Part shown: piece after piece, positions 1-64,000 of the stretch
How positions within the stretch are numbered: position 1 is the first letter of the stretch
Layout of the letters: each line of letters opens with the position of its first letter
Origin: Geopsychrobacter electrodiphilus DSM 16401
GTDB taxonomy: Bacteria > Desulfobacterota > Desulfuromonadia > Desulfuromonadales > Geopsychrobacteraceae
Direction of reading: 5' to 3'
NCBI RefSeq assembly: GCF_000384395.1
Contig: NZ_ARWE01000001.1
Span: 434,001 to 498,000, forward strand
Length of the DNA stretch: 64,000 nucleotides
Made by a program: the position numbers and the translations under genes
Notes under the pieces: generated by a model
What the model was told of the DNA's origin: nothing
Seen by the model: only the letters and a program-made list of their open reading frames with translations
Databases searched by the model: none

Positions 1-63
1 GAAATTCGTCTTTCGATCGCCATTCCACGCTTTATTGTCGCCAAAGGTAAGGCTGCAATTTAG
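1..63 (+). CDS. C-terminal tail of an unknown protein (partial, runs off the left edge)
   Basis: Reading from base 1 in the first frame, 20 codons stay open and end in TAG at 61-63; the tail reads roughly EIRLSIAIPRF...AAI. A stem-loop follows about 34 bases later, as expected for the end of a transcription unit. Twenty codons are too few to name a family, and an open frame this short could arise by chance, so this is only a candidate gene end. Confidence 0.3.
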   Translation, partial: EIRLSIAIPRFIVAKGKAAI

Positions 64-96
64 TAATTTGTATTCGATTTATTGCGCAGCATAAGA

Positions 97-126
97 AACG
101 CCCACGATTTGCCAACCGTGGGCGTT
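97..126. terminator. Stem-loop, possible terminator
   Basis: A perfect 10-base stem (AACGCCCACG at 97-106 pairing with CGTGGGCGTT at 117-126) closes a 10-base loop. It lies downstream of the open frame ending at 63 and downstream of the minus-strand PEBP gene, so it could end either. No clear U-run follows on either side, so an intrinsic terminator is likely but not certain. Confidence 0.45.
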
Positions 127-265
127 CGGTGCTCTATAAATAGTGACAAATAAGAATGACCACCAGCGCGCGGGTTACCAAGTCGCTGTGCAATACCCTT
201 GGCCATGGTTTCATTCGGTTTGTTGCCTTAGGCGTGCATGAGGATCCGTGACCATCTCAACGTCA

Positions 266-904
266 TCAGCCTTTGATATCAGGGTTCATTGAATAAGTCC
301 CCATGTACGATGCACTCGCCAGAATGTGCCCCTTCATTGCCTCCAGAGCGTCTTGACCGGTGAATTCGCCCTGAAGTTTCAACGTTTCGACATCAAGGGC
401 AAAGACCTCGAAGTTGTAGTGATGCACGATACTATCATTCCACGGCGGACAGGGACCGTCGTAACCGCCGTAGGTGCCTCCCATCTCGAGGTCCCCCGCG
501 AACCATCCTGTGTAGTCATTCTTGCCGGTCACGCCGTGTAGGGTTCGACCTACGGGTTTGCCTCGTGGGGTGATGCCCCGACAGGCAGCACCCTCCTCAA
601 GACCGGACACTTCGGCAGGAATATCCACCAGGACCCAATGAAAGAAGTTAACGCGCGGCAAATCGGAGGGAACCATCTTGCCTTGTTGATTTACGTCCTC
701 CCCTGACGACGGGACGTCCGGGTCGTGACATATGATTGCAAAGGATCGCGTGCCCGCGGGCGCATGAGACCACCGAATGCCAGGGCTTATGTTGTCACTT
801 GGAGCAAATGGGCTGTCGGTCCCCGGACGACCAAAAGCGAATTGGGCCGGTATCGCAGCACCATGAGCCCAAGAGTCAATGTGGACAGTAAATTGTGTTT
901 TCAT
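266..904 (-). CDS. YbhB/YbcL family (PEBP, Raf kinase inhibitor-like) protein
   Basis: The 212-residue product has the phosphatidylethanolamine-binding-protein fold signatures: a DNISPGIRW-type segment near residue 37, the CHDPD motif near residue 59, a FFHWVLVDIP strand near residue 88, and a glycine-rich loop (MGGTYGGYDGPCPP) near residues 141-154. Bacterial members bind small anionic ligands; their physiological role is mostly unknown. No signal peptide is evident, so it is probably cytoplasmic. The start is supported by GAGGAG about 8 bases upstream on the minus strand. It stands alone, with no co-directional neighbour within 1 kb. The family assignment is firm; the function is not. Confidence 0.85.
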   Translation of the reverse strand: MKTQFTVHIDSWAHGAAIPAQFAFGRPGTDSPFAPSDNISPGIRWSHAPAGTRSFAIICHDPDVPSSGEDVNQQGKMVPSDLPRVNFFHWVLVDIPAEVSGLEEGAACRGITPRGKPVGRTLHGVTGKNDYTGWFAGDLEMGGTYGGYDGPCPPWNDSIVHHYNFEVFALDVETLKLQGEFTGQDALEAMKGHILASASYMGTYSMNPDIKG

Positions 905-1777
905 TGTCAGCGCTCCTCTGTTGTTGGTTTGGGTTAAATGTTAAGCAACAATCCTACAGGATTGAGCAACGAATCCCTGACTAACAAGAAACAGTTCAAG
1001 CATACAACACTATAACATTCATGCTATCACAACTTAGACGCCGGTTATTCAGCCCTGCGTCAAGGGCTGACCGTTTTCTGTGGTTCTTTTTGAGGGGCGA
1101 TGGCCACTAAAGCAATAAAGTGTTAATCAGCATGCAAGTTTGACCCATTTGGAGATAAAATAGGCGCCGAAGACTGACCCACCTTGTTTTTTACTTCTGC
1201 CTGTTTGACAGGGAGTTAATAGGCATTTGTCCAACGGACCCAGTATGCCGATGGTGGGTCAAATAGGAATGCCGATTGACATATATTAACCTCGGAACAG
1301 CGGAGGGGGCTGTTCCGAGGTTAATATATGGGTGGACTTTGGTCCCCCCACCATGACTTGATCTGATATCCCGGTTGGCACGTCAAAGTGAAAGACTCGA
1401 TAGGCTACTTTGGAAATGGGGGGATGACAGCTCTTATTTATCAGGGTCAATAGCCGATAGGAATATGCGCTTCGCAAGTGCAAGTATCACCCGATATAGG
1501 GTGGAGCAACTTCCAGGACACCTTGAACTGATCAGAGATTTGATGCCTGCCTTGTCGGAATCAGGCCGGTAAAACTTACGATATTCGAGACACCGAAATG
1601 GAAAAACCCCGACATACGCCCAAGCCGTTTATTCAAGGGTTAAAGCAAAAAACCAACTCGCGTTACAAACCGGACATAAAAGCGGACAGTTTGCGGGACA
1701 CATTTCTGCTTATATTAACACTAACCATATGATATTGTTTCATATTAATAATTGAAGTAAGGGCAAAGAAAGCGGAC
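905..1777. other. Gene-free 870-base stretch with repeat remnants
   Basis: No convincing gene is seen. The stretch holds an 8-base perfect stem (TCAGCCCT 1049-1056 with AGGGCTGA 1063-1070). It also holds related segments around 1141-1183 and 1253-1280, in which TGACCCA-type words occur as direct and inverted copies; for example TGACCCACC at 1175-1183 is the reverse complement of 1253-1261. A 21-base inverted repeat follows at 1281-1329. Multiple short repeats of this kind resemble the ends of insertion sequences, so this is read as a mobile-element scar without its transposase. The short open frames here have no recognisable product. Confidence 0.4.
1281..1329. repeat. 21-base perfect inverted repeat with a 7-base loop
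   Basis: Bases 1281-1301 (starting ATATATTAACCTCGG) are the exact reverse complement of 1309-1329, leaving a G-rich loop of 7 bases. The stem is longer than typical intrinsic terminators and has no U-run. Its position beside scrambled IS-like repeats and upstream of the fic gene suggests a mobile-element end or a hairpin element. It would form a very stable hairpin on either strand. Confidence 0.7.
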
Positions 1778-2983
1778 ATGATGAGTAGTGAGAACATAAG
1801 GGATGACGGCGAGAACATAGGCTTGTTTGAGCCATTGATGGTGAGTGAAGCTTCTTCGAAGCGCTCGGAGCTTAATGATCTGGTGCTCGACTTGGCAACG
1901 GCCTCCGCCCGTTTCGCCAGCAGTTTGCCTGCATCCATCGCCGACGCTTTGGCCGATCTGATCCGCTCAATGAATTGCTACTACAGCAACTTGATCGAAG
2001 GGCATAACACACACCCGATCGATATCGAACGGGCGCTGAATGATGACTATAGCGCCGATCGGGAAAAGCGTGATCTGCAACTCGAAGCCAAGGCGCATAT
2101 CGCTGTTCAAAAATGGATCGACGAGGATGGTTTGGACGAAGGCCCGACGTCGCCGGAAATGATCATGGAAATCCACCGGCGCTTTTGTGAGTTGCTGCCG
2201 CCTGACCTGCTCTTTGTCGAAGTGCCCTCGACCGGAGAAAAGATATCTGTGGCGCCAGGCGAATTCAGGACAAGAGATGTTGAGGTTGGACACCATTTAG
2301 CGATCAGTCCGGGCTCGGTTCCGCGTTTTCTTGACCGGATGCATAGTGTCTACCGGCATACTGGCCGGATTGAGACCATTCTTGCCGCAGGGTGTGCGCA
2401 CCACCGGTTACTCTGGGTTCACCCGTTTCTGGATGGGAATGGTCGTGTTGCCCGATTGATGTCCTATTCGATGCTGAAAAACGCGCTAGACACAAAAGGG
2501 CTTTGGTCAGTCGCGCGCGGTCTTGCGCGAAACGAAGCGGAATACAAACGCCACCTTGCTGCTTGTGATCAGCCTCGGCATGGTGATCGCGACGGGCGTG
2601 GCACATTGAGTGAAGCGGCGCTTGCTGACTTCACAACCTTCTTTCTGAAAATCTGCACTGATCAGATCAAATTTATGGAGGGCTTGATGAGACCTGACCG
2701 GTTGCGCTACCGCATCCTGATCTGGGCTGAAGAAGAAATACGCGCCGGAACGCTACCACCCAAATCCGATACGGTCTTGCGCGCGGTACTCATGCAAGGC
2801 TCGATCAAACGCGTGGATGTCGTTTCACTTCTCGGTGTCACAGAAAGAAGCGCGCGCCGAGTAACATCGGCGCTGCTCGAAATCGGCGCGCTTCAGTCCG
2901 AAAGCACGCGCGCACCGCTTCAACTCGCTTTTCCTGCGAAATTCGCAGGGCGGTGGATGCCGGGGCTCTTTCCGGATCAGTAA
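1778..2983 (+). CDS. Fic family protein (class II, predicted AMP-transferase) with C-terminal winged helix
   Basis: A 401-residue cytoplasmic protein with the full catalytic Fic motif HPFLDGNGRVAR at residues 215-226; His215 would be the catalytic base, and the GNGR loop binds the nucleotide phosphates. An inhibitory-helix motif of the [S/T]xxxE[G/N] type (SNLIEG, residues 70-75) lies before the Fic core, which places it in class II, where the glutamate blocks ATP until it is displaced. The last ~80 residues (SLLGVTERSARRV region) look like a helix-turn-helix, suggesting DNA binding or autoregulation. Fic enzymes usually AMPylate target proteins; the target is not visible here. Two ATGs are adjacent (1778 and 1781). 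The gene is flanked by short direct repeats and IS-like sequences, suggesting horizontal acquisition. Confidence 0.9.
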   Translation: MMSSENIRDDGENIGLFEPLMVSEASSKRSELNDLVLDLATASARFASSLPASIADALADLIRSMNCYYSNLIEGHNTHPIDIERALNDDYSADREKRDLQLEAKAHIAVQKWIDEDGLDEGPTSPEMIMEIHRRFCELLPPDLLFVEVPSTGEKISVAPGEFRTRDVEVGHHLAISPGSVPRFLDRMHSVYRHTGRIETILAAGCAHHRLLWVHPFLDGNGRVARLMSYSMLKNALDTKGLWSVARGLARNEAEYKRHLAACDQPRHGDRDGRGTLSEAALADFTTFFLKICTDQIKFMEGLMRPDRLRYRILIWAEEEIRAGTLPPKSDTVLRAVLMQGSIKRVDVVSLLGVTERSARRVTSALLEIGALQSESTRAPLQLAFPAKFAGRWMPGLFPDQ

Positions 2984-3029
2984 AGCGCGTCTCTAAAATT
3001 ACGACTCTCGAGACACCCGCCGACCGTAA

Positions 3030-3056
3030 CAGGGTGCTGAAAAACTCACCACCCTG
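3030..3056. repeat. Short inverted repeat resembling an insertion-sequence end
   Basis: CAGGGTG (3030-3036) pairs with CACCCTG (3050-3056) around a 13-base loop. The left part, AGGGTGCTGAAAAACTC, resembles terminal inverted repeats of several insertion-sequence families from memory, which could not be checked by search. It could alternatively be a weak terminator for fic, although no U-run follows. Confidence 0.35.
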
Positions 3057-3101
3057 CCAGGCCCAACATTATGTCGGCAGCGGAGCCGTCATTTTAGACG
3101 T

Positions 3102-3725
3102 CTATACAGGTTTTTTGAACTCCAGCTTTTCTTTTTCATAGGCCGCTTTAAATTCAGGCAGGGCTGCTACGTCGGCGATAAAACGTTTGACGTTTTTCCC
3201 CATCTCAATTTTTGTATCAGTAAAACCAGCATTCCAGCTTGAATATACGGCGGCCATATAATCGGCATGAGTCGGCTGGTCACCCAGAATAAACTTTCTG
3301 GATTCAAGCCGCTTGTCCAAAATCGCCCACAAGCTGGAAACGGAGTCTGCAAGCTGCTGCAGTGTTTCTGCCCTGACCTCATCACTGAGTTTGGCTTTGT
3401 AGGCAATTGCAAACATTCTGCCGTAGGCAGGGTGGAGGGTCGAATAATCAAAATTCAACCACTGATAAAACTCAGATCTAGCCTCAATGTCTACTGGCCG
3501 CATTGTATTGTTGTGTTTTTCAAGCAGATAGAGCGCTATAGCGGCGCCCTCAGTGAGGGTCCTTCCCTTTTCCGTCTTTAAAGCAGGGACCTGATTGGTC
3601 GGGACCATTTTCTGATAATCAGCGGTATCATTTCGATTGATAAGCTGGTAGGGAACTCCGAGCTTTTCAAGCAAGACAACAATTCCGGTAGAACAGCTTC
3701 CTGGGAGGGTGTAAAGCGTGTACAT
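3102..3725 (-). CDS. Glutathione S-transferase family protein
   Basis: The 207-residue length and N-terminal thioredoxin-like half fit the family: MYTLYTLPGSCSTGIVV at the start, NQVPALKTEKG with the cis-proline around residues 44-54, and a TEGAAIALYLLEKH helix around residues 58-71. An all-helical C-terminal half ends near residue 200. The serine/cysteine at the active-site position (PGSCST) suggests a bacterial beta- or theta-like class that conjugates or reduces electrophiles with glutathione. It is encoded alone and convergent with fic. The exact substrate cannot be told from sequence. Confidence 0.87.
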   Translation of the reverse strand: MYTLYTLPGSCSTGIVVLLEKLGVPYQLINRNDTADYQKMVPTNQVPALKTEKGRTLTEGAAIALYLLEKHNNTMRPVDIEARSEFYQWLNFDYSTLHPAYGRMFAIAYKAKLSDEVRAETLQQLADSVSSLWAILDKRLESRKFILGDQPTHADYMAAVYSSWNAGFTDTKIEMGKNVKRFIADVAALPEFKAAYEKEKLEFKKPV

Positions 3726-4040
3726 AAATATTTGTCCTTTCAGAAAAGATTTATCAGAGCTACGGCATCTTTCATCTTACCCCTGATTGCAATCTAAAAG
3801 GCAGTCCTGGAAGGGTTTTGATGTAAATCGACACGAGGCAGGCAGTGCAGTGGTTGAATAAAACCGGACACCAATTGAGGTGGAGTGACGACATCACAAA
3901 GGTTTGGTTTCAAGGCCGGTGGGTATACCTGGGTTGTGTATAATCTTTGCGCGCGTCATGTCATCAGATAAAGCTGGCCGGGAATAGTTGGCCACTTCAA
4001 GCCAGGCTTAAATAAGGTATGGGGAGATTATGAGATTTTT
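3726..4040. other. Divergent intergenic region, with a four-codon upstream ORF
   Basis: This region separates the minus-strand GST from the plus-strand NapH-like gene and should hold both promoters. A TATAAT at 3939-3944 is a possible -10 box for the plus-strand gene, but no good -35 lies 16-18 bases upstream. Just before the gene, GGGGAG (4021-4026) precedes ATG AGA TTT TTA TGA (4030-4044), a tiny frame whose TGA overlaps the ATG at 4041. The ribosome site is about 14 bases from the main ATG, so initiation may be coupled to the mini-frame. Confidence 0.4.
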
Positions 4041-5201
4041 ATGAAACTTTTCGGGTTAGTTTTTTCGGTAATGACATTTGTCATAGTCGCCTCGATTATT
4101 TCGGTGAATATGTGGGGGGAGAAAGAGGAAATTCCCGTTGCAGCTATTCAACTTGAAATGACATCAGCCATGACCGTCGCAGAGTTTGGTGAAACCAATA
4201 CCCTCTCAAGGCAGCTCTTAAAAAAAGTTTTTACTCTGGAGTCTCCCGATCAAATGCAAAATCTGATCACCAGCTTCGGGATGTCCCCGGAGCAGATATC
4301 AAAAAAAGTAAACAAATTCCATACCCTGGAATCTGAAGACGCTACGAAGAACTGGATTAAAATACCGCTGAAATTTACCCTATGGTTTCTGTTTATGACG
4401 CTTTGCTTTTTTCTTTTGCGAAAGAAGAAGCTCAACAAGAAATCAAGAATGATTTTATATGGTCTAGGTTTTACGATTTTCGGAGTTATTTTAGGCGCAG
4501 ATCCCAGCCCGATGGGTACTGTCAAAGACGCTATCGTTCTTTATTCCTCAAAAGGGGTGATTTTCAAGCCGAGGTTGATTGCTTTCGCAATTTTCACTGC
4601 GACGGTAGTTTTTGCGAATAAATTTATCTGTTCCTGGGGCTGTCAGCTTGGAACGCTTCAGGATTTTATCTTCAGACTGAACCGAAATCGTAAAGATTCT
4701 GGAAGGGGTCGTTTACCGCAGTTCAAAATCCCTTTCATCGTCAGCAACAGCATCCGCATCCTGTTTTTTATTGCGCTTATCTGGATTGCTGTTGTATGGG
4801 CCTACGATATCACCCACGAAATTGATCCTTTTAAAATTTTCAAACCGATGAAAGTCAGTGTTCCCGGATGGCTCTTTATTACGATTACGTTGATTTTCAG
4901 CCTGTTTGTTTACCGGCCCTGGTGCCATCTCTTCTGTCCCTTTGGACTCACCAGCTGGTTATTTGAAAAACTCAGTTTCTTCAGAATCAAAGTTGATTAT
5001 GAGAAATGCATTTCCTGCTTCGCCTGTGAAAGTTCGTGCCCAAGCCCGGTCATGGGTACTATTCTTAGGGGAGATAAAAGCGTAATTCCGGATTGCTTTT
5101 CCTGTGGCAACTGTATTGATTCCTGCCCAACTGATGCTGTCTCATTCGCCTTCGGTAGAAATGGAAAACCTCCGGTAGGGAAGCTGAGAGGACCAGATTG
5201 A
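4041..5201 (+). CDS. NapH/CcoG-like membrane-anchored 4Fe-4S protein
   Basis: A 386-residue membrane protein. An N-terminal hydrophobic segment (residues ~5-24) is followed by a ~85-residue likely periplasmic loop, then several membrane helices between residues ~115 and 305. Two membrane-associated cysteine motifs (CSWGC near residue 199 and CHLFCPFG near residue 295) are typical of the NapH family. The C-terminus carries two [4Fe-4S] motifs, CISCFACESSCP near residue 326 and CFSCGNCIDSCP near residue 352. Such proteins pass electrons between the quinone pool and periplasmic or cytoplasmic partners. No Nap, Nos or cytochrome oxidase genes are nearby, so the partner is unknown. Confidence 0.85.
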   Translation: MKLFGLVFSVMTFVIVASIISVNMWGEKEEIPVAAIQLEMTSAMTVAEFGETNTLSRQLLKKVFTLESPDQMQNLITSFGMSPEQISKKVNKFHTLESEDATKNWIKIPLKFTLWFLFMTLCFFLLRKKKLNKKSRMILYGLGFTIFGVILGADPSPMGTVKDAIVLYSSKGVIFKPRLIAFAIFTATVVFANKFICSWGCQLGTLQDFIFRLNRNRKDSGRGRLPQFKIPFIVSNSIRILFFIALIWIAVVWAYDITHEIDPFKIFKPMKVSVPGWLFITITLIFSLFVYRPWCHLFCPFGLTSWLFEKLSFFRIKVDYEKCISCFACESSCPSPVMGTILRGDKSVIPDCFSCGNCIDSCPTDAVSFAFGRNGKPPVGKLRGPD

Positions 5202-5283
5202 TGCTGCACATTTGAATCCGGCGCAAATCTAAATAAGCTCTCAAAAAAGGGGGCAGATTTATTTTCCAGCCCTGGTCAATAAG

Positions 5284-5315
5284 AACGGCAAACCCCATTC
5301 TGGAGGTTGGCCGTT
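5284..5315. terminator. Bidirectional terminator candidate
   Basis: AACGGCAAACC (5284-5294) pairs with GGTTGGCCGTT (5305-5315) with a single mismatch around a 10-base loop. It lies between two convergent units, the NapH-like gene on the plus strand and cbpM on the minus strand. Nearby, 5242-5266 contains an A-run followed by GGGGGCAGATTTATTTT, a word reminiscent of REP/IS200-associated sequences; that second point is only an impression. Confidence 0.45.
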
Positions 5316-5356
5316 TCGGTGCCTGAGCATGGTTAAACAAAAGGACAACCAACAGT

Positions 5357-5743
5357 CTATTTTTCTCCCGCCACCTGTGCTATCCGTCGGCGAAGATCCA
5401 GAACCTCAGTTTGATATTCCTGCTCTTTCTGGTGGAGTTGCTGCTTCATTTCTTCAAGCTGACGTTCCATCGTCTTGACTCGCTCCCGGTAGCGCATGAC
5501 GAAATCTATGGCCTCAAGGTCAAGCCCCATATCTTTGTGCAAGTAGCGAATGAGTTTAAGTTTGCTGACATCCGCGGCGCTCAAACCCTTTGCGCCATGC
5601 AACATCTTGCGCGCTGTGATCAGCTCTTCCTGCTCACAGCGGAGAATAAAATCCTCTGAAACCCGTGTCATGTGGGCGACAATCCGATATTCGTAATGAG
5701 CCTCAGGATCATGACAGAAAAGTGCAATCGGATATTTCTTCAT
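5357..5743 (-). CDS. cbpM: Chaperone modulator CbpM (MerR-like)
   Basis: A 128-residue protein from the ATG at 5743, chosen because GAGGAG lies about 7 bases upstream; an in-frame extension to 5824 has no site and overlaps the upstream gene. The first 75 residues form a MerR-type winged helix (SEDFILRCEQEELI, then LSAADVSKLKLIRYLHKDMGL), followed by a long coiled coil. CbpM proteins bind the J domain of CbpA and modulate its co-chaperone and DNA-binding activities. It is the last gene of a grpE-cbpA-cbpM unit, 55 bases after cbpA. A free-standing MerR-type regulator is the alternative. Confidence 0.82.
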   Translation of the reverse strand: MKKYPIALFCHDPEAHYEYRIVAHMTRVSEDFILRCEQEELITARKMLHGAKGLSAADVSKLKLIRYLHKDMGLDLEAIDFVMRYRERVKTMERQLEEMKQQLHQKEQEYQTEVLDLRRRIAQVAGEK

Positions 5744-5798
5744 AGGGTTCTCCTCGCCAGCTGCGCTGGTCTTACTTAACTGGACACGAACGCTTCGT

Positions 5799-6758
5799 TT
5801 AACGCAGAGACTTCCACTGCTCAAGCAGTTCCTTTTCTTTCGCGGACAGCTTTTGTGGCAGAATGGTTTCTACGGTGACATACAGATCTCCACGTTGGTC
5901 AGGATGCTTGATTTTTGGCATCCCTAACCCGCGCAACCGGAAAACCCGCCCATTGCTGGTTTCCGGCGGGATAGGCAGGTTCACCGAGCGATCGATGCCG
6001 GGAACCGAGAGCTTGCCACCCAACAACATGGTGAACAGATCTGCCGGAACCGTGATCTTGAGATCATCGTTGTCGCGCAGAAACCGTTTGTCAGGCAAAA
6101 CTTCGATGGTCAGATAAAGATCCCCGGACTCCCCTCCTCCAGCACCAGCAGCTCCCTGTCCCTTGAGCCTTACCCGGGAGCCGGTTTGGACCCCGCGAGG
6201 GACCTTGACGTCAATTTTGCGACCGTTTTCCCATTCCAAAATCCGCTTGGCTCCGTGGTAGGCCTCACTGAGGCTTACCTGAAGTGAATGTTCGAGGTCC
6301 CCTCCGTGTCTCGGTCGCGCCTGCTGATAAAACTGCTGGCCGCCCCTATCTTCACGGCTTTGCTGCCGGGCTCCACCGCCGAAAAGATTCGTGAAGAAAT
6401 CAGAAAATCCGCCTTCAGAGCCGAACAGCTCTTCAAACTCCTCGGGATTGACCGTTCGGTAGCCGTAGTTCTGCTTGCCGGCGGCATTCTCTCCCCAGTT
6501 GAAGTCTTCGGGTCTTCCACCGCTTTGCTGATACTGCTGCCACTGGGAACCCAGGCGGTCGTATTCTTTGCGTTTTGCAGGATCGGAAAGAACTTCGTTG
6601 GCCTCGTTGATGTCCTGAAATTTGTTGGCTGAAGCACCGTCTGAGGGGTTGACGTCAGGATGATACTTTCGTGCAAGCTTGCGGTAGGCCTTTTTGATTT
6701 CCTTAGCGTCTGCCTTACGATCTATCCCCAGAATATTGTAGTAATCCTTGAACTCCAT
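5799..6758 (-). CDS. cbpA: CbpA-type DnaJ co-chaperone (class B J-domain protein)
   Basis: A 319-residue protein. The J domain occupies residues ~5-70 with the HPD triad (KYHPDVN) needed to stimulate DnaK. A Gly/Phe-rich linker (GSEGGFSDFFTNLFGGG region) follows, then two C-terminal beta domains. The zinc finger of true DnaJ is absent, which makes it CbpA-like. The start at 6758 has GGAGAG 6-7 bases upstream. It is co-transcribed with grpE upstream (78-base gap) and cbpM downstream. It would deliver clients to a DnaK encoded elsewhere; some CbpA proteins also bind curved DNA. Confidence 0.92.
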   Translation of the reverse strand: MEFKDYYNILGIDRKADAKEIKKAYRKLARKYHPDVNPSDGASANKFQDINEANEVLSDPAKRKEYDRLGSQWQQYQQSGGRPEDFNWGENAAGKQNYGYRTVNPEEFEELFGSEGGFSDFFTNLFGGGARQQSREDRGGQQFYQQARPRHGGDLEHSLQVSLSEAYHGAKRILEWENGRKIDVKVPRGVQTGSRVRLKGQGAAGAGGGESGDLYLTIEVLPDKRFLRDNDDLKITVPADLFTMLLGGKLSVPGIDRSVNLPIPPETSNGRVFRLRGLGMPKIKHPDQRGDLYVTVETILPQKLSAKEKELLEQWKSLR

Positions 6759-6836
6759 ACTCTCTCCATTCGGACGTACCCAGGCAGGTCTACCAGGTTC
6801 AACAGTTGCTCGTTGCACCAGATCTCGATTTACGCA

Positions 6837-7337
6837 TCAACGCGCTGCGATCAGCACCTTCGCCGGACGTAACAACTTGCCACCGAGCAGATACCCCTTT
6901 TGTTCGACCCTCACGATGGTGTTGGCGGCGACACTGGGATACCGAACCACACCTATGCTTTCGTGCAAACCGGGGTCGAACGGTTGGCCCAAGGCTTCCA
7001 GCTCTTCGACTTCGTATTTGGCTAAAATTTTCCCCAGCAGGCTCCGGTTCATTTCAATCCCCTGCAGGATATTTCTGCTATCCTCTGCGTGCGAAATATG
7101 GCGCAAAGCCAGGTCAAGGCCATCAGCTACCTGTAAAATGTCTCTCAGCAGCGTTTCCTTTTGAGTTTCAACCTCCTGGGCGGAAGTGCGTGCCAGACGT
7201 TTTTTGGTGTTCTCCAGATCGGCAAGCAGGCGCAGATATCTCTCTCTCCAGACAGCCCCCTCATCCGGTGACTGTTGATCGGTTTCTGTACCCCTATCTG
7301 CGGACGTATCGGAATTTATTTGCATCTCATCGGCCAT
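6837..7337 (-). CDS. grpE: Nucleotide exchange factor GrpE
   Basis: A 166-residue protein from the ATG at 7337, preceded by AAAGAGGTG; the open frame extends to 7400 without a better start. It has an acidic, Gln/Thr-rich N-terminus, a long coiled-coil helix (RYLRLLADLENTKKRL region, residues ~30-65), a four-helix segment, and the C-terminal beta wing with the LGQPFDPGLHESIGVV signature near residues 118-133. GrpE releases ADP from DnaK. It heads the grpE-cbpA-cbpM unit. The usual hrcA/dnaK/dnaJ neighbours are absent, so this may be a second GrpE. No CIRCE element or clear heat-shock promoter was seen in 7338-7720. Confidence 0.92.
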   Translation of the reverse strand: MADEMQINSDTSADRGTETDQQSPDEGAVWRERYLRLLADLENTKKRLARTSAQEVETQKETLLRDILQVADGLDLALRHISHAEDSRNILQGIEMNRSLLGKILAKYEVEELEALGQPFDPGLHESIGVVRYPSVAANTIVRVEQKGYLLGGKLLRPAKVLIAAR

Positions 7338-7723
7338 CTTCACACCTCTTTTGGTTTTACCTGAGCTGGCAGCACTAGGCGGGGAAAAGGAGTGCTTCAT
7401 TGCATCGTCACCAGCATTCTCTTAAGTATACTCTCTTCCTGCTTTGGCACCTGCTTGCTGCGCTTAATACCAAACTGTGTTGCACGGAAAACATGGTAAT
7501 TGCGGGCAGGTAGCTGGGCACCGATTCGAAATCAATTTTATAACAGTCTTTCCAGGGATCAATGTGTTCATATTTCCGGGGGCCAAATATTTTTTTATTT
7601 TGACTTGCCTTACGATTAGAATGAAAATAATCAAATCTTTTGACTGGAGCCGAACGACTTACCAATCTTATTGGTGTTGCCTCTAATTGACACCGGCACT
7701 TTTTCTTTTAAAGAGGAGCTTTT

Positions 7724-9364
7724 ATGTTCACAGAAAATGCGTCAGGTTCAGTTTTGCGCTCCATGTCTTCGATGATATTTCTTTTTTTGCTCCTGACTGG
7801 CTGTGCAGGCCAACAGCAGGCGATGACAAACGCTGTGTTTAAGGGGGACCTGAGTGAGGTTGGCAGCCTTCTGCGCTCCGGCTCAGCCGCTGTTAATGCG
7901 CCAGTCGTGCTGGACAAGGTTCAGCCCGCCTGTCCCGGTCAGCCAATCCTGACTCCTCTGCAGGCCGCAGCGTGCACCGGGCAGGAGGGCATCGTGAAAA
8001 TGCTTCTGGCTAACCGGGCCACCATCGACCTTGCTGCCGGTTCCGGGCAAACACCCCTGGTGCTAGCCATGGCTAACGGGCAGAGTACTGTGGTGCGTAT
8101 GCTGGTTCAGGCTGGGGCCAACCTGGAAAGCGCCGATGCCGCAGGCAACACTGTCCTCATGCTCGCCGCGGCACAGGGGGACAAACCCCTCGTCGAATTT
8201 CTGTTAAAGAACGGCGCTTCTCCAAAAGCCAAAAATAAAGCAGGAGAAACGGTCCTGCTGAAAGCTTCCGACCCGGACATCGCAAAAATGTTTGTTGACC
8301 TCGGCGCGGATCCGCTAGCCATCAATGCCATGGGGGAGTCGGGTCTGCATCTGACTGCAAAGACTTGGAATGCCCATATGGCCCGGTTCTTTCTGGATCA
8401 TGGCGTGGACGTAAACCTTCGAAACCGAGAGGGGTTATCTGCCCTTGATCTGGCATATGCCAACAAAGCAAGAAAGATTATTGCGGTTATTGAGCAGTGG
8501 GTTGCCCAATCTCTTGACAAGGAGCTGGAATCAGGAGACCAGGCAGCCCAGCAGGGAAGGTTTTCGGAGGCACTGCCACTTTATCTCGCAGCAGTACCCA
8601 GAGCCACAGCGGTGGGCGGCTCGATCAAGCAGGACCTGCTCGTGAAGATCGTTCGCTGCGCGGCAGCCATGTCTCCGCCGCCGGCCCTGCCTGAGAAAGC
8701 CCGTGAACATCTGGTCCGTGGTTCCTACATGCTCAAGAAGGGGCAGGACATTGGCCTGGTGGAGAAGGAGATGGCGGCCGCCCTGCGCATCGCCCCCTGG
8801 TGGGTTGAAGGTTATTTCAATCTGGGCCAGTTGCAGGCGGAACAGAAGAAGTTCGACCAGGCAGACGAGAACCTGAGGATATTTATTGCCGCCGCACCAT
8901 CGGACCCCAGGGCTCAGACAGCAAAAAATCGGATTATTGAAATCGGGGTAGACAGGGAAAATGAAGCGAAAATAGGGAGCATGCAAGGTCGCTGGGTCGA
9001 CGAAAAAGGGAGAGAGTTTGCTGTTTCCATAGATGGCGATAAAATGCGGATCAATGCCAGTGGTCTTGTCTTTACCCTCGTCCTCAAAAACGACATCATT
9101 TCGGGTTCTGTTGCAGGAGCCTCCTACGCCGGGGACCACCGTTGCACCTTCCCCGCACAAATTCATCCGGTGAGTGGCAAAGTGACACCGGATGCGCGCA
9201 GTATCACTCTCGAATATATCTGGTCTATCTACAAATCCAATTATCATTGTGTAAACATGATGGGGCTCCCCTCCAACTGCTGTCTGCTCTGTGATGAGGT
9301 CTGTGATTCGGTGACCGTAGGTTCTTCGAATCCAGTGACCCTGCAACTTAGACCCGCTTTTTGA
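7724..9364 (+). CDS. Ankyrin-repeat lipoprotein with TPR-like middle domain
   Basis: A 546-residue protein with a lipoprotein signal: hydrophobic MIFLFLLLTG then Cys27, so it should be lipid-anchored in the envelope. Residues ~35-260 hold about six ankyrin-type units (TPLQAAACTGQEGIVKMLL, TVLMLAAAQGDKPLVEFLL and similar). Residues ~265-405 look like TPR helices (ALPLYLAAVP; WWVEGYFNLGQLQAEQKKFDQA). The last ~120 residues are beta-rich, with a cysteine cluster near the end (NCCLLCDEVCD). Ankyrin repeats bind proteins. GAGGAG sits about 8 bases before the ATG. Only 16 bases separate it from the next gene, so the two are probably partners. Function is not known. Confidence 0.75.
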   Translation: MFTENASGSVLRSMSSMIFLFLLLTGCAGQQQAMTNAVFKGDLSEVGSLLRSGSAAVNAPVVLDKVQPACPGQPILTPLQAAACTGQEGIVKMLLANRATIDLAAGSGQTPLVLAMANGQSTVVRMLVQAGANLESADAAGNTVLMLAAAQGDKPLVEFLLKNGASPKAKNKAGETVLLKASDPDIAKMFVDLGADPLAINAMGESGLHLTAKTWNAHMARFFLDHGVDVNLRNREGLSALDLAYANKARKIIAVIEQWVAQSLDKELESGDQAAQQGRFSEALPLYLAAVPRATAVGGSIKQDLLVKIVRCAAAMSPPPALPEKAREHLVRGSYMLKKGQDIGLVEKEMAAALRIAPWWVEGYFNLGQLQAEQKKFDQADENLRIFIAAAPSDPRAQTAKNRIIEIGVDRENEAKIGSMQGRWVDEKGREFAVSIDGDKMRINASGLVFTLVLKNDIISGSVAGASYAGDHRCTFPAQIHPVSGKVTPDARSITLEYIWSIYKSNYHCVNMMGLPSNCCLLCDEVCDSVTVGSSNPVTLQLRPAF

Positions 9365-9380
9365 TAATGGCGGCGCGAGC

Positions 9381-11381
9381 ATGAGACAACTAACAAAATT
9401 GAAGCAGACAGACCGAAAGTCAGTGTGGGCGTTCCGTCCTCTGACTTTTGGTCTGGTCGTCTTGAGTGAACTAATTTTTCCGGCAAAGGGGCACGCAGGA
9501 GTGGTTCCCGAGGCTTCTGCCCCCATGTGCATTCCTGCCCCTGGGATGCCCTGTCCCGGCGACAGCCAGGCAGTCCCGTCCAGTGGTGTGCGCAAGTCAG
9601 GCACCGCGTCGATCGAGTCAATGACGCTGAAGGAATTGCAGAACAGTATTGACCGGATGACCACCATCAACCCTGCCGCCATCCTGAAAGTACGAGACAA
9701 GCAGGTGGAGGGCGCTCAGGCGCTCCAGGAGTCTCTGCAGCGCGAGCAGCAGTCCGAAGAAAAACGTCGGGCACAGGCCGCACAGGAAGCAGAAGCCGCC
9801 CGGCTGGACGCGATTCGGGATCTCAACAAGACCCTGCAGGGAATGCCAGGGGGCGGAGGGACCGAATCGCTGGAGGTCTGGGGGGGCGCTCCCGATACCA
9901 TGGCTCTCCCTTCCGGGGGGACAGCATTTTTTGGCCTTGGAGGAAGTCAAGGCGCCGCCGCTGCGCAGGACCCTTTCAATGACCCGATGGTGGTCGACCT
10001 GCGTCACCTGAAACATGCCTCTTACCTGGTGCAGGCGGTCGAGACATCAACCACGGCGGACGTGCCGGCACTGCTGGACAAAGCCCTGGCAAGCGTGACC
10101 GGAGACATCCCCAACCTTCCTGCCGGAGCGGTCGCCCCGGTTCTCGATGAGAAGGGACGTCAAAGGTTTCAAAAGGCCTATAACGATTACGCCAAAACTC
10201 ACGAGGCATTGGCAAAAAGCGAGACGGCCTTAAAGCAAGCCAGAGAGTGGAAGAAGACGGGGGGACCGGAAGCAGAGGCCGCCTGGGAAAAGGCCCGGTC
10301 CGCTTTTGATAAGGCACAGAATTTGGCTTACGCGGCGAGAGAAGAAGCCGTCCGCGTCCTTAGGGCCTTGGGCACAGGCAAGGATCCGGAAACTTTCCAT
10401 CCACCGATTCCCTCCATTCCTGCCGTCCATGAAGAGACCTGGATGGAGATGCAGAAACGGATGATGCAAGAGCGGGTGACAAGCGATGCCCTGACGCAGC
10501 GGACCCAAAAAGAACTCCTCGCCGTTGTTCCTCCGCTTAAGGGGGCCTTCGAGAAAATGCACGAAGTGGTCATCCTCGGTTTCGGTACAGATGCAAAAGA
10601 CGCCGCAAACATGATGAAGGATGGCGTCAGTTGTTTCAGTAATGGAAAGACCTACAAAAGCATGAACGATGCTGCGGATCGAGCGAAAGCGGAAGGGAAG
10701 GAGGGTGTCGGTGGGGCTGTAGTCGTGTCCTTCGGCACCGATAAGGACGATGTGAAAGGGCTGGATTACTATGCAACTGAGTCGGGCCGGGTATTCGGGG
10801 ATCATCTTTTAGATGGCGAGATATCCCTGAAAACGCCTCAGGCAAGAGAAGCCCTGGCGCAGGTTACCGGCAAGGAGGTTGACCGACTTGTCGCCCACAG
10901 CAACGGTGCGACCATCGCCGAGGCGTTGATTCGAAATGACATGATCCATGTGAATGAATTGAACATCGTCGGCGGCGACATGTCCCTGGCCAAGAAAGGT
11001 GCCTATCAGGAGCTCGTGGATTCAGGGAAAGTCAAACGAGTTGTCGTGTGGGCCAACCTGAACGACCCCGTTGTCTGGGGCACAAGCGAGGCCCCAACAG
11101 AACTGCTGTCGAGCGGCAAGGCCGTTGTTGAATCCCTGGGGAGAAAAGTCATCGGTGCGCCGAGCACCGGTGTCGATTACCACCTGATGTGGGGTGCTGA
11201 CTACCGGATTCTGGCCGCGCCTAAAGGTATTTACGAAACAGCAAAACGGGACGCCGAAATGCTGATATCGCACCACTACGTCGAGTCGTCATATTTTCCT
11301 GGCATTGCGAATTATTATGGGACTAATTACACACTTCCCAAAAGGGTGGTCGACGGCAAAGATCCGCGTGATTCTAAATAA
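9381..11381 (+). CDS. Exported protein with coiled coil and alpha/beta-hydrolase-like C-terminal domain
   Basis: A 666-residue protein of unknown function. A hydrophobic N-terminal stretch (residues ~19-40, ending near GHAG) looks like a signal peptide. Residues ~85-155 are Ala/Gln/Glu-rich and probably coiled coil. A Gly-rich patch and a second charged helical region (residues ~255-330) follow. The C-terminal ~270 residues suggest a lipase/esterase-like fold: VVILGFG, GGAVVVSFGT, and AHSNGA near residue 507, which has the serine in a nucleophile-elbow-like setting (x-H-S-N-G). It is paired with the ankyrin lipoprotein. A secreted effector or envelope enzyme is possible, but no catalytic triad can be proven by eye. 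Confidence 0.6.
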   Translation: MRQLTKLKQTDRKSVWAFRPLTFGLVVLSELIFPAKGHAGVVPEASAPMCIPAPGMPCPGDSQAVPSSGVRKSGTASIESMTLKELQNSIDRMTTINPAAILKVRDKQVEGAQALQESLQREQQSEEKRRAQAAQEAEAARLDAIRDLNKTLQGMPGGGGTESLEVWGGAPDTMALPSGGTAFFGLGGSQGAAAAQDPFNDPMVVDLRHLKHASYLVQAVETSTTADVPALLDKALASVTGDIPNLPAGAVAPVLDEKGRQRFQKAYNDYAKTHEALAKSETALKQAREWKKTGGPEAEAAWEKARSAFDKAQNLAYAAREEAVRVLRALGTGKDPETFHPPIPSIPAVHEETWMEMQKRMMQERVTSDALTQRTQKELLAVVPPLKGAFEKMHEVVILGFGTDAKDAANMMKDGVSCFSNGKTYKSMNDAADRAKAEGKEGVGGAVVVSFGTDKDDVKGLDYYATESGRVFGDHLLDGEISLKTPQAREALAQVTGKEVDRLVAHSNGATIAEALIRNDMIHVNELNIVGGDMSLAKKGAYQELVDSGKVKRVVVWANLNDPVVWGTSEAPTELLSSGKAVVESLGRKVIGAPSTGVDYHLMWGADYRILAAPKGIYETAKRDAEMLISHHYVESSYFPGIANYYGTNYTLPKRVVDGKDPRDSK

Positions 11382-11933
11382 CTCGAGGCGGAATACAGGG
11401 AAGGATTTTCATCAACAGCAGCATAAATCAGGGAACGTTTTCGATAAAATGACAACCCTTGCTCTCCTCCCCTCCTTCCACGTCAAACCCGTATCGATAG
11501 CCCCGGTCAGCTTCAGCACGGCACTGTTCGCGGCCTTGCGTGACAGTCATGTCCACTTTTGCTCCTGCCCACAGATTGTTGAGGCCAGGGCCGTCATCTG
11601 TTATTTTGCTATGCGTCGTCTGCGGTTCCCCGCGTCCGCCATTGGCGCTCAGCCAGGCGCTACCGCTTCAGGCGTCAGCAAAGCAACGCGGCGAGGTGAA
11701 AAACTGTATTGCGAAGATGAAGTTTTTCAGTCATTTATAGGATAATCGTTTTGGCAGGACCGTCCTCATAGGGGCGTATATATTGCCTCTCTCCCGGAGC
11801 CCTCAAGAAAAGCGCATTTTTCGATGCCATCAATTCTCGGGGCTTTAGTAGCCTTGTTCCCAAAGCAGTCACGAGATTTTGGGGACATGACCGAGATTCA
11901 ATTTGTCAGCCCCGCAGAAAGTCGGGAATATTC
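11382..11933. other. Intergenic region of 550 bases without an intact gene
   Basis: Nothing intact is seen. A minus-strand open frame at 11428-11667 may be a gene remnant and is listed separately. The remainder has no recognised promoter, hairpin or repeat that stands out. Base use drifts toward AT near 11820-11933, ahead of the next plus-strand gene. Confidence 0.5.
11428..11667 (-). pseudogene. Possible remnant of an unknown gene (open frame without start)
   Basis: On the minus strand the frame between TGA at 11668-11670 and TGA at 11428-11430 is open for 79 codons. It encodes a protein-like sequence (GGRGEPQTTHSKITDD..., then CRAEADRGYRYGFDVEGG...). There is no plausible start near its upstream end, so it looks like the truncated tail of a gene. 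No family was recognised, and chance openness cannot be excluded. Confidence 0.25.
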
Positions 11934-12584
11934 ATGTTGTCGGATAAATTTATGAAAGATTTTGAACCTGGGCTGGCCCCCTATCTCAGCATCCGTGTTT
12001 CGCTGAAATTTGCAGTTATTCTCATCCTTTTCGTCGTTTTCTATGTTTCCTTGCCGCCCAAAGAAGCCTTAGCTCAAGACGCAGTAACCCCTGTTGAAGC
12101 GGGTGAGTCGATACCTCCTGTTCAAGTGACAAAGGACTCCGGCGATTCAGCAACTTCTTCGGTTCTGAAATTCGTCTATGGCAAATCAGTTAGGGATGGC
12201 ATCCTTATCTTGCCCTATGGCATTCACACCCAAACAAAATCCAAAAGCATAGCCCATAACAATTGTTTCGGACTGGTCTATAATTCTTTCTCAGTCGGAA
12301 CATTTATCAACTCATTTCATGAAAGAACCTGGTATCTGGTGGCGATACGCAATCTCATTGCGTACCATGGCTTCGGACTCGATTACTTTGCGGGAGTCCT
12401 CTATGGATATAAAGGGAAACTGGCAACAGTCAGTGGAGTTCCATTTCGTAATAGTTTTCTGTTCAAACACAACTTCAATCCAATTCTTTCACTTGATACC
12501 TGGTACGAGCTTACGGACCATATTCAACTACAGGTAACTTACACACCATTGGTGGTGTTGGGTGGCATTAAATATAATTTTTAA
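11934..12584 (+). CDS. Putative small outer-membrane beta-barrel protein
   Basis: A 216-residue protein with a hydrophobic segment (residues ~22-42) followed by ALAQDA, compatible with signal-peptide cleavage after an unusually long N-region. The mature part has alternating polar/aromatic strands (FGLVYNSF, FGLDYFAGVLYGYKG, IQLQVTYTPLVVLGG) and ends in KYNF with a terminal phenylalanine, the usual outer-membrane barrel insertion signal. It resembles small lipid-A-modifying or PagP-like barrels in size, but no catalytic residues could be matched. A GGGAA element lies about 9 bases before the ATG. It stands alone. Confidence 0.55.
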   Translation: MLSDKFMKDFEPGLAPYLSIRVSLKFAVILILFVVFYVSLPPKEALAQDAVTPVEAGESIPPVQVTKDSGDSATSSVLKFVYGKSVRDGILILPYGIHTQTKSKSIAHNNCFGLVYNSFSVGTFINSFHERTWYLVAIRNLIAYHGFGLDYFAGVLYGYKGKLATVSGVPFRNSFLFKHNFNPILSLDTWYELTDHIQLQVTYTPLVVLGGIKYNF

Positions 12585-12590
12585 TTCTGA

Positions 12591-12983
12591 ATTACCCCAA
12601 TAACCGAGGCACTTTCTGCCGCTAAAGATGTTGTTCTTCTAATTCAGCTAGCAGAAGGCCCTGTAGTGAAAGTCTTGAAAAACTCGAACACGGTCACCAG
12701 CAAGATGGCCAGGGGGAAACCCGCAAGGAACTCTGAAGGATTTGTTAAAATCGAATTGGCTGGATGTCCGGAAGATGTTTGTTGTTTTGCAGGAGTCGAC
12801 GTGTGTATCGACAACCCGATTTATCGGATTATCGATACGGCTGAACGGTTTAAAGCGGCTGTTATTATTATGGGTAAGCACAGCCAGGCAGAGTTCGAGC
12901 GCCTTTTTTTGGCAGTGTGGCGGAGAAGGTGCCGCATAAAAGCAGGACGCCCGGTGTTTCTTGTCCCGCTTTCGATTGATTAA
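12591..12983 (+). pseudogene. Decayed universal stress protein (UspA family) gene
   Basis: The frame ending at 12983 contains a clear UspA C-terminal half: IIDTAERFKAAVIIMGKHS, then FERLF, then AGRPVFLVPLSID. Between these two parts the conserved GSVAEKV block is found one frame off (12911-12931). It fits if one T is missing from the T-run at 12904-12910 and one A is extra in the AAAA at 12938-12941. Further upstream, helix-like sequence (ESLEKLEHGHQQ) appears in yet another frame and runs into a stop. No start or ribosome site is convincing. The gene is therefore broken, or the assembly has homopolymer errors. Confidence 0.65.
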
Positions 12984-13011
12984 GGTCAACTTGTTTAGAG
13001 GTTAATAGATC

Positions 13012-13731
13012 TTAGTGGCCACCAAGGTATGCCTTACGCACCTCGGGGTCGGCAAGGAGTTCTTCCCCCGTACCGGAAAGCCGAATCTCGCCGTTGACCA
13101 TGACGTAGCCGCGATCGGCAAGTTTGAGGGCATGATTGGCATTCTGCTCTACCAGGAAAATCGTTGTGCCTCGTGATGCGATCTCTGCCAGGTTGTCGAA
13201 TATCTGCTTGACGATGATTGGTGCCAAGCCCAGGCTCGGTTCATCCAGCAGCAGCAGTCGCGGACGGCCCATGAGCGCCCGGCCGATCGCCAGCATCTGC
13301 TGTTCGCCGCCGGACAGGGTTCCGGCCCGCTGATTGCGGCGTTCCTTGAGGATGGGGAACTTCGCATAATTTTCTGCCAGGTCGGTATGTGCATGTTCCA
13401 TCCCGATGGGTATCGTCCCCATTAGTAGATTTTCTTCCACCGTCATTCCTGAAAAGATGCGTCGCCCTTCCGGGACCTGGCCGATACCCAGACTGGCGAT
13501 CTGATGAGTCGGTACATTGGTGATATCCTGCCCCAGGTATCTGATCTGCCCGTTCGCTGGGCGGGGCTCACCAAAAATGGACATCAGCAGGGTCGATTTT
13601 CCCGCCCCGTTGGCGCCGATCAGGGTTACGATTTCACCCTCATCTACCTGCAGGGAGACTTTGCGCAACGCCTGAATCGCTCCGTAATAGGAGTCGATCT
13701 CGACGAGCTCCAGCAGAGGTTGTTCACTCAT
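13012..13731 (-). CDS. livF: Branched-chain amino-acid ABC transporter ATP-binding protein LivF
   Basis: The 239-residue ATPase has Walker A GANGAGKS near residue 39, the ABC signature LSGGEQQMLAIGRAL near residue 138, Walker B LLLLDEPSLGLAP, and the switch histidine region (FLVEQNANHAL). The QQMLAIGRAL signature and the short length distinguish LivF from LivG. It works with LivG at the cytoplasmic face of the LivHM channel to drive leucine/isoleucine/valine or related uptake. Its ATG overlaps the livG stop by 4 bases. It is the last gene of the liv operon; no terminator is obvious after it. Confidence 0.95.
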   Translation of the reverse strand: MSEQPLLELVEIDSYYGAIQALRKVSLQVDEGEIVTLIGANGAGKSTLLMSIFGEPRPANGQIRYLGQDITNVPTHQIASLGIGQVPEGRRIFSGMTVEENLLMGTIPIGMEHAHTDLAENYAKFPILKERRNQRAGTLSGGEQQMLAIGRALMGRPRLLLLDEPSLGLAPIIVKQIFDNLAEIASRGTTIFLVEQNANHALKLADRGYVMVNGEIRLSGTGEELLADPEVRKAYLGGH

Positions 13732-14666
13732 GTGGTTCTTGCCTCCTGAGCTTGGCCGCCGTCAGAAGAACCTGCGGCGGTTTGAGCGGTGGCCGAGTAG
13801 TCTTCTCCCAGATAGGCGGCAAGGACTGCGGGGTTGTTTTCGATATCATGAGGTGTCCCCTCAGCGATGATCACGCCGTGATCGAGAACGACGATCTGTT
13901 CAGAGACATCCATGACCATCCCCATGTCATGCTCGATGAGCAAAACTGTGACCTGATGCTGATCTCTGAGGACCCTGATCAGGTTGGTCAGCTCCTCGGT
14001 TTCTTTTGGGTTGAGACCTGCGGCAGGTTCGTCCAGGCAGACCAGTTGTGGTCCGGTGGCCATGGAACGGGCAATTTCCAGGCGCCGTTGGTGACCATAG
14101 GGTAGTTCACCGGCGAGACGATTGACATCCTTTTCGAGGCCTACGACTTTTAACCAGGCGTGGGCACGATCGATGGCCTCCCGTTCAGAGCGGCGAAAAG
14201 CGGGGGTCTGCAGTACACCGGAGATCGGGTTGCGAATGATCTGCGCGTGTTGGGCGACGAGCAGGTTTTCGATCGCCGTCATCTCGCGGAACAGACGGAT
14301 GTTTTGAAAGGTCCGGGCTACGCCTGCCTGGGCGACCCGGTGTGAGCCGCCGAACATCTTGTAATAGAGACGGCTGGCCAGGCGGGGAGGGTTCAGAAAA
14401 TCTCCGGACTGGAGCTTTTCTCCCAAAACCTGAACCAGATTGATGTCCTTATCTTCGCTGCGGTAGTGGATGCTGCCGCCGGTTGCGCGGTAAAAGCCGG
14501 TGATGCAATTGAAAACGGTGGTTTTCCCGGCGCCGTTCGGGCCGATCATTGCGGAAATCGACCCGCGCTGGATATCGAAGTTGACGTCGCTTAAGGCCAG
14601 GATGCCGCCGAATCGCATCGTCAGCCCGCGTACGCTCAGAAGCGGTGTCCCTGTCGGTGAACTCAT
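13728..14666 (-). CDS. livG: Branched-chain amino-acid ABC transporter ATP-binding protein LivG
   Basis: A 312-residue ATPase with Walker A GPNGAGKT near residue 41, the LivG-type signature LPYGHQRRLEIARSM near residue 186, Walker B LVCLDEPAAGLNP, and LLIEHDMGMVMD around the switch histidine. It is slightly longer than typical LivG (about 255 residues): an insertion (residues ~70-115, KDINLVQVLGEKLQSGDFLNP region) sits before the Q-loop segment, and the C-terminal tail is Ala/Gln-rich. It overlaps livM by 4 bases upstream and livF by 4 bases downstream, so translation is coupled. Confidence 0.95.
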   Translation of the reverse strand: MSSPTGTPLLSVRGLTMRFGGILALSDVNFDIQRGSISAMIGPNGAGKTTVFNCITGFYRATGGSIHYRSEDKDINLVQVLGEKLQSGDFLNPPRLASRLYYKMFGGSHRVAQAGVARTFQNIRLFREMTAIENLLVAQHAQIIRNPISGVLQTPAFRRSEREAIDRAHAWLKVVGLEKDVNRLAGELPYGHQRRLEIARSMATGPQLVCLDEPAAGLNPKETEELTNLIRVLRDQHQVTVLLIEHDMGMVMDVSEQIVVLDHGVIIAEGTPHDIENNPAVLAAYLGEDYSATAQTAAGSSDGGQAQEARTT

Positions 14667-15940
14667 AAGGACGCCTCCTTTATATCATAGGCTTTACGCT
14701 TGATGCGGATCAGACCACGGGGTTTCCAGAGCATCATCAAAACCATGGCAAGGCCAAACAGCAGCACCCTGTATTCAGCGAAATCCCTGAGTACTTCGGG
14801 CAGGATCGTCAGTACCAGGGCAGCGATGATGACACCGACCGTCGATCCGAGTCCGCCGAGGACCACGATGGCCAAAATCAGTGCGGATTCAAAGAAGGTG
14901 AAGGAACTGGGATTGATGAAGCCCTGATAGGTGGCGAAGAACACCCCGGCGATCCCGCCGACCATCGCTCCCATCATGAAGGCGGACAGCTTGACGGTGA
15001 CATGGTTGATGCCCAGGGAGCGGCAGGCGATTTCATCCTCGCGCAGCGCCTCCCATGCTCTGCCCATCGGCATCTGTTTGAGTCGAGTCACAAACAGAAT
15101 CATCAGGCAGACGACGATAAACAGCATCAGATAGATGAAGATGTATTTGTAGGTCGGACTATAGGCCATGTGAAAATATTCATGAAACGGCACGCCACCC
15201 TGGGTAGCATGACGCGTAAACTCCAAGCCGAACAGGGTGGGTGGGGGGGCAGAGGCGCCGTTGGGGCCCCCGGTAATATCCAGCAGATTGTTGAGTATCA
15301 GGCGGATAATTTCGCCGAAACCGAGGGTAACGATCGCCAGGTAGTCGCCATGCATGCGCAATACCGGAAATCCGAGCAAGGCACCGAAGAGTGCCGCGCA
15401 GAGGCCGGCGAACGGCAGCATCGTCCAGAAGCCCAGATGAAAATACTGAGCGCCCATCGCCAGACTGTAAGCTCCGACCGCGTAAAAAGCGACATAGCCC
15501 AGGTCGAGCATGCCCGCCAGGCCGACGACGATGTTCAGACCCAGACCGAGCAGGACATAGATCATGGCCAGGATGACCACGGTCAGCCAGTATTTTCCCA
15601 GGATGAAGGGAAGCACCAGTCCAACCAGAATCAGAACCGGGATCACCAGGTATTGGAACTTCCCTTTTTTCAGGCTGGAGACAGTGACCCCGGCCTCCCG
15701 TTTGCCGATCAGTTTCCCTAAATAATGCCGGCCTTTTGTGGTTTGCATAAGGTATGAGGTCAGGGCCCGTCCAACGGCGACAATTATTGCCATTATCAGC
15801 GGGCGGATCAACTCGTTTCGAACCTCGTATCCGTCAAGGATCAGTCCCGAGATGGGGCCAAAGAGGATCAGGGCGAGAAGCCCGGACCAGAAACCGTCGA
15901 CCACGGCTTTGCGCACGGAGGCTTTTTGCGGCATTGTCAT
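14663..15940 (-). CDS. livM: Branched-chain amino-acid ABC transporter permease LivM
   Basis: A 425-residue multi-spanning membrane protein with the LivM core: LGLNIVVGLAGMLDLGYVAFYAVGAY-type segments near residues 133-158, and the cytoplasmic coupling loop ALREDEIACRSLGIN near residues 296-310, which contacts the ATPase. The N-terminal ~100 residues carry extra membrane segments, as in longer LivM proteins. It pairs with LivH to form the channel. It is 3 bases downstream of livH and overlaps livG. Confidence 0.94.
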   Translation of the reverse strand: MTMPQKASVRKAVVDGFWSGLLALILFGPISGLILDGYEVRNELIRPLIMAIIVAVGRALTSYLMQTTKGRHYLGKLIGKREAGVTVSSLKKGKFQYLVIPVLILVGLVLPFILGKYWLTVVILAMIYVLLGLGLNIVVGLAGMLDLGYVAFYAVGAYSLAMGAQYFHLGFWTMLPFAGLCAALFGALLGFPVLRMHGDYLAIVTLGFGEIIRLILNNLLDITGGPNGASAPPPTLFGLEFTRHATQGGVPFHEYFHMAYSPTYKYIFIYLMLFIVVCLMILFVTRLKQMPMGRAWEALREDEIACRSLGINHVTVKLSAFMMGAMVGGIAGVFFATYQGFINPSSFTFFESALILAIVVLGGLGSTVGVIIAALVLTILPEVLRDFAEYRVLLFGLAMVLMMLWKPRGLIRIKRKAYDIKEASL

Positions 15941-15943
15941 GGA

Positions 15944-16861
15944 TCAGACCTTTTCAATCTCAGGTTTGCCGAGCAGACCACTGGGGCGAAAAATCAGGAC
16001 AAGCACAAGGAGGGCGAAAGCAAAAACGTCCTTATAGTCGGCACTGACAAACCCGGCGAACAGACCTTCCGACATCCCGAGAACCAGGCCTCCCAGCATG
16101 GCGCCCGGCAGCGAGCCGATCCCGCCCAGAACTGCGGCAGTAAAGGCTTTGATGCCGGTTATAAAACCGATGTAAAAATCGAAGGAGCCGTAATTGAGCG
16201 TGACCAGTACTCCGGCCAGTGCCGCCATCGAGGAGCCGATGACGAATACGGTGGAAATGATGCGGTTGGTATTAATGCCCAACATCGCCGCCATCTTGCG
16301 ATCCTGCTGGGTCGCCCGGCACTGGCGGCCGAGAGAGGTTTTCTGGATGATGTAGGTCAGGATCCCCATTCCCACAAATGATGCGACCACGATCATGATC
16401 TGAATGTTGGTGATCTGGACGAAGTTATTCTTTCCCCCCCAGCGGACCACACCCTCCACCAAAAGCGGAACCCCCTGATTCCTCGCACCCTGAGAGACCT
16501 GAACATAGTTCTCCAGCACCAGCGACATGCCGATCGCCGAAATCAGCGGGGCCAGGCGGGTCGATCCGCGCAGGGGGCGATAGGCGAGTCTCTCAATTAC
16601 CCAGCCGTAGGCCCCGGTGATCGCCATGGCCAACAGCAGGGTCAGGATTATGGCGAAGGGCAGAGAGGTGACACCGAAGGAGAAAATGACTGCCAGGATG
16701 ATCGCGGTGAGATAGGCCGAGATCATGTAAATGTCACCATGGGCAAAGTTGATCATGCCGATGATGCCGTACACCATGGTGTAGCCGATGGCGATGAGTC
16801 CGTAGATCGATCCAAGAGTCAGGCCGTTCAGAAGTTGCTGGCCAACGATGTACATATCCAT
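15944..16861 (-). CDS. livH: Branched-chain amino-acid ABC transporter permease LivH
   Basis: A 305-residue permease with about eight hydrophobic segments. Its LivH hallmarks are QQLLNGLTLGSIYGLIAIGY at the N-terminus, FAHGDIYMISAY near residue 39, the coupling loop RATQQDRKMAAMLGIN near residues 182-197, and GLVLGMSEGLFAGF near the C-terminus. The start at 16861 has AAGGA about 9 bases upstream. A 189-base gap with a stem-loop separates it from livK. Confidence 0.95.
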   Translation of the reverse strand: MDMYIVGQQLLNGLTLGSIYGLIAIGYTMVYGIIGMINFAHGDIYMISAYLTAIILAVIFSFGVTSLPFAIILTLLLAMAITGAYGWVIERLAYRPLRGSTRLAPLISAIGMSLVLENYVQVSQGARNQGVPLLVEGVVRWGGKNNFVQITNIQIMIVVASFVGMGILTYIIQKTSLGRQCRATQQDRKMAAMLGINTNRIISTVFVIGSSMAALAGVLVTLNYGSFDFYIGFITGIKAFTAAVLGGIGSLPGAMLGGLVLGMSEGLFAGFVSADYKDVFAFALLVLVLIFRPSGLLGKPEIEKV

Positions 16862-16893
16862 TCAAAATCCTTCTGTTGGGGTATCAGAATGAT

Positions 16894-16943
16894 GAAGCCG
16901 GTCTGCCTCTTTTGCGTCAGCGCATCGGTGACAAACCGGCTTC
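16894..16943. repeat. Inverted repeat between livK and livH
   Basis: GAAGCCGGT (16894-16902) and ACCGGCTTC (16935-16943) are exact reverse complements with 32 bases between them. They lie in the livK-livH gap on the transcribed strand. A stem here could protect the 3' end of a livK transcript or partly terminate transcription, so that more binding protein than permease is made, as is common in such operons. No U-run follows. Confidence 0.4.
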
Positions 16944-17050
16944 TGGTTTACTAATTCGTTGAACGAACTCATGCACTACCAAAACTTCCAAGCCTGCACC
17001 CAATTAAAGGTACCCCCGCCGGGGACATGGCCCGGACGGGGAGATCCCGA

Positions 17051-18178
17051 TCAGAGTTGACGAAATTTGCCTTTGGCGTCCCACTGGTACATGACAAAGT
17101 CGGAAACTTTGAGGTCCCCTTTGCTGTCCCAGCTCTTTTCCCCAAGGACAGTATTAACGCTGTGGCTGTGCAGCCAGTCAGCCATCTTGTCGAGATCGGT
17201 GCTGTTGGTGGCTTTCATTGCAGCGGTCAGAGCCTGGATCGTCGCATAGGAGTAAAGGGTATAACCCTCAGGCTCATAGCCGCTGGCCCGGAACTTGGCG
17301 ATAACATCGCGACCGGTTGTCAGAGTCAGAGGATCCTGACCAAAGGTCATGTAGACGCCGTCAACATATTTCGGGTCGCCTGCAGCAGTGACAAAATCGG
17401 AGGTGTTGATCGCATCGCCCGAGATGAATGCCGCGGTGATGCCCTGCTCGCGCAACTGACGGACTAGTGGCCCGGCTTCGGTATGGAGACCGCCGAAGAA
17501 GACGGCATCTGCTTTAACCGATTTGACCTTGGTTACCAGAGAGTTAAAATCCTTTTCCCCACGGGTCAGTCCTTCATAAAGGACCTCTTTGGCGCCCAGC
17601 TGCTTCATTCTGTCGATCATGGCGTCTGCCAGCCCCTGACCGTAGGAATCTTTATCGTGGATGACCGCCACCCGCTTGGCCTTGAGGTTATTGATAATAA
17701 AGTTGGCGGCCACGGCGCCCTGTTGGTCATCACGGCCACACATGCGGAAAACGCCCTTCATGCCTCGTTCGGTTACCTTCGGGTTGGTCGATCCTGGAGT
17801 CATGACCAGGACGTTGGCATCGGCGTAGATTGTCGATGCGGGGATTGTCGAGGATGAGCAGTAATGGCCGTCAACCGCCTGTACCTTGTCCACATCCATA
17901 AGGCGGTTGGCGACCGATACGGCCTGCTTGGGCTCACAGGCATCGTCAGCTTTGATCACTTCGACCATTTTACCGTTGACGCCCCCTGCGGCGTTGATGT
18001 CCTTTGAAGCCTGTTCGGCTCCTCTCCAGAACTGTTCCCCGAAAGCTGCGTAGCCGCCGGTATATGGCCCGGCTACGCCGATCTTGATGGTATCTGCAGC
18101 GCCAGCCGAGCCAACCATGGCCAGGCCACCAATCACTACTGCTAACAACAGGGACTTCGAAAATGAACGATTCATCAT
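17051..18178 (-). CDS. livK: Branched-chain amino-acid ABC transporter substrate-binding protein
   Basis: A 375-residue periplasmic protein. A signal peptide (KSLLLAVVIGGLAMVGSAGAA) is cleaved near residue 28. The mature protein begins DTIKIGVAGPYTGGYAAFG, the typical LivJ/LivK/LIVBP start, and contains CEPKQAVSVANRLM and VLVMTPGSTNPKVTE. It captures branched-chain or related amino acids for LivHMGF. AAAGGAG lies 8 bases before the ATG. It is the first gene of the operon; its promoter should lie in 18179-18700. Ligand specificity (Leu, Ile, Val, or another amino acid or amide) cannot be read from sequence. Confidence 0.92.
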   Translation of the reverse strand: MMNRSFSKSLLLAVVIGGLAMVGSAGAADTIKIGVAGPYTGGYAAFGEQFWRGAEQASKDINAAGGVNGKMVEVIKADDACEPKQAVSVANRLMDVDKVQAVDGHYCSSSTIPASTIYADANVLVMTPGSTNPKVTERGMKGVFRMCGRDDQQGAVAANFIINNLKAKRVAVIHDKDSYGQGLADAMIDRMKQLGAKEVLYEGLTRGEKDFNSLVTKVKSVKADAVFFGGLHTEAGPLVRQLREQGITAAFISGDAINTSDFVTAAGDPKYVDGVYMTFGQDPLTLTTGRDVIAKFRASGYEPEGYTLYSYATIQALTAAMKATNSTDLDKMADWLHSHSVNTVLGEKSWDSKGDLKVSDFVMYQWDAKGKFRQL

Positions 18179-18699
18179 CTGCTTCTCCTTTGGTTGTTTA
18201 AAGCCATTAATGCCCCGGGGTGAAAACCGAGTTCGCTAATTTGATGAAAATTCGACTCGGCGTATTTAAGAATGTGTATTTGGAATGATTACGCCCTATG
18301 ATGATACCCTGGCAATTACGGATTATCACTGGGGTAAATGAATTGCCCCCTATGCAGCAGACAGTTGGACCAGGATAACTAAGTATCTGGTGGTAAAAAG
18401 ATATTCTCCAAGCTTGGAGAACCTGGCTATTCGACCCAGGAGGACCAAGCCGTTGGTACGTGTCGATCGTGCCCTGTTTGGTATGTTCATTAGCGCAAAG
18501 TAAATTCAAGCTAGCAATGTTGAAAAAAATATACAACAGAAAAATAGAACAGGGTTTGTTGGGCGGCGTAACAAGGCCGTTTAAGTTTTACTGCGGAATC
18601 AAATCCAATTTAGCAGACCGGCAAAATAAATATTATCAGGCATTTGCGCGCGTATCGAATGATTTTGATCGCGACGTGTCAGATGCTTTTGCTGCGCGC
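18179..18699. other. Gene-free region upstream of livK with a perfect palindrome
   Basis: About 520 bases between livK (minus) and the end of the XRE-cupin gene (minus). It should carry the livK promoter, but no clear TTGACA/TATAAT pair was found. The one striking element is the 18-base palindrome at 18404-18421, about 230 bases upstream of livK. A weak inverted pair (CCGAGT 18227-18232 with ACTCGG 18254-18259) lies closer to the gene. The open frames across this stretch look like shadows. Confidence 0.4.
18404..18421. promoter_or_regulatory. Perfect 18-base palindrome, candidate operator
   Basis: TTCTCCAAGCTTGGAGAA equals its own reverse complement over all 18 bases, with no loop. That geometry suits a dimeric helix-turn-helix regulator rather than an RNA hairpin. 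It lies between livK and the XRE-cupin regulator gene. The cognate regulator is not known, and no second copy was noticed in the window. Confidence 0.45.
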
Positions 18700-19248
18700 T
18701 TAGAAGGAAGGGGGGGAGCAGGCGCTTATTATTTCGCAAACCTCTGCGCCGAGATTGCGAAAGCGGTGAGGGAGACGGCTGTCAAAATAGTAAGCGTCGC
18801 CCTCGGCAAGAATGTCAATTTGCCCTCCGACAGTCAGTTCGATCTGACCCTTAATGACAACGCCTCCCTCTTCAGCCTCATGACGCAACATCTCCTCGCC
18901 GGTATCCGCTCCCACCTCAATCCGCTCATGGATAATCTGCATTAATCTCTCCTTGAGACTGGAGCCGACCTGGAGGTAGGAGAGATTTTTGTCGCCGATT
19001 TCGGTCAGTTCGCTGGCGCGGTAGATGATTTTCTCCTGGGTTGGCGCGCCGAAGGAGAAAAAATCGGTCAGGGACATGGGAAATCCGTCGAGAATTTTTT
19101 TGAGAGTGGCAATTGAGGGACTGCTGCTGTTTTGCTCGATCATGGAAATGATGCCATTGGTGACGTCGGCACGTTTTGCCAGGGCGCGTTGGGAAAACCC
19201 GTACATTTCGCGAATAGTGCGCAAGCGCTCGCCAATATTGATATCCAC
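18700..19248 (-). CDS. XRE-family regulator with C-terminal cupin domain (PuuR-like)
   Basis: A 182-residue protein from the GTG at 19248, whose product starts DINIGERLRTIREMYGFSQ as in this family; an in-frame TTG at 19320 would add 24 atypical residues. Residues ~5-60 form the XRE helix-turn-helix (FSQRALAKRADVTNGIISMIEQ). Residues ~105-180 form a cupin (EEGGVVIKGQIELTVGG, then EGDAYYFDSRLPHRFRN). Such proteins sense small ligands such as polyamines or amino acids through the cupin. It lies between the liv operon and the pyrimidine cluster and may regulate either. Confidence 0.85.
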   Translation of the reverse strand: MDINIGERLRTIREMYGFSQRALAKRADVTNGIISMIEQNSSSPSIATLKKILDGFPMSLTDFFSFGAPTQEKIIYRASELTEIGDKNLSYLQVGSSLKERLMQIIHERIEVGADTGEEMLRHEAEEGGVVIKGQIELTVGGQIDILAEGDAYYFDSRLPHRFRNLGAEVCEIISACSPPSF

Positions 19249-19458
19249 CTGCCAAATCTCACTTTCAAGTTTTAATAAATAAGTGCAAAAATTAAATTGT
19301 GCGCTCAAGCCAACTGGCAATATATCAGGCAGCCTGAGGTATGTATAGGATCGGTGTCTATAAAATTTGACAGCGCCGCAGCCGAACAGGGATATTTTCT
19401 ACCTGATAATGGCGTCTTCTCCTTTTGAACGTAATAAATAGCATAGACAGACAGTTTC

Positions 19459-20109
19459 TTAACATTTCAAACCAGTCCCCTTAAGGATCACCTGAGTGAT
19501 GAACTTGGCTGCGTCTTCAAAGTCGGGGAGAGTCAGTTTCTTTTTCCCCAGGATGAGTTCTATCTGGGCCGAGAAATCCGCATAGGTTTGAGTGGTCGAC
19601 CAGATCATGAAAAAGAGGTGCTGCGGATCAATCTGGTCCATCTTCCCGGCGGTGATCCAGCTTTCTACCAACCTGACATCTTCTTCGAAGCGCGAGAGCA
19701 ATTTCGCCCTGATCTCGGCTGAGAGATGAGAGGCGCCGTTAATGATTTCGGTTGCAAAGACCTTTGAACCGTTTGGTCGGGTTCGTGAGAGTTCAATTTT
19801 TTTTCGAATATAGCTTTCAAGCTTTGACGCCGGGTCTTGCCCGGGTTGATCAAGAAGCGCCATGCTGTCAAGCCAGAGGCCGAGAATATCTTCCAGCACT
19901 TTTTGGTACAGCAACTGCTTTGAGGCAAAATAATAAAGCATGTTCTGCTTAGACAGACCAGCCCGTTTGGCGATGGTGTCGATTGTCGCACCGTTGAAGC
20001 CGAACTGAGCAAAGACCTCCTCCGCGGCCTTCAATATCCGAGCTTCATGTTTTTTGCGACTGAGTGAGGAACGCTTTTTCTGCGGGCTCTTCGCCTGGTT
20101 GTTTTCCAT
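19459..20109 (-). CDS. rutR: TetR-family regulator, RutR-like
   Basis: A 216-residue protein from the ATG at 20109, preceded by GGGA; the longer frame to 20175 has a poor site. A Lys/Arg-rich N-terminus is followed by a TetR helix-turn-helix (ILKAAEEVFAQFGFNGATI, then IAKRAGLSKQNMLYYFASK). The ligand domain resembles RutR (ASKLESYIRKKIELSRTRP; MIWSTTQTYADF). RutR senses uracil/thymine and controls pyrimidine use. It is divergent from the pyrimidine permease gene, and TTGACCA/TGGTCAA half-sites, as in the RutR operator, occur at the promoter between them. The name rests on domain and context; a search is needed to separate it from other TetR proteins. Confidence 0.78.
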   Translation of the reverse strand: MENNQAKSPQKKRSSLSRKKHEARILKAAEEVFAQFGFNGATIDTIAKRAGLSKQNMLYYFASKQLLYQKVLEDILGLWLDSMALLDQPGQDPASKLESYIRKKIELSRTRPNGSKVFATEIINGASHLSAEIRAKLLSRFEEDVRLVESWITAGKMDQIDPQHLFFMIWSTTQTYADFSAQIELILGKKKLTLPDFEDAAKFITQVILKGTGLKC

Positions 20110-20279
20110 CCAATATTCCCGTCGAACCTGGTGACCGGTTGCTATGCCAGTGTTTAAAAAATAATCAAACCTCAAGCAGCCACATGAGCGGCAATCAGTT
20201 GCGCTATGACACCTAGAAGCGGCGACTCAATCTGCCCGAAACAGCCTGCAAGAGGAAGGATTGTGCCATTGCCTAATTA

Positions 20280-20375
20280 TTGACCATTTAATTGACTTTT
20301 GTGTAAAAAATTAAACAAATCCCGAAAATTGCTTGACAACACCGGGACCGTACCATATTTTTACCGCATGGTCAA
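20280..20375. promoter_or_regulatory. RutR-type half-sites flanking the promoter
   Basis: TTGACCA at 20280-20286 and TGGTCAA at 20369-20375 match the two halves of the RutR operator known from E. coli (TTGACCA-2-TGGTCAA), but are split by 82 bases. One half lies upstream of the -35 box and the other just after the predicted start site, so they bracket the promoter. Looping or independent half-site binding would be required. The sequence match is direct; the regulatory role is inferred. Confidence 0.4.
20333..20361 (+). promoter_or_regulatory. Sigma-70-type promoter of the pyrimidine permease gene
   Basis: TTGACA at 20333-20338 and TATTTT at 20356-20361 are separated by exactly 17 bases, the ideal spacing. 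Transcription would start near 20368, at a RutR-type half-site, giving a leader of about 280 bases before the permease ATG. It is the best promoter match in this part of the window. Confidence 0.65.
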
Positions 20376-20649
20376 AAAAACAGCGTTTGGTATTGCGTTG
20401 TAGATAATGGGAACCAAGGCAATTATCGTTTTATTCTCCTTAACTTTATAGTAGTTAGACATGAAAACATTTTTATATTTTGATTGTTTAATTCAACTTT
20501 CTTCCGGCTAGTGGGGCAGGAGGAAAGGGGCACTCACAGGGCCGGATCTTTGGGCCTTTCTGCTTGGCATTTCCTTTGCTATAGCTGAAATTTCCCTGTC
20601 CCTGGGAAATAACAAAAGCCCTTGTAAATAAAATTCAGAGGAGGAAGAA

Positions 20650-22137
20650 ATGTCGGATCAGAGGTTGAAGCAAGCCGTGTCACATATCCAGCAATCTGGA
20701 GAGTTTGTTGAACTGGAGGCAGGTCAGGATGTCATCGATAGTCCTATGTACAATGAGGACATTGCGCCCACAAAGATCAGTCAGAGAACCTGGTCAACCT
20801 GGAACGTCGCAGCCCTGTGGGTGGGCATGGCGATCTGCGTCCCCACATATACACTGGGCGGCGTGTTAACCTCTTATTTCGGTCTGGATGTGACCGAGGC
20901 CCTGATTACAATTCTCGTCGCGAATATAATCGTGCTCATTCCCTTGACTCTCAATGCCTTCCCCGGAACAAAATTCGGTATTCCTTTCCCGGTTCTGGTT
21001 CGCTCATCTTTTGGCATTTACGGCTCCAACCTCCCGGCGATGGTGCGGGCTCTGATTGCCTGCGGCTGGTTCGGCATCCAGACCATGTTTGGTGGCATGG
21101 CTGTCCATCTGCTGCTCTCTGAATTTTCGAGCAGCTGGGCCAGCCTCGGAGGAACCGGAGAAGTTTTCGGGTTCTTTATTTTCTGGTCGCTGAATGTTCT
21201 CGTTGCGATTAGAGGATCCGAATCGATCAAATGGCTTGAGACTCTGGCGGCACCTTTGCTGCTGGCTGTCGGCATCGGCTTGATTTTCTGGGCATCTCCA
21301 CAAATCGATTTCGGGCAACTGCTCTCGGCTCCTCCCAGTCGTCCTGAAGGCGCTTCCGTCTGGAAGTATTTCTTCGGGGGGCTCACCGCCATGGTCGGTT
21401 TCTGGGCGACCCTGTCGCTGAATATCCCTGATTTCAGTCGTTTTGTCCGTTCCCAGAAAGATCAGGTCATCGGCCAGGTCATCGGTTTGCCGGTAACCAT
21501 GTTTCTCTTTGCGACTCTGGGCGTAGTTCTGACTGCGGCATCCACAACGCTGGTTGGCGAGACGATCTCCGATCCGATCTCTCTGATCGGAAAAATCCAC
21601 AGCCCTTTCTGGGTTATTCTGTCCATGATAATGATCATCATCGCGACCATCTCGACCAATATTGCGGCAAACGTCGTTTCACCAACCAATGATTTTCAAA
21701 ATGCCTTTCCCAAGTACATCAATATGAAGCGTGGCACCCTGCTGACCGGCCTGGTTGGTATTCTGCTGATGGGTTGGGAACTGCTGCGGAAGCTGCAGTG
21801 GGTCCACTCTGACGTCAGCGTCGAGAGCATGTACTCCAACTGGCTGCTCGGCTACTCAAGTCTCCTCGGGCCCATTGCCGGAATTATGATCGTCGATTAC
21901 TTCATCACCCGAAAGCAGAAGCTGAATCTGATCGACATTTACAAGACCGGTGGAGAGTACCCCAATTTTAATAGCGCCGGCCTGCTCGCGTTCTTTATTC
22001 CGGTCGGATTGACCATCTTTGCTTTGTCCACTGGCAATCTGATGTGGTTCTACGATTACGGCTGGTTCACCGGCTCCGCGCTCGGCGGCATCCTTTATTG
22101 GCAGCTGACCAAGCGGGGGGTGGGACTTAATCGGTAA
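20650..22137 (+). CDS. NCS1-family nucleobase/hydantoin permease
   Basis: A 495-residue inner-membrane transporter with about 12 hydrophobic segments. NCS1 features include the N-terminal SQRTWSTWNVAALWVGMAI segment (residues ~38-56), PFPVLVRSSFGIYG and ALIACGWFGIQTMFGG in helices 3-4, LNIPDFSRFVRSQKDQ near residue 258, and IDYFITRKQK-like sequence near the end. NCS1 proteins take up uracil, thymine, cytosine, hydantoin, allantoin or thiamine with Na+ or H+. In front of a pyrimidine catabolic set, uracil/thymine or dihydropyrimidine uptake is most likely. GAGGAGGAAG precedes the ATG. Confidence 0.9.
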   Translation: MSDQRLKQAVSHIQQSGEFVELEAGQDVIDSPMYNEDIAPTKISQRTWSTWNVAALWVGMAICVPTYTLGGVLTSYFGLDVTEALITILVANIIVLIPLTLNAFPGTKFGIPFPVLVRSSFGIYGSNLPAMVRALIACGWFGIQTMFGGMAVHLLLSEFSSSWASLGGTGEVFGFFIFWSLNVLVAIRGSESIKWLETLAAPLLLAVGIGLIFWASPQIDFGQLLSAPPSRPEGASVWKYFFGGLTAMVGFWATLSLNIPDFSRFVRSQKDQVIGQVIGLPVTMFLFATLGVVLTAASTTLVGETISDPISLIGKIHSPFWVILSMIMIIIATISTNIAANVVSPTNDFQNAFPKYINMKRGTLLTGLVGILLMGWELLRKLQWVHSDVSVESMYSNWLLGYSSLLGPIAGIMIVDYFITRKQKLNLIDIYKTGGEYPNFNSAGLLAFFIPVGLTIFALSTGNLMWFYDYGWFTGSALGGILYWQLTKRGVGLNR

Positions 22138-22244
22138 TAAACGCAGGGTCGGAATCGACCGATCTGCGGTGTAATATGAATCCGCCGGGCATCACATTAT
22201 TGCCCTTTTAATTCTTGTCAATTAAACCAAGGAGTGAGTGCGTC

Positions 22245-23012
22245 ATGAATTACACATTTTTTCACAAAAGCCTGAGCCTGTTTACAACCGTACTTATGCT
22301 AACGACCCTTCTAATGGTATGTGGGACCACCAGCGCCTTTGCCGGGTCTGCCCAGTGGCAAACGAGCAACGTCGAGTTACTTCTGGGTAGCGGTTATAAG
22401 CTTGGGGACGACACGCGGACGACCCTGACTTTCGAGCATGCTAACGGCTGGAAGTATGGTGACAATTTCTTCTTTCTCGATGTCGTCAACCCGATGCGCG
22501 ACGGGGTCCATAGTACCAACGACCTGTATGCCGAGTTCTCTCCCCGCCTGAGTCTGAGCAAGATCTCCGGCAAAAAAATTGCTTTCGGTTTTGTTAAAGA
22601 TGTCCTGCTGGCAAGTACCCTGGAGATGGGGGAATATTCTCACAACTACCTTTACGGTGTTGGCTTCAGCCTCGATCTCCCAAAATTCGCCTACGCTGAT
22701 ATCAACATTTATGTACGCAACAACCCGAACCAGGACGGTCAAACTTATCAGATCACCCCGGTCTGGGCGCTGCCGTTTACTGTTGGTTCGGCAAAAATGC
22801 TGTTTGAGGGCTTTGCCGATATCGCCGGTTCGGAAGGAAACACCAAATTCAACATCGACTGTCAGCCGCGCCTGCTGCTCGATGTTGGCAACTTCTGGCA
22901 GGCTCCAGACAGCCTCTGGGTTGGCGTAGAGTATATGTATTGGCACAACAAGTTTGGCGTTGACGGGGCCAATGAGTCCCTTCCCCAGGCCATGGTGAAG
23001 TGGGTCTTCTAG
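22245..23012 (+). CDS. tsx: Tsx-like nucleoside-specific outer-membrane channel
   Basis: A 255-residue protein from the ATG at 22245, with GGAGTGAG upstream; the frame extends to 22215 without support. A signal peptide (LFTTVLMLTTLLMVCGTTSAFA) is followed by Tsx/OmpK-type strands: QWQTSNVELLLGSGYK, NGWKYGDNFFFLDVVNP, LYAEFSPRLSLSK, and a C-terminal strand ending WVF with terminal aromatic Phe. It would let nucleosides and bases cross the outer membrane ahead of the NCS1 permease, 107 bases upstream. A bulged stem-loop (22142-22168) lies in the gap, and a strong terminator-like hairpin follows the gene. Confidence 0.85.
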   Translation: MNYTFFHKSLSLFTTVLMLTTLLMVCGTTSAFAGSAQWQTSNVELLLGSGYKLGDDTRTTLTFEHANGWKYGDNFFFLDVVNPMRDGVHSTNDLYAEFSPRLSLSKISGKKIAFGFVKDVLLASTLEMGEYSHNYLYGVGFSLDLPKFAYADINIYVRNNPNQDGQTYQITPVWALPFTVGSAKMLFEGFADIAGSEGNTKFNIDCQPRLLLDVGNFWQAPDSLWVGVEYMYWHNKFGVDGANESLPQAMVKWVF

Positions 23013-23017
23013 TCTAG

Positions 23018-23063
23018 ATAAGAACAGGGGTCAGGCCCTTGGTGGCCTGGCCCCTGTTCTTAT
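23018..23063. terminator. Long stem-loop after tsx (terminator or REP-like element)
   Basis: Bases 23018-23037 pair with 23044-23063 through about 20 base pairs, with one G-T-type mismatch and a 6-base loop. The sequence core, ACAGGGGTCAGGCC, resembles palindromic units scattered in related genomes. It lies 6 bases after the tsx stop and would close the permease-tsx unit and stabilise its 3' end. Confidence 0.65.
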
Positions 23064-23209
23064 TTCAGCGCGATAGTCCCTGACCAAACGATCCTGCCCG
23101 CCCCACTAAAGAATATCAGACAGTCTCCAGCCGGGTTCGGAAGGTCTGTTATTTCGTCCTTGACACAATTATTGAAACATATGCCAGACCGACACGAGGA
23201 GGTTCGACC
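23064..23209. other. Short region before preT with a possible -35 box
   Basis: The stretch between the tsx hairpin and preT contains TTGACA at 23160-23165, but no good -10 box 16-18 bases downstream (CATATG occurs after only 14). If this is the preTA promoter it probably needs an activator. GAGGAGG just before 23210 is the preT ribosome site. Confidence 0.3.
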
Positions 23210-24547
23210 GTGTACAACCCTGAAAAATTTCAACAGATGCCCGGGGGGATGTCACTTGATCAGGCCGTCGCCGAAGCGGAACGCTGTCTCCTGTGCCATG
23301 ATGCGCCCTGCTCCAGGGCCTGCCCTGCGGATACCGACCCGGGCACCTTCATCCGCAAGCTGCGTTTGAAAAATGTGACCGGCGCGATCCGGACCATCAA
23401 GGAGAACAACATCCTCGGCGGGGCTTGCGGTGTGCTCTGTCCTGCAGGCCGGCTCTGCGAAAAGGAGTGCTGTGCGACCGGAATCAGCAGGCCTGTCGAG
23501 ATTGCCAGAATCCAGCGATTTCTGGTGGAGCATTCCTGGGTGCGGAACCTCAAGGTTCTTGAAACCGCCGAGTCGAACGGGAAAAAGGTTGCCATCGTCG
23601 GTTCGGGGCCGGCAGGCCTGAGTTGTGCGGCCGAGTTGGCCAAGCGCGGCTGCGCGGTCACGGTCTTCGAGGCTCGCCCGGAGGCTGGCGGCGTTATCCG
23701 CTACGGAGTCCCGGCGTACCGTTACGATGTTAACTTTCTTGAACATGAACTGCAGGAAATTAAAGAGTTGGGGGTCGAATTTTGCTGTAACACCCCGATT
23801 CGTAATCCGGGCCAGGCGGAAGAGCTCCTGGCCAAAGGGTACGCCGCGGTCTTTATCGCCACCGGGCTCTGGGCGGCCACAAGCTTGAACCCTGAGAAGC
23901 AGGGTGTCGATGGACTGTTTACCTCGGTTGAGTTTTTAGCCGCCTTGCGCGCCGAATCGCTCGAGAAGATGCGAGCAAGGATCGCGGGAACCGTAGTCGC
24001 CGTCATCGGAGGTGGTTCCGTCGCCATTGACTGCGCTGAATCCGCCTTGAAACTCGGCGCCACAGACGTCTATCTGGTCTATCGCCGCTCCTTTGCGCAG
24101 ATGCCTGCCGAAGAGGGCGAGAGACTTGAAACCCTCGCGTCCGGAGTGCACTTTCTGCTCCTGAACCAGCCCCTTGGTTTTGTGGTCAACCAACAGAATA
24201 AAGTCGAGGGACTGCGGTTGATTCGCACCCAATTGGCCGAAGCCCAGGGCTCAGATCGGAGAAGCCCGCAGGAGATTGCCGGTTCCGAGTGGGTGTTAAA
24301 TGCCGATATAGTCATCGAGGCGATCGGGAACCAGGCAGAGGCCGATTCTCCAGCCTGGTATCCTCACGTCAAGGTGGATGCTCGGCGACTGATTCAGGCC
24401 GATGCCAAGACCAGAAAAACCTCAGTCCCTGGAATTTTCGCCGGAGGCGACATTGTTCGTGGTCCAGCGTTGGTGGTGGAAGCGGTTCAGGACGGCAAAC
24501 TCGCCGCCATGGCGATTACCGATTATCTGTCGCAGAAGGAGATGTGA
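23210..24547 (+). CDS. preT: Dihydropyrimidine dehydrogenase, NAD(P)H/FAD subunit PreT
   Basis: A 445-residue flavoprotein related to glutamate synthase small subunit. The N-terminal ~100 residues carry cysteines for two [4Fe-4S] clusters (CLLCHDAPCSRACP, then CGVLCPAGRLCEKEC). The FAD fold begins at VAIVGSGPAGLSCAAELAKR (residue ~125), and the NAD(P) fold has VVAVIGGGSVAIDCAE (residue ~263). It passes electrons from NAD(P)H to PreA, which reduces uracil/thymine to the dihydro form. The GTG start at 23210 has GAGGAGG upstream; the preT stop and the preA ATG are 2 bases apart, so the subunits are co-translated. Confidence 0.93.
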   Translation: MYNPEKFQQMPGGMSLDQAVAEAERCLLCHDAPCSRACPADTDPGTFIRKLRLKNVTGAIRTIKENNILGGACGVLCPAGRLCEKECCATGISRPVEIARIQRFLVEHSWVRNLKVLETAESNGKKVAIVGSGPAGLSCAAELAKRGCAVTVFEARPEAGGVIRYGVPAYRYDVNFLEHELQEIKELGVEFCCNTPIRNPGQAEELLAKGYAAVFIATGLWAATSLNPEKQGVDGLFTSVEFLAALRAESLEKMRARIAGTVVAVIGGGSVAIDCAESALKLGATDVYLVYRRSFAQMPAEEGERLETLASGVHFLLLNQPLGFVVNQQNKVEGLRLIRTQLAEAQGSDRRSPQEIAGSEWVLNADIVIEAIGNQAEADSPAWYPHVKVDARRLIQADAKTRKTSVPGIFAGGDIVRGPALVVEAVQDGKLAAMAITDYLSQKEM

Positions 24548-24549
24548 TC

Positions 24550-25836
24550 ATGGCCCGAAAAAAAATTGATCTGGCCGTGGATTTTTGCGGCGTCAAATTT
24601 GAAAACCCCTTTCTGCTCTCCTCTTCACCGGTTTCCAATAGCGCGGAGATGGTCGCCAAGGCTTTTGAGGCGGGCTGGAGCGGGGTCGCTTTCAAGACTC
24701 TCAATTCTGATCGCGTACCTATTGTGCACCCCTCGCCGCGCATGAACCCGTACAACTACGGCAGCAAGCGACTGGTCGGTCTGCAGAACGTGGAGCAGAT
24801 TTCCGATCGTCCGTTGAAGGATAATCTGCTTGATTTTCTCTACCTGAAAAAAAACTATCCAAGCAAGGTCATCATCTCAAGCATCATGGGATTCTCGAAC
24901 GAGGAGTGGGCCTATCTGGCCAAAGCATCGGAGGATAACGGCGCCGATATGCTGGAACTCAACTTCTCCTGCCCGCATATGACCGTCGAAGGGTCCGGCC
25001 ACAAGGTCGGACAGGCTAACCACCTGATTGAAAAATTTACCGCAACGGTCAAAAGGGCGGTGTCGATCCCGGTTCTGGCCAAAATGACCCCGAATATCAC
25101 CGACATGACCGAACCTGCGCTGTTTGCCAAACAGGGCGGAGCCGACGCGATTGCCGCCATCAATACGGTCCGGGGCATTTCCCAGATCGGGCTAGATGAC
25201 TGGACCGCGCGGCCGAATGTGGCCGGCATCGGCGCGATCAGCGGAACCTCAGGGCCAACAGTCAAGCCGATCGGGTTACGTTTCATCGCCGACCTGGCCA
25301 AGTGCGAAAAACTCGGGCTGCCTCTCTCGGGGCAAGGGGGGATAGAAACCTGGATCGACGCCCTTGAATATATTCTCCTTGGCTCCACTACCGTCCAGGT
25401 CACCACCGGTATCATTCACTACGGCTATCGCATCGTCGAAGACCTGATTGAAGGCCTTTCCGATTATATGCTCGAACGCAATATCTTAAGGGTCGCTGAT
25501 TTGGTTGGCAAAGCCCTGCCCACTCTGCAGGAGACGGACAAGTTTAACCTCGAGAGTCAGGGGATCGCCAGTTACGACCTCGATCGTTGCGTCGGCTGCG
25601 GCCAATGTCTGATTGTCTGCAACGACTCGGCAGGCCAGGCGCTCGAATGGGATGCCCAGACAAGGCGCCCCAAACTGATTGAGGACAAATGTCTGAGTTG
25701 TATGGTCTGCAGTTTTGTCTGCCCGGTCTCCGGACTCATTACCTATAAAAAACAGCCTTCCGGCTGGCAACGGCGAGAGACTGCCGTCATGGGCGAGGGT
25801 CTCGGGTCCGAGCTCAAGCTTGAAGCGTTCAAATAG
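24550..25836 (+). CDS. preA: Dihydropyrimidine dehydrogenase catalytic subunit PreA
   Basis: A 428-residue protein from the ATG at 24550; the open frame runs upstream inside preT and is not used. Residues ~1-310 form the dihydroorotate-dehydrogenase-like FMN barrel, with LNFSCPH near residue 136 carrying the catalytic cysteine region, plus GADAIAAINTVRG and LSGQGGIETWIDALE. The C-terminus has two [4Fe-4S] motifs, CVGCGQCLIVCNDS and CLSCMVCSFVCPVS. It reduces uracil and thymine to 5,6-dihydro derivatives in the cytoplasm, the first step of the reductive pathway. The dehydrogenase could run either way, but the downstream amidohydrolases argue for catabolism. Confidence 0.94.
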   Translation: MARKKIDLAVDFCGVKFENPFLLSSSPVSNSAEMVAKAFEAGWSGVAFKTLNSDRVPIVHPSPRMNPYNYGSKRLVGLQNVEQISDRPLKDNLLDFLYLKKNYPSKVIISSIMGFSNEEWAYLAKASEDNGADMLELNFSCPHMTVEGSGHKVGQANHLIEKFTATVKRAVSIPVLAKMTPNITDMTEPALFAKQGGADAIAAINTVRGISQIGLDDWTARPNVAGIGAISGTSGPTVKPIGLRFIADLAKCEKLGLPLSGQGGIETWIDALEYILLGSTTVQVTTGIIHYGYRIVEDLIEGLSDYMLERNILRVADLVGKALPTLQETDKFNLESQGIASYDLDRCVGCGQCLIVCNDSAGQALEWDAQTRRPKLIEDKCLSCMVCSFVCPVSGLITYKKQPSGWQRRETAVMGEGLGSELKLEAFK

Positions 25837-25854
25837 AACTTGAAGGAGGCAAAG

Positions 25855-27243
25855 ATGAGCTTATTGATCAAGGGAGGTCTGGTTGTCACCGCAACCGGAA
25901 GTTATGTCGCGGATGTTCTGGCCGAAAACGGCAAGATCGTCGCTATCGGGGTCGATCTCGGGAACACGGCTGATGAGGTCGTCGACGCCAGGGGGAAGTA
26001 TGTCCTGCCCGGAGCGATCGATCCCCACACCCATTTGTGCATGCCCTTTATGGGAACCTATGCTCAGGATGACTATAAATCGGGAACGATCGCCGCGGCT
26101 TGCGGCGGGGTGACCACGGTGATTGATTTCCAGATCCAGCAGAAGGGGGAATCAATCCGTCAGGGGCTTAATCGCAAGATGGCCCTCGCCGAGGGCATGG
26201 TCGCGGTTGATTATTCATTGCACCCGGCAATCACCGACCCGCGTCCCGAGGTTATTGACGAGGTTAAGCAAGCGATCCTTGAGTACGGTACCCCCAGTTT
26301 CAAGATCTTCATGGTCTACGATTTCCGGGTTGACGACGCCACCATGATCAAACTGCTGGAGCGGACCCGGAAACATGGAGGACTGGTTCAGGTGCACGCC
26401 GAAAATCCGCATATCATCCAGCATATGAACGAAAAACTTGAGCATGAAGGGAAACTGGCCCCCTACTATCATGCCGTCAGCCGCCCGAATATTGCCGAGG
26501 AGGAAGCGGTGGAACGCGCCGCACGCCTGGCAGAATTTACCGGTTCGCGGCTCTATATTGTGCATCTCTCTTCGCGAGAAGGGTTGGCCAAGGTCAAGGA
26601 GTTTCGCAGTCGCGGGATCGATATCTATGCCGAAACCTGCCCGCAGTATCTGCTGCTCGACGAGGAGTGCTACAAGGAGGCAGATTTCGGCGGGGCCAAG
26701 TATGTCATGTCGCCACCGCTGCGGACCAGGGAGAGCAACGCGGCCTTGTGGGGCGGGTTGAAAGCCGGAGATGTCCAGGTTATGGCGACCGATCACTGTC
26801 CGTTTGACTTCAACGGCAAGAAAGATATGTTCGGCAAGGATGACTACAAAAAAATCCCTAACGGCGCGCCCGGGATCGAAACCCTGCTGCCGCTGCTCCA
26901 CTCGGAAGGGGTCGTCACGGGTAAGATAAGTCTTGAGAAGATGGTCGATGTGCTCGCAACCAGCACCGCCCGGATTTTCGGTCTGAAAGATAAGGGTGCC
27001 ATTGAGGTCGGCAAGGATGCCGATATAGTGGTGTTCGACCCGGCGCGTAAATTCACCATCGCCCAGGATAAGTTGCATATGAATGTCGACTACAATCCCT
27101 ACGAAAACAGGGATGTAACCGGTATGCCGGAGGTCGTTTTTTCACGGGGACAAAGAGTCGCCGAATGGCAGAACGACCGGGTTGAATTTGTCGGTGTGCC
27201 AGGCCATGGCCGGTTTGTGAAGAGAGTTCCGCTTCGCGATTGA
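25855..27243 (+). CDS. hydA: Dihydropyrimidinase (hydantoinase family amidohydrolase)
   Basis: A 462-residue enzyme from the ATG at 25855, with AAGGAGG 5 bases upstream. It has the binuclear zinc-site motifs of the family: DPHTHL near residue 57, the carbamylated lysine in SFKIFMVYD (residue ~147), VHAENPH near residue 178, YIVHLSS near residue 235, and ATDHCPF near residue 312. It opens dihydrouracil or dihydrothymine to N-carbamoyl-beta-alanine or N-carbamoyl-beta-aminoisobutyrate. It starts 18 bases after preA, so the operon is preT-preA-hydA. D-hydantoinase is the alternative name; the neighbours favour dihydropyrimidinase. Confidence 0.92.
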   Translation: MSLLIKGGLVVTATGSYVADVLAENGKIVAIGVDLGNTADEVVDARGKYVLPGAIDPHTHLCMPFMGTYAQDDYKSGTIAAACGGVTTVIDFQIQQKGESIRQGLNRKMALAEGMVAVDYSLHPAITDPRPEVIDEVKQAILEYGTPSFKIFMVYDFRVDDATMIKLLERTRKHGGLVQVHAENPHIIQHMNEKLEHEGKLAPYYHAVSRPNIAEEEAVERAARLAEFTGSRLYIVHLSSREGLAKVKEFRSRGIDIYAETCPQYLLLDEECYKEADFGGAKYVMSPPLRTRESNAALWGGLKAGDVQVMATDHCPFDFNGKKDMFGKDDYKKIPNGAPGIETLLPLLHSEGVVTGKISLEKMVDVLATSTARIFGLKDKGAIEVGKDADIVVFDPARKFTIAQDKLHMNVDYNPYENRDVTGMPEVVFSRGQRVAEWQNDRVEFVGVPGHGRFVKRVPLRD

Positions 27244-27558
27244 GCGGTTACACGCAGTTTTATCCGTAGCTACAGGAAAGCGAGATCATTTAATTTATTA
27301 AACATCAATTTTTTTTGCTCGAGGCGGACGCTAATCGCTATGGCAAGCGCATTAACCTGACTGCATCGCAACAACTGAGGCATTTAGGCTATGGGGCTTT
27401 TGCTAGAGGATGGTCGAGATAAAGACATTGTGTTTAATAAAATGATCACTTTTAGCTTGTCTAATTTTATAACCATGTTAGTGTCTAGTTCAGATGGTCG
27501 TTCAGACTTCTATTGCGACAGCATCGACCATAACAGATAACAACAGGAGGAAGAGCAG
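27244..27558. other. Gap before mmsA with repeated ATGGTCG/CGACCAT words
   Basis: A 315-base, partly AT-rich stretch without a gene, probably holding a promoter for mmsA. ATGGTCG occurs at 27410-27416 and 27494-27500, and its reverse complement CGACCAT at 27525-27531; the last two form an inverted pair 24 bases apart. The core GGTC/GACC resembles the RutR-type half-sites at the permease promoter. GGAGGAAGAG just before 27559 is the mmsA ribosome site. No confident -35/-10 pair was found. Confidence 0.35.
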
Positions 27559-29073
27559 ATGACCAAGGCAGCAGAACTTAAAACGATCGATCACTATATA
27601 AACGGCAAGGTCGTTGCCGGTGTCAGCGGCCGCTACGCTGACGTTTATAATCCGGCGACCGGCAAGGTCACCGGGAGAGTTGCGCTGGCGAATGCTTCAG
27701 AGGTTGCAGCAGCCATTGCCAATGCCGAAGCTGCTTATCCGGCCTGGCGGAATACCCCGCCGGCCAAGCGCGCGCAGGTGATGTATCGTCTGAAAACGTT
27801 GATGGAACAAAATTCCGACAAGATCTGTGCGCTGCTGACTGCCGAGCACGGCAAGGTGCTGAACGATGCGGCCGGCGAACTACAGCGTGGCATCGAAAAT
27901 GTCGAATATGCCTGCGGTGCGCCCGAGCTGCTCAAGGGGGAGCACAGCAAAAATGTGGGGCCGTCCATTGATTCCTGGAGTGAGTTTCAGCCTCTCGGGG
28001 TTGTCGCCGGAATTACCCCGTTCAATTTTCCGGCCATGGTTCCCCTGTGGATGTGGCCGATGGCCATTGTCTGCGGCAATACCTTTGTGTTGAAGCCCTC
28101 CGAGCGCGATCCTTCCTGCATGATGTATCTGGCCGAGCTGGCACTCGAGGCCGGGTTGCCCCCCGGAGTCCTCAACGTGGTCAACGGTGACAAAGAGGCA
28201 GTTGATGTACTGCTGAGCGATGAGCGCATCATGGCGGTGAGTTTTGTCGGTTCGACGCCGATTGCCGAATATATCTACAAGACCGGCACCTCCAACGGCA
28301 AGCGCGTTCAAGCCCTGGGCGGGGCGAAGAATCACGCCATTGTCATGCCTGATGCCGATCTCGATAACGCCGTCAGCGCTTTGATGGGCGCGGCCTACGG
28401 TTCCTGCGGTGAGCGCTGTATGGCGATTCCGGTGGTTGTCGCGGTCGGCAATGAAGTCGGTGACGCCCTGGTCAAAAAATTAAAGGCGGAGCTGGCGGTC
28501 ATGAAGGTTGGTCCCGGCACCGACGTCAGCAATGATATGGGCCCGCTGATCACCAAAGAACATTTTAAAAAGGTCAAGGGGTATGTTGACCTGGGCGTAA
28601 CAGAAGGTGCCGAACTGGTGGTTGATGGCCGTGGTCTGGTGGTTGCCGGTCATGAAGAGGGCTATTTCCTCGGCGGCTGTCTGTTCGACAAGGTCACTCC
28701 GGGTATGAAGATTTACCGCGATGAGATCTTCGGTCCGGTGCTCTGTGTGGTGCGGGCCGAGAGCCTGCAACAGGCGATGGATTTGATCGACGCCCACGAG
28801 TATGGCAACGGGACCTGTCTCTTTACCCGCGATGGCGAGGCCGCCCGTTACTTCACCGACAATATCAAGGTCGGTATGGTCGGCATTAATGTCCCCTTGC
28901 CGGTGCCGGTCTCCTATCACAGTTTTGGTGGCTGGAAACGCTCTCTCTTTGGCGATCTTCACGCTTATGGGCCGGATGCGGTGCGCTTCTATACCAAACG
29001 TAAAACCATCACCCAGCGTTGGCCTTCCGGGGTACGTGAGACTGCGGTCTTTACCTTCCCGATCAACAGCTGA
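27559..29073 (+). CDS. mmsA: CoA-acylating (methyl)malonate-semialdehyde dehydrogenase
   Basis: A 504-residue aldehyde dehydrogenase with MmsA-type sequence: ITPFNFPAMVPLWMWPMAI near residue 150, FVGSTPIAEYIY near residue 230, the catalytic cysteine in SCGERCMAI near residue 287, and FGGWKRSLFGD near the C-terminus. It oxidatively decarboxylates malonate semialdehyde or methylmalonate semialdehyde to acetyl-CoA or propionyl-CoA with NAD+. Here it would finish uracil (via beta-alanine) and thymine (via beta-aminoisobutyrate) breakdown. A terminator-like hairpin follows. Confidence 0.93.
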   Translation: MTKAAELKTIDHYINGKVVAGVSGRYADVYNPATGKVTGRVALANASEVAAAIANAEAAYPAWRNTPPAKRAQVMYRLKTLMEQNSDKICALLTAEHGKVLNDAAGELQRGIENVEYACGAPELLKGEHSKNVGPSIDSWSEFQPLGVVAGITPFNFPAMVPLWMWPMAIVCGNTFVLKPSERDPSCMMYLAELALEAGLPPGVLNVVNGDKEAVDVLLSDERIMAVSFVGSTPIAEYIYKTGTSNGKRVQALGGAKNHAIVMPDADLDNAVSALMGAAYGSCGERCMAIPVVVAVGNEVGDALVKKLKAELAVMKVGPGTDVSNDMGPLITKEHFKKVKGYVDLGVTEGAELVVDGRGLVVAGHEEGYFLGGCLFDKVTPGMKIYRDEIFGPVLCVVRAESLQQAMDLIDAHEYGNGTCLFTRDGEAARYFTDNIKVGMVGINVPLPVPVSYHSFGGWKRSLFGDLHAYGPDAVRFYTKRKTITQRWPSGVRETAVFTFPINS

Positions 29074-29084
29074 GGACCAACAGG

Positions 29085-29115
29085 ATCCGGTCGCCGGGAG
29101 GTGGCCGGATTTTTA
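29085..29115 (+). terminator. Intrinsic terminator after mmsA
   Basis: ATCCGGTCGCC (29085-29095) pairs with GGTGGCCGGAT (29100-29110) over 11 base pairs including two G-U pairs, with a 4-base loop, followed directly by TTTTAT. It lies 12 bases after the mmsA stop and fits a Rho-independent terminator. Confidence 0.65.
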
Positions 29116-29162
29116 TCAGGGTCAGGAACCGTCATGGCGTGAGTTGCCAAATGATGGCTGGG

Positions 29163-29200
29163 CCGGGCCGGCTAACCCCTCTCGGTTTGGTCCGGCCCGG
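29163..29200 (+). repeat. GC-rich stem-loop ahead of the carbamoylase gene
   Basis: CCGGGCCGG (29163-29171) and CCGGCCCGG (29192-29200) are perfect reverse complements around a 20-base loop, followed by AATTCCTTTTGG. It may be a second, weaker terminator or an mRNA-stabilising structure between mmsA and the next gene, about 100 bases upstream of that gene's start. Confidence 0.4.
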
Positions 29201-29302
29201 AATTCCTTTTGGAATAAGCTTTGTCTTGCCGGGGTACTGGAAAAAATTGAACCCTGGTGACAACTCCAAGACAGGCACATTGGACAGAGGAGCAGATAAC
29301 GG

Positions 29303-30538
29303 ATGAAGAATCTCAGCATAAACGAAGACCGTCTCTGGCAGTCGTTGATGGAGATGGCCCAGCATGGCGCGACCCCCAAAGGCGGCGTCTGTCGCTTAAC
29401 CCTCACTGAAGAAGACCGACAGGCCCGCGACCTCTTCGTGCGCTGGTGCACCGAAGCCGGCTGCACGGTAACAGTCGACCGCATGGGCAACATTTTTGCC
29501 CGCCGGGCAGGTCGGGACAATAACCTTCCCCCGGTCATGACCGGCAGCCATATCGATTCTCAGCCGACTGGAGGAAAATTCGACGGCATTTACGGCGTTC
29601 TGGCCGGGTTGGAGGTTATTCGCACCCTCAATGAACAGCATATCCAGACCGAAGCACCGATCGAAGCCGTGGCCTGGACCAATGAAGAGGGTTCGCGTTT
29701 TGCTCCCTGCATGATCGGTTCCGGCGTGTTCGCAGGCCTCTTCAGCCTGGAAGAGGGCTACGCCTGCAAGGATGCCGCAGGCAAAACTCTGGGCGAAGAG
29801 TTGGCTCGCATCGGCTATGCTGGCGAGCGGAAGGAGACCGGCTTCTCCGTCGGCAGTTATTTCGAAGCGCACATCGAACAAGGCCCCATCCTCGAAGACG
29901 AGCAGAAAACCATCGGCGTTCTTACCGGTGCCCTGGGCCAGAGATGGTTCGATATCACCCTGACCGGCCGCGAATCCCACGCCGGACCGACTCCGATGCA
30001 TCTACGCAAGGATGCCCTGCTGGGGGCAGCGCGCATCGTAACCGAAGTTAACCGCATCGGCCTCGACCATTTGCCCAATGCCTGCGCCACCGTCGGGTCC
30101 ATGCGGGTCTATCCCAACTCGCGCAACGTCATACCCGGCAGTGTCTACATGTCGGTTGATTTTCGGCATTTTGAGGTCAAAAAACTCGCAGAGATGGAGC
30201 AGGAGCTGAGAAGAGTTCTGGAGGAGATGCAACAGGAGGGCGTTCTGGAAATCGAGATCACTCCGACCGCAGAGTTTCCGACCATCTACTTTGCTCAGGA
30301 GTGTATTGATGCGGTGCGTCAGAGTGCTGAGGAGCTCGGGTATTCTCACCGTGATATTATCAGTGGCGCCGGTCACGATGCCATGTACATTGCCAGTATG
30401 GCACCGACCGGAATGATTTTTGTCCCCTGCGAAAACGGCATCAGCCATAACGAGATCGAGAATGCCAAGCCCTCGGACCTCGCTGCCGGCTGTAATGTTC
30501 TGCTCAAGACAATTCTCAAGCGCGCCGGGACCTGTTAG
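29303..30538 (+). CDS. N-carbamoyl-beta-alanine amidohydrolase (beta-ureidopropionase, M20-type)
   Basis: A 411-residue Zn/Mn-dependent amidohydrolase of the M20/carbamoylase group. Metal-site motifs are GSHIDSQPTGGKFDG (residue ~79), the EEGSRF pair near residue 129, HIEQGPILE near residue 192, and the late histidine in SGAGHDAMYIA near residue 350. It hydrolyses N-carbamoyl-beta-alanine to beta-alanine, CO2 and ammonia. The same fold also covers N-carbamoyl-L-amino-acid hydrolase and allantoate amidohydrolase. The pathway neighbours make the beta-ureidopropionase role most likely. It lies 38 bases upstream of the transaminase, so the two are co-transcribed. Confidence 0.88.
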   Translation: MKNLSINEDRLWQSLMEMAQHGATPKGGVCRLTLTEEDRQARDLFVRWCTEAGCTVTVDRMGNIFARRAGRDNNLPPVMTGSHIDSQPTGGKFDGIYGVLAGLEVIRTLNEQHIQTEAPIEAVAWTNEEGSRFAPCMIGSGVFAGLFSLEEGYACKDAAGKTLGEELARIGYAGERKETGFSVGSYFEAHIEQGPILEDEQKTIGVLTGALGQRWFDITLTGRESHAGPTPMHLRKDALLGAARIVTEVNRIGLDHLPNACATVGSMRVYPNSRNVIPGSVYMSVDFRHFEVKKLAEMEQELRRVLEEMQQEGVLEIEITPTAEFPTIYFAQECIDAVRQSAEELGYSHRDIISGAGHDAMYIASMAPTGMIFVPCENGISHNEIENAKPSDLAAGCNVLLKTILKRAGTC

Positions 30539-30576
30539 TTGACCTAAAAATCTTTCCTATTGAAGGAGATAAGTTG

Positions 30577-31926
30577 ATGGAAAAAACAGCCAATGAAGCG
30601 ATGACCGCCGATCAGATGGTTGAGCTCTGTAAAAAATATACGTTCTGGTCCTGGTCGGCCCAGGACGCAGTCAGCCCGATTCCGATGGTGCGTGCCGAAG
30701 GGGTTTACTTCTGGGACGCCAACGGCAAGCGCTACACCGATATGAATTCGCAGCTGATGTGCAGCAATATCGGCCATGGCGACCAGCGGGTGATCGATGC
30801 TATCAAGGGGCAGGCTCAGGAATTGGCCTATGCCGGACCGGGCGTGGCGACGCGGATTCGCGCCGAAATCGGACCGCTGCTCGCCAGACATACCCCCGGC
30901 GACCTGAACAAGTTTTTCTTTACTGTCGGCGGTGCCGAAGCCAACGAAAACGCCATCAAAATGGCCCGTCAGTTTACCGGGCGGAATAAAATTGTTGCTC
31001 GTTACCGCTCCTACCACGGTGCCAGCGCCGGGGCCATTGCTCTGACCGGTGATCCGCGCCGCTGGCCCACTGAGCCGGGGATGCCCGGGGTGATCCGCGC
31101 TTTCGATCCCTACGAGTACCGCTGTAGCTTTGGACGTGACAACTGTAGCGACTGTGGCTTGCTCTGCCTAAAGAATATGGAAGAGATCATGATGTACGAG
31201 GGCCCGCAGACAATCGCGGCGGTCTTTATCGAATCGGTCACCGGAACCAACGGCCTGATCGTGCCTCCCGATGGCTACATGCAGGGTCTGCGGGCGCTGT
31301 GCGACAAGTACGGCATCCTGCTGATCTGTGACGAGGTCATGGCCGGCCTCGGGCGCACCGGAGAATGGTTTGCCGTCGATAACTGGGGCGTGGTGCCAGA
31401 TATTATCACCATGGCCAAGGGCCTCACTTCGGCCTATATGCCGCTGGGATGCGTGGCGATGAGTGAGCGCATTGCCGAATATTTCGGCAAGAATGTCTTC
31501 TATGGCGGTCTGACTTACAGCGGTCACCCCATGAGTCTGGCTGCTGCCGTCGCGACCCTGCGTGTGCTGGAGGAAGACGACCTGATCGGCAATTCCAAGC
31601 GCATGGGCAAGGTTATGGCCGAACTTCATCAGGGACTGAAGGCCCGACACCCCTCGGTCGGCGACGTCCGTTCGATCGGTCTGTTCGGAATTATCGAGCT
31701 GGTAAAAAATCGTACGACCCGCGAACCTATGGCGCCTTTTAATGGCACCAGCCCCGAGATGACTCAGCTGGGGGCCTATCTCAAGGAGCACGGCCTGGCA
31801 ACCTTCATCCACTGGAACAACCTGTTCACCAATCCGCCGCTGTGTATCACCGAAGAGCAGCTGCGTGAAAGCTTCGACATTATCGATCGCGGCCTGGAGA
31901 TCACCGACAAGGCGGTTGTCGGCTGA
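30577..31926 (+). CDS. Class III aminotransferase (beta-alanine transaminase)
   Basis: A 449-residue PLP enzyme from the ATG at 30577, with GAAGGAGA 9 bases upstream; the preceding TTG is not needed. The PLP phosphate-binding GGAEANENAIKMAR lies near residue 112, ICDEVMAGLGRTG near residue 250, and the Schiff-base lysine in MAKGLTSAYMPLG near residue 287. It moves the amino group of beta-alanine (or beta-aminoisobutyrate) to pyruvate or 2-oxoglutarate, giving the semialdehyde used by MmsA. A strong terminator follows. Other omega-amino-acid substrates are possible, but the cluster supports this one. Confidence 0.9.
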   Translation: MEKTANEAMTADQMVELCKKYTFWSWSAQDAVSPIPMVRAEGVYFWDANGKRYTDMNSQLMCSNIGHGDQRVIDAIKGQAQELAYAGPGVATRIRAEIGPLLARHTPGDLNKFFFTVGGAEANENAIKMARQFTGRNKIVARYRSYHGASAGAIALTGDPRRWPTEPGMPGVIRAFDPYEYRCSFGRDNCSDCGLLCLKNMEEIMMYEGPQTIAAVFIESVTGTNGLIVPPDGYMQGLRALCDKYGILLICDEVMAGLGRTGEWFAVDNWGVVPDIITMAKGLTSAYMPLGCVAMSERIAEYFGKNVFYGGLTYSGHPMSLAAAVATLRVLEEDDLIGNSKRMGKVMAELHQGLKARHPSVGDVRSIGLFGIIELVKNRTTREPMAPFNGTSPEMTQLGAYLKEHGLATFIHWNNLFTNPPLCITEEQLRESFDIIDRGLEITDKAVVG

Positions 31927-31965
31927 ACCCTGGTGGTGCTGTGAAAATGTTGTGCTAAGCGTTCT

Positions 31966-32009
31966 GCGGGGCAGGCCGGATCTTTTTGATCTGTCTGCCC
32001 CGCTTTTTT
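31966..32009 (+). terminator. Intrinsic terminator closing the pyrimidine cluster
   Basis: A stem built from GCGGGGCAG (31966-31974) and CTGCCCCGC (31995-32003), extended inward by partial pairing (GATC with GATC), is followed by six T residues at 32004-32009. It lies about 40 bases after the transaminase stop. Confidence 0.8.
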
Positions 32010-32096
32010 GTTAGATATCAGGTAGTCCCCTCATCTTTGCTCGCTCCGAGCCTGTTCCCTAAAATTACCTTGCGCCAGGTTGATAACCAGCGGCAA

Positions 32097-34760
32097 CTAC
32101 TTGTCTGGCGCTCCGAGCACCACCTGAACCAGGGCTTCGGGACGTAACCAGTGTGCAAAGGCCTGTTTGACCTGAGCGGCGGTGGTCTTGCGGTATTGTC
32201 TGGCGGCGCGCAACGGTTCGTTCAGGGGGAGTCCTTCTGTCGCCAGGCTCAGCAGATCCCCCCCAATTTGATCAAGTCCGGCGCGGGAAAGAATTAACTG
32301 ACTTAGCAGCAGGGTCTTGGCCTGCCGCAGTTCATTATCGCTCACGGGGGTGGTCTGCATCTGCTTGAGATCGCGCACCACCAGCGCGCGCGCCTTGTCG
32401 ACGTTCTGCGGGTCGCAGGCGTAAAAGATGCCGAAGTTCGAGCGGGTTTTGCCGAAGTGGAACATCGCATCCACGCTGTAGACCAGACCTGCCTCTTCAC
32501 GCAGGTCGTGGTAAAGACGGGTGGCGTAGAAGGCTCCGGCGAGGACGTGGGCACCAACCTCCAGGGCATAATGGTCTGCATCGGTGCGAGTCAGTCCCAG
32601 GGTCTGGGCGAGGGTGACCTGGTCCTGGACCCGACTGCGATCGACTACGCGGTGAACCGAGGGTTTATTGTCCGGGACCGCCGGCAAGTCGATCACTGGT
32701 TTCGGGCCTTTAGCGCCCCAGGAACCAAAGGCTTTGCCGATAATCTCCCCGGCTTTTGTCGGGTCGATATCGCCGACGATGACGATGGTCGTCATATCGG
32801 GGCGAAACACCTGCCGGTAGTAGGCTTTGACCGCAGCCAGATTCAACGCCTTGATGGTCGCGGGAGTCGCCTGTCTCAGTGCCGGGTCATCCGCGGGATA
32901 AAGGCCCTCGTGCAACGCGCGGTGTGAGAGGTAGCCCGGACTCTGCAGTTCGCCGGCGCGGGAACGGGCGCTCTGATCGCGCACTACCTGAAAAGCCTTC
33001 TCGGGCAGCGCGGGGTGCAGCAGGTTGTCGGCGAGCAGGGCGACCCCCTGCTCGAAATGCTCCGACAGGGTCTGTAAGGAGAAGGCCGTGCCGGCACTGG
33101 CCTCGGCGGATATATCATCAAGGGCCTTCTGATAGGACATGCGGTCGAGGTGGGTGCTGCCGTAGGCAAAGAGCTCGTCGAGAAGACCGGCCACCCCCTC
33201 CTGCCCCTTGGGAGCCTGCAGGTCCGGGTTGTTGCGGACTTCACCGTAAAGGCTGACTGTGTGGCTGATGTCGCTTGGCAGCACGATGAGACGCAGACCG
33301 TTAGGTAACAGACTCTCCGTGACCTTCAACTGCGCCGGTAAGGTTGCACTCGAAAGGCCGGCATCCTTGGCCCAGGCGGGGAGCTTAACCTTAAGCGTGC
33401 GGCTGGGAGTGAAAGATTCCCCGCCGCCGTAACCTCTGGCTGCCACGGGTTGATCGGAAGGGCGCGGTGTGAGCACGGCCGTCAAGGACGTTTCATTGCG
33501 CAGCACCGAGCGGGCGACCCGGGCGACATCGGCGGCGGTGACACGCCGGATCGCTTCGAGGTCGTCACTCGGGGATTGGCGACCCTCTATAGCCAGGGCC
33601 TGGGACCAGCTGTCGGCGAGGCCGGGAATTGAATTTTTTTCAAACTCTGCTGCGGCGAGTTCTTTGCGTTTGGCTGCTTCGATCAGGTCCGCAGGGAGGC
33701 CATTTTTGAGGTAATCGCCGATAATCCCTTGCATTTTGTCGAGCAGCGCTTCCCCGTCGGCACCGCGGGCGAAGGCCGCCATTGCGTAGGCGGTACAGGC
33801 GTCAGGCAGGGGTTCAGCGCTGAAACCAGCGTACAGCGCCTGCCCGGCGGGAACCAGGGCGTAGAGGTTGCCGCGGCGGCTGTCAAGCACATCGGCCAGC
33901 ACCTGACCAGCGGCAAAATCCGGACTGTTGTAGCCGGGCAGGCGGTAGGCGACCACTGCCATGCCGTAGGGGCGGTCCGTTTCGAGGCGGATGGCGGCGG
34001 GCTTGAGAGGCTGGAGCTTCACCTGGGTGCGTAGCGGCAAAGGGCGCGCAGGGATGGCCCCGAACAGCTCCTTGACCATAGCCAGAGTTTTATGCGGATC
34101 AATCTTGCCGACGATGACCAGGATGGCATTATTGGGCCCATACCAGTCGCGGTGGAACTTGTGGAGCATGGCTCCGCTGGTCTTGTCGAAAGAGGACCGA
34201 GAGCCCAGCGCGTCGTGGGCGTAAGGGGTGCCGGAGTACAACTTGCCCAGCAGCTGGGTGTAGAAAAGGTACTCAGGATTTGAAAGGTCTTGCGCGACTT
34301 CCTGCTCGATGGCACCGCGTTCCTTGTCCCAGAGGCTGTCGCTGTCGAGCACATCCCGCATGCGCAGGGATTCCAGGTGCAGGGCGACCCCCAGATCACC
34401 AGCCGGAACGGTGAAGAAGTACTGAGTCACTGTCTGTTGCGTGTTGGCGTTGAATTCTCCACCCATGCTCGCAATGAGGCTGGCCAACTGGTCGGCAGAA
34501 AGCCCGGGACTGCCGCGAAACATCATGTGCTCCTGGGCATGGGCCATGCCGGGATAGCCCTGCGGGGCTTCGTTGGAGCCGACCAGATAGTTGATCTGGG
34601 TGGTCACGACCGGAGCAAGATCATTATGGATGATCATCACCCGCAGCCCATTAGCGAGGGTCTCGCGCAGTATCTCCTGGTTCGGTTGGGCGAAACTGGC
34701 GGGGGGAAGCAACAGCGCTGTCAGCAAGGTCGCCAGAATAGTAACTAAGGTGGTTTTCAT
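32097..34760 (-). CDS. Periplasmic M16-family zinc metalloprotease
   Basis: An 887-residue protein from the ATG at 34760, with GGGAG upstream; an in-frame extension to 34793 has no site. A signal peptide ends near ASFAQ (residue 25). The inverted zinc motif HAQEH (residues 74-78) is followed ~70 residues later by the ligand glutamate in RGAIEQEVAQD. Two M16 halves follow one another, as in PqqL/pitrilysin types: the N-terminal active half, and a C-terminal half (from ~residue 430) with no HxxEH, which serves as the clamp. It degrades peptides in the periplasm. It sits just downstream of the M23 peptidase gene on the same strand. Confidence 0.9.
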   Translation of the reverse strand: MKTTLVTILATLLTALLLPPASFAQPNQEILRETLANGLRVMIIHNDLAPVVTTQINYLVGSNEAPQGYPGMAHAQEHMMFRGSPGLSADQLASLIASMGGEFNANTQQTVTQYFFTVPAGDLGVALHLESLRMRDVLDSDSLWDKERGAIEQEVAQDLSNPEYLFYTQLLGKLYSGTPYAHDALGSRSSFDKTSGAMLHKFHRDWYGPNNAILVIVGKIDPHKTLAMVKELFGAIPARPLPLRTQVKLQPLKPAAIRLETDRPYGMAVVAYRLPGYNSPDFAAGQVLADVLDSRRGNLYALVPAGQALYAGFSAEPLPDACTAYAMAAFARGADGEALLDKMQGIIGDYLKNGLPADLIEAAKRKELAAAEFEKNSIPGLADSWSQALAIEGRQSPSDDLEAIRRVTAADVARVARSVLRNETSLTAVLTPRPSDQPVAARGYGGGESFTPSRTLKVKLPAWAKDAGLSSATLPAQLKVTESLLPNGLRLIVLPSDISHTVSLYGEVRNNPDLQAPKGQEGVAGLLDELFAYGSTHLDRMSYQKALDDISAEASAGTAFSLQTLSEHFEQGVALLADNLLHPALPEKAFQVVRDQSARSRAGELQSPGYLSHRALHEGLYPADDPALRQATPATIKALNLAAVKAYYRQVFRPDMTTIVIVGDIDPTKAGEIIGKAFGSWGAKGPKPVIDLPAVPDNKPSVHRVVDRSRVQDQVTLAQTLGLTRTDADHYALEVGAHVLAGAFYATRLYHDLREEAGLVYSVDAMFHFGKTRSNFGIFYACDPQNVDKARALVVRDLKQMQTTPVSDNELRQAKTLLLSQLILSRAGLDQIGGDLLSLATEGLPLNEPLRAARQYRKTTAAQVKQAFAHWLRPEALVQVVLGAPDK

Positions 34761-34848
34761 ACAAAACTCCCTGGGCTTCAGCAGAGAAATCATCTCCTCT
34801 GGTTGGACGGGTGGGGCTTCATGTCAAAAGAGGGCACTTCACGACATA

Positions 34849-36234
34849 TTATAATGAGCGGACAGCCGGGAGAACCCCCTTCTCGACACCTGCCAGCTGT
34901 GTCCGGCCCTGAGAAGCGTTCTCCAGTAGTGCCAGGAGGGGGCGCATAAGCTTCTCGAAGCGGCCTTTTTCCCGGGGTTTGAGGCGGGCCACCGCCGGGA
35001 GATTGACTTTCAGCGGATCGCGGGGCTTGCCGTTTACCCGGATTTCGAAGTGCAGATGGGGCCCGGTGGCATCGCCTGATTGTCCTACGTAGCCGATAAC
35101 CTGCCCCTGTTTGACGTGGCTCCCTACGTGAAGGTTACTGGCGAAGTGACGCAGATGGGCATAGCGGGTCGAATAGGCGCCGAAATGTTTCATTTTGACC
35201 AGATTTCCGTACCCTCCGTCCTGTCCCATAAAGGTAATGGAACCGGCCCCTGCGGCCACAACCGGTGTGTTGATATCTGCGGCCAGATCAACGCCCAGGT
35301 GCGGGCGCCACACCTGGACTACGGGGTCGAAGCGGTTTTTGGAGAAGGGAGAGCTGACCCGGGTAAAACGGACCGGGGTGCGCAGTAAAGTCGGTTGCAG
35401 GGACGCACTCTGGTCATCGTAATAACTGCTGGTTCCATCGGCAGCGGTGAAGCGAAAGGCGCGCAGCGTGCGGTCATGCAACACCAGCTCGGCGGCCACA
35501 ATGGGGCCGGGCGGCAACTCCTGGTTTCCTGCCTGGCGCTTGTCGTAAACCACGGTAAAACGCGAGCCGCGGCGGATCTCTCGGCGGTAATCGACCCGCC
35601 AGTGAAAGATGTCCACGAACTCGGCCACCTGGGAACTGTTGAGTCCCGCCTGGTGTAACGCCAGGTTGAGGGTTTGGTTGATCACCTCAGAAACCGCTGT
35701 CCTCTGCAGGACAGGCTGCACCTCTTCCACCCTGGCTCGCAAGCCCCCCGGACCGGAGACAATCTGTAGTGTACGCAGCGCATCGGCGGAGTAAATCAGT
35801 TCAGCCAAGCCTCCGTCCGCGTCGACACGCAGTCGTATTTGATCCCCCGGATGAAGCACGCGCAGCATCTCCACCGCGTCACCCAGACCCAATACCCGGC
35901 TGCATTCCTCCTTGTTTATCCCGGCGCGACTGAAGAGGGCCGAGAGGCTGTCGCCGGGATGGACCCCGAAGCTTTGCCAGGGGTCGGAATCCTGCGTGGA
36001 ATTGCCGTTCTGGTAGCTGTTCGGGGGAGAAACCGGCTCAAGATTCGTAAGAGTTGAATCCGGGGCCGCAATTGCTGAAAGTTCATAAAATTGACGAAGG
36101 ATCCCGAATGTCATGGCCAGACCGAATATCAGGCCCAGGGCTATCAGCGAAAAACGCCAGCGGGGACTGCGCCCTTTTCTGGTCTTCGCGGTCTTTACTT
36201 CGTCGCCCAGATGTCGGCCAAAAAAATTAAACAT
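34849..36234 (-). CDS. M23 (LytM) family cell-wall peptidase with membrane anchor
   Basis: A 461-residue protein from the ATG at 36234, with CGGGAG 8 bases upstream; the frame opens at 36264. One transmembrane helix lies near residues 30-52. A middle region (residues ~95-260) resembles the OapA/LysM-like part of MepM proteins. The C-terminal M23 domain has the zinc motif HLGVDLAAD near residue 308 and HLHFEIRVNG near residue 391. It would cut peptidoglycan cross-links or activate amidases during growth. All key residues are present, so activity is likely. The downstream M16 gene follows after 88 bases. Confidence 0.9.
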   Translation of the reverse strand: MFNFFGRHLGDEVKTAKTRKGRSPRWRFSLIALGLIFGLAMTFGILRQFYELSAIAAPDSTLTNLEPVSPPNSYQNGNSTQDSDPWQSFGVHPGDSLSALFSRAGINKEECSRVLGLGDAVEMLRVLHPGDQIRLRVDADGGLAELIYSADALRTLQIVSGPGGLRARVEEVQPVLQRTAVSEVINQTLNLALHQAGLNSSQVAEFVDIFHWRVDYRREIRRGSRFTVVYDKRQAGNQELPPGPIVAAELVLHDRTLRAFRFTAADGTSSYYDDQSASLQPTLLRTPVRFTRVSSPFSKNRFDPVVQVWRPHLGVDLAADINTPVVAAGAGSITFMGQDGGYGNLVKMKHFGAYSTRYAHLRHFASNLHVGSHVKQGQVIGYVGQSGDATGPHLHFEIRVNGKPRDPLKVNLPAVARLKPREKGRFEKLMRPLLALLENASQGRTQLAGVEKGVLPAVRSL

Positions 36235-36441
36235 CAAATTTACTCCCGAAATGCATAGTTTCAACCTGACGCCGCAAGGTCAGAGAAGACGTCCATTTTT
36301 TTCTCATGTTGGTGTAGAAAAACCCCAGGAACACAGAGGGCGCACAGACCTTACTCCGATATCTGGCTAACTCCGGGAGCGCATGAGATACGCAAAAAGA
36401 GTATTTTCACCGGGATAAAGGACCTGCCGATCTGTGTCTTA

Positions 36442-36777
36442 TCAGCGGGAAAGGTTAAAAGAAGGAGGGGCGCGACTGAGCAGGAGAGCTGTGGAATTGA
36501 TAACCGGAAGGGGCAGAGCCAGAAGCGCATACCTCATCATGAGAGTCTGTTGCACCAGAACGGGCAAGCTGGGTGTTGTTGGCAGGTTATCCGATTGCAG
36601 GTGAGCGAGGGCGCAAACAACGCATTCAGGATGGTCAACCTGGTCGAGATGGTGGTGAAAGCTGCAGAGAATTACGCCAAGCAGGAGAACCGGCACCAGG
36701 CTCAGCGCAAAAAAGGTATTCAGCCGCCAAATTCTGCTTTGGGGGTGAACGTGGGTAGCTGTCAGCGCATCATTCAT
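36442..36777 (-). CDS. Small hypothetical protein with one membrane helix and a His/Cys-rich motif
   Basis: 111 residues from the ATG at 36777; a TTG three codons earlier is the alternative, and neither has a strong ribosome site. A hydrophobic segment (FFALSLVPVLLLGVILCSF) is followed by HHHLDQVDHPECVVCALAH, a cluster of four histidines and a CxxC, and then a second hydrophobic stretch. The motif could bind a metal. Short exported proteins with similar His/CxxC patterns are often found near metal-efflux genes, but none is present here. It is divergent from the pdh operon. Confidence 0.5.
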   Translation of the reverse strand: MNDALTATHVHPQSRIWRLNTFFALSLVPVLLLGVILCSFHHHLDQVDHPECVVCALAHLQSDNLPTTPSLPVLVQQTLMMRYALLALPLPVINSTALLLSRAPPSFNLSR

Positions 36778-36874
36778 GGTCTGCAAGTAGAGCTTATTCT
36801 CGAAGCAAAGTCAATGTCCCGGACAGGGGTTGGACGGTGGTGGCCGGACCTGGTGAGTGGTCGGTCGATGCGCG

Positions 36875-36902
36875 TTGACAGCGCGCCGCTCTCGGTTAAA
36901 AT
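36875..36902 (+). promoter_or_regulatory. Promoter of the pdh operon, predicted to give a leaderless mRNA
   Basis: TTGACA (36875-36880) and TAAAAT (36897-36902) are 16 bases apart. Counting from the -10 box, +1 falls at about 36909, which is the A of the pdhA ATG. No Shine-Dalgarno sequence lies between 36885 and 36908. If correct, pdhA is translated from a leaderless transcript. Confidence 0.6.
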
Positions 36903-36908
36903 TCAACT

Positions 36909-37979
36909 ATGCCAAGAGAAACGCTTGCCAATTTTTCCATCGAGCGTCTTGAGATTCTTGATCCGCGAGGCGAGGTCGATGCCAACCTGCTGCCGGACCT
37001 TACAGATCCACAGTTTCTACGTTTGTATGAGCTTTTGCTGCTGACCCGCCTGGCCGATGAAAGGGCGTTGAATTTGCAGCGCGAAGGGCGACTCGGAACC
37101 TTTCCTTCGTCACTCGGGCAGGAGGCGGCGCAGGTCGGCAGTGCCTTCGCACTTGCCCCTCAGGATTGGGTCTTCCCCTCCTTCCGCGAGCTCGGCGTCT
37201 TCCTCTGTCTCGAATCTTCCCTGCCCAACTATTATCGTTACTGGATGGGTGATGAACGCGGTCAGCTTTGCCCGCCGGAGTTGAACCTCTTCCCGATTAA
37301 TATCGCCGTCGGCACTCACCTGCTGCACGCGGCCGGGGTCGCCATGGGCGCCCGTTATCGTCAGGAACCGCTGGTCGCGGTCCCCTATCTGGGTGATGGC
37401 GGCACCTCCAAGGGGGATTTTTACGAAGCCCTGAATTTTGCCGGGGTCTACCGGCTGCCGCTGGTCGCCATTTGTCAGAATAATCAGTGGGCGATTTCGG
37501 TGTCTCGCCGGGGCCAGACCGCAACTGAGACCCTGGCGCAGAAGGCATTGGCCTGCGGGATCAAGGGGATTCAGGTCGACGGCAATGATGTGCTGGCGGT
37601 CTATCAGGCGACTATCGAGGCGCTGAAGCGTGCCAGAAGCGGCGGCGGTGCAACCTTTATTGAGTGTGAAACCTACCGCATGTCCGATCACACCACCGCC
37701 GATGATGCCCGCCGCTACCGGGACTCCGCTGAACTTGAGAGTTGGCGTGAGAAGGACCCGCTCTTACGCATGCGGCGCTTTCTTGAGCATCGTGGGTTGT
37801 GGATTGAGGCCGATCAACAGGCCCAGGAGCAGGCGCTGCTGCAGCGCATCGATCAGGCGGTCGAAGCAGCCGAGGCCGTTTCTCCACCGACTGTCGAGGA
37901 GATGTTCCGCTATACCTGCCACCAACTCAGTTCGCGTCAGGAGGAACAGCTGAAGGAGTGTCGCGATGGCCGTGCTTAA
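36909..37979 (+). CDS. pdhA: Pyruvate dehydrogenase (or branched-chain 2-oxoacid dehydrogenase) E1 alpha subunit
   Basis: A 356-residue thiamine-diphosphate enzyme subunit. The ThDP/Mg motif begins GDGGTSKGDF near residue 161 and ends CQNNQWAIS near residue 189. The phosphorylation-loop-like RMSDHTTADDARRYR lies near residues 257-271. It decarboxylates a 2-oxoacid and acylates the E2 lipoyl group together with PdhB. The N-terminus (FSIERLEILDPRGE) matches the usual start of this family, which supports the ATG at 36909 despite the missing ribosome site. It overlaps pdhB by 14 bases. Confidence 0.9.
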   Translation: MPRETLANFSIERLEILDPRGEVDANLLPDLTDPQFLRLYELLLLTRLADERALNLQREGRLGTFPSSLGQEAAQVGSAFALAPQDWVFPSFRELGVFLCLESSLPNYYRYWMGDERGQLCPPELNLFPINIAVGTHLLHAAGVAMGARYRQEPLVAVPYLGDGGTSKGDFYEALNFAGVYRLPLVAICQNNQWAISVSRRGQTATETLAQKALACGIKGIQVDGNDVLAVYQATIEALKRARSGGGATFIECETYRMSDHTTADDARRYRDSAELESWREKDPLLRMRRFLEHRGLWIEADQQAQEQALLQRIDQAVEAAEAVSPPTVEEMFRYTCHQLSSRQEEQLKECRDGRA

Positions 37980-38931
37980 TTTGGTTCAGGCGATTAACCA
38001 GGGTTTGCAACAGGCTTTAATCGAGGATGATCGGGTGCTGGTTTTTGGCGAGGATGTCGCTGTCAACGGCGGGGTGTTCCGTGCGACCGAAGGGCTTTTC
38101 GAGCAGTTTGGTGACAAACGCGTCTTTGATACCCCGCTGGCCGAGTCGGGGATTGTCGGTCTGGCGGTCGGTCTGGCGGCCTACGGATTGCGGCCGGTGG
38201 CCGAGATCCAGTTTCTCGGGTTCGCCTATGCGGCCATCGACCAGATCTTTACCCATGCCGCTCGCATTCGTGCCCGTTCGCGCGGGCGTTACAGCTGTCC
38301 TTTGGTGATCCGCACCCCCTATGGCGGCGGGATCAAGGCTCCGGAGCTGCACGAGGAGAGCAGCGAGGCCTTCTTCTGCCACATGCCGGGGATCAAGGTC
38401 GTGGTCCCCTCCACCCCGAGTAATGCCAAGGGGCTGTTGCGCGCAGCTATTCTGGACCCCGATCCGGTGATTTATCTCGAGCCAACCCGTCTGTATCGTC
38501 TGCTCAAGGAAGAGGTCGCCGAAGAGGCCTATATCACTCCTCTCGGGCAGGCCCGGATTGCTCAGGCCGGGGATCAGGTGACGCTCCTGGCCTGGGGGAG
38601 CATACTCGAACGTTCGCTGAGGGCCGTCAGGGACTATCCGGTCGAAGTGATCGATCTGCAGACCCTGAGCCCCTTCGATCGGGCGACGATTCTCGCCTCG
38701 GTGGCCAAGACCGGCCGCGTGTTGATTGTGCATGAGGCGGCCAAGACCGGTGGCTTTGGCGCCGAACTCGCGGCCACCATCGCCGAGGAGGGGATCATGT
38801 CGCTCAAGGCCCCGATCCTCCGCGTGACCGGCTATGATGTGGTCATGCCGCTGCCTCTGCTGGAAGATTACAATCTCCCTTCGGAACAGCGCATCATTGA
38901 CGCTGTTGAAGAGTTGCTGCGGTATTCTTAA
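37966..38931 (+). CDS. pdhB: Pyruvate dehydrogenase-type E1 beta subunit
   Basis: A 321-residue subunit with typical E1 beta motifs: NLVQAINQGLQQAL at the start, VFGEDVAVNGGVFRATEGL near residue 26, DTPLAESGIVGLAVGLA near residue 57, and RTPYGGGIKAPELHEESSEA near residue 119. The C-terminal transketolase-type domain begins near residue 195. It pairs with PdhA as an alpha2-beta2 E1. GGAGTG lies before the ATG inside pdhA. A gap with heptad repeats separates it from pdhC. Confidence 0.92.
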   Translation: MAVLNLVQAINQGLQQALIEDDRVLVFGEDVAVNGGVFRATEGLFEQFGDKRVFDTPLAESGIVGLAVGLAAYGLRPVAEIQFLGFAYAAIDQIFTHAARIRARSRGRYSCPLVIRTPYGGGIKAPELHEESSEAFFCHMPGIKVVVPSTPSNAKGLLRAAILDPDPVIYLEPTRLYRLLKEEVAEEAYITPLGQARIAQAGDQVTLLAWGSILERSLRAVRDYPVEVIDLQTLSPFDRATILASVAKTGRVLIVHEAAKTGGFGAELAATIAEEGIMSLKAPILRVTGYDVVMPLPLLEDYNLPSEQRIIDAVEELLRYS

Positions 38932-38934
38932 CCC

Positions 38935-39018
38935 TGTGAGGTGTGAGGCGTGAGGCACGAATCCCCAAACGATGGTCATTTGTTATTTCTCCTCACCCCT
39001 GACTCCTCTCTCCTCACC
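38935..39018. repeat. Heptad-periodic inverted repeat element between pdhB and pdhC
   Basis: Three head-to-tail heptamers (TGTGAGG, TGTGAGG, CGTGAGG; 38935-38955) are matched 35 bases later by four complementary-sense heptamers (CCTCACC, CCTGACT, CCTCTCT, CCTCACC; 38991-39018). The arms can pair in several 7-base registers. Such GTGAGG-type units are scattered in intergenic regions of related genomes (recalled, not checked). The element sits inside the pdh operon, where it could tune expression of E2 relative to E1. Confidence 0.65.
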
Positions 39019-39035
39019 GATAAAAGGTATTAACG

Positions 39036-40244
39036 ATGGTCTTCGAATTCAGATTACCAGATTTGGGGGAGGGGATCGCCGAAGCGGAGATCCGTGGCTG
39101 GCTGGTTGCAGAAGGGGCTCAGATCGAAGAACATCAGCCGGTGGTCGAGGTCGAGACCGACAAAGCGCTGGTTGAATTACCCTCCCCGCGCGCCGGGCAG
39201 GTCGTCCGTTGTCATCAGCCAAAGGGTGCCATCGTCAAGGTGGGTGAGGTCCTGTTGACCCTTGAAGAACCAGTCTCCAGTGCAGAACGGCCACCTTCCT
39301 ACGGGATTGTCGGCCAACTGCCCGAGGCGGAAGATGAGAGACCGATGACGAGGGCGCCGAGCAAGGCAGCGACAACTGCAAGCTTTCTCGCCATGCCCGC
39401 GGTGCGAAAGTTGGCCCGAGACCTTGAGGTTGATTTAAAGGGGCTGAGCGGCACTGGCCCTGAGGGTTCGATCACGGCGGCTGATGTTCGCGCCGCGCAG
39501 GGTGGGCCTGCGGCCTTTGCCGTGCGCACAAGCGCAGACGAGCAGGGGGAACGCCAGGCGCAGACGGGACTGCGGCGCACGATTGCCCGCCGCCTGTTGC
39601 AATCCCAGCAGACCATGGCGTTTGTGACCAATATGGATGAGTTTGATGTCAGTCGGTTGTGGGAATTGAAACAGCGGGAACGGCCGCATCTGTTTGCACA
39701 GGATCTGCACCTGACCTTTTTGCCCTTCTTCATGAAGGCGGTTCAGCACGCCCTGCTCGAATTCCCGCGCTTTAACGCGCGACTCGATGAAGCGCGGGAT
39801 GAACTGGTGCTCTTGCCCGACTGTCATCTGGGGATTGCGGTCGATACCGCCGAGGGGTTGCTGGTGCCGGTGGTGCGCGATGTCGGGCGTAAAAGCATCG
39901 TCAAGCTGGCGGCCGAGTTGCAAGGCTTGTCCGAACGTGCCCACCAGCGCAGTATTGCCCTGCACGATCTGCAGGGGAGCACCTTCACCTTGACCAACTT
40001 TGGTGCCTATGGCGGCTACTTCGCCACGCCGATCATCAACCCACCCAACGTCGCGATCCTTGGCTGCGGACGGATCTCACAGCGCCCCTGGGTTGTTGAG
40101 GGCGCGCTGGCGGCGCGCTACGTGCTGCCCCTGTCCCTGACCTTCGATCACCGTATAACTGACGGCGCCGAAGCCTGCCGCTTTTTGAGCCGCATCGGTC
40201 AATATCTGGAAGATCCTGCTTTGTTGTTTATCGAGAGTGTCTAA
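39036..40244 (+). CDS. pdhC: Dihydrolipoamide acyltransferase E2 component
   Basis: A 402-residue protein in three parts. The lipoyl domain (residues 1-80) has Lys43 in VETDKALVEL as the lipoylation site. The E1/E3-binding domain lies near residues 110-152 (PAVRKLARDLEVDL, then GSITAADVRA). The catalytic acyltransferase core is near residues 175-400, with LTFDHRITDGAEA carrying the active-site histidine. It moves the acyl group to CoA. With E1 alpha and beta it makes a pyruvate dehydrogenase-type complex; E3 is not in the window. The acyl specificity (acetyl versus branched-chain) is not settled by sequence alone. Confidence 0.9.
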   Translation: MVFEFRLPDLGEGIAEAEIRGWLVAEGAQIEEHQPVVEVETDKALVELPSPRAGQVVRCHQPKGAIVKVGEVLLTLEEPVSSAERPPSYGIVGQLPEAEDERPMTRAPSKAATTASFLAMPAVRKLARDLEVDLKGLSGTGPEGSITAADVRAAQGGPAAFAVRTSADEQGERQAQTGLRRTIARRLLQSQQTMAFVTNMDEFDVSRLWELKQRERPHLFAQDLHLTFLPFFMKAVQHALLEFPRFNARLDEARDELVLLPDCHLGIAVDTAEGLLVPVVRDVGRKSIVKLAAELQGLSERAHQRSIALHDLQGSTFTLTNFGAYGGYFATPIINPPNVAILGCGRISQRPWVVEGALAARYVLPLSLTFDHRITDGAEACRFLSRIGQYLEDPALLFIESV

Positions 40245-40259
40245 AAAAGAAGAGGTGAG

Positions 40260-41366
40260 CTATTTCCACGGATAACTCAGATTGCGCACCGTCATGGCCG
40301 CCTTGACCCTTTCAAGGGCCAGTTGTTCTGCGGCAGCCCGGGGGAGAATATCCTCCTTTTGGGCCTTGCGTAGAATCTGTTCGGTATTCTTCTGGATTTT
40401 ACGGGTGATGGCGACAAAGGCCTCTTCGGCACTCTTCTGGCGGTACTCCATCGCCGCCATGATCAGACCACCGGCATTGGCAATGAAGTCGGGAACGATC
40501 CTCACCCCCTTGCGGGTCAGGGTGTCTTCGGCTTCACGGGTGATGGGGATGTTGGCTCCTTCGAGAATCAGACGCGCCTTGACCTGATGCATGTTGCTGG
40601 CGTTGATGACGTCAGGGGTGGCTGCCGGGATCAGGATATCGCAGTCGCTGGCAAATACCGCGTCCCTGACCAGATATTCCCCTTGGCCCGCATCGCGGAT
40701 TTCTTCGTTGGTGAGTTTGTGTGCGATCAGCTTGTCGATTTCGAGCCCCTGCGGATCGGTCAGGGTTCCGCTCGTATCACTGACGGCGACAATGATCGCA
40801 CCCTTCTCGACCAGAAACCTTGCCGCTGCGCGTCCGACGCTACCGAAACCCTGAATCGCCACGCGGGCATTTTGTAAGGGCGTTTTGAGGTGTTGACAGG
40901 CAATCTCGGCACACTCGGCAAGACCGTAGCCGGTCGCCCCCAGTTTGTCGAGCGGCAGACCGCCGATCTCCTCGGGCAGGCCGAGCACCCGGCCGATCTC
41001 CTCTTTGATCCAGACCATCATCCTTTCGTCGGAACCCATGTCGGGCGCCGGGACGTAATCCTCGACCCCCTGCATCATTCGCGCAAAAGCGCGCACCAGC
41101 TGTTCGATATTCTGCTGCTTGGGGTCAGCGATGATCCCGGCCTTGCCACCACCATGGTCGAGTCCGGCGATGGCGCTCTTCATGGTCATGGTGCGGGCCA
41201 GTCGGGCCACTTCCTGCAGGCTGACGCTGGGAGAGATGCGCACCCCGCCGATGGCGATCCCGAGGGCGATATTGTCGACCACCACCATGGCGCGCAACCC
41301 TGTTTGCGGGTCGTAGAGCTGCACCAGTCTGGCCGGGCCAAGGTCGTCAAATTCGATGGTATTCAT
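40260..41366 (-). CDS. Glu/Leu/Phe/Val dehydrogenase
   Basis: A 368-residue NAD(P)-dependent amino-acid dehydrogenase. The substrate/catalytic domain has MTMKSAIAGLDHGGGKAGI (residues ~62-80) with the active-site lysine, and PAPDMGSDERMM near residue 105. The Rossmann fold begins RVAIQGFGSVGRAAARF near residue 167. Its length is closer to leucine/phenylalanine dehydrogenases (about 360) than to glutamate dehydrogenases (about 420-450). It interconverts an amino acid and its 2-oxoacid plus ammonia. It is convergent with pdhC, with only 15 bases between the stops and no terminator. Branched-chain substrates would fit the liv operon upstream, but that is inference. Confidence 0.85.
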   Translation of the reverse strand: MNTIEFDDLGPARLVQLYDPQTGLRAMVVVDNIALGIAIGGVRISPSVSLQEVARLARTMTMKSAIAGLDHGGGKAGIIADPKQQNIEQLVRAFARMMQGVEDYVPAPDMGSDERMMVWIKEEIGRVLGLPEEIGGLPLDKLGATGYGLAECAEIACQHLKTPLQNARVAIQGFGSVGRAAARFLVEKGAIIVAVSDTSGTLTDPQGLEIDKLIAHKLTNEEIRDAGQGEYLVRDAVFASDCDILIPAATPDVINASNMHQVKARLILEGANIPITREAEDTLTRKGVRIVPDFIANAGGLIMAAMEYRQKSAEEAFVAITRKIQKNTEQILRKAQKEDILPRAAAEQLALERVKAAMTVRNLSYPWK

Positions 41367-41417
41367 ACTTAAAAAGTTTAGCAGAAAAGAGCTGTTTGTA
41401 AAGGCCCTGCGGTCATC

Positions 41418-42257
41418 TCAGGGCTGGTCGGCCCGGGCGAACTCCTGCCCCAAAATAGCCAGTTTGCGCTCTTCGCCCCAGCGATAACCGCCAACCAGTC
41501 CGTCACTGCGCAACACCCGATGGCAGGGGATCAGCCAGGCGATCGGGTTAGCGCCGATGGCGCTGCCGACGGCCCGTGAGCTGTTGGGTGCGCCCATGCC
41601 ACGGGCCAATTTGCCATAGCTGGTAATCTGCCCCGGCGGAATGCGCAAAAGGGCCTGCCAGACCTGAAGCTGAAAATTGGTCCCTTTTAAAAGCAGGGGC
41701 AAGGGTTTCTGATCTGACCGCTTAAGCAGCCGGAAAACCTCATCCAGGGTGGCTCTGGTGAGAAGTTTGTCCGGGGTCAGTTGGGCGTTGGGCCAATCTT
41801 GTCGCAGGCGCAGGAATGCCGCTTCTTGATCATGGTCAACAAAGCTGAGGGCGCAGATGCCGCGGGTGGTAACCCCGATCAGGCATGCACCGAAGGGGGA
41901 GGAGTGAACACCCCAGCGGATCTCAACCCCCTGACCGCCAGTTTTGAACTCACCGGGGGTGACGGCATCCACCACGACAAACAGGTCATGCAGGCGACCG
42001 CTACCGCTTAAGCCAACCTCCCAGCTGGTTTCAAGCAGGGAGGCCGAGAGCTTGAGCTGAGTTTTAGCGTACTGGCTGGTCAGGTATTGCAGAAAACGCT
42101 TGGGACTGACGCCCGCCCAGCGCTGGAAAAGACGTTGGAAATGGAAAGGGCTGAGATCAAGGTGAGCGGCAACCTCATCGAGCTCCGGCTGGTCAAACTG
42201 TCTGTCACGCATAAAACGGATGGCTTGTGCAACGCGCTGGTAGTCATCTTGGCTCAT
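41418..42257 (-). CDS. AraC-type HTH fused to methylated-DNA-protein cysteine methyltransferase
   Basis: A 279-residue protein from the ATG at 42257, with AAAGGGA upstream; the longer frame to 42353 is unsupported. Residues ~5-100 form an AraC-type double helix-turn-helix (LDEVAAHLDLSPFHFQRLFQRWAGVSPKRFLQYL). Residues ~105-275 form an O6-alkylguanine transferase with the acceptor cysteine in IPCHRVLRSDG and the DNA-binding GSAIGANP segment. It repairs O6-methylguanine by taking the methyl group. The N-terminal Ada zinc domain that senses methylphosphotriesters is absent, so the usual Ada switch is missing. Confidence 0.9.
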   Translation of the reverse strand: MSQDDYQRVAQAIRFMRDRQFDQPELDEVAAHLDLSPFHFQRLFQRWAGVSPKRFLQYLTSQYAKTQLKLSASLLETSWEVGLSGSGRLHDLFVVVDAVTPGEFKTGGQGVEIRWGVHSSPFGACLIGVTTRGICALSFVDHDQEAAFLRLRQDWPNAQLTPDKLLTRATLDEVFRLLKRSDQKPLPLLLKGTNFQLQVWQALLRIPPGQITSYGKLARGMGAPNSSRAVGSAIGANPIAWLIPCHRVLRSDGLVGGYRWGEERKLAILGQEFARADQP

Positions 42258-42463
42258 GGCTTGTCCCTTTGTTATTTTTCTTTCGAAATTAACACTGCAG
42301 GCAGGCTGCGCCAACCCGATACTTGCGCTACTGAATTCCCTCCCAAAGACCACCGCCTTGCGGATCTTGTCGCCTGATTTGAAGCGATCGTTACGTCAAC
42401 TGTTGGTTAAAACAGAACGCTCATCTTTCTGAAGAGGTGCGTTGATGACGCCTGATAAAACTA

Positions 42464-42500
42464 ACAACGGCCTGCTGTTTTAAATTCAGCAGGCCGTTGT
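42464..42500 (-). terminator. Intrinsic terminator of the minus-strand Ehr block
   Basis: ACAACGGCCTGCTG (42464-42477) and CAGCAGGCCGTTGT (42487-42500) form a perfect 14-base stem with a 9-base loop. On the minus strand the stem is followed by TAGTTTTATC. It lies 11 bases beyond the stop of the last gene of the 17-kb Ehr block, making it the likely end of that transcription unit. Confidence 0.8.
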
Positions 42501-42511
42501 CGGCGGCAGGT

Positions 42512-43264
42512 TCAACGTTTGCCGAGCAGTCTCAATAAACCATCCAGATAAGTATAGGGGTGGGGCGGACAGCCAGGGATATAGAGATCGACCGGCAGCA
42601 GATCACCGATTCCGTTGTTTACTTCTTTGAGTCCCTGAAAAGGTCCGCCAGCGATGGCACAGGCGCCGGCAGCGATCACTAATTTAGGTTCGGGGATGGC
42701 GGCGTAGGTATCGAGCAGGGCGCTCTGCATGTTTTTGGTCAACGGGCCGGTCACCATCATACCATCGGCATGGCGTGGTGAAGCGACGAACTGAATACCG
42801 AAGCGGCCCAGATCATAGCCGATGGTCCCCAGCACGTTGATATCAGCCTCGCAGGCGCCGCAACCACCGGCCGACACCTGGCGCAATTTGAGTGAGCGGC
42901 CGAAGAGTTTGAGCATCCGTTTGTTCAATTGTTCGGCCAGGCGAAAGCCCTTGTCGGTAAACAGCAGGTCATCTCGCTGGTTCACACTCAGCCGGTAATC
43001 ACGCGAAAAACACATGGCTCCCTGTTCAACCGCCGGGCAATCGGCGCAGAAAAGGCAGCGCCCCAGGTCGACCTGGATTTCCCCGGGATCTTGCTTTAAC
43101 GCCTCGAAGGGGCAACTCTTGCAAGCCGCGTCGATTTGGGCGGTGCTCAAATTGGCGGTTATCTTGGGTAACCCCCGAAAACGTTCCGGCATGATCGGTT
43201 CCTCTTTCGGAAATTTACCGGTCCGGTGCCCCTGGCGCAGTCTTTCACGAATAATACCCAACAT
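42512..43264 (-). CDS. ehrS: Ehr complex A small subunit (NuoB/HycG-like) with N-terminal ferredoxin segment
   Basis: A 250-residue protein. An N-terminal iron-sulfur segment has C48, C51, C70, C73, C76 and C85 (CKSCP, then CLFCADCP), enough for at least one [4Fe-4S] cluster. The NuoB/NiFe-small-subunit domain follows, with C135 and C138 (GGCGAC), C202 and C232 (PGCPP), the ligands of the proximal N2-type cluster. It would carry electrons to the large subunit at the membrane arm junction. It is the last gene of Ehr module A, 11 bases after ehrL, with AAGGAG before its ATG. The symbol follows the ehr naming I recall from Geobacter sulfurreducens. Confidence 0.85.
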   Translation of the reverse strand: MLGIIRERLRQGHRTGKFPKEEPIMPERFRGLPKITANLSTAQIDAACKSCPFEALKQDPGEIQVDLGRCLFCADCPAVEQGAMCFSRDYRLSVNQRDDLLFTDKGFRLAEQLNKRMLKLFGRSLKLRQVSAGGCGACEADINVLGTIGYDLGRFGIQFVASPRHADGMMVTGPLTKNMQSALLDTYAAIPEPKLVIAAGACAIAGGPFQGLKEVNNGIGDLLPVDLYIPGCPPHPYTYLDGLLRLLGKR

Positions 43265-43275
43265 AGAAAAACTCC

Positions 43276-44796
43276 TTAAAGGTCAAACCCGCAGTAAGAG
43301 AGGTTAAAGCTCTTGTTGCATAGCGGAAAATCCGAAATCTGTTCGCCGCGCAGGACCATTGCCAGGCCGTTCCAGTTATGAAATGAAGGGTCGACAATCT
43401 TGTAGCGCGCCAGTTTGCCCTGCTCATCCGTGAGCCCGACATGCACGATTTCACCGCGCCAGCCTTCACAGATAGAGACAGCCAGTGAATTTGGTGTCAG
43501 GGGCCCGAGGGGGGCACGGGTCTCACTGGCGACCAGCTTGTGGAGGGACTCACGGATCAGGTCATGCGAGGCGTAGATCTCGCGGCGGCGGACGTTGGCG
43601 CGGGCAAAAACATCGCCATCGGTTTCAATCACCGGGGTGTCGAATCGGACGCGGCCGCTGCCAAAGGGATGGTGCAGGCGGGCATCACGGATCAAGCCAC
43701 AGGCGCGGGCGGCGACGCCGACCATGCCCAGCTCTTCGGCCGTGTCGGTCGACAGCTTGCCGACACCTTCGAACCGTGCCAGCACCGATGGAGCGTCGAA
43801 GCAGAGTTCGATGGCGCCGCGGGTTTCAGGTTCGAGGATATCCAGCCGCTTGAGGATTTTGTCGCGCAGCGCATCATCCAGCCCAAAGCCGACACCGCCC
43901 GGTCGTACCAGCCCGCGACCGAAACGACTGCCGCAAAGGTCGGCTGTGAGGTTGAGATAATCACCGCGCAGTCGGCCGCAGAAGGAGGCGGTCGGCAGGA
44001 AACCGGTGTCGCCCGCCAGGGCCCCGATATCACCGACATGATTGGCCAGGCGTTCCAGCTCCAGCGCAATGGAACGTATGCCATAGGCGCGCGGGGGGGC
44101 TTCAACTCCGGCCAGACTCTCAAGCACCTGCGCGTAGGCCTTGGTGTGACCGATACTGGTATCGCCTGCCGCGGCTTCGATCTGATAAATGCTGGAGGGG
44201 TAGGGGCCGCCAACCAGCTGTTGCTCCAGCCCGCGGTGCTGGAACCCGAGGGAAATCTCGAGGCTCAGCACCTCTTCGCCGTGGCATTGAAAGCGGAAAT
44301 GCCCTGGTTCAATCACCCCGGCATGCACCGGTCCGACCGCGACTTCGTGAACCTCTTCCCCCTCAACCCGATAAAATTCCATATCACCGGGGATCGGGTG
44401 TTTTTGCGGATCCCGGCCCCAGATGTCGGCAGCCTCGACCCAGCTGTTGTGAAAGCGCACCGGTTTGAGCCAGGGGTGCCCAGCGGGGCGGATGCCGAAC
44501 TGCTCGGCAATCTCACGTTCGAACAGGTGGAGCTGCGGGCAGTCCGGGGTGAAAGACGGGTAGCTGCTGCCGACGCGCGTGTGGAGCAGCGCCAGCTTTC
44601 CCTGCCAGTCGTGGGAGAGGATGGCAAAGAGATCAAGCCCTTCGCTGGTCGGCTGGCCGAAAAAGCTGGAGACTCGCGCGCCAGCGGCGATCTCTTCGAG
44701 CAATGACTCACGAAATTGGCCAAAGTCGAGACGCGGCAGCTCGCTCAAAGGGACCGATGCGCCATGCCGAAAGCGGATAATTTTAGCCCGGTTCAT
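43276..44796 (-). CDS. ehrL: Ehr complex A large subunit (NuoCD/HycE-like) lacking Ni-Fe ligands
   Basis: A 506-residue protein. The N-terminal ~125 residues resemble NuoC (HLFEREIAEQFGIRPAGHP), and the rest resembles NuoD/HycE (VGPVHAGVIEPGHFRF near residue 155). Where NiFe hydrogenases have the first CxxC (RxCGxC), this protein reads IEAAAGDTSIGH (residues ~207-217). At the C-terminus, in place of DPCxxC, it has DFPLCNKSFNLSYCGFDL with C493 and C502 nine apart. A Ni-Fe centre is therefore not expected, and the reaction is unknown; it may couple ferredoxin or quinone chemistry to ion pumping. It overlaps ehrD by 4 bases. Confidence 0.88.
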   Translation of the reverse strand: MNRAKIIRFRHGASVPLSELPRLDFGQFRESLLEEIAAGARVSSFFGQPTSEGLDLFAILSHDWQGKLALLHTRVGSSYPSFTPDCPQLHLFEREIAEQFGIRPAGHPWLKPVRFHNSWVEAADIWGRDPQKHPIPGDMEFYRVEGEEVHEVAVGPVHAGVIEPGHFRFQCHGEEVLSLEISLGFQHRGLEQQLVGGPYPSSIYQIEAAAGDTSIGHTKAYAQVLESLAGVEAPPRAYGIRSIALELERLANHVGDIGALAGDTGFLPTASFCGRLRGDYLNLTADLCGSRFGRGLVRPGGVGFGLDDALRDKILKRLDILEPETRGAIELCFDAPSVLARFEGVGKLSTDTAEELGMVGVAARACGLIRDARLHHPFGSGRVRFDTPVIETDGDVFARANVRRREIYASHDLIRESLHKLVASETRAPLGPLTPNSLAVSICEGWRGEIVHVGLTDEQGKLARYKIVDPSFHNWNGLAMVLRGEQISDFPLCNKSFNLSYCGFDL

Positions 44797-46217
44797 GGGT
44801 GCACCTCCAGTAGGTCGGCCGCCTGTTGCAGCGCGTGTTGCAAGGGGGCGGGGATGTAAACCCCGATCAGCAGAATCAACAGGATCAAGATCAGCGGTGC
44901 AATGTAGAGCATAAAACTATCCTTAAACTCCGGGGTTTTGTGCTCCGGTTCACCCTGAGTTGCCGCCAGTACGGTGGTCCCCATGCCGATAAACACGGTC
45001 GCCAGGAAGATCAGCATCACCAGACCGATGATCATGTGGCCGCTGCTGAAGACCCCGCGCAGGATGGTAAATTCACTCATAAAGGGCCCGAAGGGTGGCG
45101 ACCCGGTAATGGCGAGAAATCCGGCCAGAAAAATTGGTCCGGAAATCGGCAAGGCTTTAAGCGCGCCACGCACTTCAGAGAGGCGTTTACTGGCGAAGGC
45201 CCGTTGGATATTGCCCGCTGCCAGAAACAGACCCCCTTTGGTCAGGGCATTGTTGATCAGATGCAGCATGGCGCCGAAGGTGGCGATACCGCCAATGCCG
45301 ACACCGATGGCTAACAGACCCATATGTTCCACCGAAGAGTAGGCCAGCATCCGCTTGATATCAGGCTGGCGAATCATGAAGATCGAGGCCACCAGCAGCG
45401 AGAGCAGGCCCATCCCGAGCAACGCCTGACGGGCCATATCCCCTTCACCGGCGGCGGTCATCAGTTGAACACCACGCAGAATCGCAAGAAAAGCGACGCT
45501 GGTCAGACCACCGGCGAGCAGGGCGCCGACCAGGCCCGGAGCTTCGCCGTAGGCATCAGGCTTCCAGCTGTGCAGGGGTGCAAGTCCCATCTTGGTGCCA
45601 AACCCGACCAGCAGAAAGACGAACCCGGCGTGCAGCCAGGGCTTGCTGAGGGTGGTGGCGACCGTAAGCAGGGTGTCGAATTGCAGACTGACCGGCGCAC
45701 CGCCACCCAAGGCGGCATAGGCGATGAACAAGATGCCGAGCATCGCCAGGGCGATCCCGACTGAGCAGATCAATAGATATTTCCAGGTTGCTTCAATCGA
45801 AAGCCGACTACGATTGTAATAGATCAACGGCGCACTGGAGATGGTCGTCGCTTCAACCGCCAGCCACATGACGCCCATGTGCCGTGCGACGACCGCCAGG
45901 GTCATGGCGCTGAGGAAGACCAGCAAGCAGGGGACCATGACTTTGTTCCCGCGATCACGGCGCAGATTCAGATACCCCACCGCGTACACGCCACAGGCGA
46001 AGAACAGCAGACTGGTCACCAGCAGCACCAGCCTCGACAGGGCGTCCAGTCCGATCCAACTGCTTTCGAGCGGGAAACGGCCGAGGCAGAGGAGCACCGA
46101 CAGCAGCAGATGCAGGCCGCTGCTGAGTGGCAGCAGCCAGGAACGGGCCTGGTACCAGGGGATCGCCAGGCTGATAGCCGCTGCAATAAGAGGAAAGATA
46201 ATCAGAACTACGAGCAT
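44793..46217 (-). CDS. ehrD: Ehr complex A antiporter-like membrane subunit (HyfF/NuoN-like)
   Basis: A 474-residue protein with about 13-14 hydrophobic segments, related to Mrp-antiporter subunits of complex I and hydrogenase 4. Features include a glutamate in a membrane helix (MWLAVEATTISSAPLIYYN near residue 120), the lysine-bearing VGFGTKMGLAPLHSWKPDAYGEAP near residue 205, and IKRMLAYSSVEHMGLLAIGVGIGG near residue 289. These charged membrane residues form the proton path in the family. It lies between ehrC (4 bases) and ehrL (overlap of 4 bases), so it is co-translated. Confidence 0.87.
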   Translation of the reverse strand: MLVVLIIFPLIAAAISLAIPWYQARSWLLPLSSGLHLLLSVLLCLGRFPLESSWIGLDALSRLVLLVTSLLFFACGVYAVGYLNLRRDRGNKVMVPCLLVFLSAMTLAVVARHMGVMWLAVEATTISSAPLIYYNRSRLSIEATWKYLLICSVGIALAMLGILFIAYAALGGGAPVSLQFDTLLTVATTLSKPWLHAGFVFLLVGFGTKMGLAPLHSWKPDAYGEAPGLVGALLAGGLTSVAFLAILRGVQLMTAAGEGDMARQALLGMGLLSLLVASIFMIRQPDIKRMLAYSSVEHMGLLAIGVGIGGIATFGAMLHLINNALTKGGLFLAAGNIQRAFASKRLSEVRGALKALPISGPIFLAGFLAITGSPPFGPFMSEFTILRGVFSSGHMIIGLVMLIFLATVFIGMGTTVLAATQGEPEHKTPEFKDSFMLYIAPLILILLILLIGVYIPAPLQHALQQAADLLEVHP

Positions 46218-46221
46218 CGTA

Positions 46222-46860
46222 TTATTCCTTCAGGGCGGAGAGACGTTCCGTATCGAGCGAGGAAAATTCACGGTTGATCTGGTTGAGCACAATTCCCATG
46301 ACGAAGACGCCGACGAGTAAGTCGAGCAACACCCCGCCTTCGACCATCAGGGGCAGGGCTTCACTTAGCAGGACACCGATAATAAAAATCCCGTTCTCGA
46401 GCATCAAATAGCCCAGCACCTGGGTGATGGCTTTGCGCCGTGTGATCAAAAGCAAAAAACCGGCAAACATGGTGGCCAGAGCGACCGGGACGTAGAGCCC
46501 GTCGTGGTGTTCAGCGACCAACGGCAGAAAATCTGCAAACAAAAAAGCGCCAGCCGTGGTCAGGGCGCCCAGGATCAAGGTTGGGACAAAGCCGATGATC
46601 GGTTCGACCTCGCGGCGGATACGGACTTCGCGGACGGCGCGCAGCAGCAGCCAGGGGATGAGAATTCCTTTGAAACAAAAAGCTCCGGCCGACAGCAGGA
46701 TGGAGTGAAAACTGAGCCCGTGGGTTAAAAGCGGCAGCAGGGCCAATAATGCGCCCTGCAGCGCGACGATCCGGATACAGGCGACGAGTCGAGAGCTGCC
46801 GAGGGTAAAGAAATTAATCAGAATCACCGTCAGCAACAGGAGGTTTGTGAATTCCATCAT
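46222..46860 (-). CDS. ehrC: Ehr complex A HyfE-like (NuoK-containing) membrane subunit
   Basis: A 212-residue protein with about six hydrophobic segments. The second half (ITRRKAITQVLGYLMLENGIFIIGVLL, residues ~141-167) corresponds to NuoK-type helices carrying a conserved glutamate. The sequence matches HyfE of hydrogenase 4 in length and layout. Two ATGs (46860 and 46857) lie together, with GGAGAAG upstream. It would contribute part of the membrane-arm proton channel. Confidence 0.83.
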   Translation of the reverse strand: MMEFTNLLLLTVILINFFTLGSSRLVACIRIVALQGALLALLPLLTHGLSFHSILLSAGAFCFKGILIPWLLLRAVREVRIRREVEPIIGFVPTLILGALTTAGAFLFADFLPLVAEHHDGLYVPVALATMFAGFLLLITRRKAITQVLGYLMLENGIFIIGVLLSEALPLMVEGGVLLDLLVGVFVMGIVLNQINREFSSLDTERLSALKE

Positions 46861-46912
46861 CGGTTCTTCTCCGCCAGTATAGATATTCTGATGTTAGCGT
46901 TTTGAGAGCGTT

Positions 46913-47827
46913 TCATCGCAGCACCAACACCAGGGCGAAGATCGATAACAGCGAGGTTCCGATCAACATCTGCGGGATACGCGGTAAACGCAGGCGCGCC
47001 ATGAACGATTCGACTACCCCGATCAGTACTGCAATCCCGGCCAGTCCGGCGAGAAAAATCAGGGCGTCAAGCGCCCACCAACCGGTTTGCCAGGGGAGTG
47101 CCAGGCGCACCAACAGGGCCCCTAAAACCATCATTTTGAGCGAGGCGCCGTAAAGAATCATGCCGAGGGCCGGGCCACTGTGATCGAGCACCATCACCTC
47201 ATGAACCATGGTGAGTTCCAGGTGGGTGTTGGGATCATCGAACGGAATGCGTGAATTCTCGACCAGCATAACCACAAAGAGGCACACCAGAATCAACCCA
47301 AGTGAGGCGCCAGCCGGACTGCGCCAGGCTGCCAGCAGATGGGAGCCGAACAGGGTGTTGAGCGAAAGGCCATCGGAGATCCGGGCCAGGACCAGCAGCG
47401 CAAAAAGCACCGTCGGTTCAGCCAGACAGGAGAAAGTCACTTCACGCACCGCCCCCATCCCTTCGAAACTCGAACCGGTATCGAGCGCTGCGCTGGCGGT
47501 AAAGAAGCGTGCGAGGCCGAACAGGTAAACGAACAAAATCAGATCACCTTCAAAGCTGACCGGGGCCTGCAGCGCCCCAAAAGGTATCAGCAGCGAAGCC
47601 AGGAGCGGAACCACCAGGCCGACCACCGGACCGGTCAGGAAAACCCAGGTGGTAGTGCGACTGAAAACAAATCCCTTACGCCATAGTCGGGCGAGATCGT
47701 AGTAAAGCTGCAGCACCGGGGCACCGATACGGCCACCGAATATGGCTTTGGTCTTGGTGATAATCCCTGGCAACAGCGGGGCGAAGAGGAGCAAAAGAAC
47801 GAGATGCAGAACCAGCTTGCCGATCAC
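46913..47827 (-). CDS. ehrB: Ehr complex A NuoH/HyfC-like membrane subunit
   Basis: A 304-residue protein with about eight hydrophobic segments. The family signature NSRIPFDDPNTHLELTMVHEV (about residues 205-224) is intact, with the acidic residues that link the iron-sulfur arm to the membrane arm. Further NuoH-like features are LQLYYDLARLWRKGFVFSR near residue 39 and GMGAVREVTFSCLAEP near residue 122. The start is GTG at 47827 with GGAG upstream, 13 bases after ehrA-2. Subunits of this type hold the quinone-like cavity in complex I; whether a quinone binds here is unknown. Confidence 0.88.
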   Translation of the reverse strand: MIGKLVLHLVLLLLFAPLLPGIITKTKAIFGGRIGAPVLQLYYDLARLWRKGFVFSRTTTWVFLTGPVVGLVVPLLASLLIPFGALQAPVSFEGDLILFVYLFGLARFFTASAALDTGSSFEGMGAVREVTFSCLAEPTVLFALLVLARISDGLSLNTLFGSHLLAAWRSPAGASLGLILVCLFVVMLVENSRIPFDDPNTHLELTMVHEVMVLDHSGPALGMILYGASLKMMVLGALLVRLALPWQTGWWALDALIFLAGLAGIAVLIGVVESFMARLRLPRIPQMLIGTSLLSIFALVLVLR

Positions 47828-47840
47828 GATGGTTCTCCTT

Positions 47841-49808
47841 TCACAGCACGAATAAGGCGAGGAGCGCGATAACGGTCAGGGCGACATAAAGCAGGTAAGA
47901 GGCTATGCGTCCGTTTTGAATCAGGGCCCTTAGTTTGCGACAGAACCAGGCAATGCCTTGGCCCCCCGGGAAAAGAATACGGTCCAGAACTGCGTCGGGG
48001 GTGTGACTTTCAAAGCCGGACGCCGCAGCAAACAGGCCGGTGACCTTGCCGCCGTGACGTTCGCTCAAAAGGCCGAAATTAAACAGCTGCACGAGCATGT
48101 CAGCAAAAGAGCTGGCCGTATATTGCATGCGTGCCGTGGGAAATTGATAGCCGCAACCCCAGGTGCCGACATTGTGTGGCGCTGTGCGGCTGCGGCGCTT
48201 GAGCCAGAGGGCCAGGGCGCCGAGCAGAGCCACCAAAAGCCAGCCGATGAGACCGATGCGGCCGAGGGGCGCCAGGTTGCTCCCCAGAACTGTGCTCTCG
48301 GCGCTTCCGCTCCATTCGACAACGGCGGCGCGCAGCAGTGGAACCAGGGTGGTCGGGAGCAGCCCGATCCAGGCACAGGCGACCAACAGCAGTGCCATGG
48401 GTGCGAGCATACTGCCTGGGGCTTCATGCGCCTGGGCTGCGGCTGTGCTGCGTGGTTCACCGAGAAAGGTGATGCCGAACACCTTGACAAAGCAAGCGAG
48501 CGCTAATGCGCCGATTAGCGCCAAGGCCGGGGCTGCCAGGACAGCCATGCCCAGGGCCGAGGCGGGGTGCCTCAAGGGTTGGAAGGAGCCGAGATAGATC
48601 AGCCATTCACTGATAAATCCGTTGAATGGGGGGAGTCCACAGATCGCTACGGCCGCACCCAGAAATAAGGTCCCGGTCCAGGGTTGTGACTTGAGCAGTC
48701 CGCCATAACTGTCGATATCGCGGCTGCCGACCGCATGGATCACCGAGCCGGCACTCAAAAACAGCAGGGACTTAAACAGCCCGTGGTTGGCGACGTGGAG
48801 CAGACAACCGGCCAGACCAAGGGCCACCAGTGCCGGGACATGGTAGCTGCGACCGAGCAGGGCCAGCCCCAGACCGAGGGAAATAATGCCGATATTTTCG
48901 ACGCTGTGGTAGGCGAGCAGTCGCTTGATGTCATGCTGAGCCAACGCCAGGGCAACACCCATGATCCCCGAAATGATCCCGAGCAGCAGCATGGTCCAGC
49001 CCCACCAGGGCGGAATCTCGACAAAGAAGGAGGTAAGCCGCACCAAACCATAGATACCGGTTTTGATCATGACACCGGAGAGGATCGCCGAAGCATGGCT
49101 CGGTGCAGCGGCGTGGGCACCGGGCAGCCAGATGTGCAGCGGCATTATCCCGGCCTTCATGCCGAACCCGAACAAACCGAGCAGAAACATCAGACCAGCG
49201 CTTGCGGCGGTCAGGGTTCCGGCGGCGGGGAACATCAGGGATCCTGATGCTTGATCGAGCAGGGCGAAGAGGGCGAAGAGGGCCAGAGTGCCACTGTGGG
49301 TGGCGATCAGATAGATAAATCCGGCGCGGCGGACATCCTCTTTGTGATCTTCGGTGGTGATCAGAAAATAGCCGGCCAGAGCCATCACTTCCCAGCCCAT
49401 CAGAAACAGCACGCCGTTGCGGGACGACAGGAGCAGAATCATCGATCCGCTGAGCAGGCCATAAAAGAGCCGCAGTTTACGGCCGTTTGCCGGATTTTTA
49501 CTCTGGGGCCAGTAGCTCAGACCATAAACGGCGCCGGTTGCGACAACCAGAAAGAGCGGCAGCAGAAAGGTGGCAGTGATTGCGTCGAGTCGCAGAGCCA
49601 AGGCCCCGCCTGGAATGGTCCAAGGCAGCTCCAGGCGCATTTCGTGGCCCGAGACCAGGAGCAGGCCGACGGCAATCACGCCACTGACACAGCCGACCAG
49701 GCTCATCAGGCAGGCCAGCCGTTCCCCGCCGGTCCCCTGTCGAGAACAGAAGAGTCCGGGCACACCGGCCAACGAAGTTAGTAAGATCGCCCCTATAAGC
49801 CAGATCAA
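47841..49808 (-). CDS. ehrA-2: Ehr complex A NuoL/HyfB-like ion-pumping subunit, second copy
   Basis: A 655-residue antiporter-like protein. I place the start at TTG 49808: GGAGGAGG lies 6 bases upstream, it is 1 base after the previous stop, and the upstream in-frame residues are unlike the family. Key membrane motifs are FLMGWEVMALAGYFLITTED (residue ~120), FGMKAGIMPLHIWLPGAHAAAP (residue ~205), and [17 protein letters not shown] (residue ~290). The C-terminus keeps the HyfB-type segment with ARMQYTASSFADML. It is adjacent to a related gene upstream; the two probably occupy different places in the membrane arm. Confidence 0.87.
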   Translation of the reverse strand: MIWLIGAILLTSLAGVPGLFCSRQGTGGERLACLMSLVGCVSGVIAVGLLLVSGHEMRLELPWTIPGGALALRLDAITATFLLPLFLVVATGAVYGLSYWPQSKNPANGRKLRLFYGLLSGSMILLLSSRNGVLFLMGWEVMALAGYFLITTEDHKEDVRRAGFIYLIATHSGTLALFALFALLDQASGSLMFPAAGTLTAASAGLMFLLGLFGFGMKAGIMPLHIWLPGAHAAAPSHASAILSGVMIKTGIYGLVRLTSFFVEIPPWWGWTMLLLGIISGIMGVALALAQHDIKRLLAYHSVENIGIISLGLGLALLGRSYHVPALVALGLAGCLLHVANHGLFKSLLFLSAGSVIHAVGSRDIDSYGGLLKSQPWTGTLFLGAAVAICGLPPFNGFISEWLIYLGSFQPLRHPASALGMAVLAAPALALIGALALACFVKVFGITFLGEPRSTAAAQAHEAPGSMLAPMALLLVACAWIGLLPTTLVPLLRAAVVEWSGSAESTVLGSNLAPLGRIGLIGWLLVALLGALALWLKRRSRTAPHNVGTWGCGYQFPTARMQYTASSFADMLVQLFNFGLLSERHGGKVTGLFAAASGFESHTPDAVLDRILFPGGQGIAWFCRKLRALIQNGRIASYLLYVALTVIALLALFVL

Positions 49809-49809
49809 A

Positions 49810-51801
49810 TCATCCTCCTCCCTGTCCGCCGGCCCATAGACTCCAGGCCATAAGCACTGCGCTCGCGATGAAAATATAAACCAGGTAGATCGACAACTTC
49901 CCTTGTTGCAGCCAGCGTAGTCTCTGACAACGGTCGGCAAGGGCAACGAAAAGAGGGTTTAGTATGCGGATCAAGACGGGATCTGGGGAGGTCTGCGACA
50001 GGTGGCCTTCCTCCGGGAAAACCCCGCTGACATTCTTGACGTGTAGCTCAGGGCGCATGATTTTAGGAAGCAGGTGCCAGGCCGCAAGTTCGGAAAATCC
50101 TTCGCCGGTATACGCCATGCGCGGCGTGGGGAAGCGGAAAGCGCAGGCCCAGGTGGCCGCCTGTGCCTGTGGGCGCAAGTTTCTCAGTAAAACAAGAACT
50201 CCGGTGAAAACTCCCAGTCCGAGCAACAGCAGCAGTCCCCAGTGTCCCAGCGGAGCAACCGCCAGGGCGAGCTCAGGCCCGACCGTCACACCTGATACTT
50301 GTGCTAACGCTGGCGTCAGTAAGCGCAAGGCTCCCTGAGGATAGAGGCCGATCGTCAAACAGCCCGCAAGTAATGCCGCCATGGCGAGCAGCATCCGTGG
50401 CGCCGCCTCATGGGCATGGGCCGCCGCCGCGGTGCGCGGTTCCCCGAGCAGACAAATGCCGATCAGGCGCGAAAATGTCACCAGAGCCAGCGCACCCACC
50501 AGACCGAGCAGGCCGAAGAGCAAAAGTGGCATGAGAGCAGCAAAGCCCCCCAATGCGGAGCCCGCTTTGGCCAAACCAATATAAATCAGCCATTCACTGA
50601 CCAGGCCGTTGAGGGGTGGCAAGGCTCCGATGGCCAAACTGCCCCCGATCCACAAAAGTCCGGCCAGTGGCATGCGCTTGAGCAGGCCACCCATCATGTT
50701 CATGTCACGCGTGCCGGTGGCGTGCAGCAGGGTGCCGGCGCCGAGGAACATGACCCCTTTGAAAAGCGCATGATTCCACAGGTGGAGCATGCCTCCGGCA
50801 TAAGCAAAGAGCGCCAGAGTCGGATGTCCCTCGGCGGCGGCGACCAGACCAAAGCCCAAACCAAGGAACATGATGCCGATGTTTTCGACGGTTGAATAGG
50901 CCAGACAACGTTTGATGTCGCGCTGCTGCGCGGCCAGTGAAATCCCGTAGAGGGCACCGCCTGCTCCGAGCAGAGCCATCAGCCAGCCCCACCAGATCGG
51001 AGCGGGGGGGAGAAAACTGATAACCCGCAGAATGCCGTAGATACCGGTTTTGATTAATACCCCGGACATCAGGGCCGAAACATGGCTGGGGGCTGCCGGA
51101 TGAGCATTAGGCAACCAGATATGAATCGGAAAGAGTCCGGCCTTGACGCCGAAACCGAACAGCGCCAGCAGATAGAGCAGCGAGGCCATGCCGAGGGGGA
51201 GTTGCGCCAAGGGTCCGAAGTCGCTGAAGTCAAGGCTGGGACAATAGCTGCCTGCCAGAATAAACATGGCGACCAGCAGCATCATGCCGAGGTGGGCGGC
51301 CAGCAGGTAGAGCCAGGCGGCCTTGCGCACCTCTTCCAGATGATGGTCCCAGGCAACCAGAAAGAAGGAGGAGATGGTCATGGCCTCCCAGGCGGCCAGA
51401 AAGAGCAGCGCATTGGCGGCGGTGGTCACCAGCAACATGGCGATGGCCATGATGTTGAAAAAGAACCAGTGCGGCGCCAGTGGCCGCTGCTGACCCTCGT
51501 GGGCCAGATAGGGCCCGGCATAGAGGGCACAACAGAGGGTAATGATAGAGATCGGCAGGACGAAAAAGGCCGCTAACGGATCGAGTCGCAGGGTGAAGGC
51601 GCCCCCGGGAACCGACCAGAGAGCGGAGTAGCTGAGCGCCTGCCCGCTGAGCAGAACCTGAAGTGCAATATAGCCTGAGATAAGGGTTGCGCTAACCGCC
51701 GAGAGGGTCCCGATCAGGGTCGCCAGCGATGATTTTCGCGCGGCGATGGAGAGCAAACTACCGACAAGTAAAATGAGTAAAGCCGTTATAAACAGGGTCA
51801 T
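49810..51801 (-). CDS. ehrA-1: Ehr complex A NuoL/HyfB-like ion-pumping subunit, first copy
   Basis: A 663-residue protein with about 15 hydrophobic segments. It has FLAAWEAMTISSFFLVAWDHH (residue ~128), FGVKAGLFPIHIWLPNAHPAAPSH (residue ~215), and RDIKRCLAYSTVENIGIMFLG (residue ~295), which contain the membrane glutamate and lysines of the proton path. The C-terminal segment (TPRMAYTGEGFSEL) parallels that of ehrA-2, so the two genes arose by duplication. It starts 156 bases after the regulator gene and heads module A; the ribosome site is weak. The next gene begins 1 base after its stop. Confidence 0.87.
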   Translation of the reverse strand: MTLFITALLILLVGSLLSIAARKSSLATLIGTLSAVSATLISGYIALQVLLSGQALSYSALWSVPGGAFTLRLDPLAAFFVLPISIITLCCALYAGPYLAHEGQQRPLAPHWFFFNIMAIAMLLVTTAANALLFLAAWEAMTISSFFLVAWDHHLEEVRKAAWLYLLAAHLGMMLLVAMFILAGSYCPSLDFSDFGPLAQLPLGMASLLYLLALFGFGVKAGLFPIHIWLPNAHPAAPSHVSALMSGVLIKTGIYGILRVISFLPPAPIWWGWLMALLGAGGALYGISLAAQQRDIKRCLAYSTVENIGIMFLGLGFGLVAAAEGHPTLALFAYAGGMLHLWNHALFKGVMFLGAGTLLHATGTRDMNMMGGLLKRMPLAGLLWIGGSLAIGALPPLNGLVSEWLIYIGLAKAGSALGGFAALMPLLLFGLLGLVGALALVTFSRLIGICLLGEPRTAAAAHAHEAAPRMLLAMAALLAGCLTIGLYPQGALRLLTPALAQVSGVTVGPELALAVAPLGHWGLLLLLGLGVFTGVLVLLRNLRPQAQAATWACAFRFPTPRMAYTGEGFSELAAWHLLPKIMRPELHVKNVSGVFPEEGHLSQTSPDPVLIRILNPLFVALADRCQRLRWLQQGKLSIYLVYIFIASAVLMAWSLWAGGQGGG

Positions 51802-51957
51802 GTCTTCTGCTCAACCTCAATAAAGAGATGGCGGTACAAAAACTCACCAACTGCTGTGTTGCCGTAATTTGTCGCGCGGCTGCGACGTAAATGAGGCTGT
51901 CTTATTGCTCGATAAATAGTGCACCTCGCCTTTAAAGAGGACGGTTCTCCATCCATT

Positions 51958-52638
51958 TCAGTTCGTCTTGATGAAACTTTCAGCCTGGGTCAAGGCGGCA
52001 AAGATTTTTTCGCGGCTCCCTTCCTGCAGGAGAGTGTCGCGAAAGTCCGAATTGTGCAGCACAAAACTCAGGCGCGAGAGCAGGTGCAGGTGTGAGCGCA
52101 GATTCGGTGCGATAATCATAAAGAGGATCGAGACCGGTTGGCCATCGAGGGCGTGAAAATCGACCGGTTCTTCCAAAAAACAGAGTGTCACTGTCGGACG
52201 CAGGACATTCAACAGACCAGGACTGCGCGGGTGGGGTATGGCAATGCCGGAACCGGTGGCGGTTGGCGCGAGTTGTTCGCGGGTAATCAGCATCTGGGTC
52301 AGGTGACCCAGGTCGATATCTTCCGGCACCCGCAGGTGGCCCACCGCATCGGTCAAAACCTCTTCGCGGGTTTTACCTTCAACGCGGTAAAATACCCCGC
52401 CGGTTTCAAGAGCATCTGTCAGTGAGGGGAGCGGCTGGTCGTCGGCTTCGGGCTCTTCATAGGCGTCCCCCGCTACGCCTCTACGGCGTGCCGTTGCCCA
52501 CTCCAATAGTTCCGCCCGGTTGAAGCGGTAGCTTTCGTGGACCTTATAGGCGGGAACGATATCCTGCTTGATCCAGCGATAGATGGTCTTTTCCGAAACC
52601 GATAGCAGCCGCGCTGCATCTTTGACATTAAGGTTCAT
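51958..52638 (-). CDS. Regulator fusing an excisionase-type HTH to a PTS EIIA(Ntr)-like domain
   Basis: A 226-residue protein. Residues 1-52 form an excisionase/MerR-like DNA-binding domain (VKDAARLLSVSEKTIYRWIKQ, then RFNRAELLEWA). Residues ~80-222 form a fructose/nitrogen-type EIIA domain with the phospho-accepting histidine in SGIAIPHPRSPG near residue 147. Such a protein could read the phosphorylation state of a PtsP/NPr or fructose-type relay and act on DNA. It lies exactly between the two Ehr modules on the same strand, so it is the prime candidate regulator of one or both. A minus-strand promoter candidate precedes it. No other PTS gene is in the window. Confidence 0.82.
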   Translation of the reverse strand: MNLNVKDAARLLSVSEKTIYRWIKQDIVPAYKVHESYRFNRAELLEWATARRRGVAGDAYEEPEADDQPLPSLTDALETGGVFYRVEGKTREEVLTDAVGHLRVPEDIDLGHLTQMLITREQLAPTATGSGIAIPHPRSPGLLNVLRPTVTLCFLEEPVDFHALDGQPVSILFMIIAPNLRSHLHLLSRLSFVLHNSDFRDTLLQEGSREKIFAALTQAESFIKTN

Positions 52639-52672
52639 TGTTCACCTTCTGCTATCATGTGGCCCCCTTATT

Positions 52673-52714
52673 GGACAATTTAGGACATTACGCTGGAAAA
52701 AATAAGCTTGTCAA
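52673..52714 (-). promoter_or_regulatory. Candidate promoter and tandem TGTCC sites before the EIIA-HTH regulator
   Basis: On the minus strand TTGACA (52709-52714) is followed after 18 bases by TAATGT (52685-52690), a weak -10 box. Overlapping and following it, TGTCC occurs twice, 10 bases apart (52683-52687 and 52673-52677), one helical turn, as expected for a tandem binding site of a repressor. The regulator ATG is about 35-50 bases further on. The -35 match is good and the -10 match poor, so this is tentative. Confidence 0.35.
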
Positions 52715-52767
52715 GCGGGAAGTCCGGTTTTTGCGGGTTGAGAATAGTTTTTTAACGGACTGAATTT

Positions 52768-53277
52768 TCAACGTTCTTGCAAGAGTTCGAGGATTCCTTG
52801 TAAGAGTTGGAGCGGGGTGGGGGGGCAGCCCGGGATGACGGCATCGACCGGGAGGACGTTTTCAAGCGCCCCGCAGCTGGCGTAGGAAACGCCGAATTCT
52901 CCGCCGTTGGCTGCACATTCGCCCATGCCGACCACCAGTTTGGGTGCAGGAGTCGCTTCATAGGTGCGCAGGAGTGCGGCCTGCATATGACGCGAAACGG
53001 GACCGGTGATCAGCAGCAGATCTGCGTGGCGCGGTGAGGCGACAAAGTGGATGCCGAAGCGTTCGATATCGTAGAAACCGTTATTAACCGCATGCATCTC
53101 CAGTTCACAGCCGTTACAGCTGCCGGCATCAACCATGCGGATCGCTAGCGAACCCGCAAACTTGCGCGCAATCTCCTGTTGACAGGCGCTCCCCAGCTTT
53201 GCGACCCGCTGGTCTTCGGTTGGCAGGGGTTCGGTCAGCTGGCCGGTTTTGCGGATTTTATTGAAGATGCGGAACAT
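52768..53277 (-). CDS. Ehr complex B small subunit (NuoB/HyfI-like), no ferredoxin extension
   Basis: A 169-residue protein with the N2-type cluster cysteines C54, C57 (GSCNGCELE), C121 and C151 (PGCPP). The FGIHFVASPRHADLLLITG stretch is near-identical in layout to the small subunit of module A. Unlike module A, the first 50 residues contain no iron-sulfur motif, and no separate ferredoxin gene exists in module B. The electron donor would then have to dock directly or be encoded elsewhere. It is the last gene of module B; the regulator gene starts 129 bases downstream. Confidence 0.87.
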   Translation of the reverse strand: MFRIFNKIRKTGQLTEPLPTEDQRVAKLGSACQQEIARKFAGSLAIRMVDAGSCNGCELEMHAVNNGFYDIERFGIHFVASPRHADLLLITGPVSRHMQAALLRTYEATPAPKLVVGMGECAANGGEFGVSYASCGALENVLPVDAVIPGCPPTPLQLLQGILELLQER

Positions 53278-53292
53278 AACTCAAAATTCCCT

Positions 53293-54897
53293 CTATAGAT
53301 CGTGCCCTGAGTATGACCCATTGACCGATTTATTGCAGACCGGAAAGTCGGGCACGATGACATCGTCCATCATCTCTTCCAGCGCCAGCCAGTTGATGGC
53401 GCTGGGATCGCGGGGGGCGTAGCGCAGCACTGTTCCGTCGGCACCGAGTCTGACATAGGCCAGGGTTTCGCCGCGCCAGCCTTCGATCAGTCCCAGGCCC
53501 TGCGCCTCGCGGCCGGGAAGGGAGCAAACGGTCGCAAGCTCCCCGGCGGGAAGCTTGCGCAGTAGCTCTTCGATCAATCCTAGTGACACCAGAATTTCGT
53601 CACCACGGACCCGCACGCGGCGGGCGACGTCGCCTTCAATGTAGGCTGGAACTTCGACCTTTAAGCGGTCGTAGGGTGGATAGGGGGCGTCGCGGCGCAG
53701 ATCATACTGATGGTTACTGGCGCGGCCGACGTAGCCGAGGGCGCCGAGTCTTGCGGCTTTTGCAGGGGAGAGCAGCCCGGTGTCGCGCAGACGATCCTGC
53801 AAGGAGGGATATTCGAGCAGCAGTGGCATCAGCTCTACAATTTCGATGCGCAAGGTGCCGCAGGACATGAGCTGCAGTTGAACCTGTTCGGTGTTTAAAT
53901 CGCCGGCGACTCCGCCCGGCCGCAGATAATCCATCATCAGCCGGTGACCGAAGACATGGGCGTTGTCGCGCTGCCATAATTCCCGCAGGCGCGTCATCTG
54001 CACCTGGGCGAAGGCGAAGCCGACATCGTTGCAGACGGCGCCAATATCCCCCAGATGGTTGGCGATCCGTTCGCGTTCGCAGGCGATTGCTCTCAGCGCC
54101 AGAGCCCGCGCTGAGGGGGCGACCCCCAGCGCCTGTTCGACAGCCTGACAGGCCGCCCAGCTGTGGACGACTGTGCTATCGCCCGAGACCCGTCCCGCCA
54201 GGCGGATCAGCCCCGCCAGGTCACGGCCGACGGCGATCTTTTCTATTCCCTTATGCACATAACCCAGATGCTCTTCGAGACGCAGGATCCTCTCACCGAC
54301 CGCCTGAAAACGGAAATGGCCCGGTTCGATGATGCCAGCGTGAACGGGACCGACCGGGATTTCGTAGACTCCGGAGCCTTCGGTGGCAGCGAAGGGGTAA
54401 TCACAATCGGGCGGTGTTCGTTCGGTGGGGCGTCCGGCGCGCGGGAAATCGACGCGCAAGGGAAAGTCGCCTTCGCTCCAGGCTTGATGTCGCAGCCAGC
54501 GCCGGGGATCGGGATGCGCCAGCAACTGCACGCCCAGCATGTCCTGCAGAACCCGCTCCTGTCGTGAAGCGCCTGCAAAAAAAGGCGTTTGAGCCGGGAG
54601 CTGGGGATCCTCTTCGCTCACCTGGGTCTGCAGCAGCAGCTGGCCATCACCGCCCACAAAGAGACTGAAAATCAGGATATTTGGCGGGCAATGTTCACCC
54701 CAGCAGGTTGAAAATCGCAGTTTTTCATCCCGCGCCAGTTCGGCGGCCTTCCCCCAGTCACAGCTGGAAATCTGCAAACTGAGACAGCCGGGGTGCAGGG
54801 CTTGAGACTCGGTGCTGGCGACTCCGATGGCGCGCAGTGCCGCGGCAAATTCACGGGTTGTCCCGCTGGGGATCTGGGGCGGCTGGCGTTTACTCAT
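53293..54897 (-). CDS. Ehr complex B large subunit (NuoCD/HycE-like) lacking Ni-Fe ligands
   Basis: A 534-residue protein from the ATG at 54897, which overlaps the preceding stop as ATGA. The N-terminal third is a degenerate NuoC-like domain; the rest is NuoD-like (VGPVHAGIIEPGHFRFQAVGE). At the first Ni-Fe position it reads LAGRVSGDSTVVHS, without the CxxC; at the C-terminus it reads DFPVCNKSVNGSYSGHDL, with only one cysteine. No Ni-Fe centre can form. Compared with module A, the second C-terminal cysteine is also lost, leaving only the NKSxNxSYxGxDL frame, which must have another purpose. Confidence 0.88.
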   Translation of the reverse strand: MSKRQPPQIPSGTTREFAAALRAIGVASTESQALHPGCLSLQISSCDWGKAAELARDEKLRFSTCWGEHCPPNILIFSLFVGGDGQLLLQTQVSEEDPQLPAQTPFFAGASRQERVLQDMLGVQLLAHPDPRRWLRHQAWSEGDFPLRVDFPRAGRPTERTPPDCDYPFAATEGSGVYEIPVGPVHAGIIEPGHFRFQAVGERILRLEEHLGYVHKGIEKIAVGRDLAGLIRLAGRVSGDSTVVHSWAACQAVEQALGVAPSARALALRAIACERERIANHLGDIGAVCNDVGFAFAQVQMTRLRELWQRDNAHVFGHRLMMDYLRPGGVAGDLNTEQVQLQLMSCGTLRIEIVELMPLLLEYPSLQDRLRDTGLLSPAKAARLGALGYVGRASNHQYDLRRDAPYPPYDRLKVEVPAYIEGDVARRVRVRGDEILVSLGLIEELLRKLPAGELATVCSLPGREAQGLGLIEGWRGETLAYVRLGADGTVLRYAPRDPSAINWLALEEMMDDVIVPDFPVCNKSVNGSYSGHDL

Positions 54898-56360
54898 AAT
54901 ACCCCCCGGCCGACCACCATGATTGTCGCCTGATTCAGCCAGTCGACGAGCACCCCGGGGATCGAGATGCCGAGTAATAAGACCAGCAGCAGGTGGAGAA
55001 TGACGGGCCACATATTGGCCGGCACCGCGACCTGACCGGCCGGTGGCTCACCGAAAACCATTGGTTGAATGTGGCGAAACAGCCCGGTGAAGGCGATAAC
55101 CAGGCCACTGAGCAGCGGGATGACCAGCCAGGGCCAGCTCTTGATGGTGGCGGTAAAGAGCAAAAACTCGCTGGTAAAAACGCCGAAGGGCGGAAACCCG
55201 GCGATCGCGACGGTTGCGATCAGCAAGCACCAGCCCACCACCGGCTGGGTCTTGATCAGGCCACGGATCCCGGCGATGCTCTGGGTTCCGGCCACATGGG
55301 CGGCATGACCGACGGTGACAAAGATAGAGGATTTGGTCAGGGAATGCACAATCATGTGCAGCAGCGCGCCGAAGGTCGCGAGCGGGCCGCCAATGCCAAA
55401 GGCAAAGGTCATCAGCCCCATATGTTCAATCGATGAATAGGCGAACATCCGTTTGACGTCGCGCTGGTGGTGCAGCAACAGACTGGCGACGCTAAAGGAG
55501 AGCAGTCCGAACCCCATCATCATCTGCCCGGCCAGATGGTTTCCCAGGGCCGGGTCGACAATCATCTTGAAACGCACCACCGCGTAGAGCGCGATATTGA
55601 GCAGCAGCCCGGAGAGGATCGCCGACATCGGGGTCGGCCCTTCGGAGTGGGCGTCGGGCAGCCAGTTGTGCAGCGGGACCAGTCCGACCTTGGTGCCGTA
55701 ACCGACCAGTAAAAAGGCGAAGGCGATGGTCAGCACCGCCGGTTCCAGCTGGCCGGCATGTTCATGGAGCACACTCCAGAGCAGGGTATCATCGCTGCCG
55801 GGCAGAATCCGTTCGGCGGCAAAGTAGATCAGCACCGTACCGAATAACGCCTGCGCGATGCCGACGCCGCAGAGGATAAAATATTTCCAGCCTGCCTCGA
55901 TCGATTCGGGGGTGCGATAGAGGGAGACCAGCAGCACCGTGGCCAGGGTCGCGCCCTCGATGGAGACCCAGAGGATGCCGAGGTTGTTGGTCGAAAGGGC
56001 CAGCAGCATGGTGAACAGAAAACCCTGATACATGGCGTGGTAAAGACGCATGCGGCCATCATCGACCCGGCCGATCTTGACCTCGTGCGCCATGTAGGGG
56101 CCCGAGAAGATCGAGGTCGTCAGGCCGACAAAGGCATTGAGCAGGATCAGATAGACGTTGAAGGCATCGATATAGAACAGCTTGCCGGGGCTGAGCATCG
56201 GACCCTGTTCAAATATATTGAACGCCAGTTGCAGGGCGGCGATAAAGGTGGCCATACACAACAGGGTATTGATCCACCCGGCCCGCGGCCAATGGCCGAC
56301 CAGCGCCAGCAGCAGGGTCCCGATCAGTGGCAACAGCAGGCAGAGATAGAGCGCATTCAT
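54894..56360 (-). CDS. Ehr complex B antiporter-like membrane subunit (HyfF/NuoN-like)
   Basis: A 488-residue protein with about 14 hydrophobic segments, paralogous to the HyfF-like subunit of module A. Charged membrane motifs are ILWVSIEGATLATVLLVSLYR (residue ~129), VGYGTKVGLVPLHNWLPDAHSEGPTP (residue ~222), and DVKRMFAYSSIEHMGLMTFAFG (residue ~307). These keep the glutamate and lysine used for ion movement in the family. It overlaps its neighbours by 4 bases on both sides (ATGA junctions), which indicates tight co-translation. Confidence 0.87.
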   Translation of the reverse strand: MNALYLCLLLPLIGTLLLALVGHWPRAGWINTLLCMATFIAALQLAFNIFEQGPMLSPGKLFYIDAFNVYLILLNAFVGLTTSIFSGPYMAHEVKIGRVDDGRMRLYHAMYQGFLFTMLLALSTNNLGILWVSIEGATLATVLLVSLYRTPESIEAGWKYFILCGVGIAQALFGTVLIYFAAERILPGSDDTLLWSVLHEHAGQLEPAVLTIAFAFLLVGYGTKVGLVPLHNWLPDAHSEGPTPMSAILSGLLLNIALYAVVRFKMIVDPALGNHLAGQMMMGFGLLSFSVASLLLHHQRDVKRMFAYSSIEHMGLMTFAFGIGGPLATFGALLHMIVHSLTKSSIFVTVGHAAHVAGTQSIAGIRGLIKTQPVVGWCLLIATVAIAGFPPFGVFTSEFLLFTATIKSWPWLVIPLLSGLVIAFTGLFRHIQPMVFGEPPAGQVAVPANMWPVILHLLLVLLLGISIPGVLVDWLNQATIMVVGRGVL

Positions 56361-57034
56361 TTATCCACCTCTGTTAGGCGGTTCAGGTGATCAACGTTGA
56401 GCGAACCGATGCCGGAACGGATCTGAAAAAAGAAGATGCCGAAGAGGATCGCGGCGACCAGCACATCGAACGCCACCCCCAACTCCACCACCATCGGCAT
56501 GCCGTAGGTTGAAACGACGGCGGCAAAAAAGAGTCCGTTCTCCATCGACATGAAGCCGATCACCTGGGCGACCGCTTTACGCCGGGTGATGATCATCAGC
56601 ATGCCGATGAGGATGATCGCCAACGAAATGGCAATGGTGTTGCGCGTCGAGAGCAGTGACAGCTCGCGAATGGGGAGTACCACATAGTAGCTGAACAGGG
56701 TCAGGGCCCCTGCGCCGATCATAATCAGCGAGGCGCCACCGACCGTCTCAACCTCGCGCCGGATATCGAGGCGTACGACCAAACGTCGCAATTGCCAGGG
56801 GATGAAGAACACCTTGAGCGCGAGGGTCAGTCCGGCCGAAATGAACAGGTGATGACGTCCCGAACTTGTCGCCATCAGGACTGTGGCGGCAAACAGCAGC
56901 GCGCCCTGCCAGGCAAAGGTGTGAATCAGGCTGACCATGCGCGTCTGTGCTAACAGCAGAAACGAGGTGAACAGAATCAGCGCCGCCAGGGTCAGGATCA
57001 GTTGCTCGCTCAGACTTAAGGCTTCGATTCCCAT
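56357..57034 (-). CDS. Ehr complex B HyfE-like membrane subunit
   Basis: A 225-residue protein from the ATG at 57034; the longer frame to 57310 lies inside the upstream gene and is not used. It has about six hydrophobic segments, with ITRRKAVAQVIGFMSMENGLFFAAVV near residues 153-178 forming the NuoK-like part with a membrane glutamate. It parallels the HyfE-like subunit of module A in size and order. It begins 5 bases after the HyfC-like gene. Confidence 0.83.
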   Translation of the reverse strand: MGIEALSLSEQLILTLAALILFTSFLLLAQTRMVSLIHTFAWQGALLFAATVLMATSSGRHHLFISAGLTLALKVFFIPWQLRRLVVRLDIRREVETVGGASLIMIGAGALTLFSYYVVLPIRELSLLSTRNTIAISLAIILIGMLMIITRRKAVAQVIGFMSMENGLFFAAVVSTYGMPMVVELGVAFDVLVAAILFGIFFFQIRSGIGSLNVDHLNRLTEVDK

Positions 57035-57039
57035 ACGCG

Positions 57040-57984
57040 TCAGCGGACCTCCAGGATGATGTGGCTCAACATGCCGAGCAGCGAGAGGATGAAGGCCAGC
57101 CCAAGGAGTTGTGGCACGCGGAACAGGCGCATTTTGGCCAACCCGGTTTCGGCTATGGCCAGGGCCAGACCGAGGAGCAGGAGTTTGACCGTCAGTATGA
57201 GCGTGGCGAAGAGGAGAGCGGCCGGGGCAAAGGTGAGCGCGACGCCCCAGGGGAGGAACAGATTTACCAGCAGCACGGCGTAGAGCATCAGCTTGAGCAT
57301 GGCGCCCCATTCCATCAGCGCCAGATGCCGACCGCAGTACTCAAGGATCATCGCCTCGTGAATCATGGTCAATTCCAGATGGGTGGCCGGGTTATCGACC
57401 GGGATGCGTCCGGTCTCGGCCAGCGCCACCAGCACCAGCCCCATGGCGGCGAAGATGAAGGAGGGGTAGAGGTGAAACGGGCGCTGCAGCAGGGTGCTGA
57501 TCATGCTCGAAAGATTGGTGCTCGACACACTCATCGCCAGAGTGAAAACCGCCAGCAGCATGGCGGGTTCGGCCAGGGATGAAATTGTCACTTCGCGCGA
57601 GGATCCCATCCCCCCGAACGCGGTGCCGATGTCCATCCCGGCCAGGGAGAGGAAGAAACGGCCGAGAGCAAAAAGTCCCACCAGAACAATCACATCGGCC
57701 AACGCCGAGGTTGGCAGGCCGACCGCTAGCAGCGGCACCACCGAACAGGCAACCGCCGTGACACTGAAAACAATGTAGGGGGCAATGCGGAAAATCGGCG
57801 AGGCATTCCGGGCGAGAACGATCTCTTTGCCGAAGAGTTTATTTAGGTCGCGGTACGGCTGCCAGGGTGGCGCGCCGCGGCGGTTTTGCAATTTACACTT
57901 GACCCATTTGACCCAACCGCTGAACAGCGGTGCGGCGGCGATGAAGACCCCGGTCTGGACGATTGCCAGCAACCAGCCGTTCAT
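57040..57984 (-). CDS. Ehr complex B NuoH/HyfC-like membrane subunit
   Basis: A 314-residue protein from the ATG at 57984, overlapping the upstream stop by 4 bases. It has about eight hydrophobic segments and the intact family motif TGRIPVDNPATHLELTMIHEAM (about residues 209-228). GMGSSREVTISSLAEP near residue 130 and RDLNKLFGKEIVLAR near residue 44 match the module A paralogue. It links the iron-sulfur arm to the antiporter subunits. Confidence 0.88.
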   Translation of the reverse strand: MNGWLLAIVQTGVFIAAAPLFSGWVKWVKCKLQNRRGAPPWQPYRDLNKLFGKEIVLARNASPIFRIAPYIVFSVTAVACSVVPLLAVGLPTSALADVIVLVGLFALGRFFLSLAGMDIGTAFGGMGSSREVTISSLAEPAMLLAVFTLAMSVSSTNLSSMISTLLQRPFHLYPSFIFAAMGLVLVALAETGRIPVDNPATHLELTMIHEAMILEYCGRHLALMEWGAMLKLMLYAVLLVNLFLPWGVALTFAPAALLFATLILTVKLLLLGLALAIAETGLAKMRLFRVPQLLGLAFILSLLGMLSHIILEVR

Positions 57985-59987
57985 ACCAGCACCCAGAGGA
58001 TAAAGATCAGGGTGAAGAAGGAGTACGCCAGATAGACGCGGATATTCCCCCCCTGGATCATGGCCGTGCGTTTGGCGGCGCTCAGTACCAGGCTGCCGAG
58101 GGGAAGATAGATTTTCTGCCAGGCCCAATCGCCGATCTGCAACAGATAGCGTTGCGGGTGCTTGCTCGTTGCCGCTACAAGCTGTTCTTTGATCGGCCAG
58201 ACGGGTCCGAAAATGCGCCGGATCGGCATGCTAAAGGCGGTTGCGGTGTATTGGGTGCGTGCGTTCAGGGTGCCGAAGCCACAGTCCCAGGCGGCGCCAC
58301 GCCGCATCGGCAGGCGCCGCCGCTGGGGGTGAAACCATAACCAGGCCAGCAGCCAGGCTAACAGGAGACCCAGCAGGACCATGGGCGCACCATAAGAGGC
58401 GGTTTCAGGCGCGACCGGGGTCAGCCACAGCCAGCCGTGGGCGCTTGCTTCGGGGAGCCCTTCACCGAGCAGACTCTGGGAAATGGAGGTCAGCGCGCCG
58501 ATGGTCCAGGTCGGCAGAACGCCAAACAGCAGGCAGCAGGCGGCCAGAATTATCTGGGCAAATTGCATTCCGAACGTGACTTCGTGGGCCTGCTCGGCAA
58601 CAGGGTTACGCGGCAAGCCGAGGAAGACCACGCCGAAAACCTTGACAAAACAGGCCGCCGCCAATGCACCGGTTAAGGCGAGAGCAGCCGCAGCCACCGG
58701 GATCAGGGAACCGAGCACTCCGCTTTCGAGCACTGAACCCTGCAGGGCGGCCTGAAAGGTCAACCATTCCGAGACAAAGCCGTTGAAGGGGGGCAGGGCC
58801 GAAATACTGATGCAGCCGATCAGAAAGCAGCTGGCGGTGACCGGCATGCGGCGAATCAAGCCGCCCATCTGCTCCATATCATGCTGACGGCTCTGCTGCA
58901 GAATGGCACCGGCACCGAGGAACAGCAGGCTTTTGAAGAGGGCATGGTTCAGACAATGATAGAGTGCCGCGACCAGGCCCAGCGCGGCCAGGGCCGGATG
59001 ACCGGTGCCAGCGAAGATCATCGAGAGCCCGAGCCCGATATAGATGATCCCGATGTTTTCAACGCTGTGATAAGCCAGCAGACGTTTGAGGTCGTGTTGC
59101 ATCAGCGCATAAAGTACCCCTAACAGCGCTGATGCGGCACCGATTATCAGGGCCAGTACCCCCCAGGTCCAGTGAATCTCACCCAAAAGATCATAGGTGA
59201 AACGGATAAAACCGTAGATCGCCACCTTGAGCATCACCCCGGACATCAGCGCCGAGATATGTGAGGGCGCCACCGGATGCGCCTGAGGCAACCAGACATG
59301 TAAAGGGACGATCCCCGCTTTCATGCCGAAACCGACAAAGGCCAGCAAGAAGGCGATGGTCTGCCAACCACTTGAGAGCTGTGCCGCAGCCATGGCCGTG
59401 AAACTGAAATCGGTGCCGAATCCGGCCAGGACCCCGTAACCGAGCAGGATACACAGGCCACCGACCTGAGCCATCAACAGATAGAGAAAGGCGGCACTGC
59501 GATTTTCGACTTTGTGATGCTGGTAGGAGACCAGAAAATAACTGGAAACAGACATCAACTCCCAGCTGAACATGAAGGAGAAGGCGTCTGCCGTCAGCAA
59601 TAACAAGAACATACTGGTGACAAACAGGCCACTAAAGATCGTCAGCGGCGCGAGAGGTTGTTCGGCGCTTTCGAATTCACGGGAATAGCCGGGTCCGTAG
59701 CAGGCAATAACGGCAGTGACCAGACCAACAATCACCAGGAAAAAACCGGCGAGTGGGTCGAGCTGGATTTGCGCATGCAGCCAGGGCAGCCCGACGGGAA
59801 GGGTTTCATGCAGGGGATGGGGGTGAAGGAGTGCCATCCCTCCTGCCACGAGTGCGCTTAATCCGGCCAGGCCAAGCAGAGTGAATGCCAGCAGCTTTGA
59901 CAACCGCGGCCAGTGTGCCAAAAGAGGAGGGATAAATGCCGAGAGCAGCGCAAAGGTGACAGCAATCTTGGCGATAAACAGTGGCAC
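57981..59987 (-). CDS. Ehr complex B NuoL/HyfB-like ion-pumping subunit
   Basis: A 668-residue protein with about 15 hydrophobic segments, starting at GTG 59987 with AGGGGGT about 9 bases upstream. Motifs are [21 protein letters not shown] (residue ~133), [24 protein letters not shown] (residue ~220), and [21 protein letters not shown] (residue ~300). It is the only subunit of this type in module B, whereas module A has two, so module B might move fewer ions per cycle. It is the first gene of the 17.5-kb minus-strand block and is divergent from rnhA; the shared promoter region is 59988-60162. Confidence 0.87.
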
Positions 59988-60162
59988 GTCTGGACCCCCT
60001 AAATTTCAGCGATCACAACGAAAGAAGAGTGTTCCGTTGCGCCGGCAGGGTATTCTAGAACGCTATTTGAGGACTGTCAAATGTCCAGAGGCCGGGGAGT
60101 TTGCTCGCTGCCGAAGGTCTATGCTATCTTCCCGCTCAAAAAATGAAAGGGACAGACGCCGC

Positions 60163-60636
60163 ATGGTAAAAATTTTTTCAGATGGTGCCTGCAGCGGCAA
60201 CCCCGGCCCGGGGGGTTGGGGGACGTTGCTCTGCTACAATGGGCATTGCAAAGAACTCTCCGGTTTCGAGTCCGAAACGACTAATAACCGGATGGAGATG
60301 ACCGGTGCGATCGAGGGGCTCAAGGCTCTCAAGCGCGCCTGCAAGGTGCGGGTGACGACCGATTCACAGTACCTGAAAAAGGGGATGACCGAATGGCTCG
60401 AGGGCTGGGTCAAGAACGGCTGGAAAAATTCTCAGCGCAAACCGGTGGCGAATCGTGATCTTTGGGAACAACTTCTTGAATTGCAAAAAATTCATGACAT
60501 CGAATGGTGCTGGGTCAAGGGGCATGACGGGCATTCTGAAAACGAGCGCTGCGACGAATTGGCACGGGCAGCAATAGAGCATAATTTTAAAAGCGGGAAC
60601 CCCACTGACCAGAAAACAGAAAAGCCCCACCTCTAA
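60163..60636 (+). CDS. rnhA: Ribonuclease HI
   Basis: A 157-residue protein from the ATG at 60163, where [18 protein letters not shown] begins as usual for RNase HI; the open frame extends upstream but is unlike the family. The four acidic catalytic residues are present: Asp in [11 protein letters not shown], Glu in [13 protein letters not shown], Asp in TTDSQYL, and Asp in [11 protein letters not shown], together with the basic-loop segment [14 protein letters not shown]. It removes RNA from RNA-DNA hybrids such as R-loops and primers. The upstream site AAAGGGA is somewhat far from the ATG. Confidence 0.94.
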
Positions 60637-60713
60637 GAGGCAGATCCCTTCTGTCTATCCAACCATTTATATATCGCCTCGTGGGGTTTGTCTGGTCTCT
60701 CCAAGGCAACTGA

Positions 60714-61103
60714 CTAGACAAATTTTATCGAGGTAGTGGATCCGGTCACGACAAAAATACGTATATTGTTGCTACTCGGGTCGCAGGGAGAAACAAAGAA
60801 GCCCGGGCGGTCTGGGCTGTATCCCTGAGTATAGCCGTACTGGACTTCACCGTCTTCGAATTGAACCCTCAGTTTCCTGCCGAAACCGGCCCGTTCGAGT
60901 TTGATATCTTCTTTATCGGCGTTACTGTTGCCCTCAAAAGTCTCAACAAAATAAACAGCTTTGAGAGTCTGCATGTTGATCTGTTTTGTTTCGTTCGAGC
61001 CCAGGGGTTGAAGATGGAAATGCGGTTTGTTGGGGAAAAAATCTCCTGTTTCGCCTTTGTCAATGTTTCCGTTTGAGTAGTGAACCACAACTTTATTCTT
61101 CAT
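60714..61103 (-). CDS. Conserved hypothetical protein with a repeated beta-rich module
   Basis: A 129-residue protein made of two similar halves: KVVVHYSNGNIDKGETGDFFPNK...FHL (residues ~4-31), and KLRVQFEDGEVQYGYTQGYSPDRPGFFV (residues ~77-104). Each has the pattern VxFxDGxxxxGxTxxxxPxxPxF. This resembles a module (DUF6982-like, from memory) found alone or beside PilZ/regulatory domains in deltaproteobacteria. No signal or membrane segment is seen. It lies between rnhA and nuoA with no clear partner. Function is unknown. Confidence 0.65.
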   Translation of the reverse strand: MKNKVVVHYSNGNIDKGETGDFFPNKPHFHLQPLGSNETKQINMQTLKAVYFVETFEGNSNADKEDIKLERAGFGRKLRVQFEDGEVQYGYTQGYSPDRPGFFVSPCDPSSNNIRIFVVTGSTTSIKFV

Positions 61104-61420
61104 TTCAGTCAGGCCTCCTCTGCGATATCTCCCGCGAACGAGATTCTTATTTAGCCTAAGCCTTTGATCGATCAGAAGTACTGGATGAAAATATAACTTA
61201 CCTGGTCGTTTTAATCAAAAAAAACAAAAGCAGACCGTGGTTTTGATTAATGAATACTCCATATTGATTAATTCTGGCTGCAGAGGCATCTCATTTCAAG
61301 GCACAGGATTTTTTTCCTCATACCGGCTACCCGGCGCAGTTTTTGGTGTGTTATGCTTGGCGTCGATTCGCTTAGTTGATTCTACTTGATTCGTTTATAT
61401 GATCTCATCCCGGAGGGTTC
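61104..61420. other. nuo operon upstream region
   Basis: A 317-base AT-rich stretch upstream of nuoA, which should hold its promoter. It contains the triple TTGATTAA-type repeat at 61211-61271 (listed separately). Candidate -35 TTGATT (61243-61248) lacks a good -10 at correct spacing. CGGAGGG just before 61421 is the nuoA ribosome site. Confidence 0.4.
61211..61271. promoter_or_regulatory. TTAATCAA/TTGATTAA inverted and direct repeats upstream of nuoA
   Basis: TTAATCAAAA (61211-61220) and TTTTGATTAA (61241-61250) are exact reverse complements. A third near-copy, TATTGATTAA, follows at 61262-61271, 21 bases (two helical turns) after the second. The set lies about 150-210 bases before nuoA and looks like a multi-site operator, or binding sites for a global regulator such as an FNR/ArcA-type or nucleoid protein. 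The regulator cannot be named. Confidence 0.45.
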
Positions 61421-61873
61421 ATGGCGGCATCTGCTGTGGCAACGACCACCGAATCTCTGCATTCCGCGCTGCGGCCTTCGACTGAAGCGCTGGTCTCTTT
61501 GGGGCTTTATGCGCTGATTGCAGTGGCGTTGATCGGTATTCTTCTGCTGATTACGCGCTTTTTGGGTCATCGCACCGGCGGCGTCGTCAAAGGACAGCCT
61601 TATGAGTCCGCCGTGCTGCCGACGGGGGATTCTCGCCTGCGTGAGCCGGTTCCCTTCTATCTGGTCGCCATCTTCTTTATTGTCTTTGATGTTGAGGCGA
61701 TCTTTGTCGTCTCCTGGGCGGTCACCTGGGATCGTCTCGGCTGGGCCGGTTTTGCTCAAATCACCTTTTTTATAGTTATTCTGTTTCTCGGCCTGCTCTA
61801 TCTGTGGAAGAAGGGTGGTCTCGACTGGGGCTCCCGGTTTGTTCACGGCCGAGTCCGGGGAGGACACCAGTGA
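61421..61873 (+). CDS. nuoA: NADH-quinone oxidoreductase subunit A
   Basis: A 150-residue protein with three hydrophobic segments. Hallmarks of NuoA are [45 protein letters not shown] (given only as location, residues ~62-106) with the conserved membrane acidic pair in the FDVE stretch. It is a small subunit at the junction of the membrane and peripheral arms of complex I. The N-terminal ~30 residues are a non-conserved extension. Its stop overlaps the GTG of the next gene by 3 bases. Confidence 0.93.
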
Positions 61874-64000
61874 ACGAAGAGTTGCCACCCAATGTTGCGC
61901 TGGCCAAACTGGATGATCTGATCAACTGGGGCCGCAAGAACAGCCTCTGGCCGATGTTCTTCGGGCTCTCCTGCTGTTTCGTCGAGATGATGACCAGCAT
62001 GACTCCGCGCTTTGATCTGTCGCGCTTCGGCGCCGAAGTCCTGCGCGGCACACCGCGTGAAGCCGACCTGATGATTATCTCGGGCACCCCCTTTAAAAAG
62101 ATGGGGGAAGCGATTTTGCGCCTCTATGAGCAGATGCCCAACCCCAAGTGGGTCATTGCCATGGGGAGCTGCGCCAATTCGGGCGGCATGTACGATGTTT
62201 ATTCGGTGATCCAGGGGGTCAACCAGATTCTGCCGGTTGATGTTTATATCCCCGGTTGCCCCCCGCGCCCCGAGGCCTTTATTCAGGGGCTCATCACCCT
62301 GCAGGAGAAGATTGCCGCCGAAGAGCATCCGGCGCGCAAGGTTCTGGGCCTGTCTGGCGGCAGTGAAGGGACTAGCGCTCCGGTGTTGATCGACGGCGCC
62401 ACCAAGAGCCGTGACCCGCGTGGTCCCGGGTATGGCCCGGCCGCGCTGCGCGGCAGTGCGCAGCAGCATCCCCATTTTGTAGGTAATCGCGATAATATGA
62501 CCTGGCGGCCACCCCAACCCAAGGTCTTTTCCAACGACGATTTTGAAGAGCTTTACCATGAGATTCGTCAGCGCTTTAATGGCGAAGTGCACTACGAAGA
62601 AGAGGCGGCCGACATGCCGACCCTGCGCACCACGCCGGAACTGCTGCCGGCCTTGTTGCGCTATCTGAAAAACGAAGCCAAACCCGCCTACCGCCGCCTC
62701 GAGGATATTACCGCCATTGATGAACGTGCCCGACTCAAACGTCCGGGGCATGATTTCACCCTCATTTACCATCTGCTCAGTTTTGAGCGTCGCGGTTACC
62801 TGCGGGTGCGGGTGCCGCTGAAGAATACGCCACCCCAGGGAGTGTCGGTGGTCGATATCTGGCCGAACGCCAACTGGTACGAGCGTGAGGTCTATGACAT
62901 GTTCGGCATCGACTTTCGCGGCCACCCTGATCTGCGCCGCATCCTGATGCCTGCCAGTTGGGAAGGGCACCCGTTGCGCAAGGATCACCCTTCGCGCGCG
63001 ACCGAGATGGCGCCGTTTACCGTAGAAACGGCGCTCGGCATGCTGCCGGTCGACGGGGATCTGCTGGTGCCGCTCAAGGGGGCCGATGATGGTTCAATGG
63101 TACTGAATCTCGGTCCGCATCATCCTGGTACTCATGGCGTTCTGCGGCTGGTCCTGCGCCTGCACGGCGAAGAGATTTCGGATGTCGATGTCGATCTCGG
63201 TTATCATCACCGTGGGGCTGAAAAGATCGGCGAGCGTCAACACTGGGCCCAGTTTATCCCCTACACCGATCGTATCGACTATCTCTCCGGGGTGCAGAAC
63301 AACCTCGCCTACCTGAACAGCCTCGAAACCCTGCTCGGGGTGCGGGTGCCGGAACGCGCCGAAGTCATTCGGGTGATGCTGTGCGAGCTGTTCCGGCTGG
63401 CGAATCATCTGGTCTGGCTGGGAACCTTCGCTCATGATGTCGGGGCGATGACCCCGGTCTTTTACTGTTTTGAATCGCGCGAAAAGATCTTCGATATTAT
63501 CGAACTGGTGACCGGTGGGCGCATGCACCCCTCTTTTTTCCGTATCGGCGGCCTGCCCAAGGATCTACCTGACGGCTGGAAGCAGCGGGTCGACATTTTC
63601 ACCAGCAGCTTTGAAGCGCGGATCAATGAGCTGGATAAGCTGCTCAGCGATGGTCCGATCTTCCGTGCCCGCACCGAAGGGATCGGCGCAATCAGTCTTG
63701 AGCAGGCGCTTGACTGGGGGATCAGCGGACCCAACCTGCGTGCCACCGGCTTTGAGTGGGACCTGCGGCGTGCCATGCCCTACAGCGGCTATGAGCGTTT
63801 CGATTTTGAGGTGGTGACCGAGACCGCTGGCGACAGTTACGCGCGCTACCGGGTGCGGATGGGAGAGATGCGCCAGTCGTTAAGTATTATTAAACAGGCG
63901 GCCAGCGGTATGCCGGTCGGGCGCTGGATGACCGACGATTATCGTTACGGTTATCCGCAGCGCGAGGACGGCCTCAAGGATATCGAGAGCCTCATCCATC
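61870..64000 (+). CDS. nuoBCD: Fused complex I subunit NuoBCD (3' end beyond the window)
   Basis: The GTG at 61870 (overlapping the nuoA stop) opens a frame that stays open to the window edge, 710 codons. Residues ~1-150 are NuoB with the N2 cluster cysteines ([27 protein letters not shown]). Residues ~150-230 form a linker. Residues ~230-395 are NuoC ([21 protein letters not shown]). From ~410 on it is NuoD ([18 protein letters not shown]). I checked the reading frame across both junctions. It forms the core of the peripheral arm, passing electrons to quinone. NuoCD fusions are common; a BCD fusion is known in Desulfuromonadales relatives (recalled). Confidence 0.92.

Follow-up and report, generated by a model that had tools for sequence, protein, structure and literature searches.

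A helix-turn-helix–EIIA fusion protein as the probable dedicated regulator of Ehr gene clusters

What does a gene that joins a DNA-binding domain to a domain of the phosphotransferase system (PTS) do next to operons for complex-I-like energy-converting machines? The question is raised by a gene on the minus strand of the window, i.e., the whole 64-kb stretch of DNA analysed here (64,000 nucleotides), which a first-pass annotation had described as an excisionase-like helix-turn-helix (HTH) fused to an EIIA domain and placed exactly between two Ehr modules, whose complexes it would tie to carbon or nitrogen status. Comparison of this locus with its counterparts in other genomes suggests that the HTH-EIIA fusion is most likely a dedicated regulator of the Ehr machines at the start of whose clusters it sits. 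In its full form, to which we give a probability of about 70%, this reading holds that the fusion is a BldC-like binder of direct repeats that controls its own operon, probably as a repressor, with PTS-Ntr phosphorylation as its input. The features on which the argument is built are the following.

42512-51801, minus strand: Ehr module 2, downstream of the fusion gene, the predicted target operon.
51958-52638, minus strand: gene of the HTH-EIIA fusion regulator, 226 aa by translation of the open reading frame; HTH at residues 1-52, linker at about 53-72, EIIA at 73-225, phospho-histidine H136.
52673-52687, minus strand: predicted operator TGTCCTAAATTGTCC, a TGTCC direct repeat with a 10-bp period, 49 nt 5' of the ATG.
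52685-52690, minus strand: inferred -10 box TAATGT, assigned from its spacing (18-nt spacer) and overlapping the operator.
52709-52714, minus strand: -35 box TTGACA of the fusion promoter.
52768-59987, minus strand: Ehr module 1, which precedes the fusion gene; the operator is not predicted to control it in the window.
60052-60080, minus strand: sigma-70-like promoter of module 1, TTGACA-N17-TAGAAT, with no operator.

In the frame of the fusion, the plus strand of 51958-52638 is interrupted by stops and the minus strand is open. Two domains of the encoded protein are recognised above the Pfam cut-offs, HTH_17 at residues 3-52 (E 1.1e-14) and PTS_EIIA_2 at residues 81-218 (E 1.6e-26, with 93.5 bits against the PTS EIIA model PF00359, whose curated cut-off is 27), and the NCBIfam model "excise" matches residues 5-49, also above its cut-off. 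The motif SGIAIPHP carries H136 at the phospho-histidine position, in a GxxxPH context; together with the domain matches, it bears out the earlier description of an excisionase-like HTH and an EIIA domain encoded by one gene. The AlphaFold model (mean pLDDT 91.5, built with 78 homologues) has a winged HTH at residues 1-50, a linker of lower certainty at about 51-70 and the EIIA domain at 73-225, and the best PDB matches of the EIIA part in Foldseek are PtsN structures (3urr, TMt 0.83). Two more familiar identities were rejected: the protein is not PtsN proper, as it scores 57.9 bits against the NCBIfam PtsN equivalog, whose cut-off is 138.7, nor is it a PRD-type PTS regulator, as Pfam and NCBIfam give only the HTH and EIIA_2.

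Both flanking modules are made of complex-I/hydrogenase-4-like subunits and lie on the same strand as the fusion (Pfam, NCBIfam); module 2 encodes two HyfB/NuoL-like proteins, NuoH-, HyfE- and HyfF-like proteins, and large and small subunits. The large subunits of modules 1 and 2 have no CxxC pairs for a NiFe site at the expected places, and both modules are therefore of the Ehr type and not hydrogenases, according to the published definition that separates the two (PMC6349859). Given the short gaps between the fusion gene and module 2 and the absence of a detectable terminator between them, the fusion is most likely co-transcribed with the downstream Ehr module.

Sequence comparison shows a strong and ancient linkage between the fusion and ehr genes. 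In tblastn searches with the window's proteins as queries and loci from other genomes as targets, module-2-type genes were found immediately downstream of the fusion in Desulfuromonadales, Phycisphaerae, Lentisphaerae, Verrucomicrobia and a Myxococcota MAG. More generally, an Ehr module, be it module 1 or module 2, follows right after the fusion in most of the loci fetched from five lineages (Desulfuromonadales, Geobacterales, Verrucomicrobiota/Lentisphaerae, Phycisphaerae and Myxococcota), so that the conserved linkage which the first-pass annotation had proposed to look for in a genome survey does exist. Among 107 genomes of the window's order, in raw counts that ignore kinship, the main-subfamily fusion occurs in 47 and EhrL in 47; 40 genomes have both, seven the fusion only, seven EhrL only and 53 neither, and one genome counted as fusion-only (G025) does carry a module-1-type Ehr. 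The fusion is present in 129 of the 214 genomes of the window's class, and ehr genes lie beside it in 19 of 20 fetched Geobacterales loci, a lineage name inferred from the class grouping. In the phylum of locus L014 (Lentisphaerae/Verrucomicrobiota), a match was obtained in 24 of 195 genomes, with Ehr directly downstream in 17 of 25 fetched loci. The position exactly between two Ehr modules, literally true in the window, is mostly a local arrangement: the fusion is ahead of module 1 instead in L023, L030, L031, L032, L052 and L082, and in L030 it is flanked by both modules, module 1 being the downstream one and module 2 the upstream one. Since the fusion precedes either type of module across genomes, the rule is that of a leader gene of an Ehr operon and not that of a gene between two modules; the fusion belongs to the downstream module, whichever type that is.

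A matching putative operator adds evidence for control at the DNA. Upstream of the fusion genes, a common pattern consists of TTGACA and, after 21-22 nt, TGTCC-N5-TGTCC, which is located some 41-52 nt ahead of the ATG. Operator scores of at least 9/10 were obtained in 45 of 59 upstream regions (0.26 expected from shuffles) and perfect operators in 36 of the 59 (0.04 expected). In 34 loci whose proteins are less than 80% identical, both TGTC cores are invariant, and the operator flanks are near background except for the -35 box and the start region. The combination of -35 box and operator is also specific, as a scan of the 107 genomes returned 34 sites, against none in the reversed control, 30 of which are directly 5' of a fusion gene. 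Within the window, the first-pass annotation had put forward three stretches as candidate binding regions; one of them, 52639-52767, carries the conserved operator, whereas 51802-51957 and 59988-60162 have none. Other one-mismatch matches in the 64 kb are at chance level, and the single operator is located on the 3' side of module 1, ahead of the fusion gene and module 2. For the window, direct control of the two modules was thus rejected, and the idea that the fusion ties them together is not supported here. With its own promoter devoid of an operator, module 1 is not predicted to be controlled by the fusion; at the very most, its transcripts could extend into the fusion operon. A wider regulon in the window's genome was likewise rejected: exact repeats number six, versus five in the reversed control, only the one at the fusion has a -35 box, and no promoter was found at the exact repeat at position 1569351.

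These elements can be assembled into the following mechanism. The N-terminal winged HTH, of the MerR/excisionase type, would bind the two tandem TGTCC(A) half-sites at 52673-52687 head to tail, and the bound site would span the -10 region of the fusion's own promoter. The assigned -10 box matches the sigma-70 consensus at three of six positions; because the operator overlaps it, repression of the operon, rather than activation, is the most likely outcome, an argument in favour and not a proof. Binding would in this manner repress an operon that includes the fusion gene itself (negative autoregulation), whose mRNA would read through into the downstream Ehr genes. As for the input, EI or the GAF-containing EI-Ntr (PtsP) would charge HPr, and HPr~P would in turn phosphorylate H136 of the EIIA-Ntr-like domain and thereby alter DNA binding or oligomerisation, which would link PEP supply and the nitrogen/carbon state to the ion-pumping complexes.

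Several observations bear on this input. The window's genome encodes HPr, EI and a GAF-EI of the PtsP type, so that phosphate donors for the fusion exist, as well as a separate PtsN in an rpoN-hpf-ptsN-hprK-rapZ cluster (names given by eye from translations). PTS donors were found in all ten genomes checked, and in one genome ptsP immediately precedes the fusion (L065, genome G106). H136 is kept in 72 of 73 main-subfamily members (72 of 78 homologues overall), and its GxGIAIPH context is maintained over highly divergent main-subfamily sequences. From this conservation, the donors and the ptsP neighbour in G106, we infer that phosphorylation at H136 is the probable input. The same conservation and the ubiquity of donors in the genomes checked speak against an unlikely, though not negligible, alternative in which the EIIA domain would be a ligand-binding or oligomerisation module that works without phosphorylation, the regulator sensing something else. 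This alternative gains from members that lack the residue: the histidine is lost in all five copies of a distant SulP-linked HTH-EIIA subfamily (L054-L058), and the fusion at L073:3427-4101 (genome G036) has Arg in place of the phospho-histidine (AVPRPRNPA) while being otherwise normal, Ehr-linked and preceded by a perfect operator. Phosphorylation is therefore not essential for every family member, and its universality in the HTH-EIIA family was rejected on account of the distant subfamily.

Two side observations concern PTS-related genes. In G106, a 761-aa protein encoded upstream of ptsP and the fusion (L065:15324-17606, minus strand) combines ferredoxin and [FeFe]-hydrogenase large-subunit C domains with a sigma-54 activator and a Fis-type HTH; located beside ptsP, the fusion and Ehr, it is possibly a hydrogen or redox sensor, to judge from its domains. 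In the window's genome, a 719-aa protein that looks by eye like an amino-acid permease has a C-terminal EIIA (G000:C1:2739909-2740307, L003), the third EIIA in this genome.

Fusions that have no Ehr partner usually have a SulP permease downstream. This is the case, directly downstream, in five Ehr-less genomes of the order (L018, L019, L021, L022 and L024), the SulP identity being confirmed by Pfam in two of the five loci. In L024, from the window's genus, SulP and the fusion stand between Ada/GDH genes and RNase H, the chromosomal site that is taken by Ehr-fusion-Ehr in the window. The distant HTH-EIIA subfamily, 24-28% identical, is also 5' of SulP in five of five fetched loci (3419-4084 in L054). 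In another Ehr-less locus, the fusion is followed by a DUF1275 protein (L020:8972-9709). On a tree of the fusions, the partner labels are clustered, with ten changes.

Further arrangements were seen around individual fusions. A DUF1275 membrane protein is encoded between the fusion and Ehr at L053:1685-2434, L071:9532-10269 and L083:10773-11522, and gaps of matching size separate the two in L065, L067 and L070. In one Geobacterales locus (L100:2127-4208), the gene after the fusion encodes not Ehr but a membrane protein of 415 aa, judged by eye to be DUF401-like. In L025 and L026 (9150-10970), two divergent fusion genes stand back to back, each with an operator-like site, and the one that points away from Ehr has no recognised partner.

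All these partners are membrane ion or anion systems (Ehr and SulP, with single cases of DUF1275 and DUF401-like proteins), as would be expected if the HTH only autoregulated and the EIIA domain, freed or phosphorylated, bound the neighbouring membrane complex, be it Ehr or SulP. Such an action has precedent in EIIA-Ntr (PtsN) proteins, which act on TrkA, KdpD and YcgO in the regulation of potassium transport (reviewed in PMC13104625). We nonetheless regard this explanation as decidedly unlikely, since the four remaining sites of the 107-genome scan (in G052, G056, G064 and G074) belong to Ehr promoters that lack a fusion in cis, which indicates that the DNA element goes with the Ehr genes as such. 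The operator copy in G074 belongs to module 2 itself, those in G056 and G064 are on a promoter divergent from the fusion, and that in G052 is ahead of a DUF1275 remnant and an Ehr gene. A related observation is that the Ehr genes of G064 are preceded by a truncated fusion remnant, MSFSVKDVAQLLSVPGKTIYR*, behind a perfect operator (L077:3015-3200, minus strand), with an intact fusion of another clade located divergently from it.

Control at the DNA by the fusion also finds support in its recognition helix, with which the operator co-varies when sequences are compared. The operator is present with 45 of 52 YRW recognition helices and with none of 25 diverged helices (raw counts, kinship ignored). 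In one Geobacterales locus (L100), the old KTIYRW helix and the operator are both present. What speaks against the proposed mechanism is that Geobacterales fusions mostly lack a TGTCC operator, though ehr linkage is kept (20 fetched loci), and that two YRW-helix relatives in other phyla (L015 and L016) have no operator. The distant SulP-linked subfamily, whose helix is similar, has TGGACA repeats 10 bp apart, TGGACA being the reverse complement of TGTCCA, i.e., the same half-site. It is consequently very improbable that the direct repeat is another regulator's site and that the fusion merely shares the promoter, a view left some room by the fact that contact between fusion and operator is deduced from sequence: the site follows the fusion's recognition-helix sequence, recurs as the same half-site in the distant subfamily and, in the 107-genome scan, occurs only at fusion or Ehr promoters. 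Even less credible is that the linkage is a side effect of cassettes that move horizontally and on which the regulator only hitch-hikes, as the SulP-fusion pair at the window's Ehr-fusion-Ehr site in L024 and the fusion homologues in unrelated phyla might suggest, but the promoter-operator region is far more constrained than its surroundings and the operator is lost where the fusion is absent (missing in six of six fusion-less Ehr promoters inspected, L028 retaining one half-site).

A search of the open-access literature returned no description of HTH-EIIA fusions, of SulP with EIIA or of Ehr with EIIA, which is weak evidence of novelty. The Chlamydia protein ptsN_2 (CT291), annotated as PTS IIA plus HTH, is an EIIA-HTH fusion and serves as a lead only; to our knowledge, no Ehr linkage is to be expected there. 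On balance, we think it rather probable that HTH_17-EIIA proteins form an undescribed family of PTS-domain regulators, found in at least five lineages, that have their own direct-repeat operator and place ion-translocating Ehr complexes or SulP anion permeases, and not sugar uptake, under a phosphorelay acting at the DNA. If so, PTS control, known for sugars and potassium, would reach complex-I-like energy converters as well. We know of no established substrates for Ehr complexes; a dedicated regulator with a defined operator would offer a handle on when these complexes are made, its PTS domain suggests that they are switched by PEP/nitrogen state, and the same class of regulator at SulP permeases hints that Ehr and SulP answer one need.

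The window's modules belong to the same complex family as the Ehr cluster of Geobacter sulfurreducens (GSU0739-GSU0745), whose abundance is higher on formate than it is with hydrogen (PMC7894505); no named regulator of that cluster or of Ehr complexes was encountered in the papers found. On the protein side, the fusion shares with EIIA-Ntr (PtsN) the EIIA fold, the phospho-histidine motif and the top Foldseek matches, but differs from it in having a DNA-binding domain, and the genome's own PtsN is separate, in the rpoN cluster. For the HTH, a single-sequence search of the PDB gave nothing convincing; a profile search did better, with RacA at 9e-5 and, weakly, BldC at 0.0065 and 0.01. BldC, with its MerR-like winged HTH, binds head to tail to direct repeats whose 5-bp tracts recur once per helical turn (PMC5859096), and tandem half-sites of the same orientation, one turn apart, are present at the predicted target promoter as TGTCC-N5-TGTCC. 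The likeness is one of repeat spacing and, at most weakly, of HTH profile; BldC, however, is an HTH alone, has the half-site AATTxxxxC and controls development in Streptomyces. The fusion also resembles the PRD regulators (MtlR, the mannose activator, the LicR type), which bind DNA, contain an EIIA-like domain and are controlled by their phosphorylation state, as described for MtlR (PMC3217849). While EIIA in such activators is already known, no account of the HTH_17-EIIA architecture, the TGTCC-N5-TGTCC operator or the Ehr/SulP targets turned up in the open-access literature searched. PRD regulators combine two PRDs with an EIIB-like domain and act on sugar operons, chiefly in Firmicutes, whereas the fusion has one HTH_17 and one EIIA, no PRD, and Ehr or SulP as its predicted target.

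Follow-up and report, generated by a model that had tools for sequence, protein, structure and literature searches.

Energy-converting hydrogenase-related (Ehr, or Ech-related) complexes pair large and small subunits resembling those of group 4 [NiFe] hydrogenases, without the nickel ligands, with several Mrp-like antiporter subunits. Excerpts of published accounts of the family (PMC6349859; PMC7894505, which covers Geobacter proteomics and reports abundant Ehr proteins during growth on formate; PMC12342949; PMC10432482; PMC10284858) describe missing Ni/Fe ligands, a missing [NiFe] site or missing CxxC motifs, or refer to the proteins merely as Ech-related; these excerpts contain nothing on the C-terminal tail, the Asp-to-Asn change in the canopy or the retained proton relay described below. 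The motifs of group 4 [NiFe] enzymes are L1, C[GS][ILV]C...H, and L2, [DE][PL]Cx[AGST]Cx[DE][RL] (excerpt of PMC7886697). In E. coli HycE, according to excerpts of PMC9474812, Glu193 in the β1–β2 loop is the proton donor, His284, Glu437 and Arg395 form the proton path, and Arg478 and Asp529 constitute the canopy, Asp529 being called strictly conserved. Position 193 is the place of the quinone-site His in complex I (excerpts of PMC9474812 and PMC11228991), and an energy-coupling role is ascribed to an Asp among the last L2 residues, Asp379 of MbhL (excerpt of PMC11228991), which on our own motif alignment would be equivalent to HycE Asp536.

The window, the whole 64,000-nucleotide stretch of Geopsychrobacter electrodiphilus DSM 16401 DNA analysed here, contains two complete Hyf/Ehr-type gene sets, modules A and B, both on the minus strand (Table 1). 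Each encodes a group-4-related large subunit devoid of ligand cysteines together with Mrp/Hyf-type antiporter-like subunits in the same operon, which identifies the modules as Ehr. Both large subunits end in the NKSxNxSYxGxDL motif reported in the initial annotation, whose ranges are correct to 1–3 bases. Adjacent pairs of Ehr modules also occur outside the genus of the window (L036, L106, L132, L133, L333 and L334), the hosts being Geothermobacter, Piscinibacter, two relatives and two genomes from the phylum of a Nitrospirae genome. The gene for a helix-turn-helix plus PTS EIIA protein is likewise found beside or between Ehr modules in distant genomes (L036, L078, L083 and L084), and its product is possibly a regulator. 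A nuo operon (nuoA and a fused nuoBCD, in which NuoB has the CC motif) starts at 61421, ∼1.4 kb past module B.

Table 1. Positions of the Ehr modules, their genes and tails, and the intervening genes in the window
Feature	Position	Strand	Remark
Module A gene set	42512-49946	-	second HyfB-like gene extends to 51801
Module A small subunit	42512..43264	-	N-terminal ferredoxin-like domain
Module A large subunit, EhrL-like	43276..44796	-	
Module A large-subunit tail, DFPLCNKSFNLSYCGFDL + stop	43276..43332	-	tail 43279-43332; stop codon 43276-43278
Module A HyfF-like subunit	44793..46217	-	
Module A HyfE-like subunit	46222..46860	-	
Module A HyfC/NuoH-like subunit	46913..47827	-	
Module A HyfB-like antiporter subunit	47841..49946	-	start uncertain; overlaps next ORF
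Second HyfB-like antiporter subunit, between modules A and B	49810..51801	-	
Helix-turn-helix + PTS EIIA domain protein, between modules A and B	51958..52638	-	
Module B gene set	52768-59987	-	
Module B small subunit, NuoB/HycG-like	52768..53277	-	CNGC and two further Cys; without ferredoxin domain
Module B large subunit, EhrL-like, fused 30 kDa + 49 kDa domains	53293..54897	-	start 54897 inferred from ATGA overlap with upstream gene
Module B large-subunit tail, DFPVCNKSVNGSYSGHDL + stop; remodelled L2, former [NiFe] site	53293..53349	-	18 residues, 53296-53349; stop codon 53293-53295; aligned to E. coli HycE 520-537
Module B HyfF/NuoN-like antiporter subunit	54894..56360	-	ORF; aligned to E. 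coli HyfF
Module B HyfE-like membrane subunit	56357..57040	-	named by position and likeness; ORF to 57310, start uncertain
Module B HyfC/NuoH-like membrane subunit	57040..58128	-	start uncertain
Module B HyfB/NuoL-like antiporter subunit	57981..59987	-	ORF; aligned to E. coli HyfB and HycC

Register of the tail against HycE

Three alignments place the Ehr tail in one and the same register. In the phmmer alignment of the module B protein with E. coli HycE (7z0s_E), RVSGDSTVVH lies opposite RVCGICGFAH and SVNGSYSG opposite SLDPCYSC, while a MAFFT alignment of 107 Ehr sequences with HycE and HyfG of E. coli K-12 matches the tail to HycE 523–537 without gaps. The structure modelled for the module B core (353 residues, mean pLDDT 91.4, pTM 0.92) has HycE 7z0s_E as its closest match (Z 44.8, rmsd 1.7, 341 residues aligned), model residue 349 falling on HycE 533; with a pLDDT of ∼35 for the last residues, the model does not fix their side chains. 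As the three methods agree, the tail is the hydrogenase L2 segment itself rather than an added replacement. The proposal that the motif replaces the DPCxxC end of hydrogenases is therefore right for the L2 columns and wrong in so far as it implies a foreign tail, since the same segment persists with substituted residues; the D, P, a hydrophobic residue, S, Y and penultimate D of the Ehr tail are also present in HycE.

Column for column, DPC-Y-x-C-x-DR of HycE becomes N-x-S-Y-x-G-x-DL in Ehr. In HycE numbering Asp529 is changed to Asn, Cys531 to Ser, Cys534 to Gly and Arg537 to Leu followed by the stop codon, and Tyr532 and Asp536 are kept. The canopy Asp is thus an Asn, the terminal Ni ligand a Ser and the bridging ligand a Gly, and the chain stops at the final L2 residue. 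In L1, module B has Ser in place of both Cys241 and Cys244 and module A has Ala and Thr, and at 243 both have acquired an Asp. None of the four ligand positions therefore retains its Cys (module B reads S,S,S,G and module A reads A,T,S,G), and neither module matches the group 4 motifs, the L2 D/E of which is also replaced by N. The tail cysteines counted by the initial annotation, two in module A and one in module B, are literally there, but they are not leftover ligands as they align with the non-ligand positions Ile524 and Ser533 of HycE. An uncleaved C-terminus, which had been set against the processed tail of hydrogenases, is not special to Ehr: five group 4 hydrogenases from relatives (L033, L034, L115, L116 and L117) have DPCISCT(E/D)R as their very last residues, and the listed subunits of complex I likewise finish at this L2 end. 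The tails of modules A and B share 13 of 18 residues against a core identity of 36–37%, a likeness far beyond chance.

Conservation, selection and descent

The initial annotation had let the motif stand or fall with its conservation across Ehr homologues, and the tail proved near-invariant in 107 distinct complete Ehr sequences. These comprise 78 matches from a contig scan and 29 that were retrieved from the window genome and its relatives with queries that included the tail. The scan was seeded with the N-terminal peptides PVHAG[VI]IE and PGHFRFQ[CA], and because these were taken from an alignment without the tail its matches provide an unbiased test. It returned 80 loci, 78 with a pattern match, and 79 frames, one being cut by a contig end; L093 and L112, missed by the pattern, and L070, cut at a contig end, were left out of the 107. 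Among 335 windows of 18 residues the tail is the fourth most conserved, the three ahead of it all overlapping the seed region, and its mean entropy is 0.51 bits vs 1.64 bits for all core columns. The Phe, Pro, Asn, Lys, Ser, Tyr, Gly and penultimate Asp are each found in 107/107 sequences; slightly less strict are the second Asn and the final Leu (both 106/107) and the Ser at former Cys531 (104/107).

The full set, whose Ehr are bacterial, comprises 352 complete frames that reduce to 303 distinct cores: 241 of NKS type, 16 four-Cys hydrogenases (including HycE and HyfG) and 46 others, namely 33 with complex-I-type residues, nine Ni-less outliers and four hydrogenases broken by TGA codons. Because membership of the NKS class requires Asn525-x-Ser527 with Lys/Arg526, these columns cannot vary among the 241 cores, and the independent figure for Asn-Lys-Ser conservation is that of the 107-sequence set. 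No Ni-site-less sequence scoring above 285 bits lacks NKS or NRS, and no member of the NKS class falls below 331 bits. The chain ends at HycE column 537 in 241/241 NKS cores, which together hold five ligand cysteines, never two per protein. Canopy position 529 is Asn in 234 cores, Asp in 4 and Ser in 3; position 531 may also be Asn (13), Ala (3) or Cys (2), the Asn and Cys variants coming from relatives of a Paraburkholderia genome, and a final Met replaces Leu in 8. In two of these relatives (L305 and L306) the residue that replaces the terminal Ni ligand is itself a Cys, as in NKSFNLCYAGHDL, while many of the others have Asn there. The new Asp between the former L1 ligands occurs in 229/241 cores, while 11 have Thr, Val or Cys instead and still possess NKS/NRS. 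A salt bridge between this Asp and the tail Lys, standing in for the metal charge, was considered because both residues are invariant in the 107 sequences, but was weakened by the 11 cores lacking the Asp.

The motif does not extend to every Ni-site-less relative, as nine outlier sequences have other tails, for example DFPIIMASFGLSNAECDR and DYAINEASFGLTISGCAR. L187, L227, L228, L229, L314 and L324 are of the DFPIIMATFGLSNAECDR type and L221, L310 and L311 of the DYAINEASFGLTISGCAR type; those included in the tree (L187, L227, L228, L229 and L221) are placed next to the NKS clade. The nine outliers suggest that other Ni-site-less lineages solved the same metal-site loss differently. Across 50 loci of the window's phylum, among them 20 of the 24 matches of weaker rank and at least three that duplicate earlier sequences (L157, L158 and L160), 49 have NKS tails and one (L187) does not.

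Conservation of the motif in both paralogous families reflects strong purifying selection, as had been surmised. Of 22 non-overlapping pairs drawn from close relatives, 21 have a core dN/dS of 0.05–0.28 and one is saturated; the estimate is rough for three pairs with dS >1.4. In these cores, which had been chosen for NKS in the tail, the tail has accumulated 92.5 synonymous changes on 256 sites vs 7.5 nonsynonymous changes on 932. The Ehr large subunit is thus under purifying selection. In trees built without the last 20 columns the NKS group has a support of 100, showing that the tail marks a group. The A and B sides of this group, the A set being named after inspection of the tree, are supported at 100 and 100 without the tail and 100 and 99 with it; as two well-supported sides, modules A and B do not stem from a recent duplication. 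In the best trees the hydrogenases lie between the Ehr and complex I clades, and 0/200 bootstrap trees have the hydrogenase rows on one side, although a single metal-site loss shared with complex I is not rejected (AU p 0.0999). These data suggest that the metal-site losses in Ehr and complex I were separate; the hydrogenase sampling of the tree is small, at nine rows, two of which contain TGA codons that were read as Cys.

Ehr complexes are widespread. In the window's phylum, 52 of 247 sampled genomes (the window's own included) have a match at a threshold of 1e-75, one of them of the outlier type; in the phylum of a Nitrospirae genome, 98 of 148 have one at 1e-60, at least eight of these being true hydrogenases. 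The gene order hyfB-C-E-F-large-small is found in most of the 80 loci, several of which are cut by contig ends. The clearest recurring neighbour of B-type operons is a SulP-like permease cluster, present in 12 of the 80 loci (L041, L042, L046, L049, L050, L052, L056, L057, L059, L060, L062 and L064); in 10 of the 12 the gene is on the same strand and ≤0.5 kb upstream, and the four members scanned against Pfam are PF00916. Nine of the 12 records have methanotroph names. A second neighbour cluster occurs at nine loci, the one member scanned being DUF2490. As the Pfam scan of neighbours comprised five proteins, a recurring oxidoreductase partner is possible.

In four genomes of the window's phylum, group 4 hydrogenase large subunits (L239, L240, L242 and L246) have in-frame TGA codons at both L1 Cys positions (ERI-TGA-GI-TGA-GYIHS), a downstream frame with both L2 cysteines and, in 4/4, a hairpin CACAGTA..TACTGTG nine bases after the second TGA. 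This looks like a double-selenocysteine L1 motif; Rfam matches to E 5 include no selenocysteine element at these loci, and the case is not listed in excerpts of a selenoprotein review (PMC13188914).

Proton relay, membrane arm and electron input

The residues of the HycE proton relay are retained in the 241 NKS cores: Glu193 in 240 (one gap), His284 in 241, Glu437 in 240 and Arg478 in 240, with the coupling Asp536 in 241/241. Arg395 is Arg in 228 and Lys in 12. In addition to canopy position 529, canopy residue Ser283 is replaced by Asn in 235 cores and Pro477 by Trp in 199 and Phe in 29. The loss of the canopy Asp to Asn could mean that the Ehr reaction differs from that of hydrogenases or is absent. 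The quinone-site His and Tyr of the 49 kDa subunit are also absent, Ehr having Glu at the position of HycE Glu193 and Gly-Asp at L1, where, from our own alignment, we take the quinone Tyr of complex I to lie.

Most membrane-arm charges of HyfC, HyfB and HyfF are retained. In B-type HyfC the equivalents of HycD Glu130, Glu138, Glu189, Glu203 and Glu206 are Glu in 61/61 sequences and Arg108 is kept in 60/61, while Tyr102 is replaced by Gly or Ala. The equivalent of Glu199 is Ala in 44, Glu in 2 and Asp in 2 of the 61, and that of the E-channel residue Glu201 is His in 61/61 as well as in both window modules. Part of the E-channel is thus altered in the B type, which counts against the explanation favoured below; simultaneous mutation of Glu199, Glu201 and Glu203 lowered H2 output by 99% (work cited in an excerpt of PMC9474812). 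In HyfB the equivalents of HycC Glu135, Lys336 and Glu391, along with a Lys at HycC Leu208, are present in 60/60 sequences and Lys239 in 57/60. In HyfF, numbered as in the window protein, Glu135, Lys343 and Glu398 are found in 73/73 sequences and Lys224 in 72/73, the roles of these four residues being assumed by analogy.

The small subunits of both window modules contain CxxC (CGAC in A and CNGC in B) plus the GxC and GCPP cysteines, and not the adjacent CC of NuoB that is present in the neighbouring nuoBCD. CxxCE spacing is kept in 146 of 159 small-subunit matches; the other 13 are six complex I proteins with CC, three from the outlier family with CGAC, one that is part-masked but has CNGCE, two cut by the locus end and one frame from L133. 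The L133 frame (3458-3871, +), 138 residues long and on the strand opposite the Ehr genes, has no CxxC part and aligns with the module A small subunit over 69 residues at 62%; it is possibly a gene remnant. Judged by Cys spacing, with types assigned by best BLAST match, an N-terminal ferredoxin-like pattern precedes the cluster motif in 54/54 A-type and 0/92 B-type small subunits. By the same kind of pattern no ferredoxin subunit is evident in the module B operon, a further point against the favoured explanation, and within 2 kb of 58 loci with hyfB, large and small subunits a CxxCxxCxxxCP frame occurs only at L078, where it belongs to an opposite-strand neighbour, and L106, where it is the A-type small subunit.

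Proposed function and relation to known systems

With a probability of roughly 0.6, the tail is the rebuilt L2 half of the ancestral [NiFe] site, in what is now a metal-free redox pocket coupled to ion pumping. Such an enzyme would bind no metal and need no maturation protease step. The tail Asn, Ser, Tyr and Gly would line a polar cavity and Asn-Lys-Ser would close the helix leading into it. Within this cavity the [4Fe-4S] cluster of the small subunit would exchange electrons with a substrate, and in module A electrons would enter through the fused ferredoxin-like domain. Protons would reach the cavity via the relay equivalent to Glu193, His284, Glu437 and Arg478, and the tail Asp would pass the event through the β1–β2 loop to the E-channel and antiporter-like subunits, resulting in ion pumping. 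The likeliest job of Ehr is a redox-driven (or ion-driven) reaction on a substrate. More tentatively, and at odds clearly short of even, Ehr may form a functional class of its own within the complex I superfamily. In a metal-free pocket, made by exchanging the four Ni ligands for Ser/Thr/Ala/Gly and the canopy Asp for Asn, the single [4Fe-4S] cluster of the small subunit would then drive the proton-coupled reduction or oxidation of a substrate other than H2, polysulfide or a complex-I-type quinone, and ions would be pumped with it.

Other readings of the locus are less probable to differing degrees. The complex may be redox-silent, its catalytic half being a structural or regulatory plug and its antiporter-like subunits a pmf-driven ion transporter, perhaps under control of the HTH-EIIA protein. 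Loss of all Ni ligands and most canopy Asp residues is consistent with this minority view, which stays alive for module B mainly because the B type has no ferredoxin domain or frame; the conserved cluster motif and internal proton relay, neither of which a mere plug would need, argue against it, as does the ferredoxin-like pattern of the A-type small subunits. A new cofactor in the cavity, either some other metal or an organic group held by the new Asp, Ser, Asn and His, is rather improbable. The near-universal L1 Asp and the invariant Asn and Lys before L2 speak for such a site, but the Asp can be Thr, Val or Cys in proteins that keep NKS/NRS, position 531 varies and no maturation gene is found among the annotated genes of the two window modules.

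That Ehr is a quinone reductase akin to complex I, with one event having removed the metal from both, is unlikely. The fold is nearly as close to the 49 kDa subunit of complex I (Z 40–42) as to HycE, and the AU result tolerates a single loss; against this stand the hydrogenases lying between both clades in the best trees, the Arg and Glu of Ehr at positions that in complex I are mostly Lys and His (excerpt of PMC9474812), the lack of the L1 Asp-Tyr of the window's NuoD, and the CxxC, not CC, of the small subunit. The least credible alternative, to which we attach very little weight, is a decayed, non-functional hydrogenase under relaxed selection, a status assigned to Ehr of Geobacter sulfurreducens KN400 in an excerpt of PMC13194489. 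All four ligands are indeed lost in both modules, but the low dN/dS and the scarcity of nonsynonymous change in the tail contradict that view at the family level, and the same gene set recurs in loci titled proteobacteria, Nitrospirae and Deltaproteobacteria/Desulfobacterales; single strains could still have lost function. As the pocket ligands are gone while the relay, cluster motif and membrane charges are kept under purifying selection, Ehr is a relative of hydrogenase-3/4 that has lost the metal site but is being maintained, and not a decayed hydrogenase.

For annotation, the tail offers a sharp signature that separates Ehr from both hydrogenase and complex I. It also names the residues with which to test what a [NiFe] pocket does after metal loss, a matter closely tied to how complex I arose. 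Publications already cover the family and the absence of its ligands; what is added here, with no claim to priority, is the exact decoding of the tail. If the motif has been described before, the likeliest places are Marreiros 2013 and Coppi 2005.

Among known systems HycE and HyfG, of E. coli hydrogenase-3 and -4, are the closest, HycE also in solved structure. They share with Ehr the EPGHFR loop, Arg478, His284, Glu437, Tyr532 and Asp536, but keep CGIC, DPCYSC and a C-terminal extension that Ehr lacks. The 49 kDa subunit of complex I (NuoD/Nqo4) has, like Ehr, lost all four cysteines and ends at the same column. It retains the canopy Asp where Ehr mostly has Asn and, according to an excerpt of PMC9474812, mostly has Lys for Arg478 and His for Glu193, whereas Ehr keeps Arg and Glu; the L1 Asp-Tyr (as in the window's NuoD) and the CC of NuoB further distinguish complex I from Ehr. 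The MBS sulfane reductase (MbsL, 6u8y_L), a phmmer match, resembles Ehr in having a remodelled [NiFe] pocket by the proximal cluster. An excerpt of PMC7684303 describes MBS as keeping two cysteines, with a three-Cys cluster and a shortened motif; in contrast, Ehr keeps the CxxC spacing and the Ehr proteins of the window have no ligand cysteine, which sets them apart from MBS.
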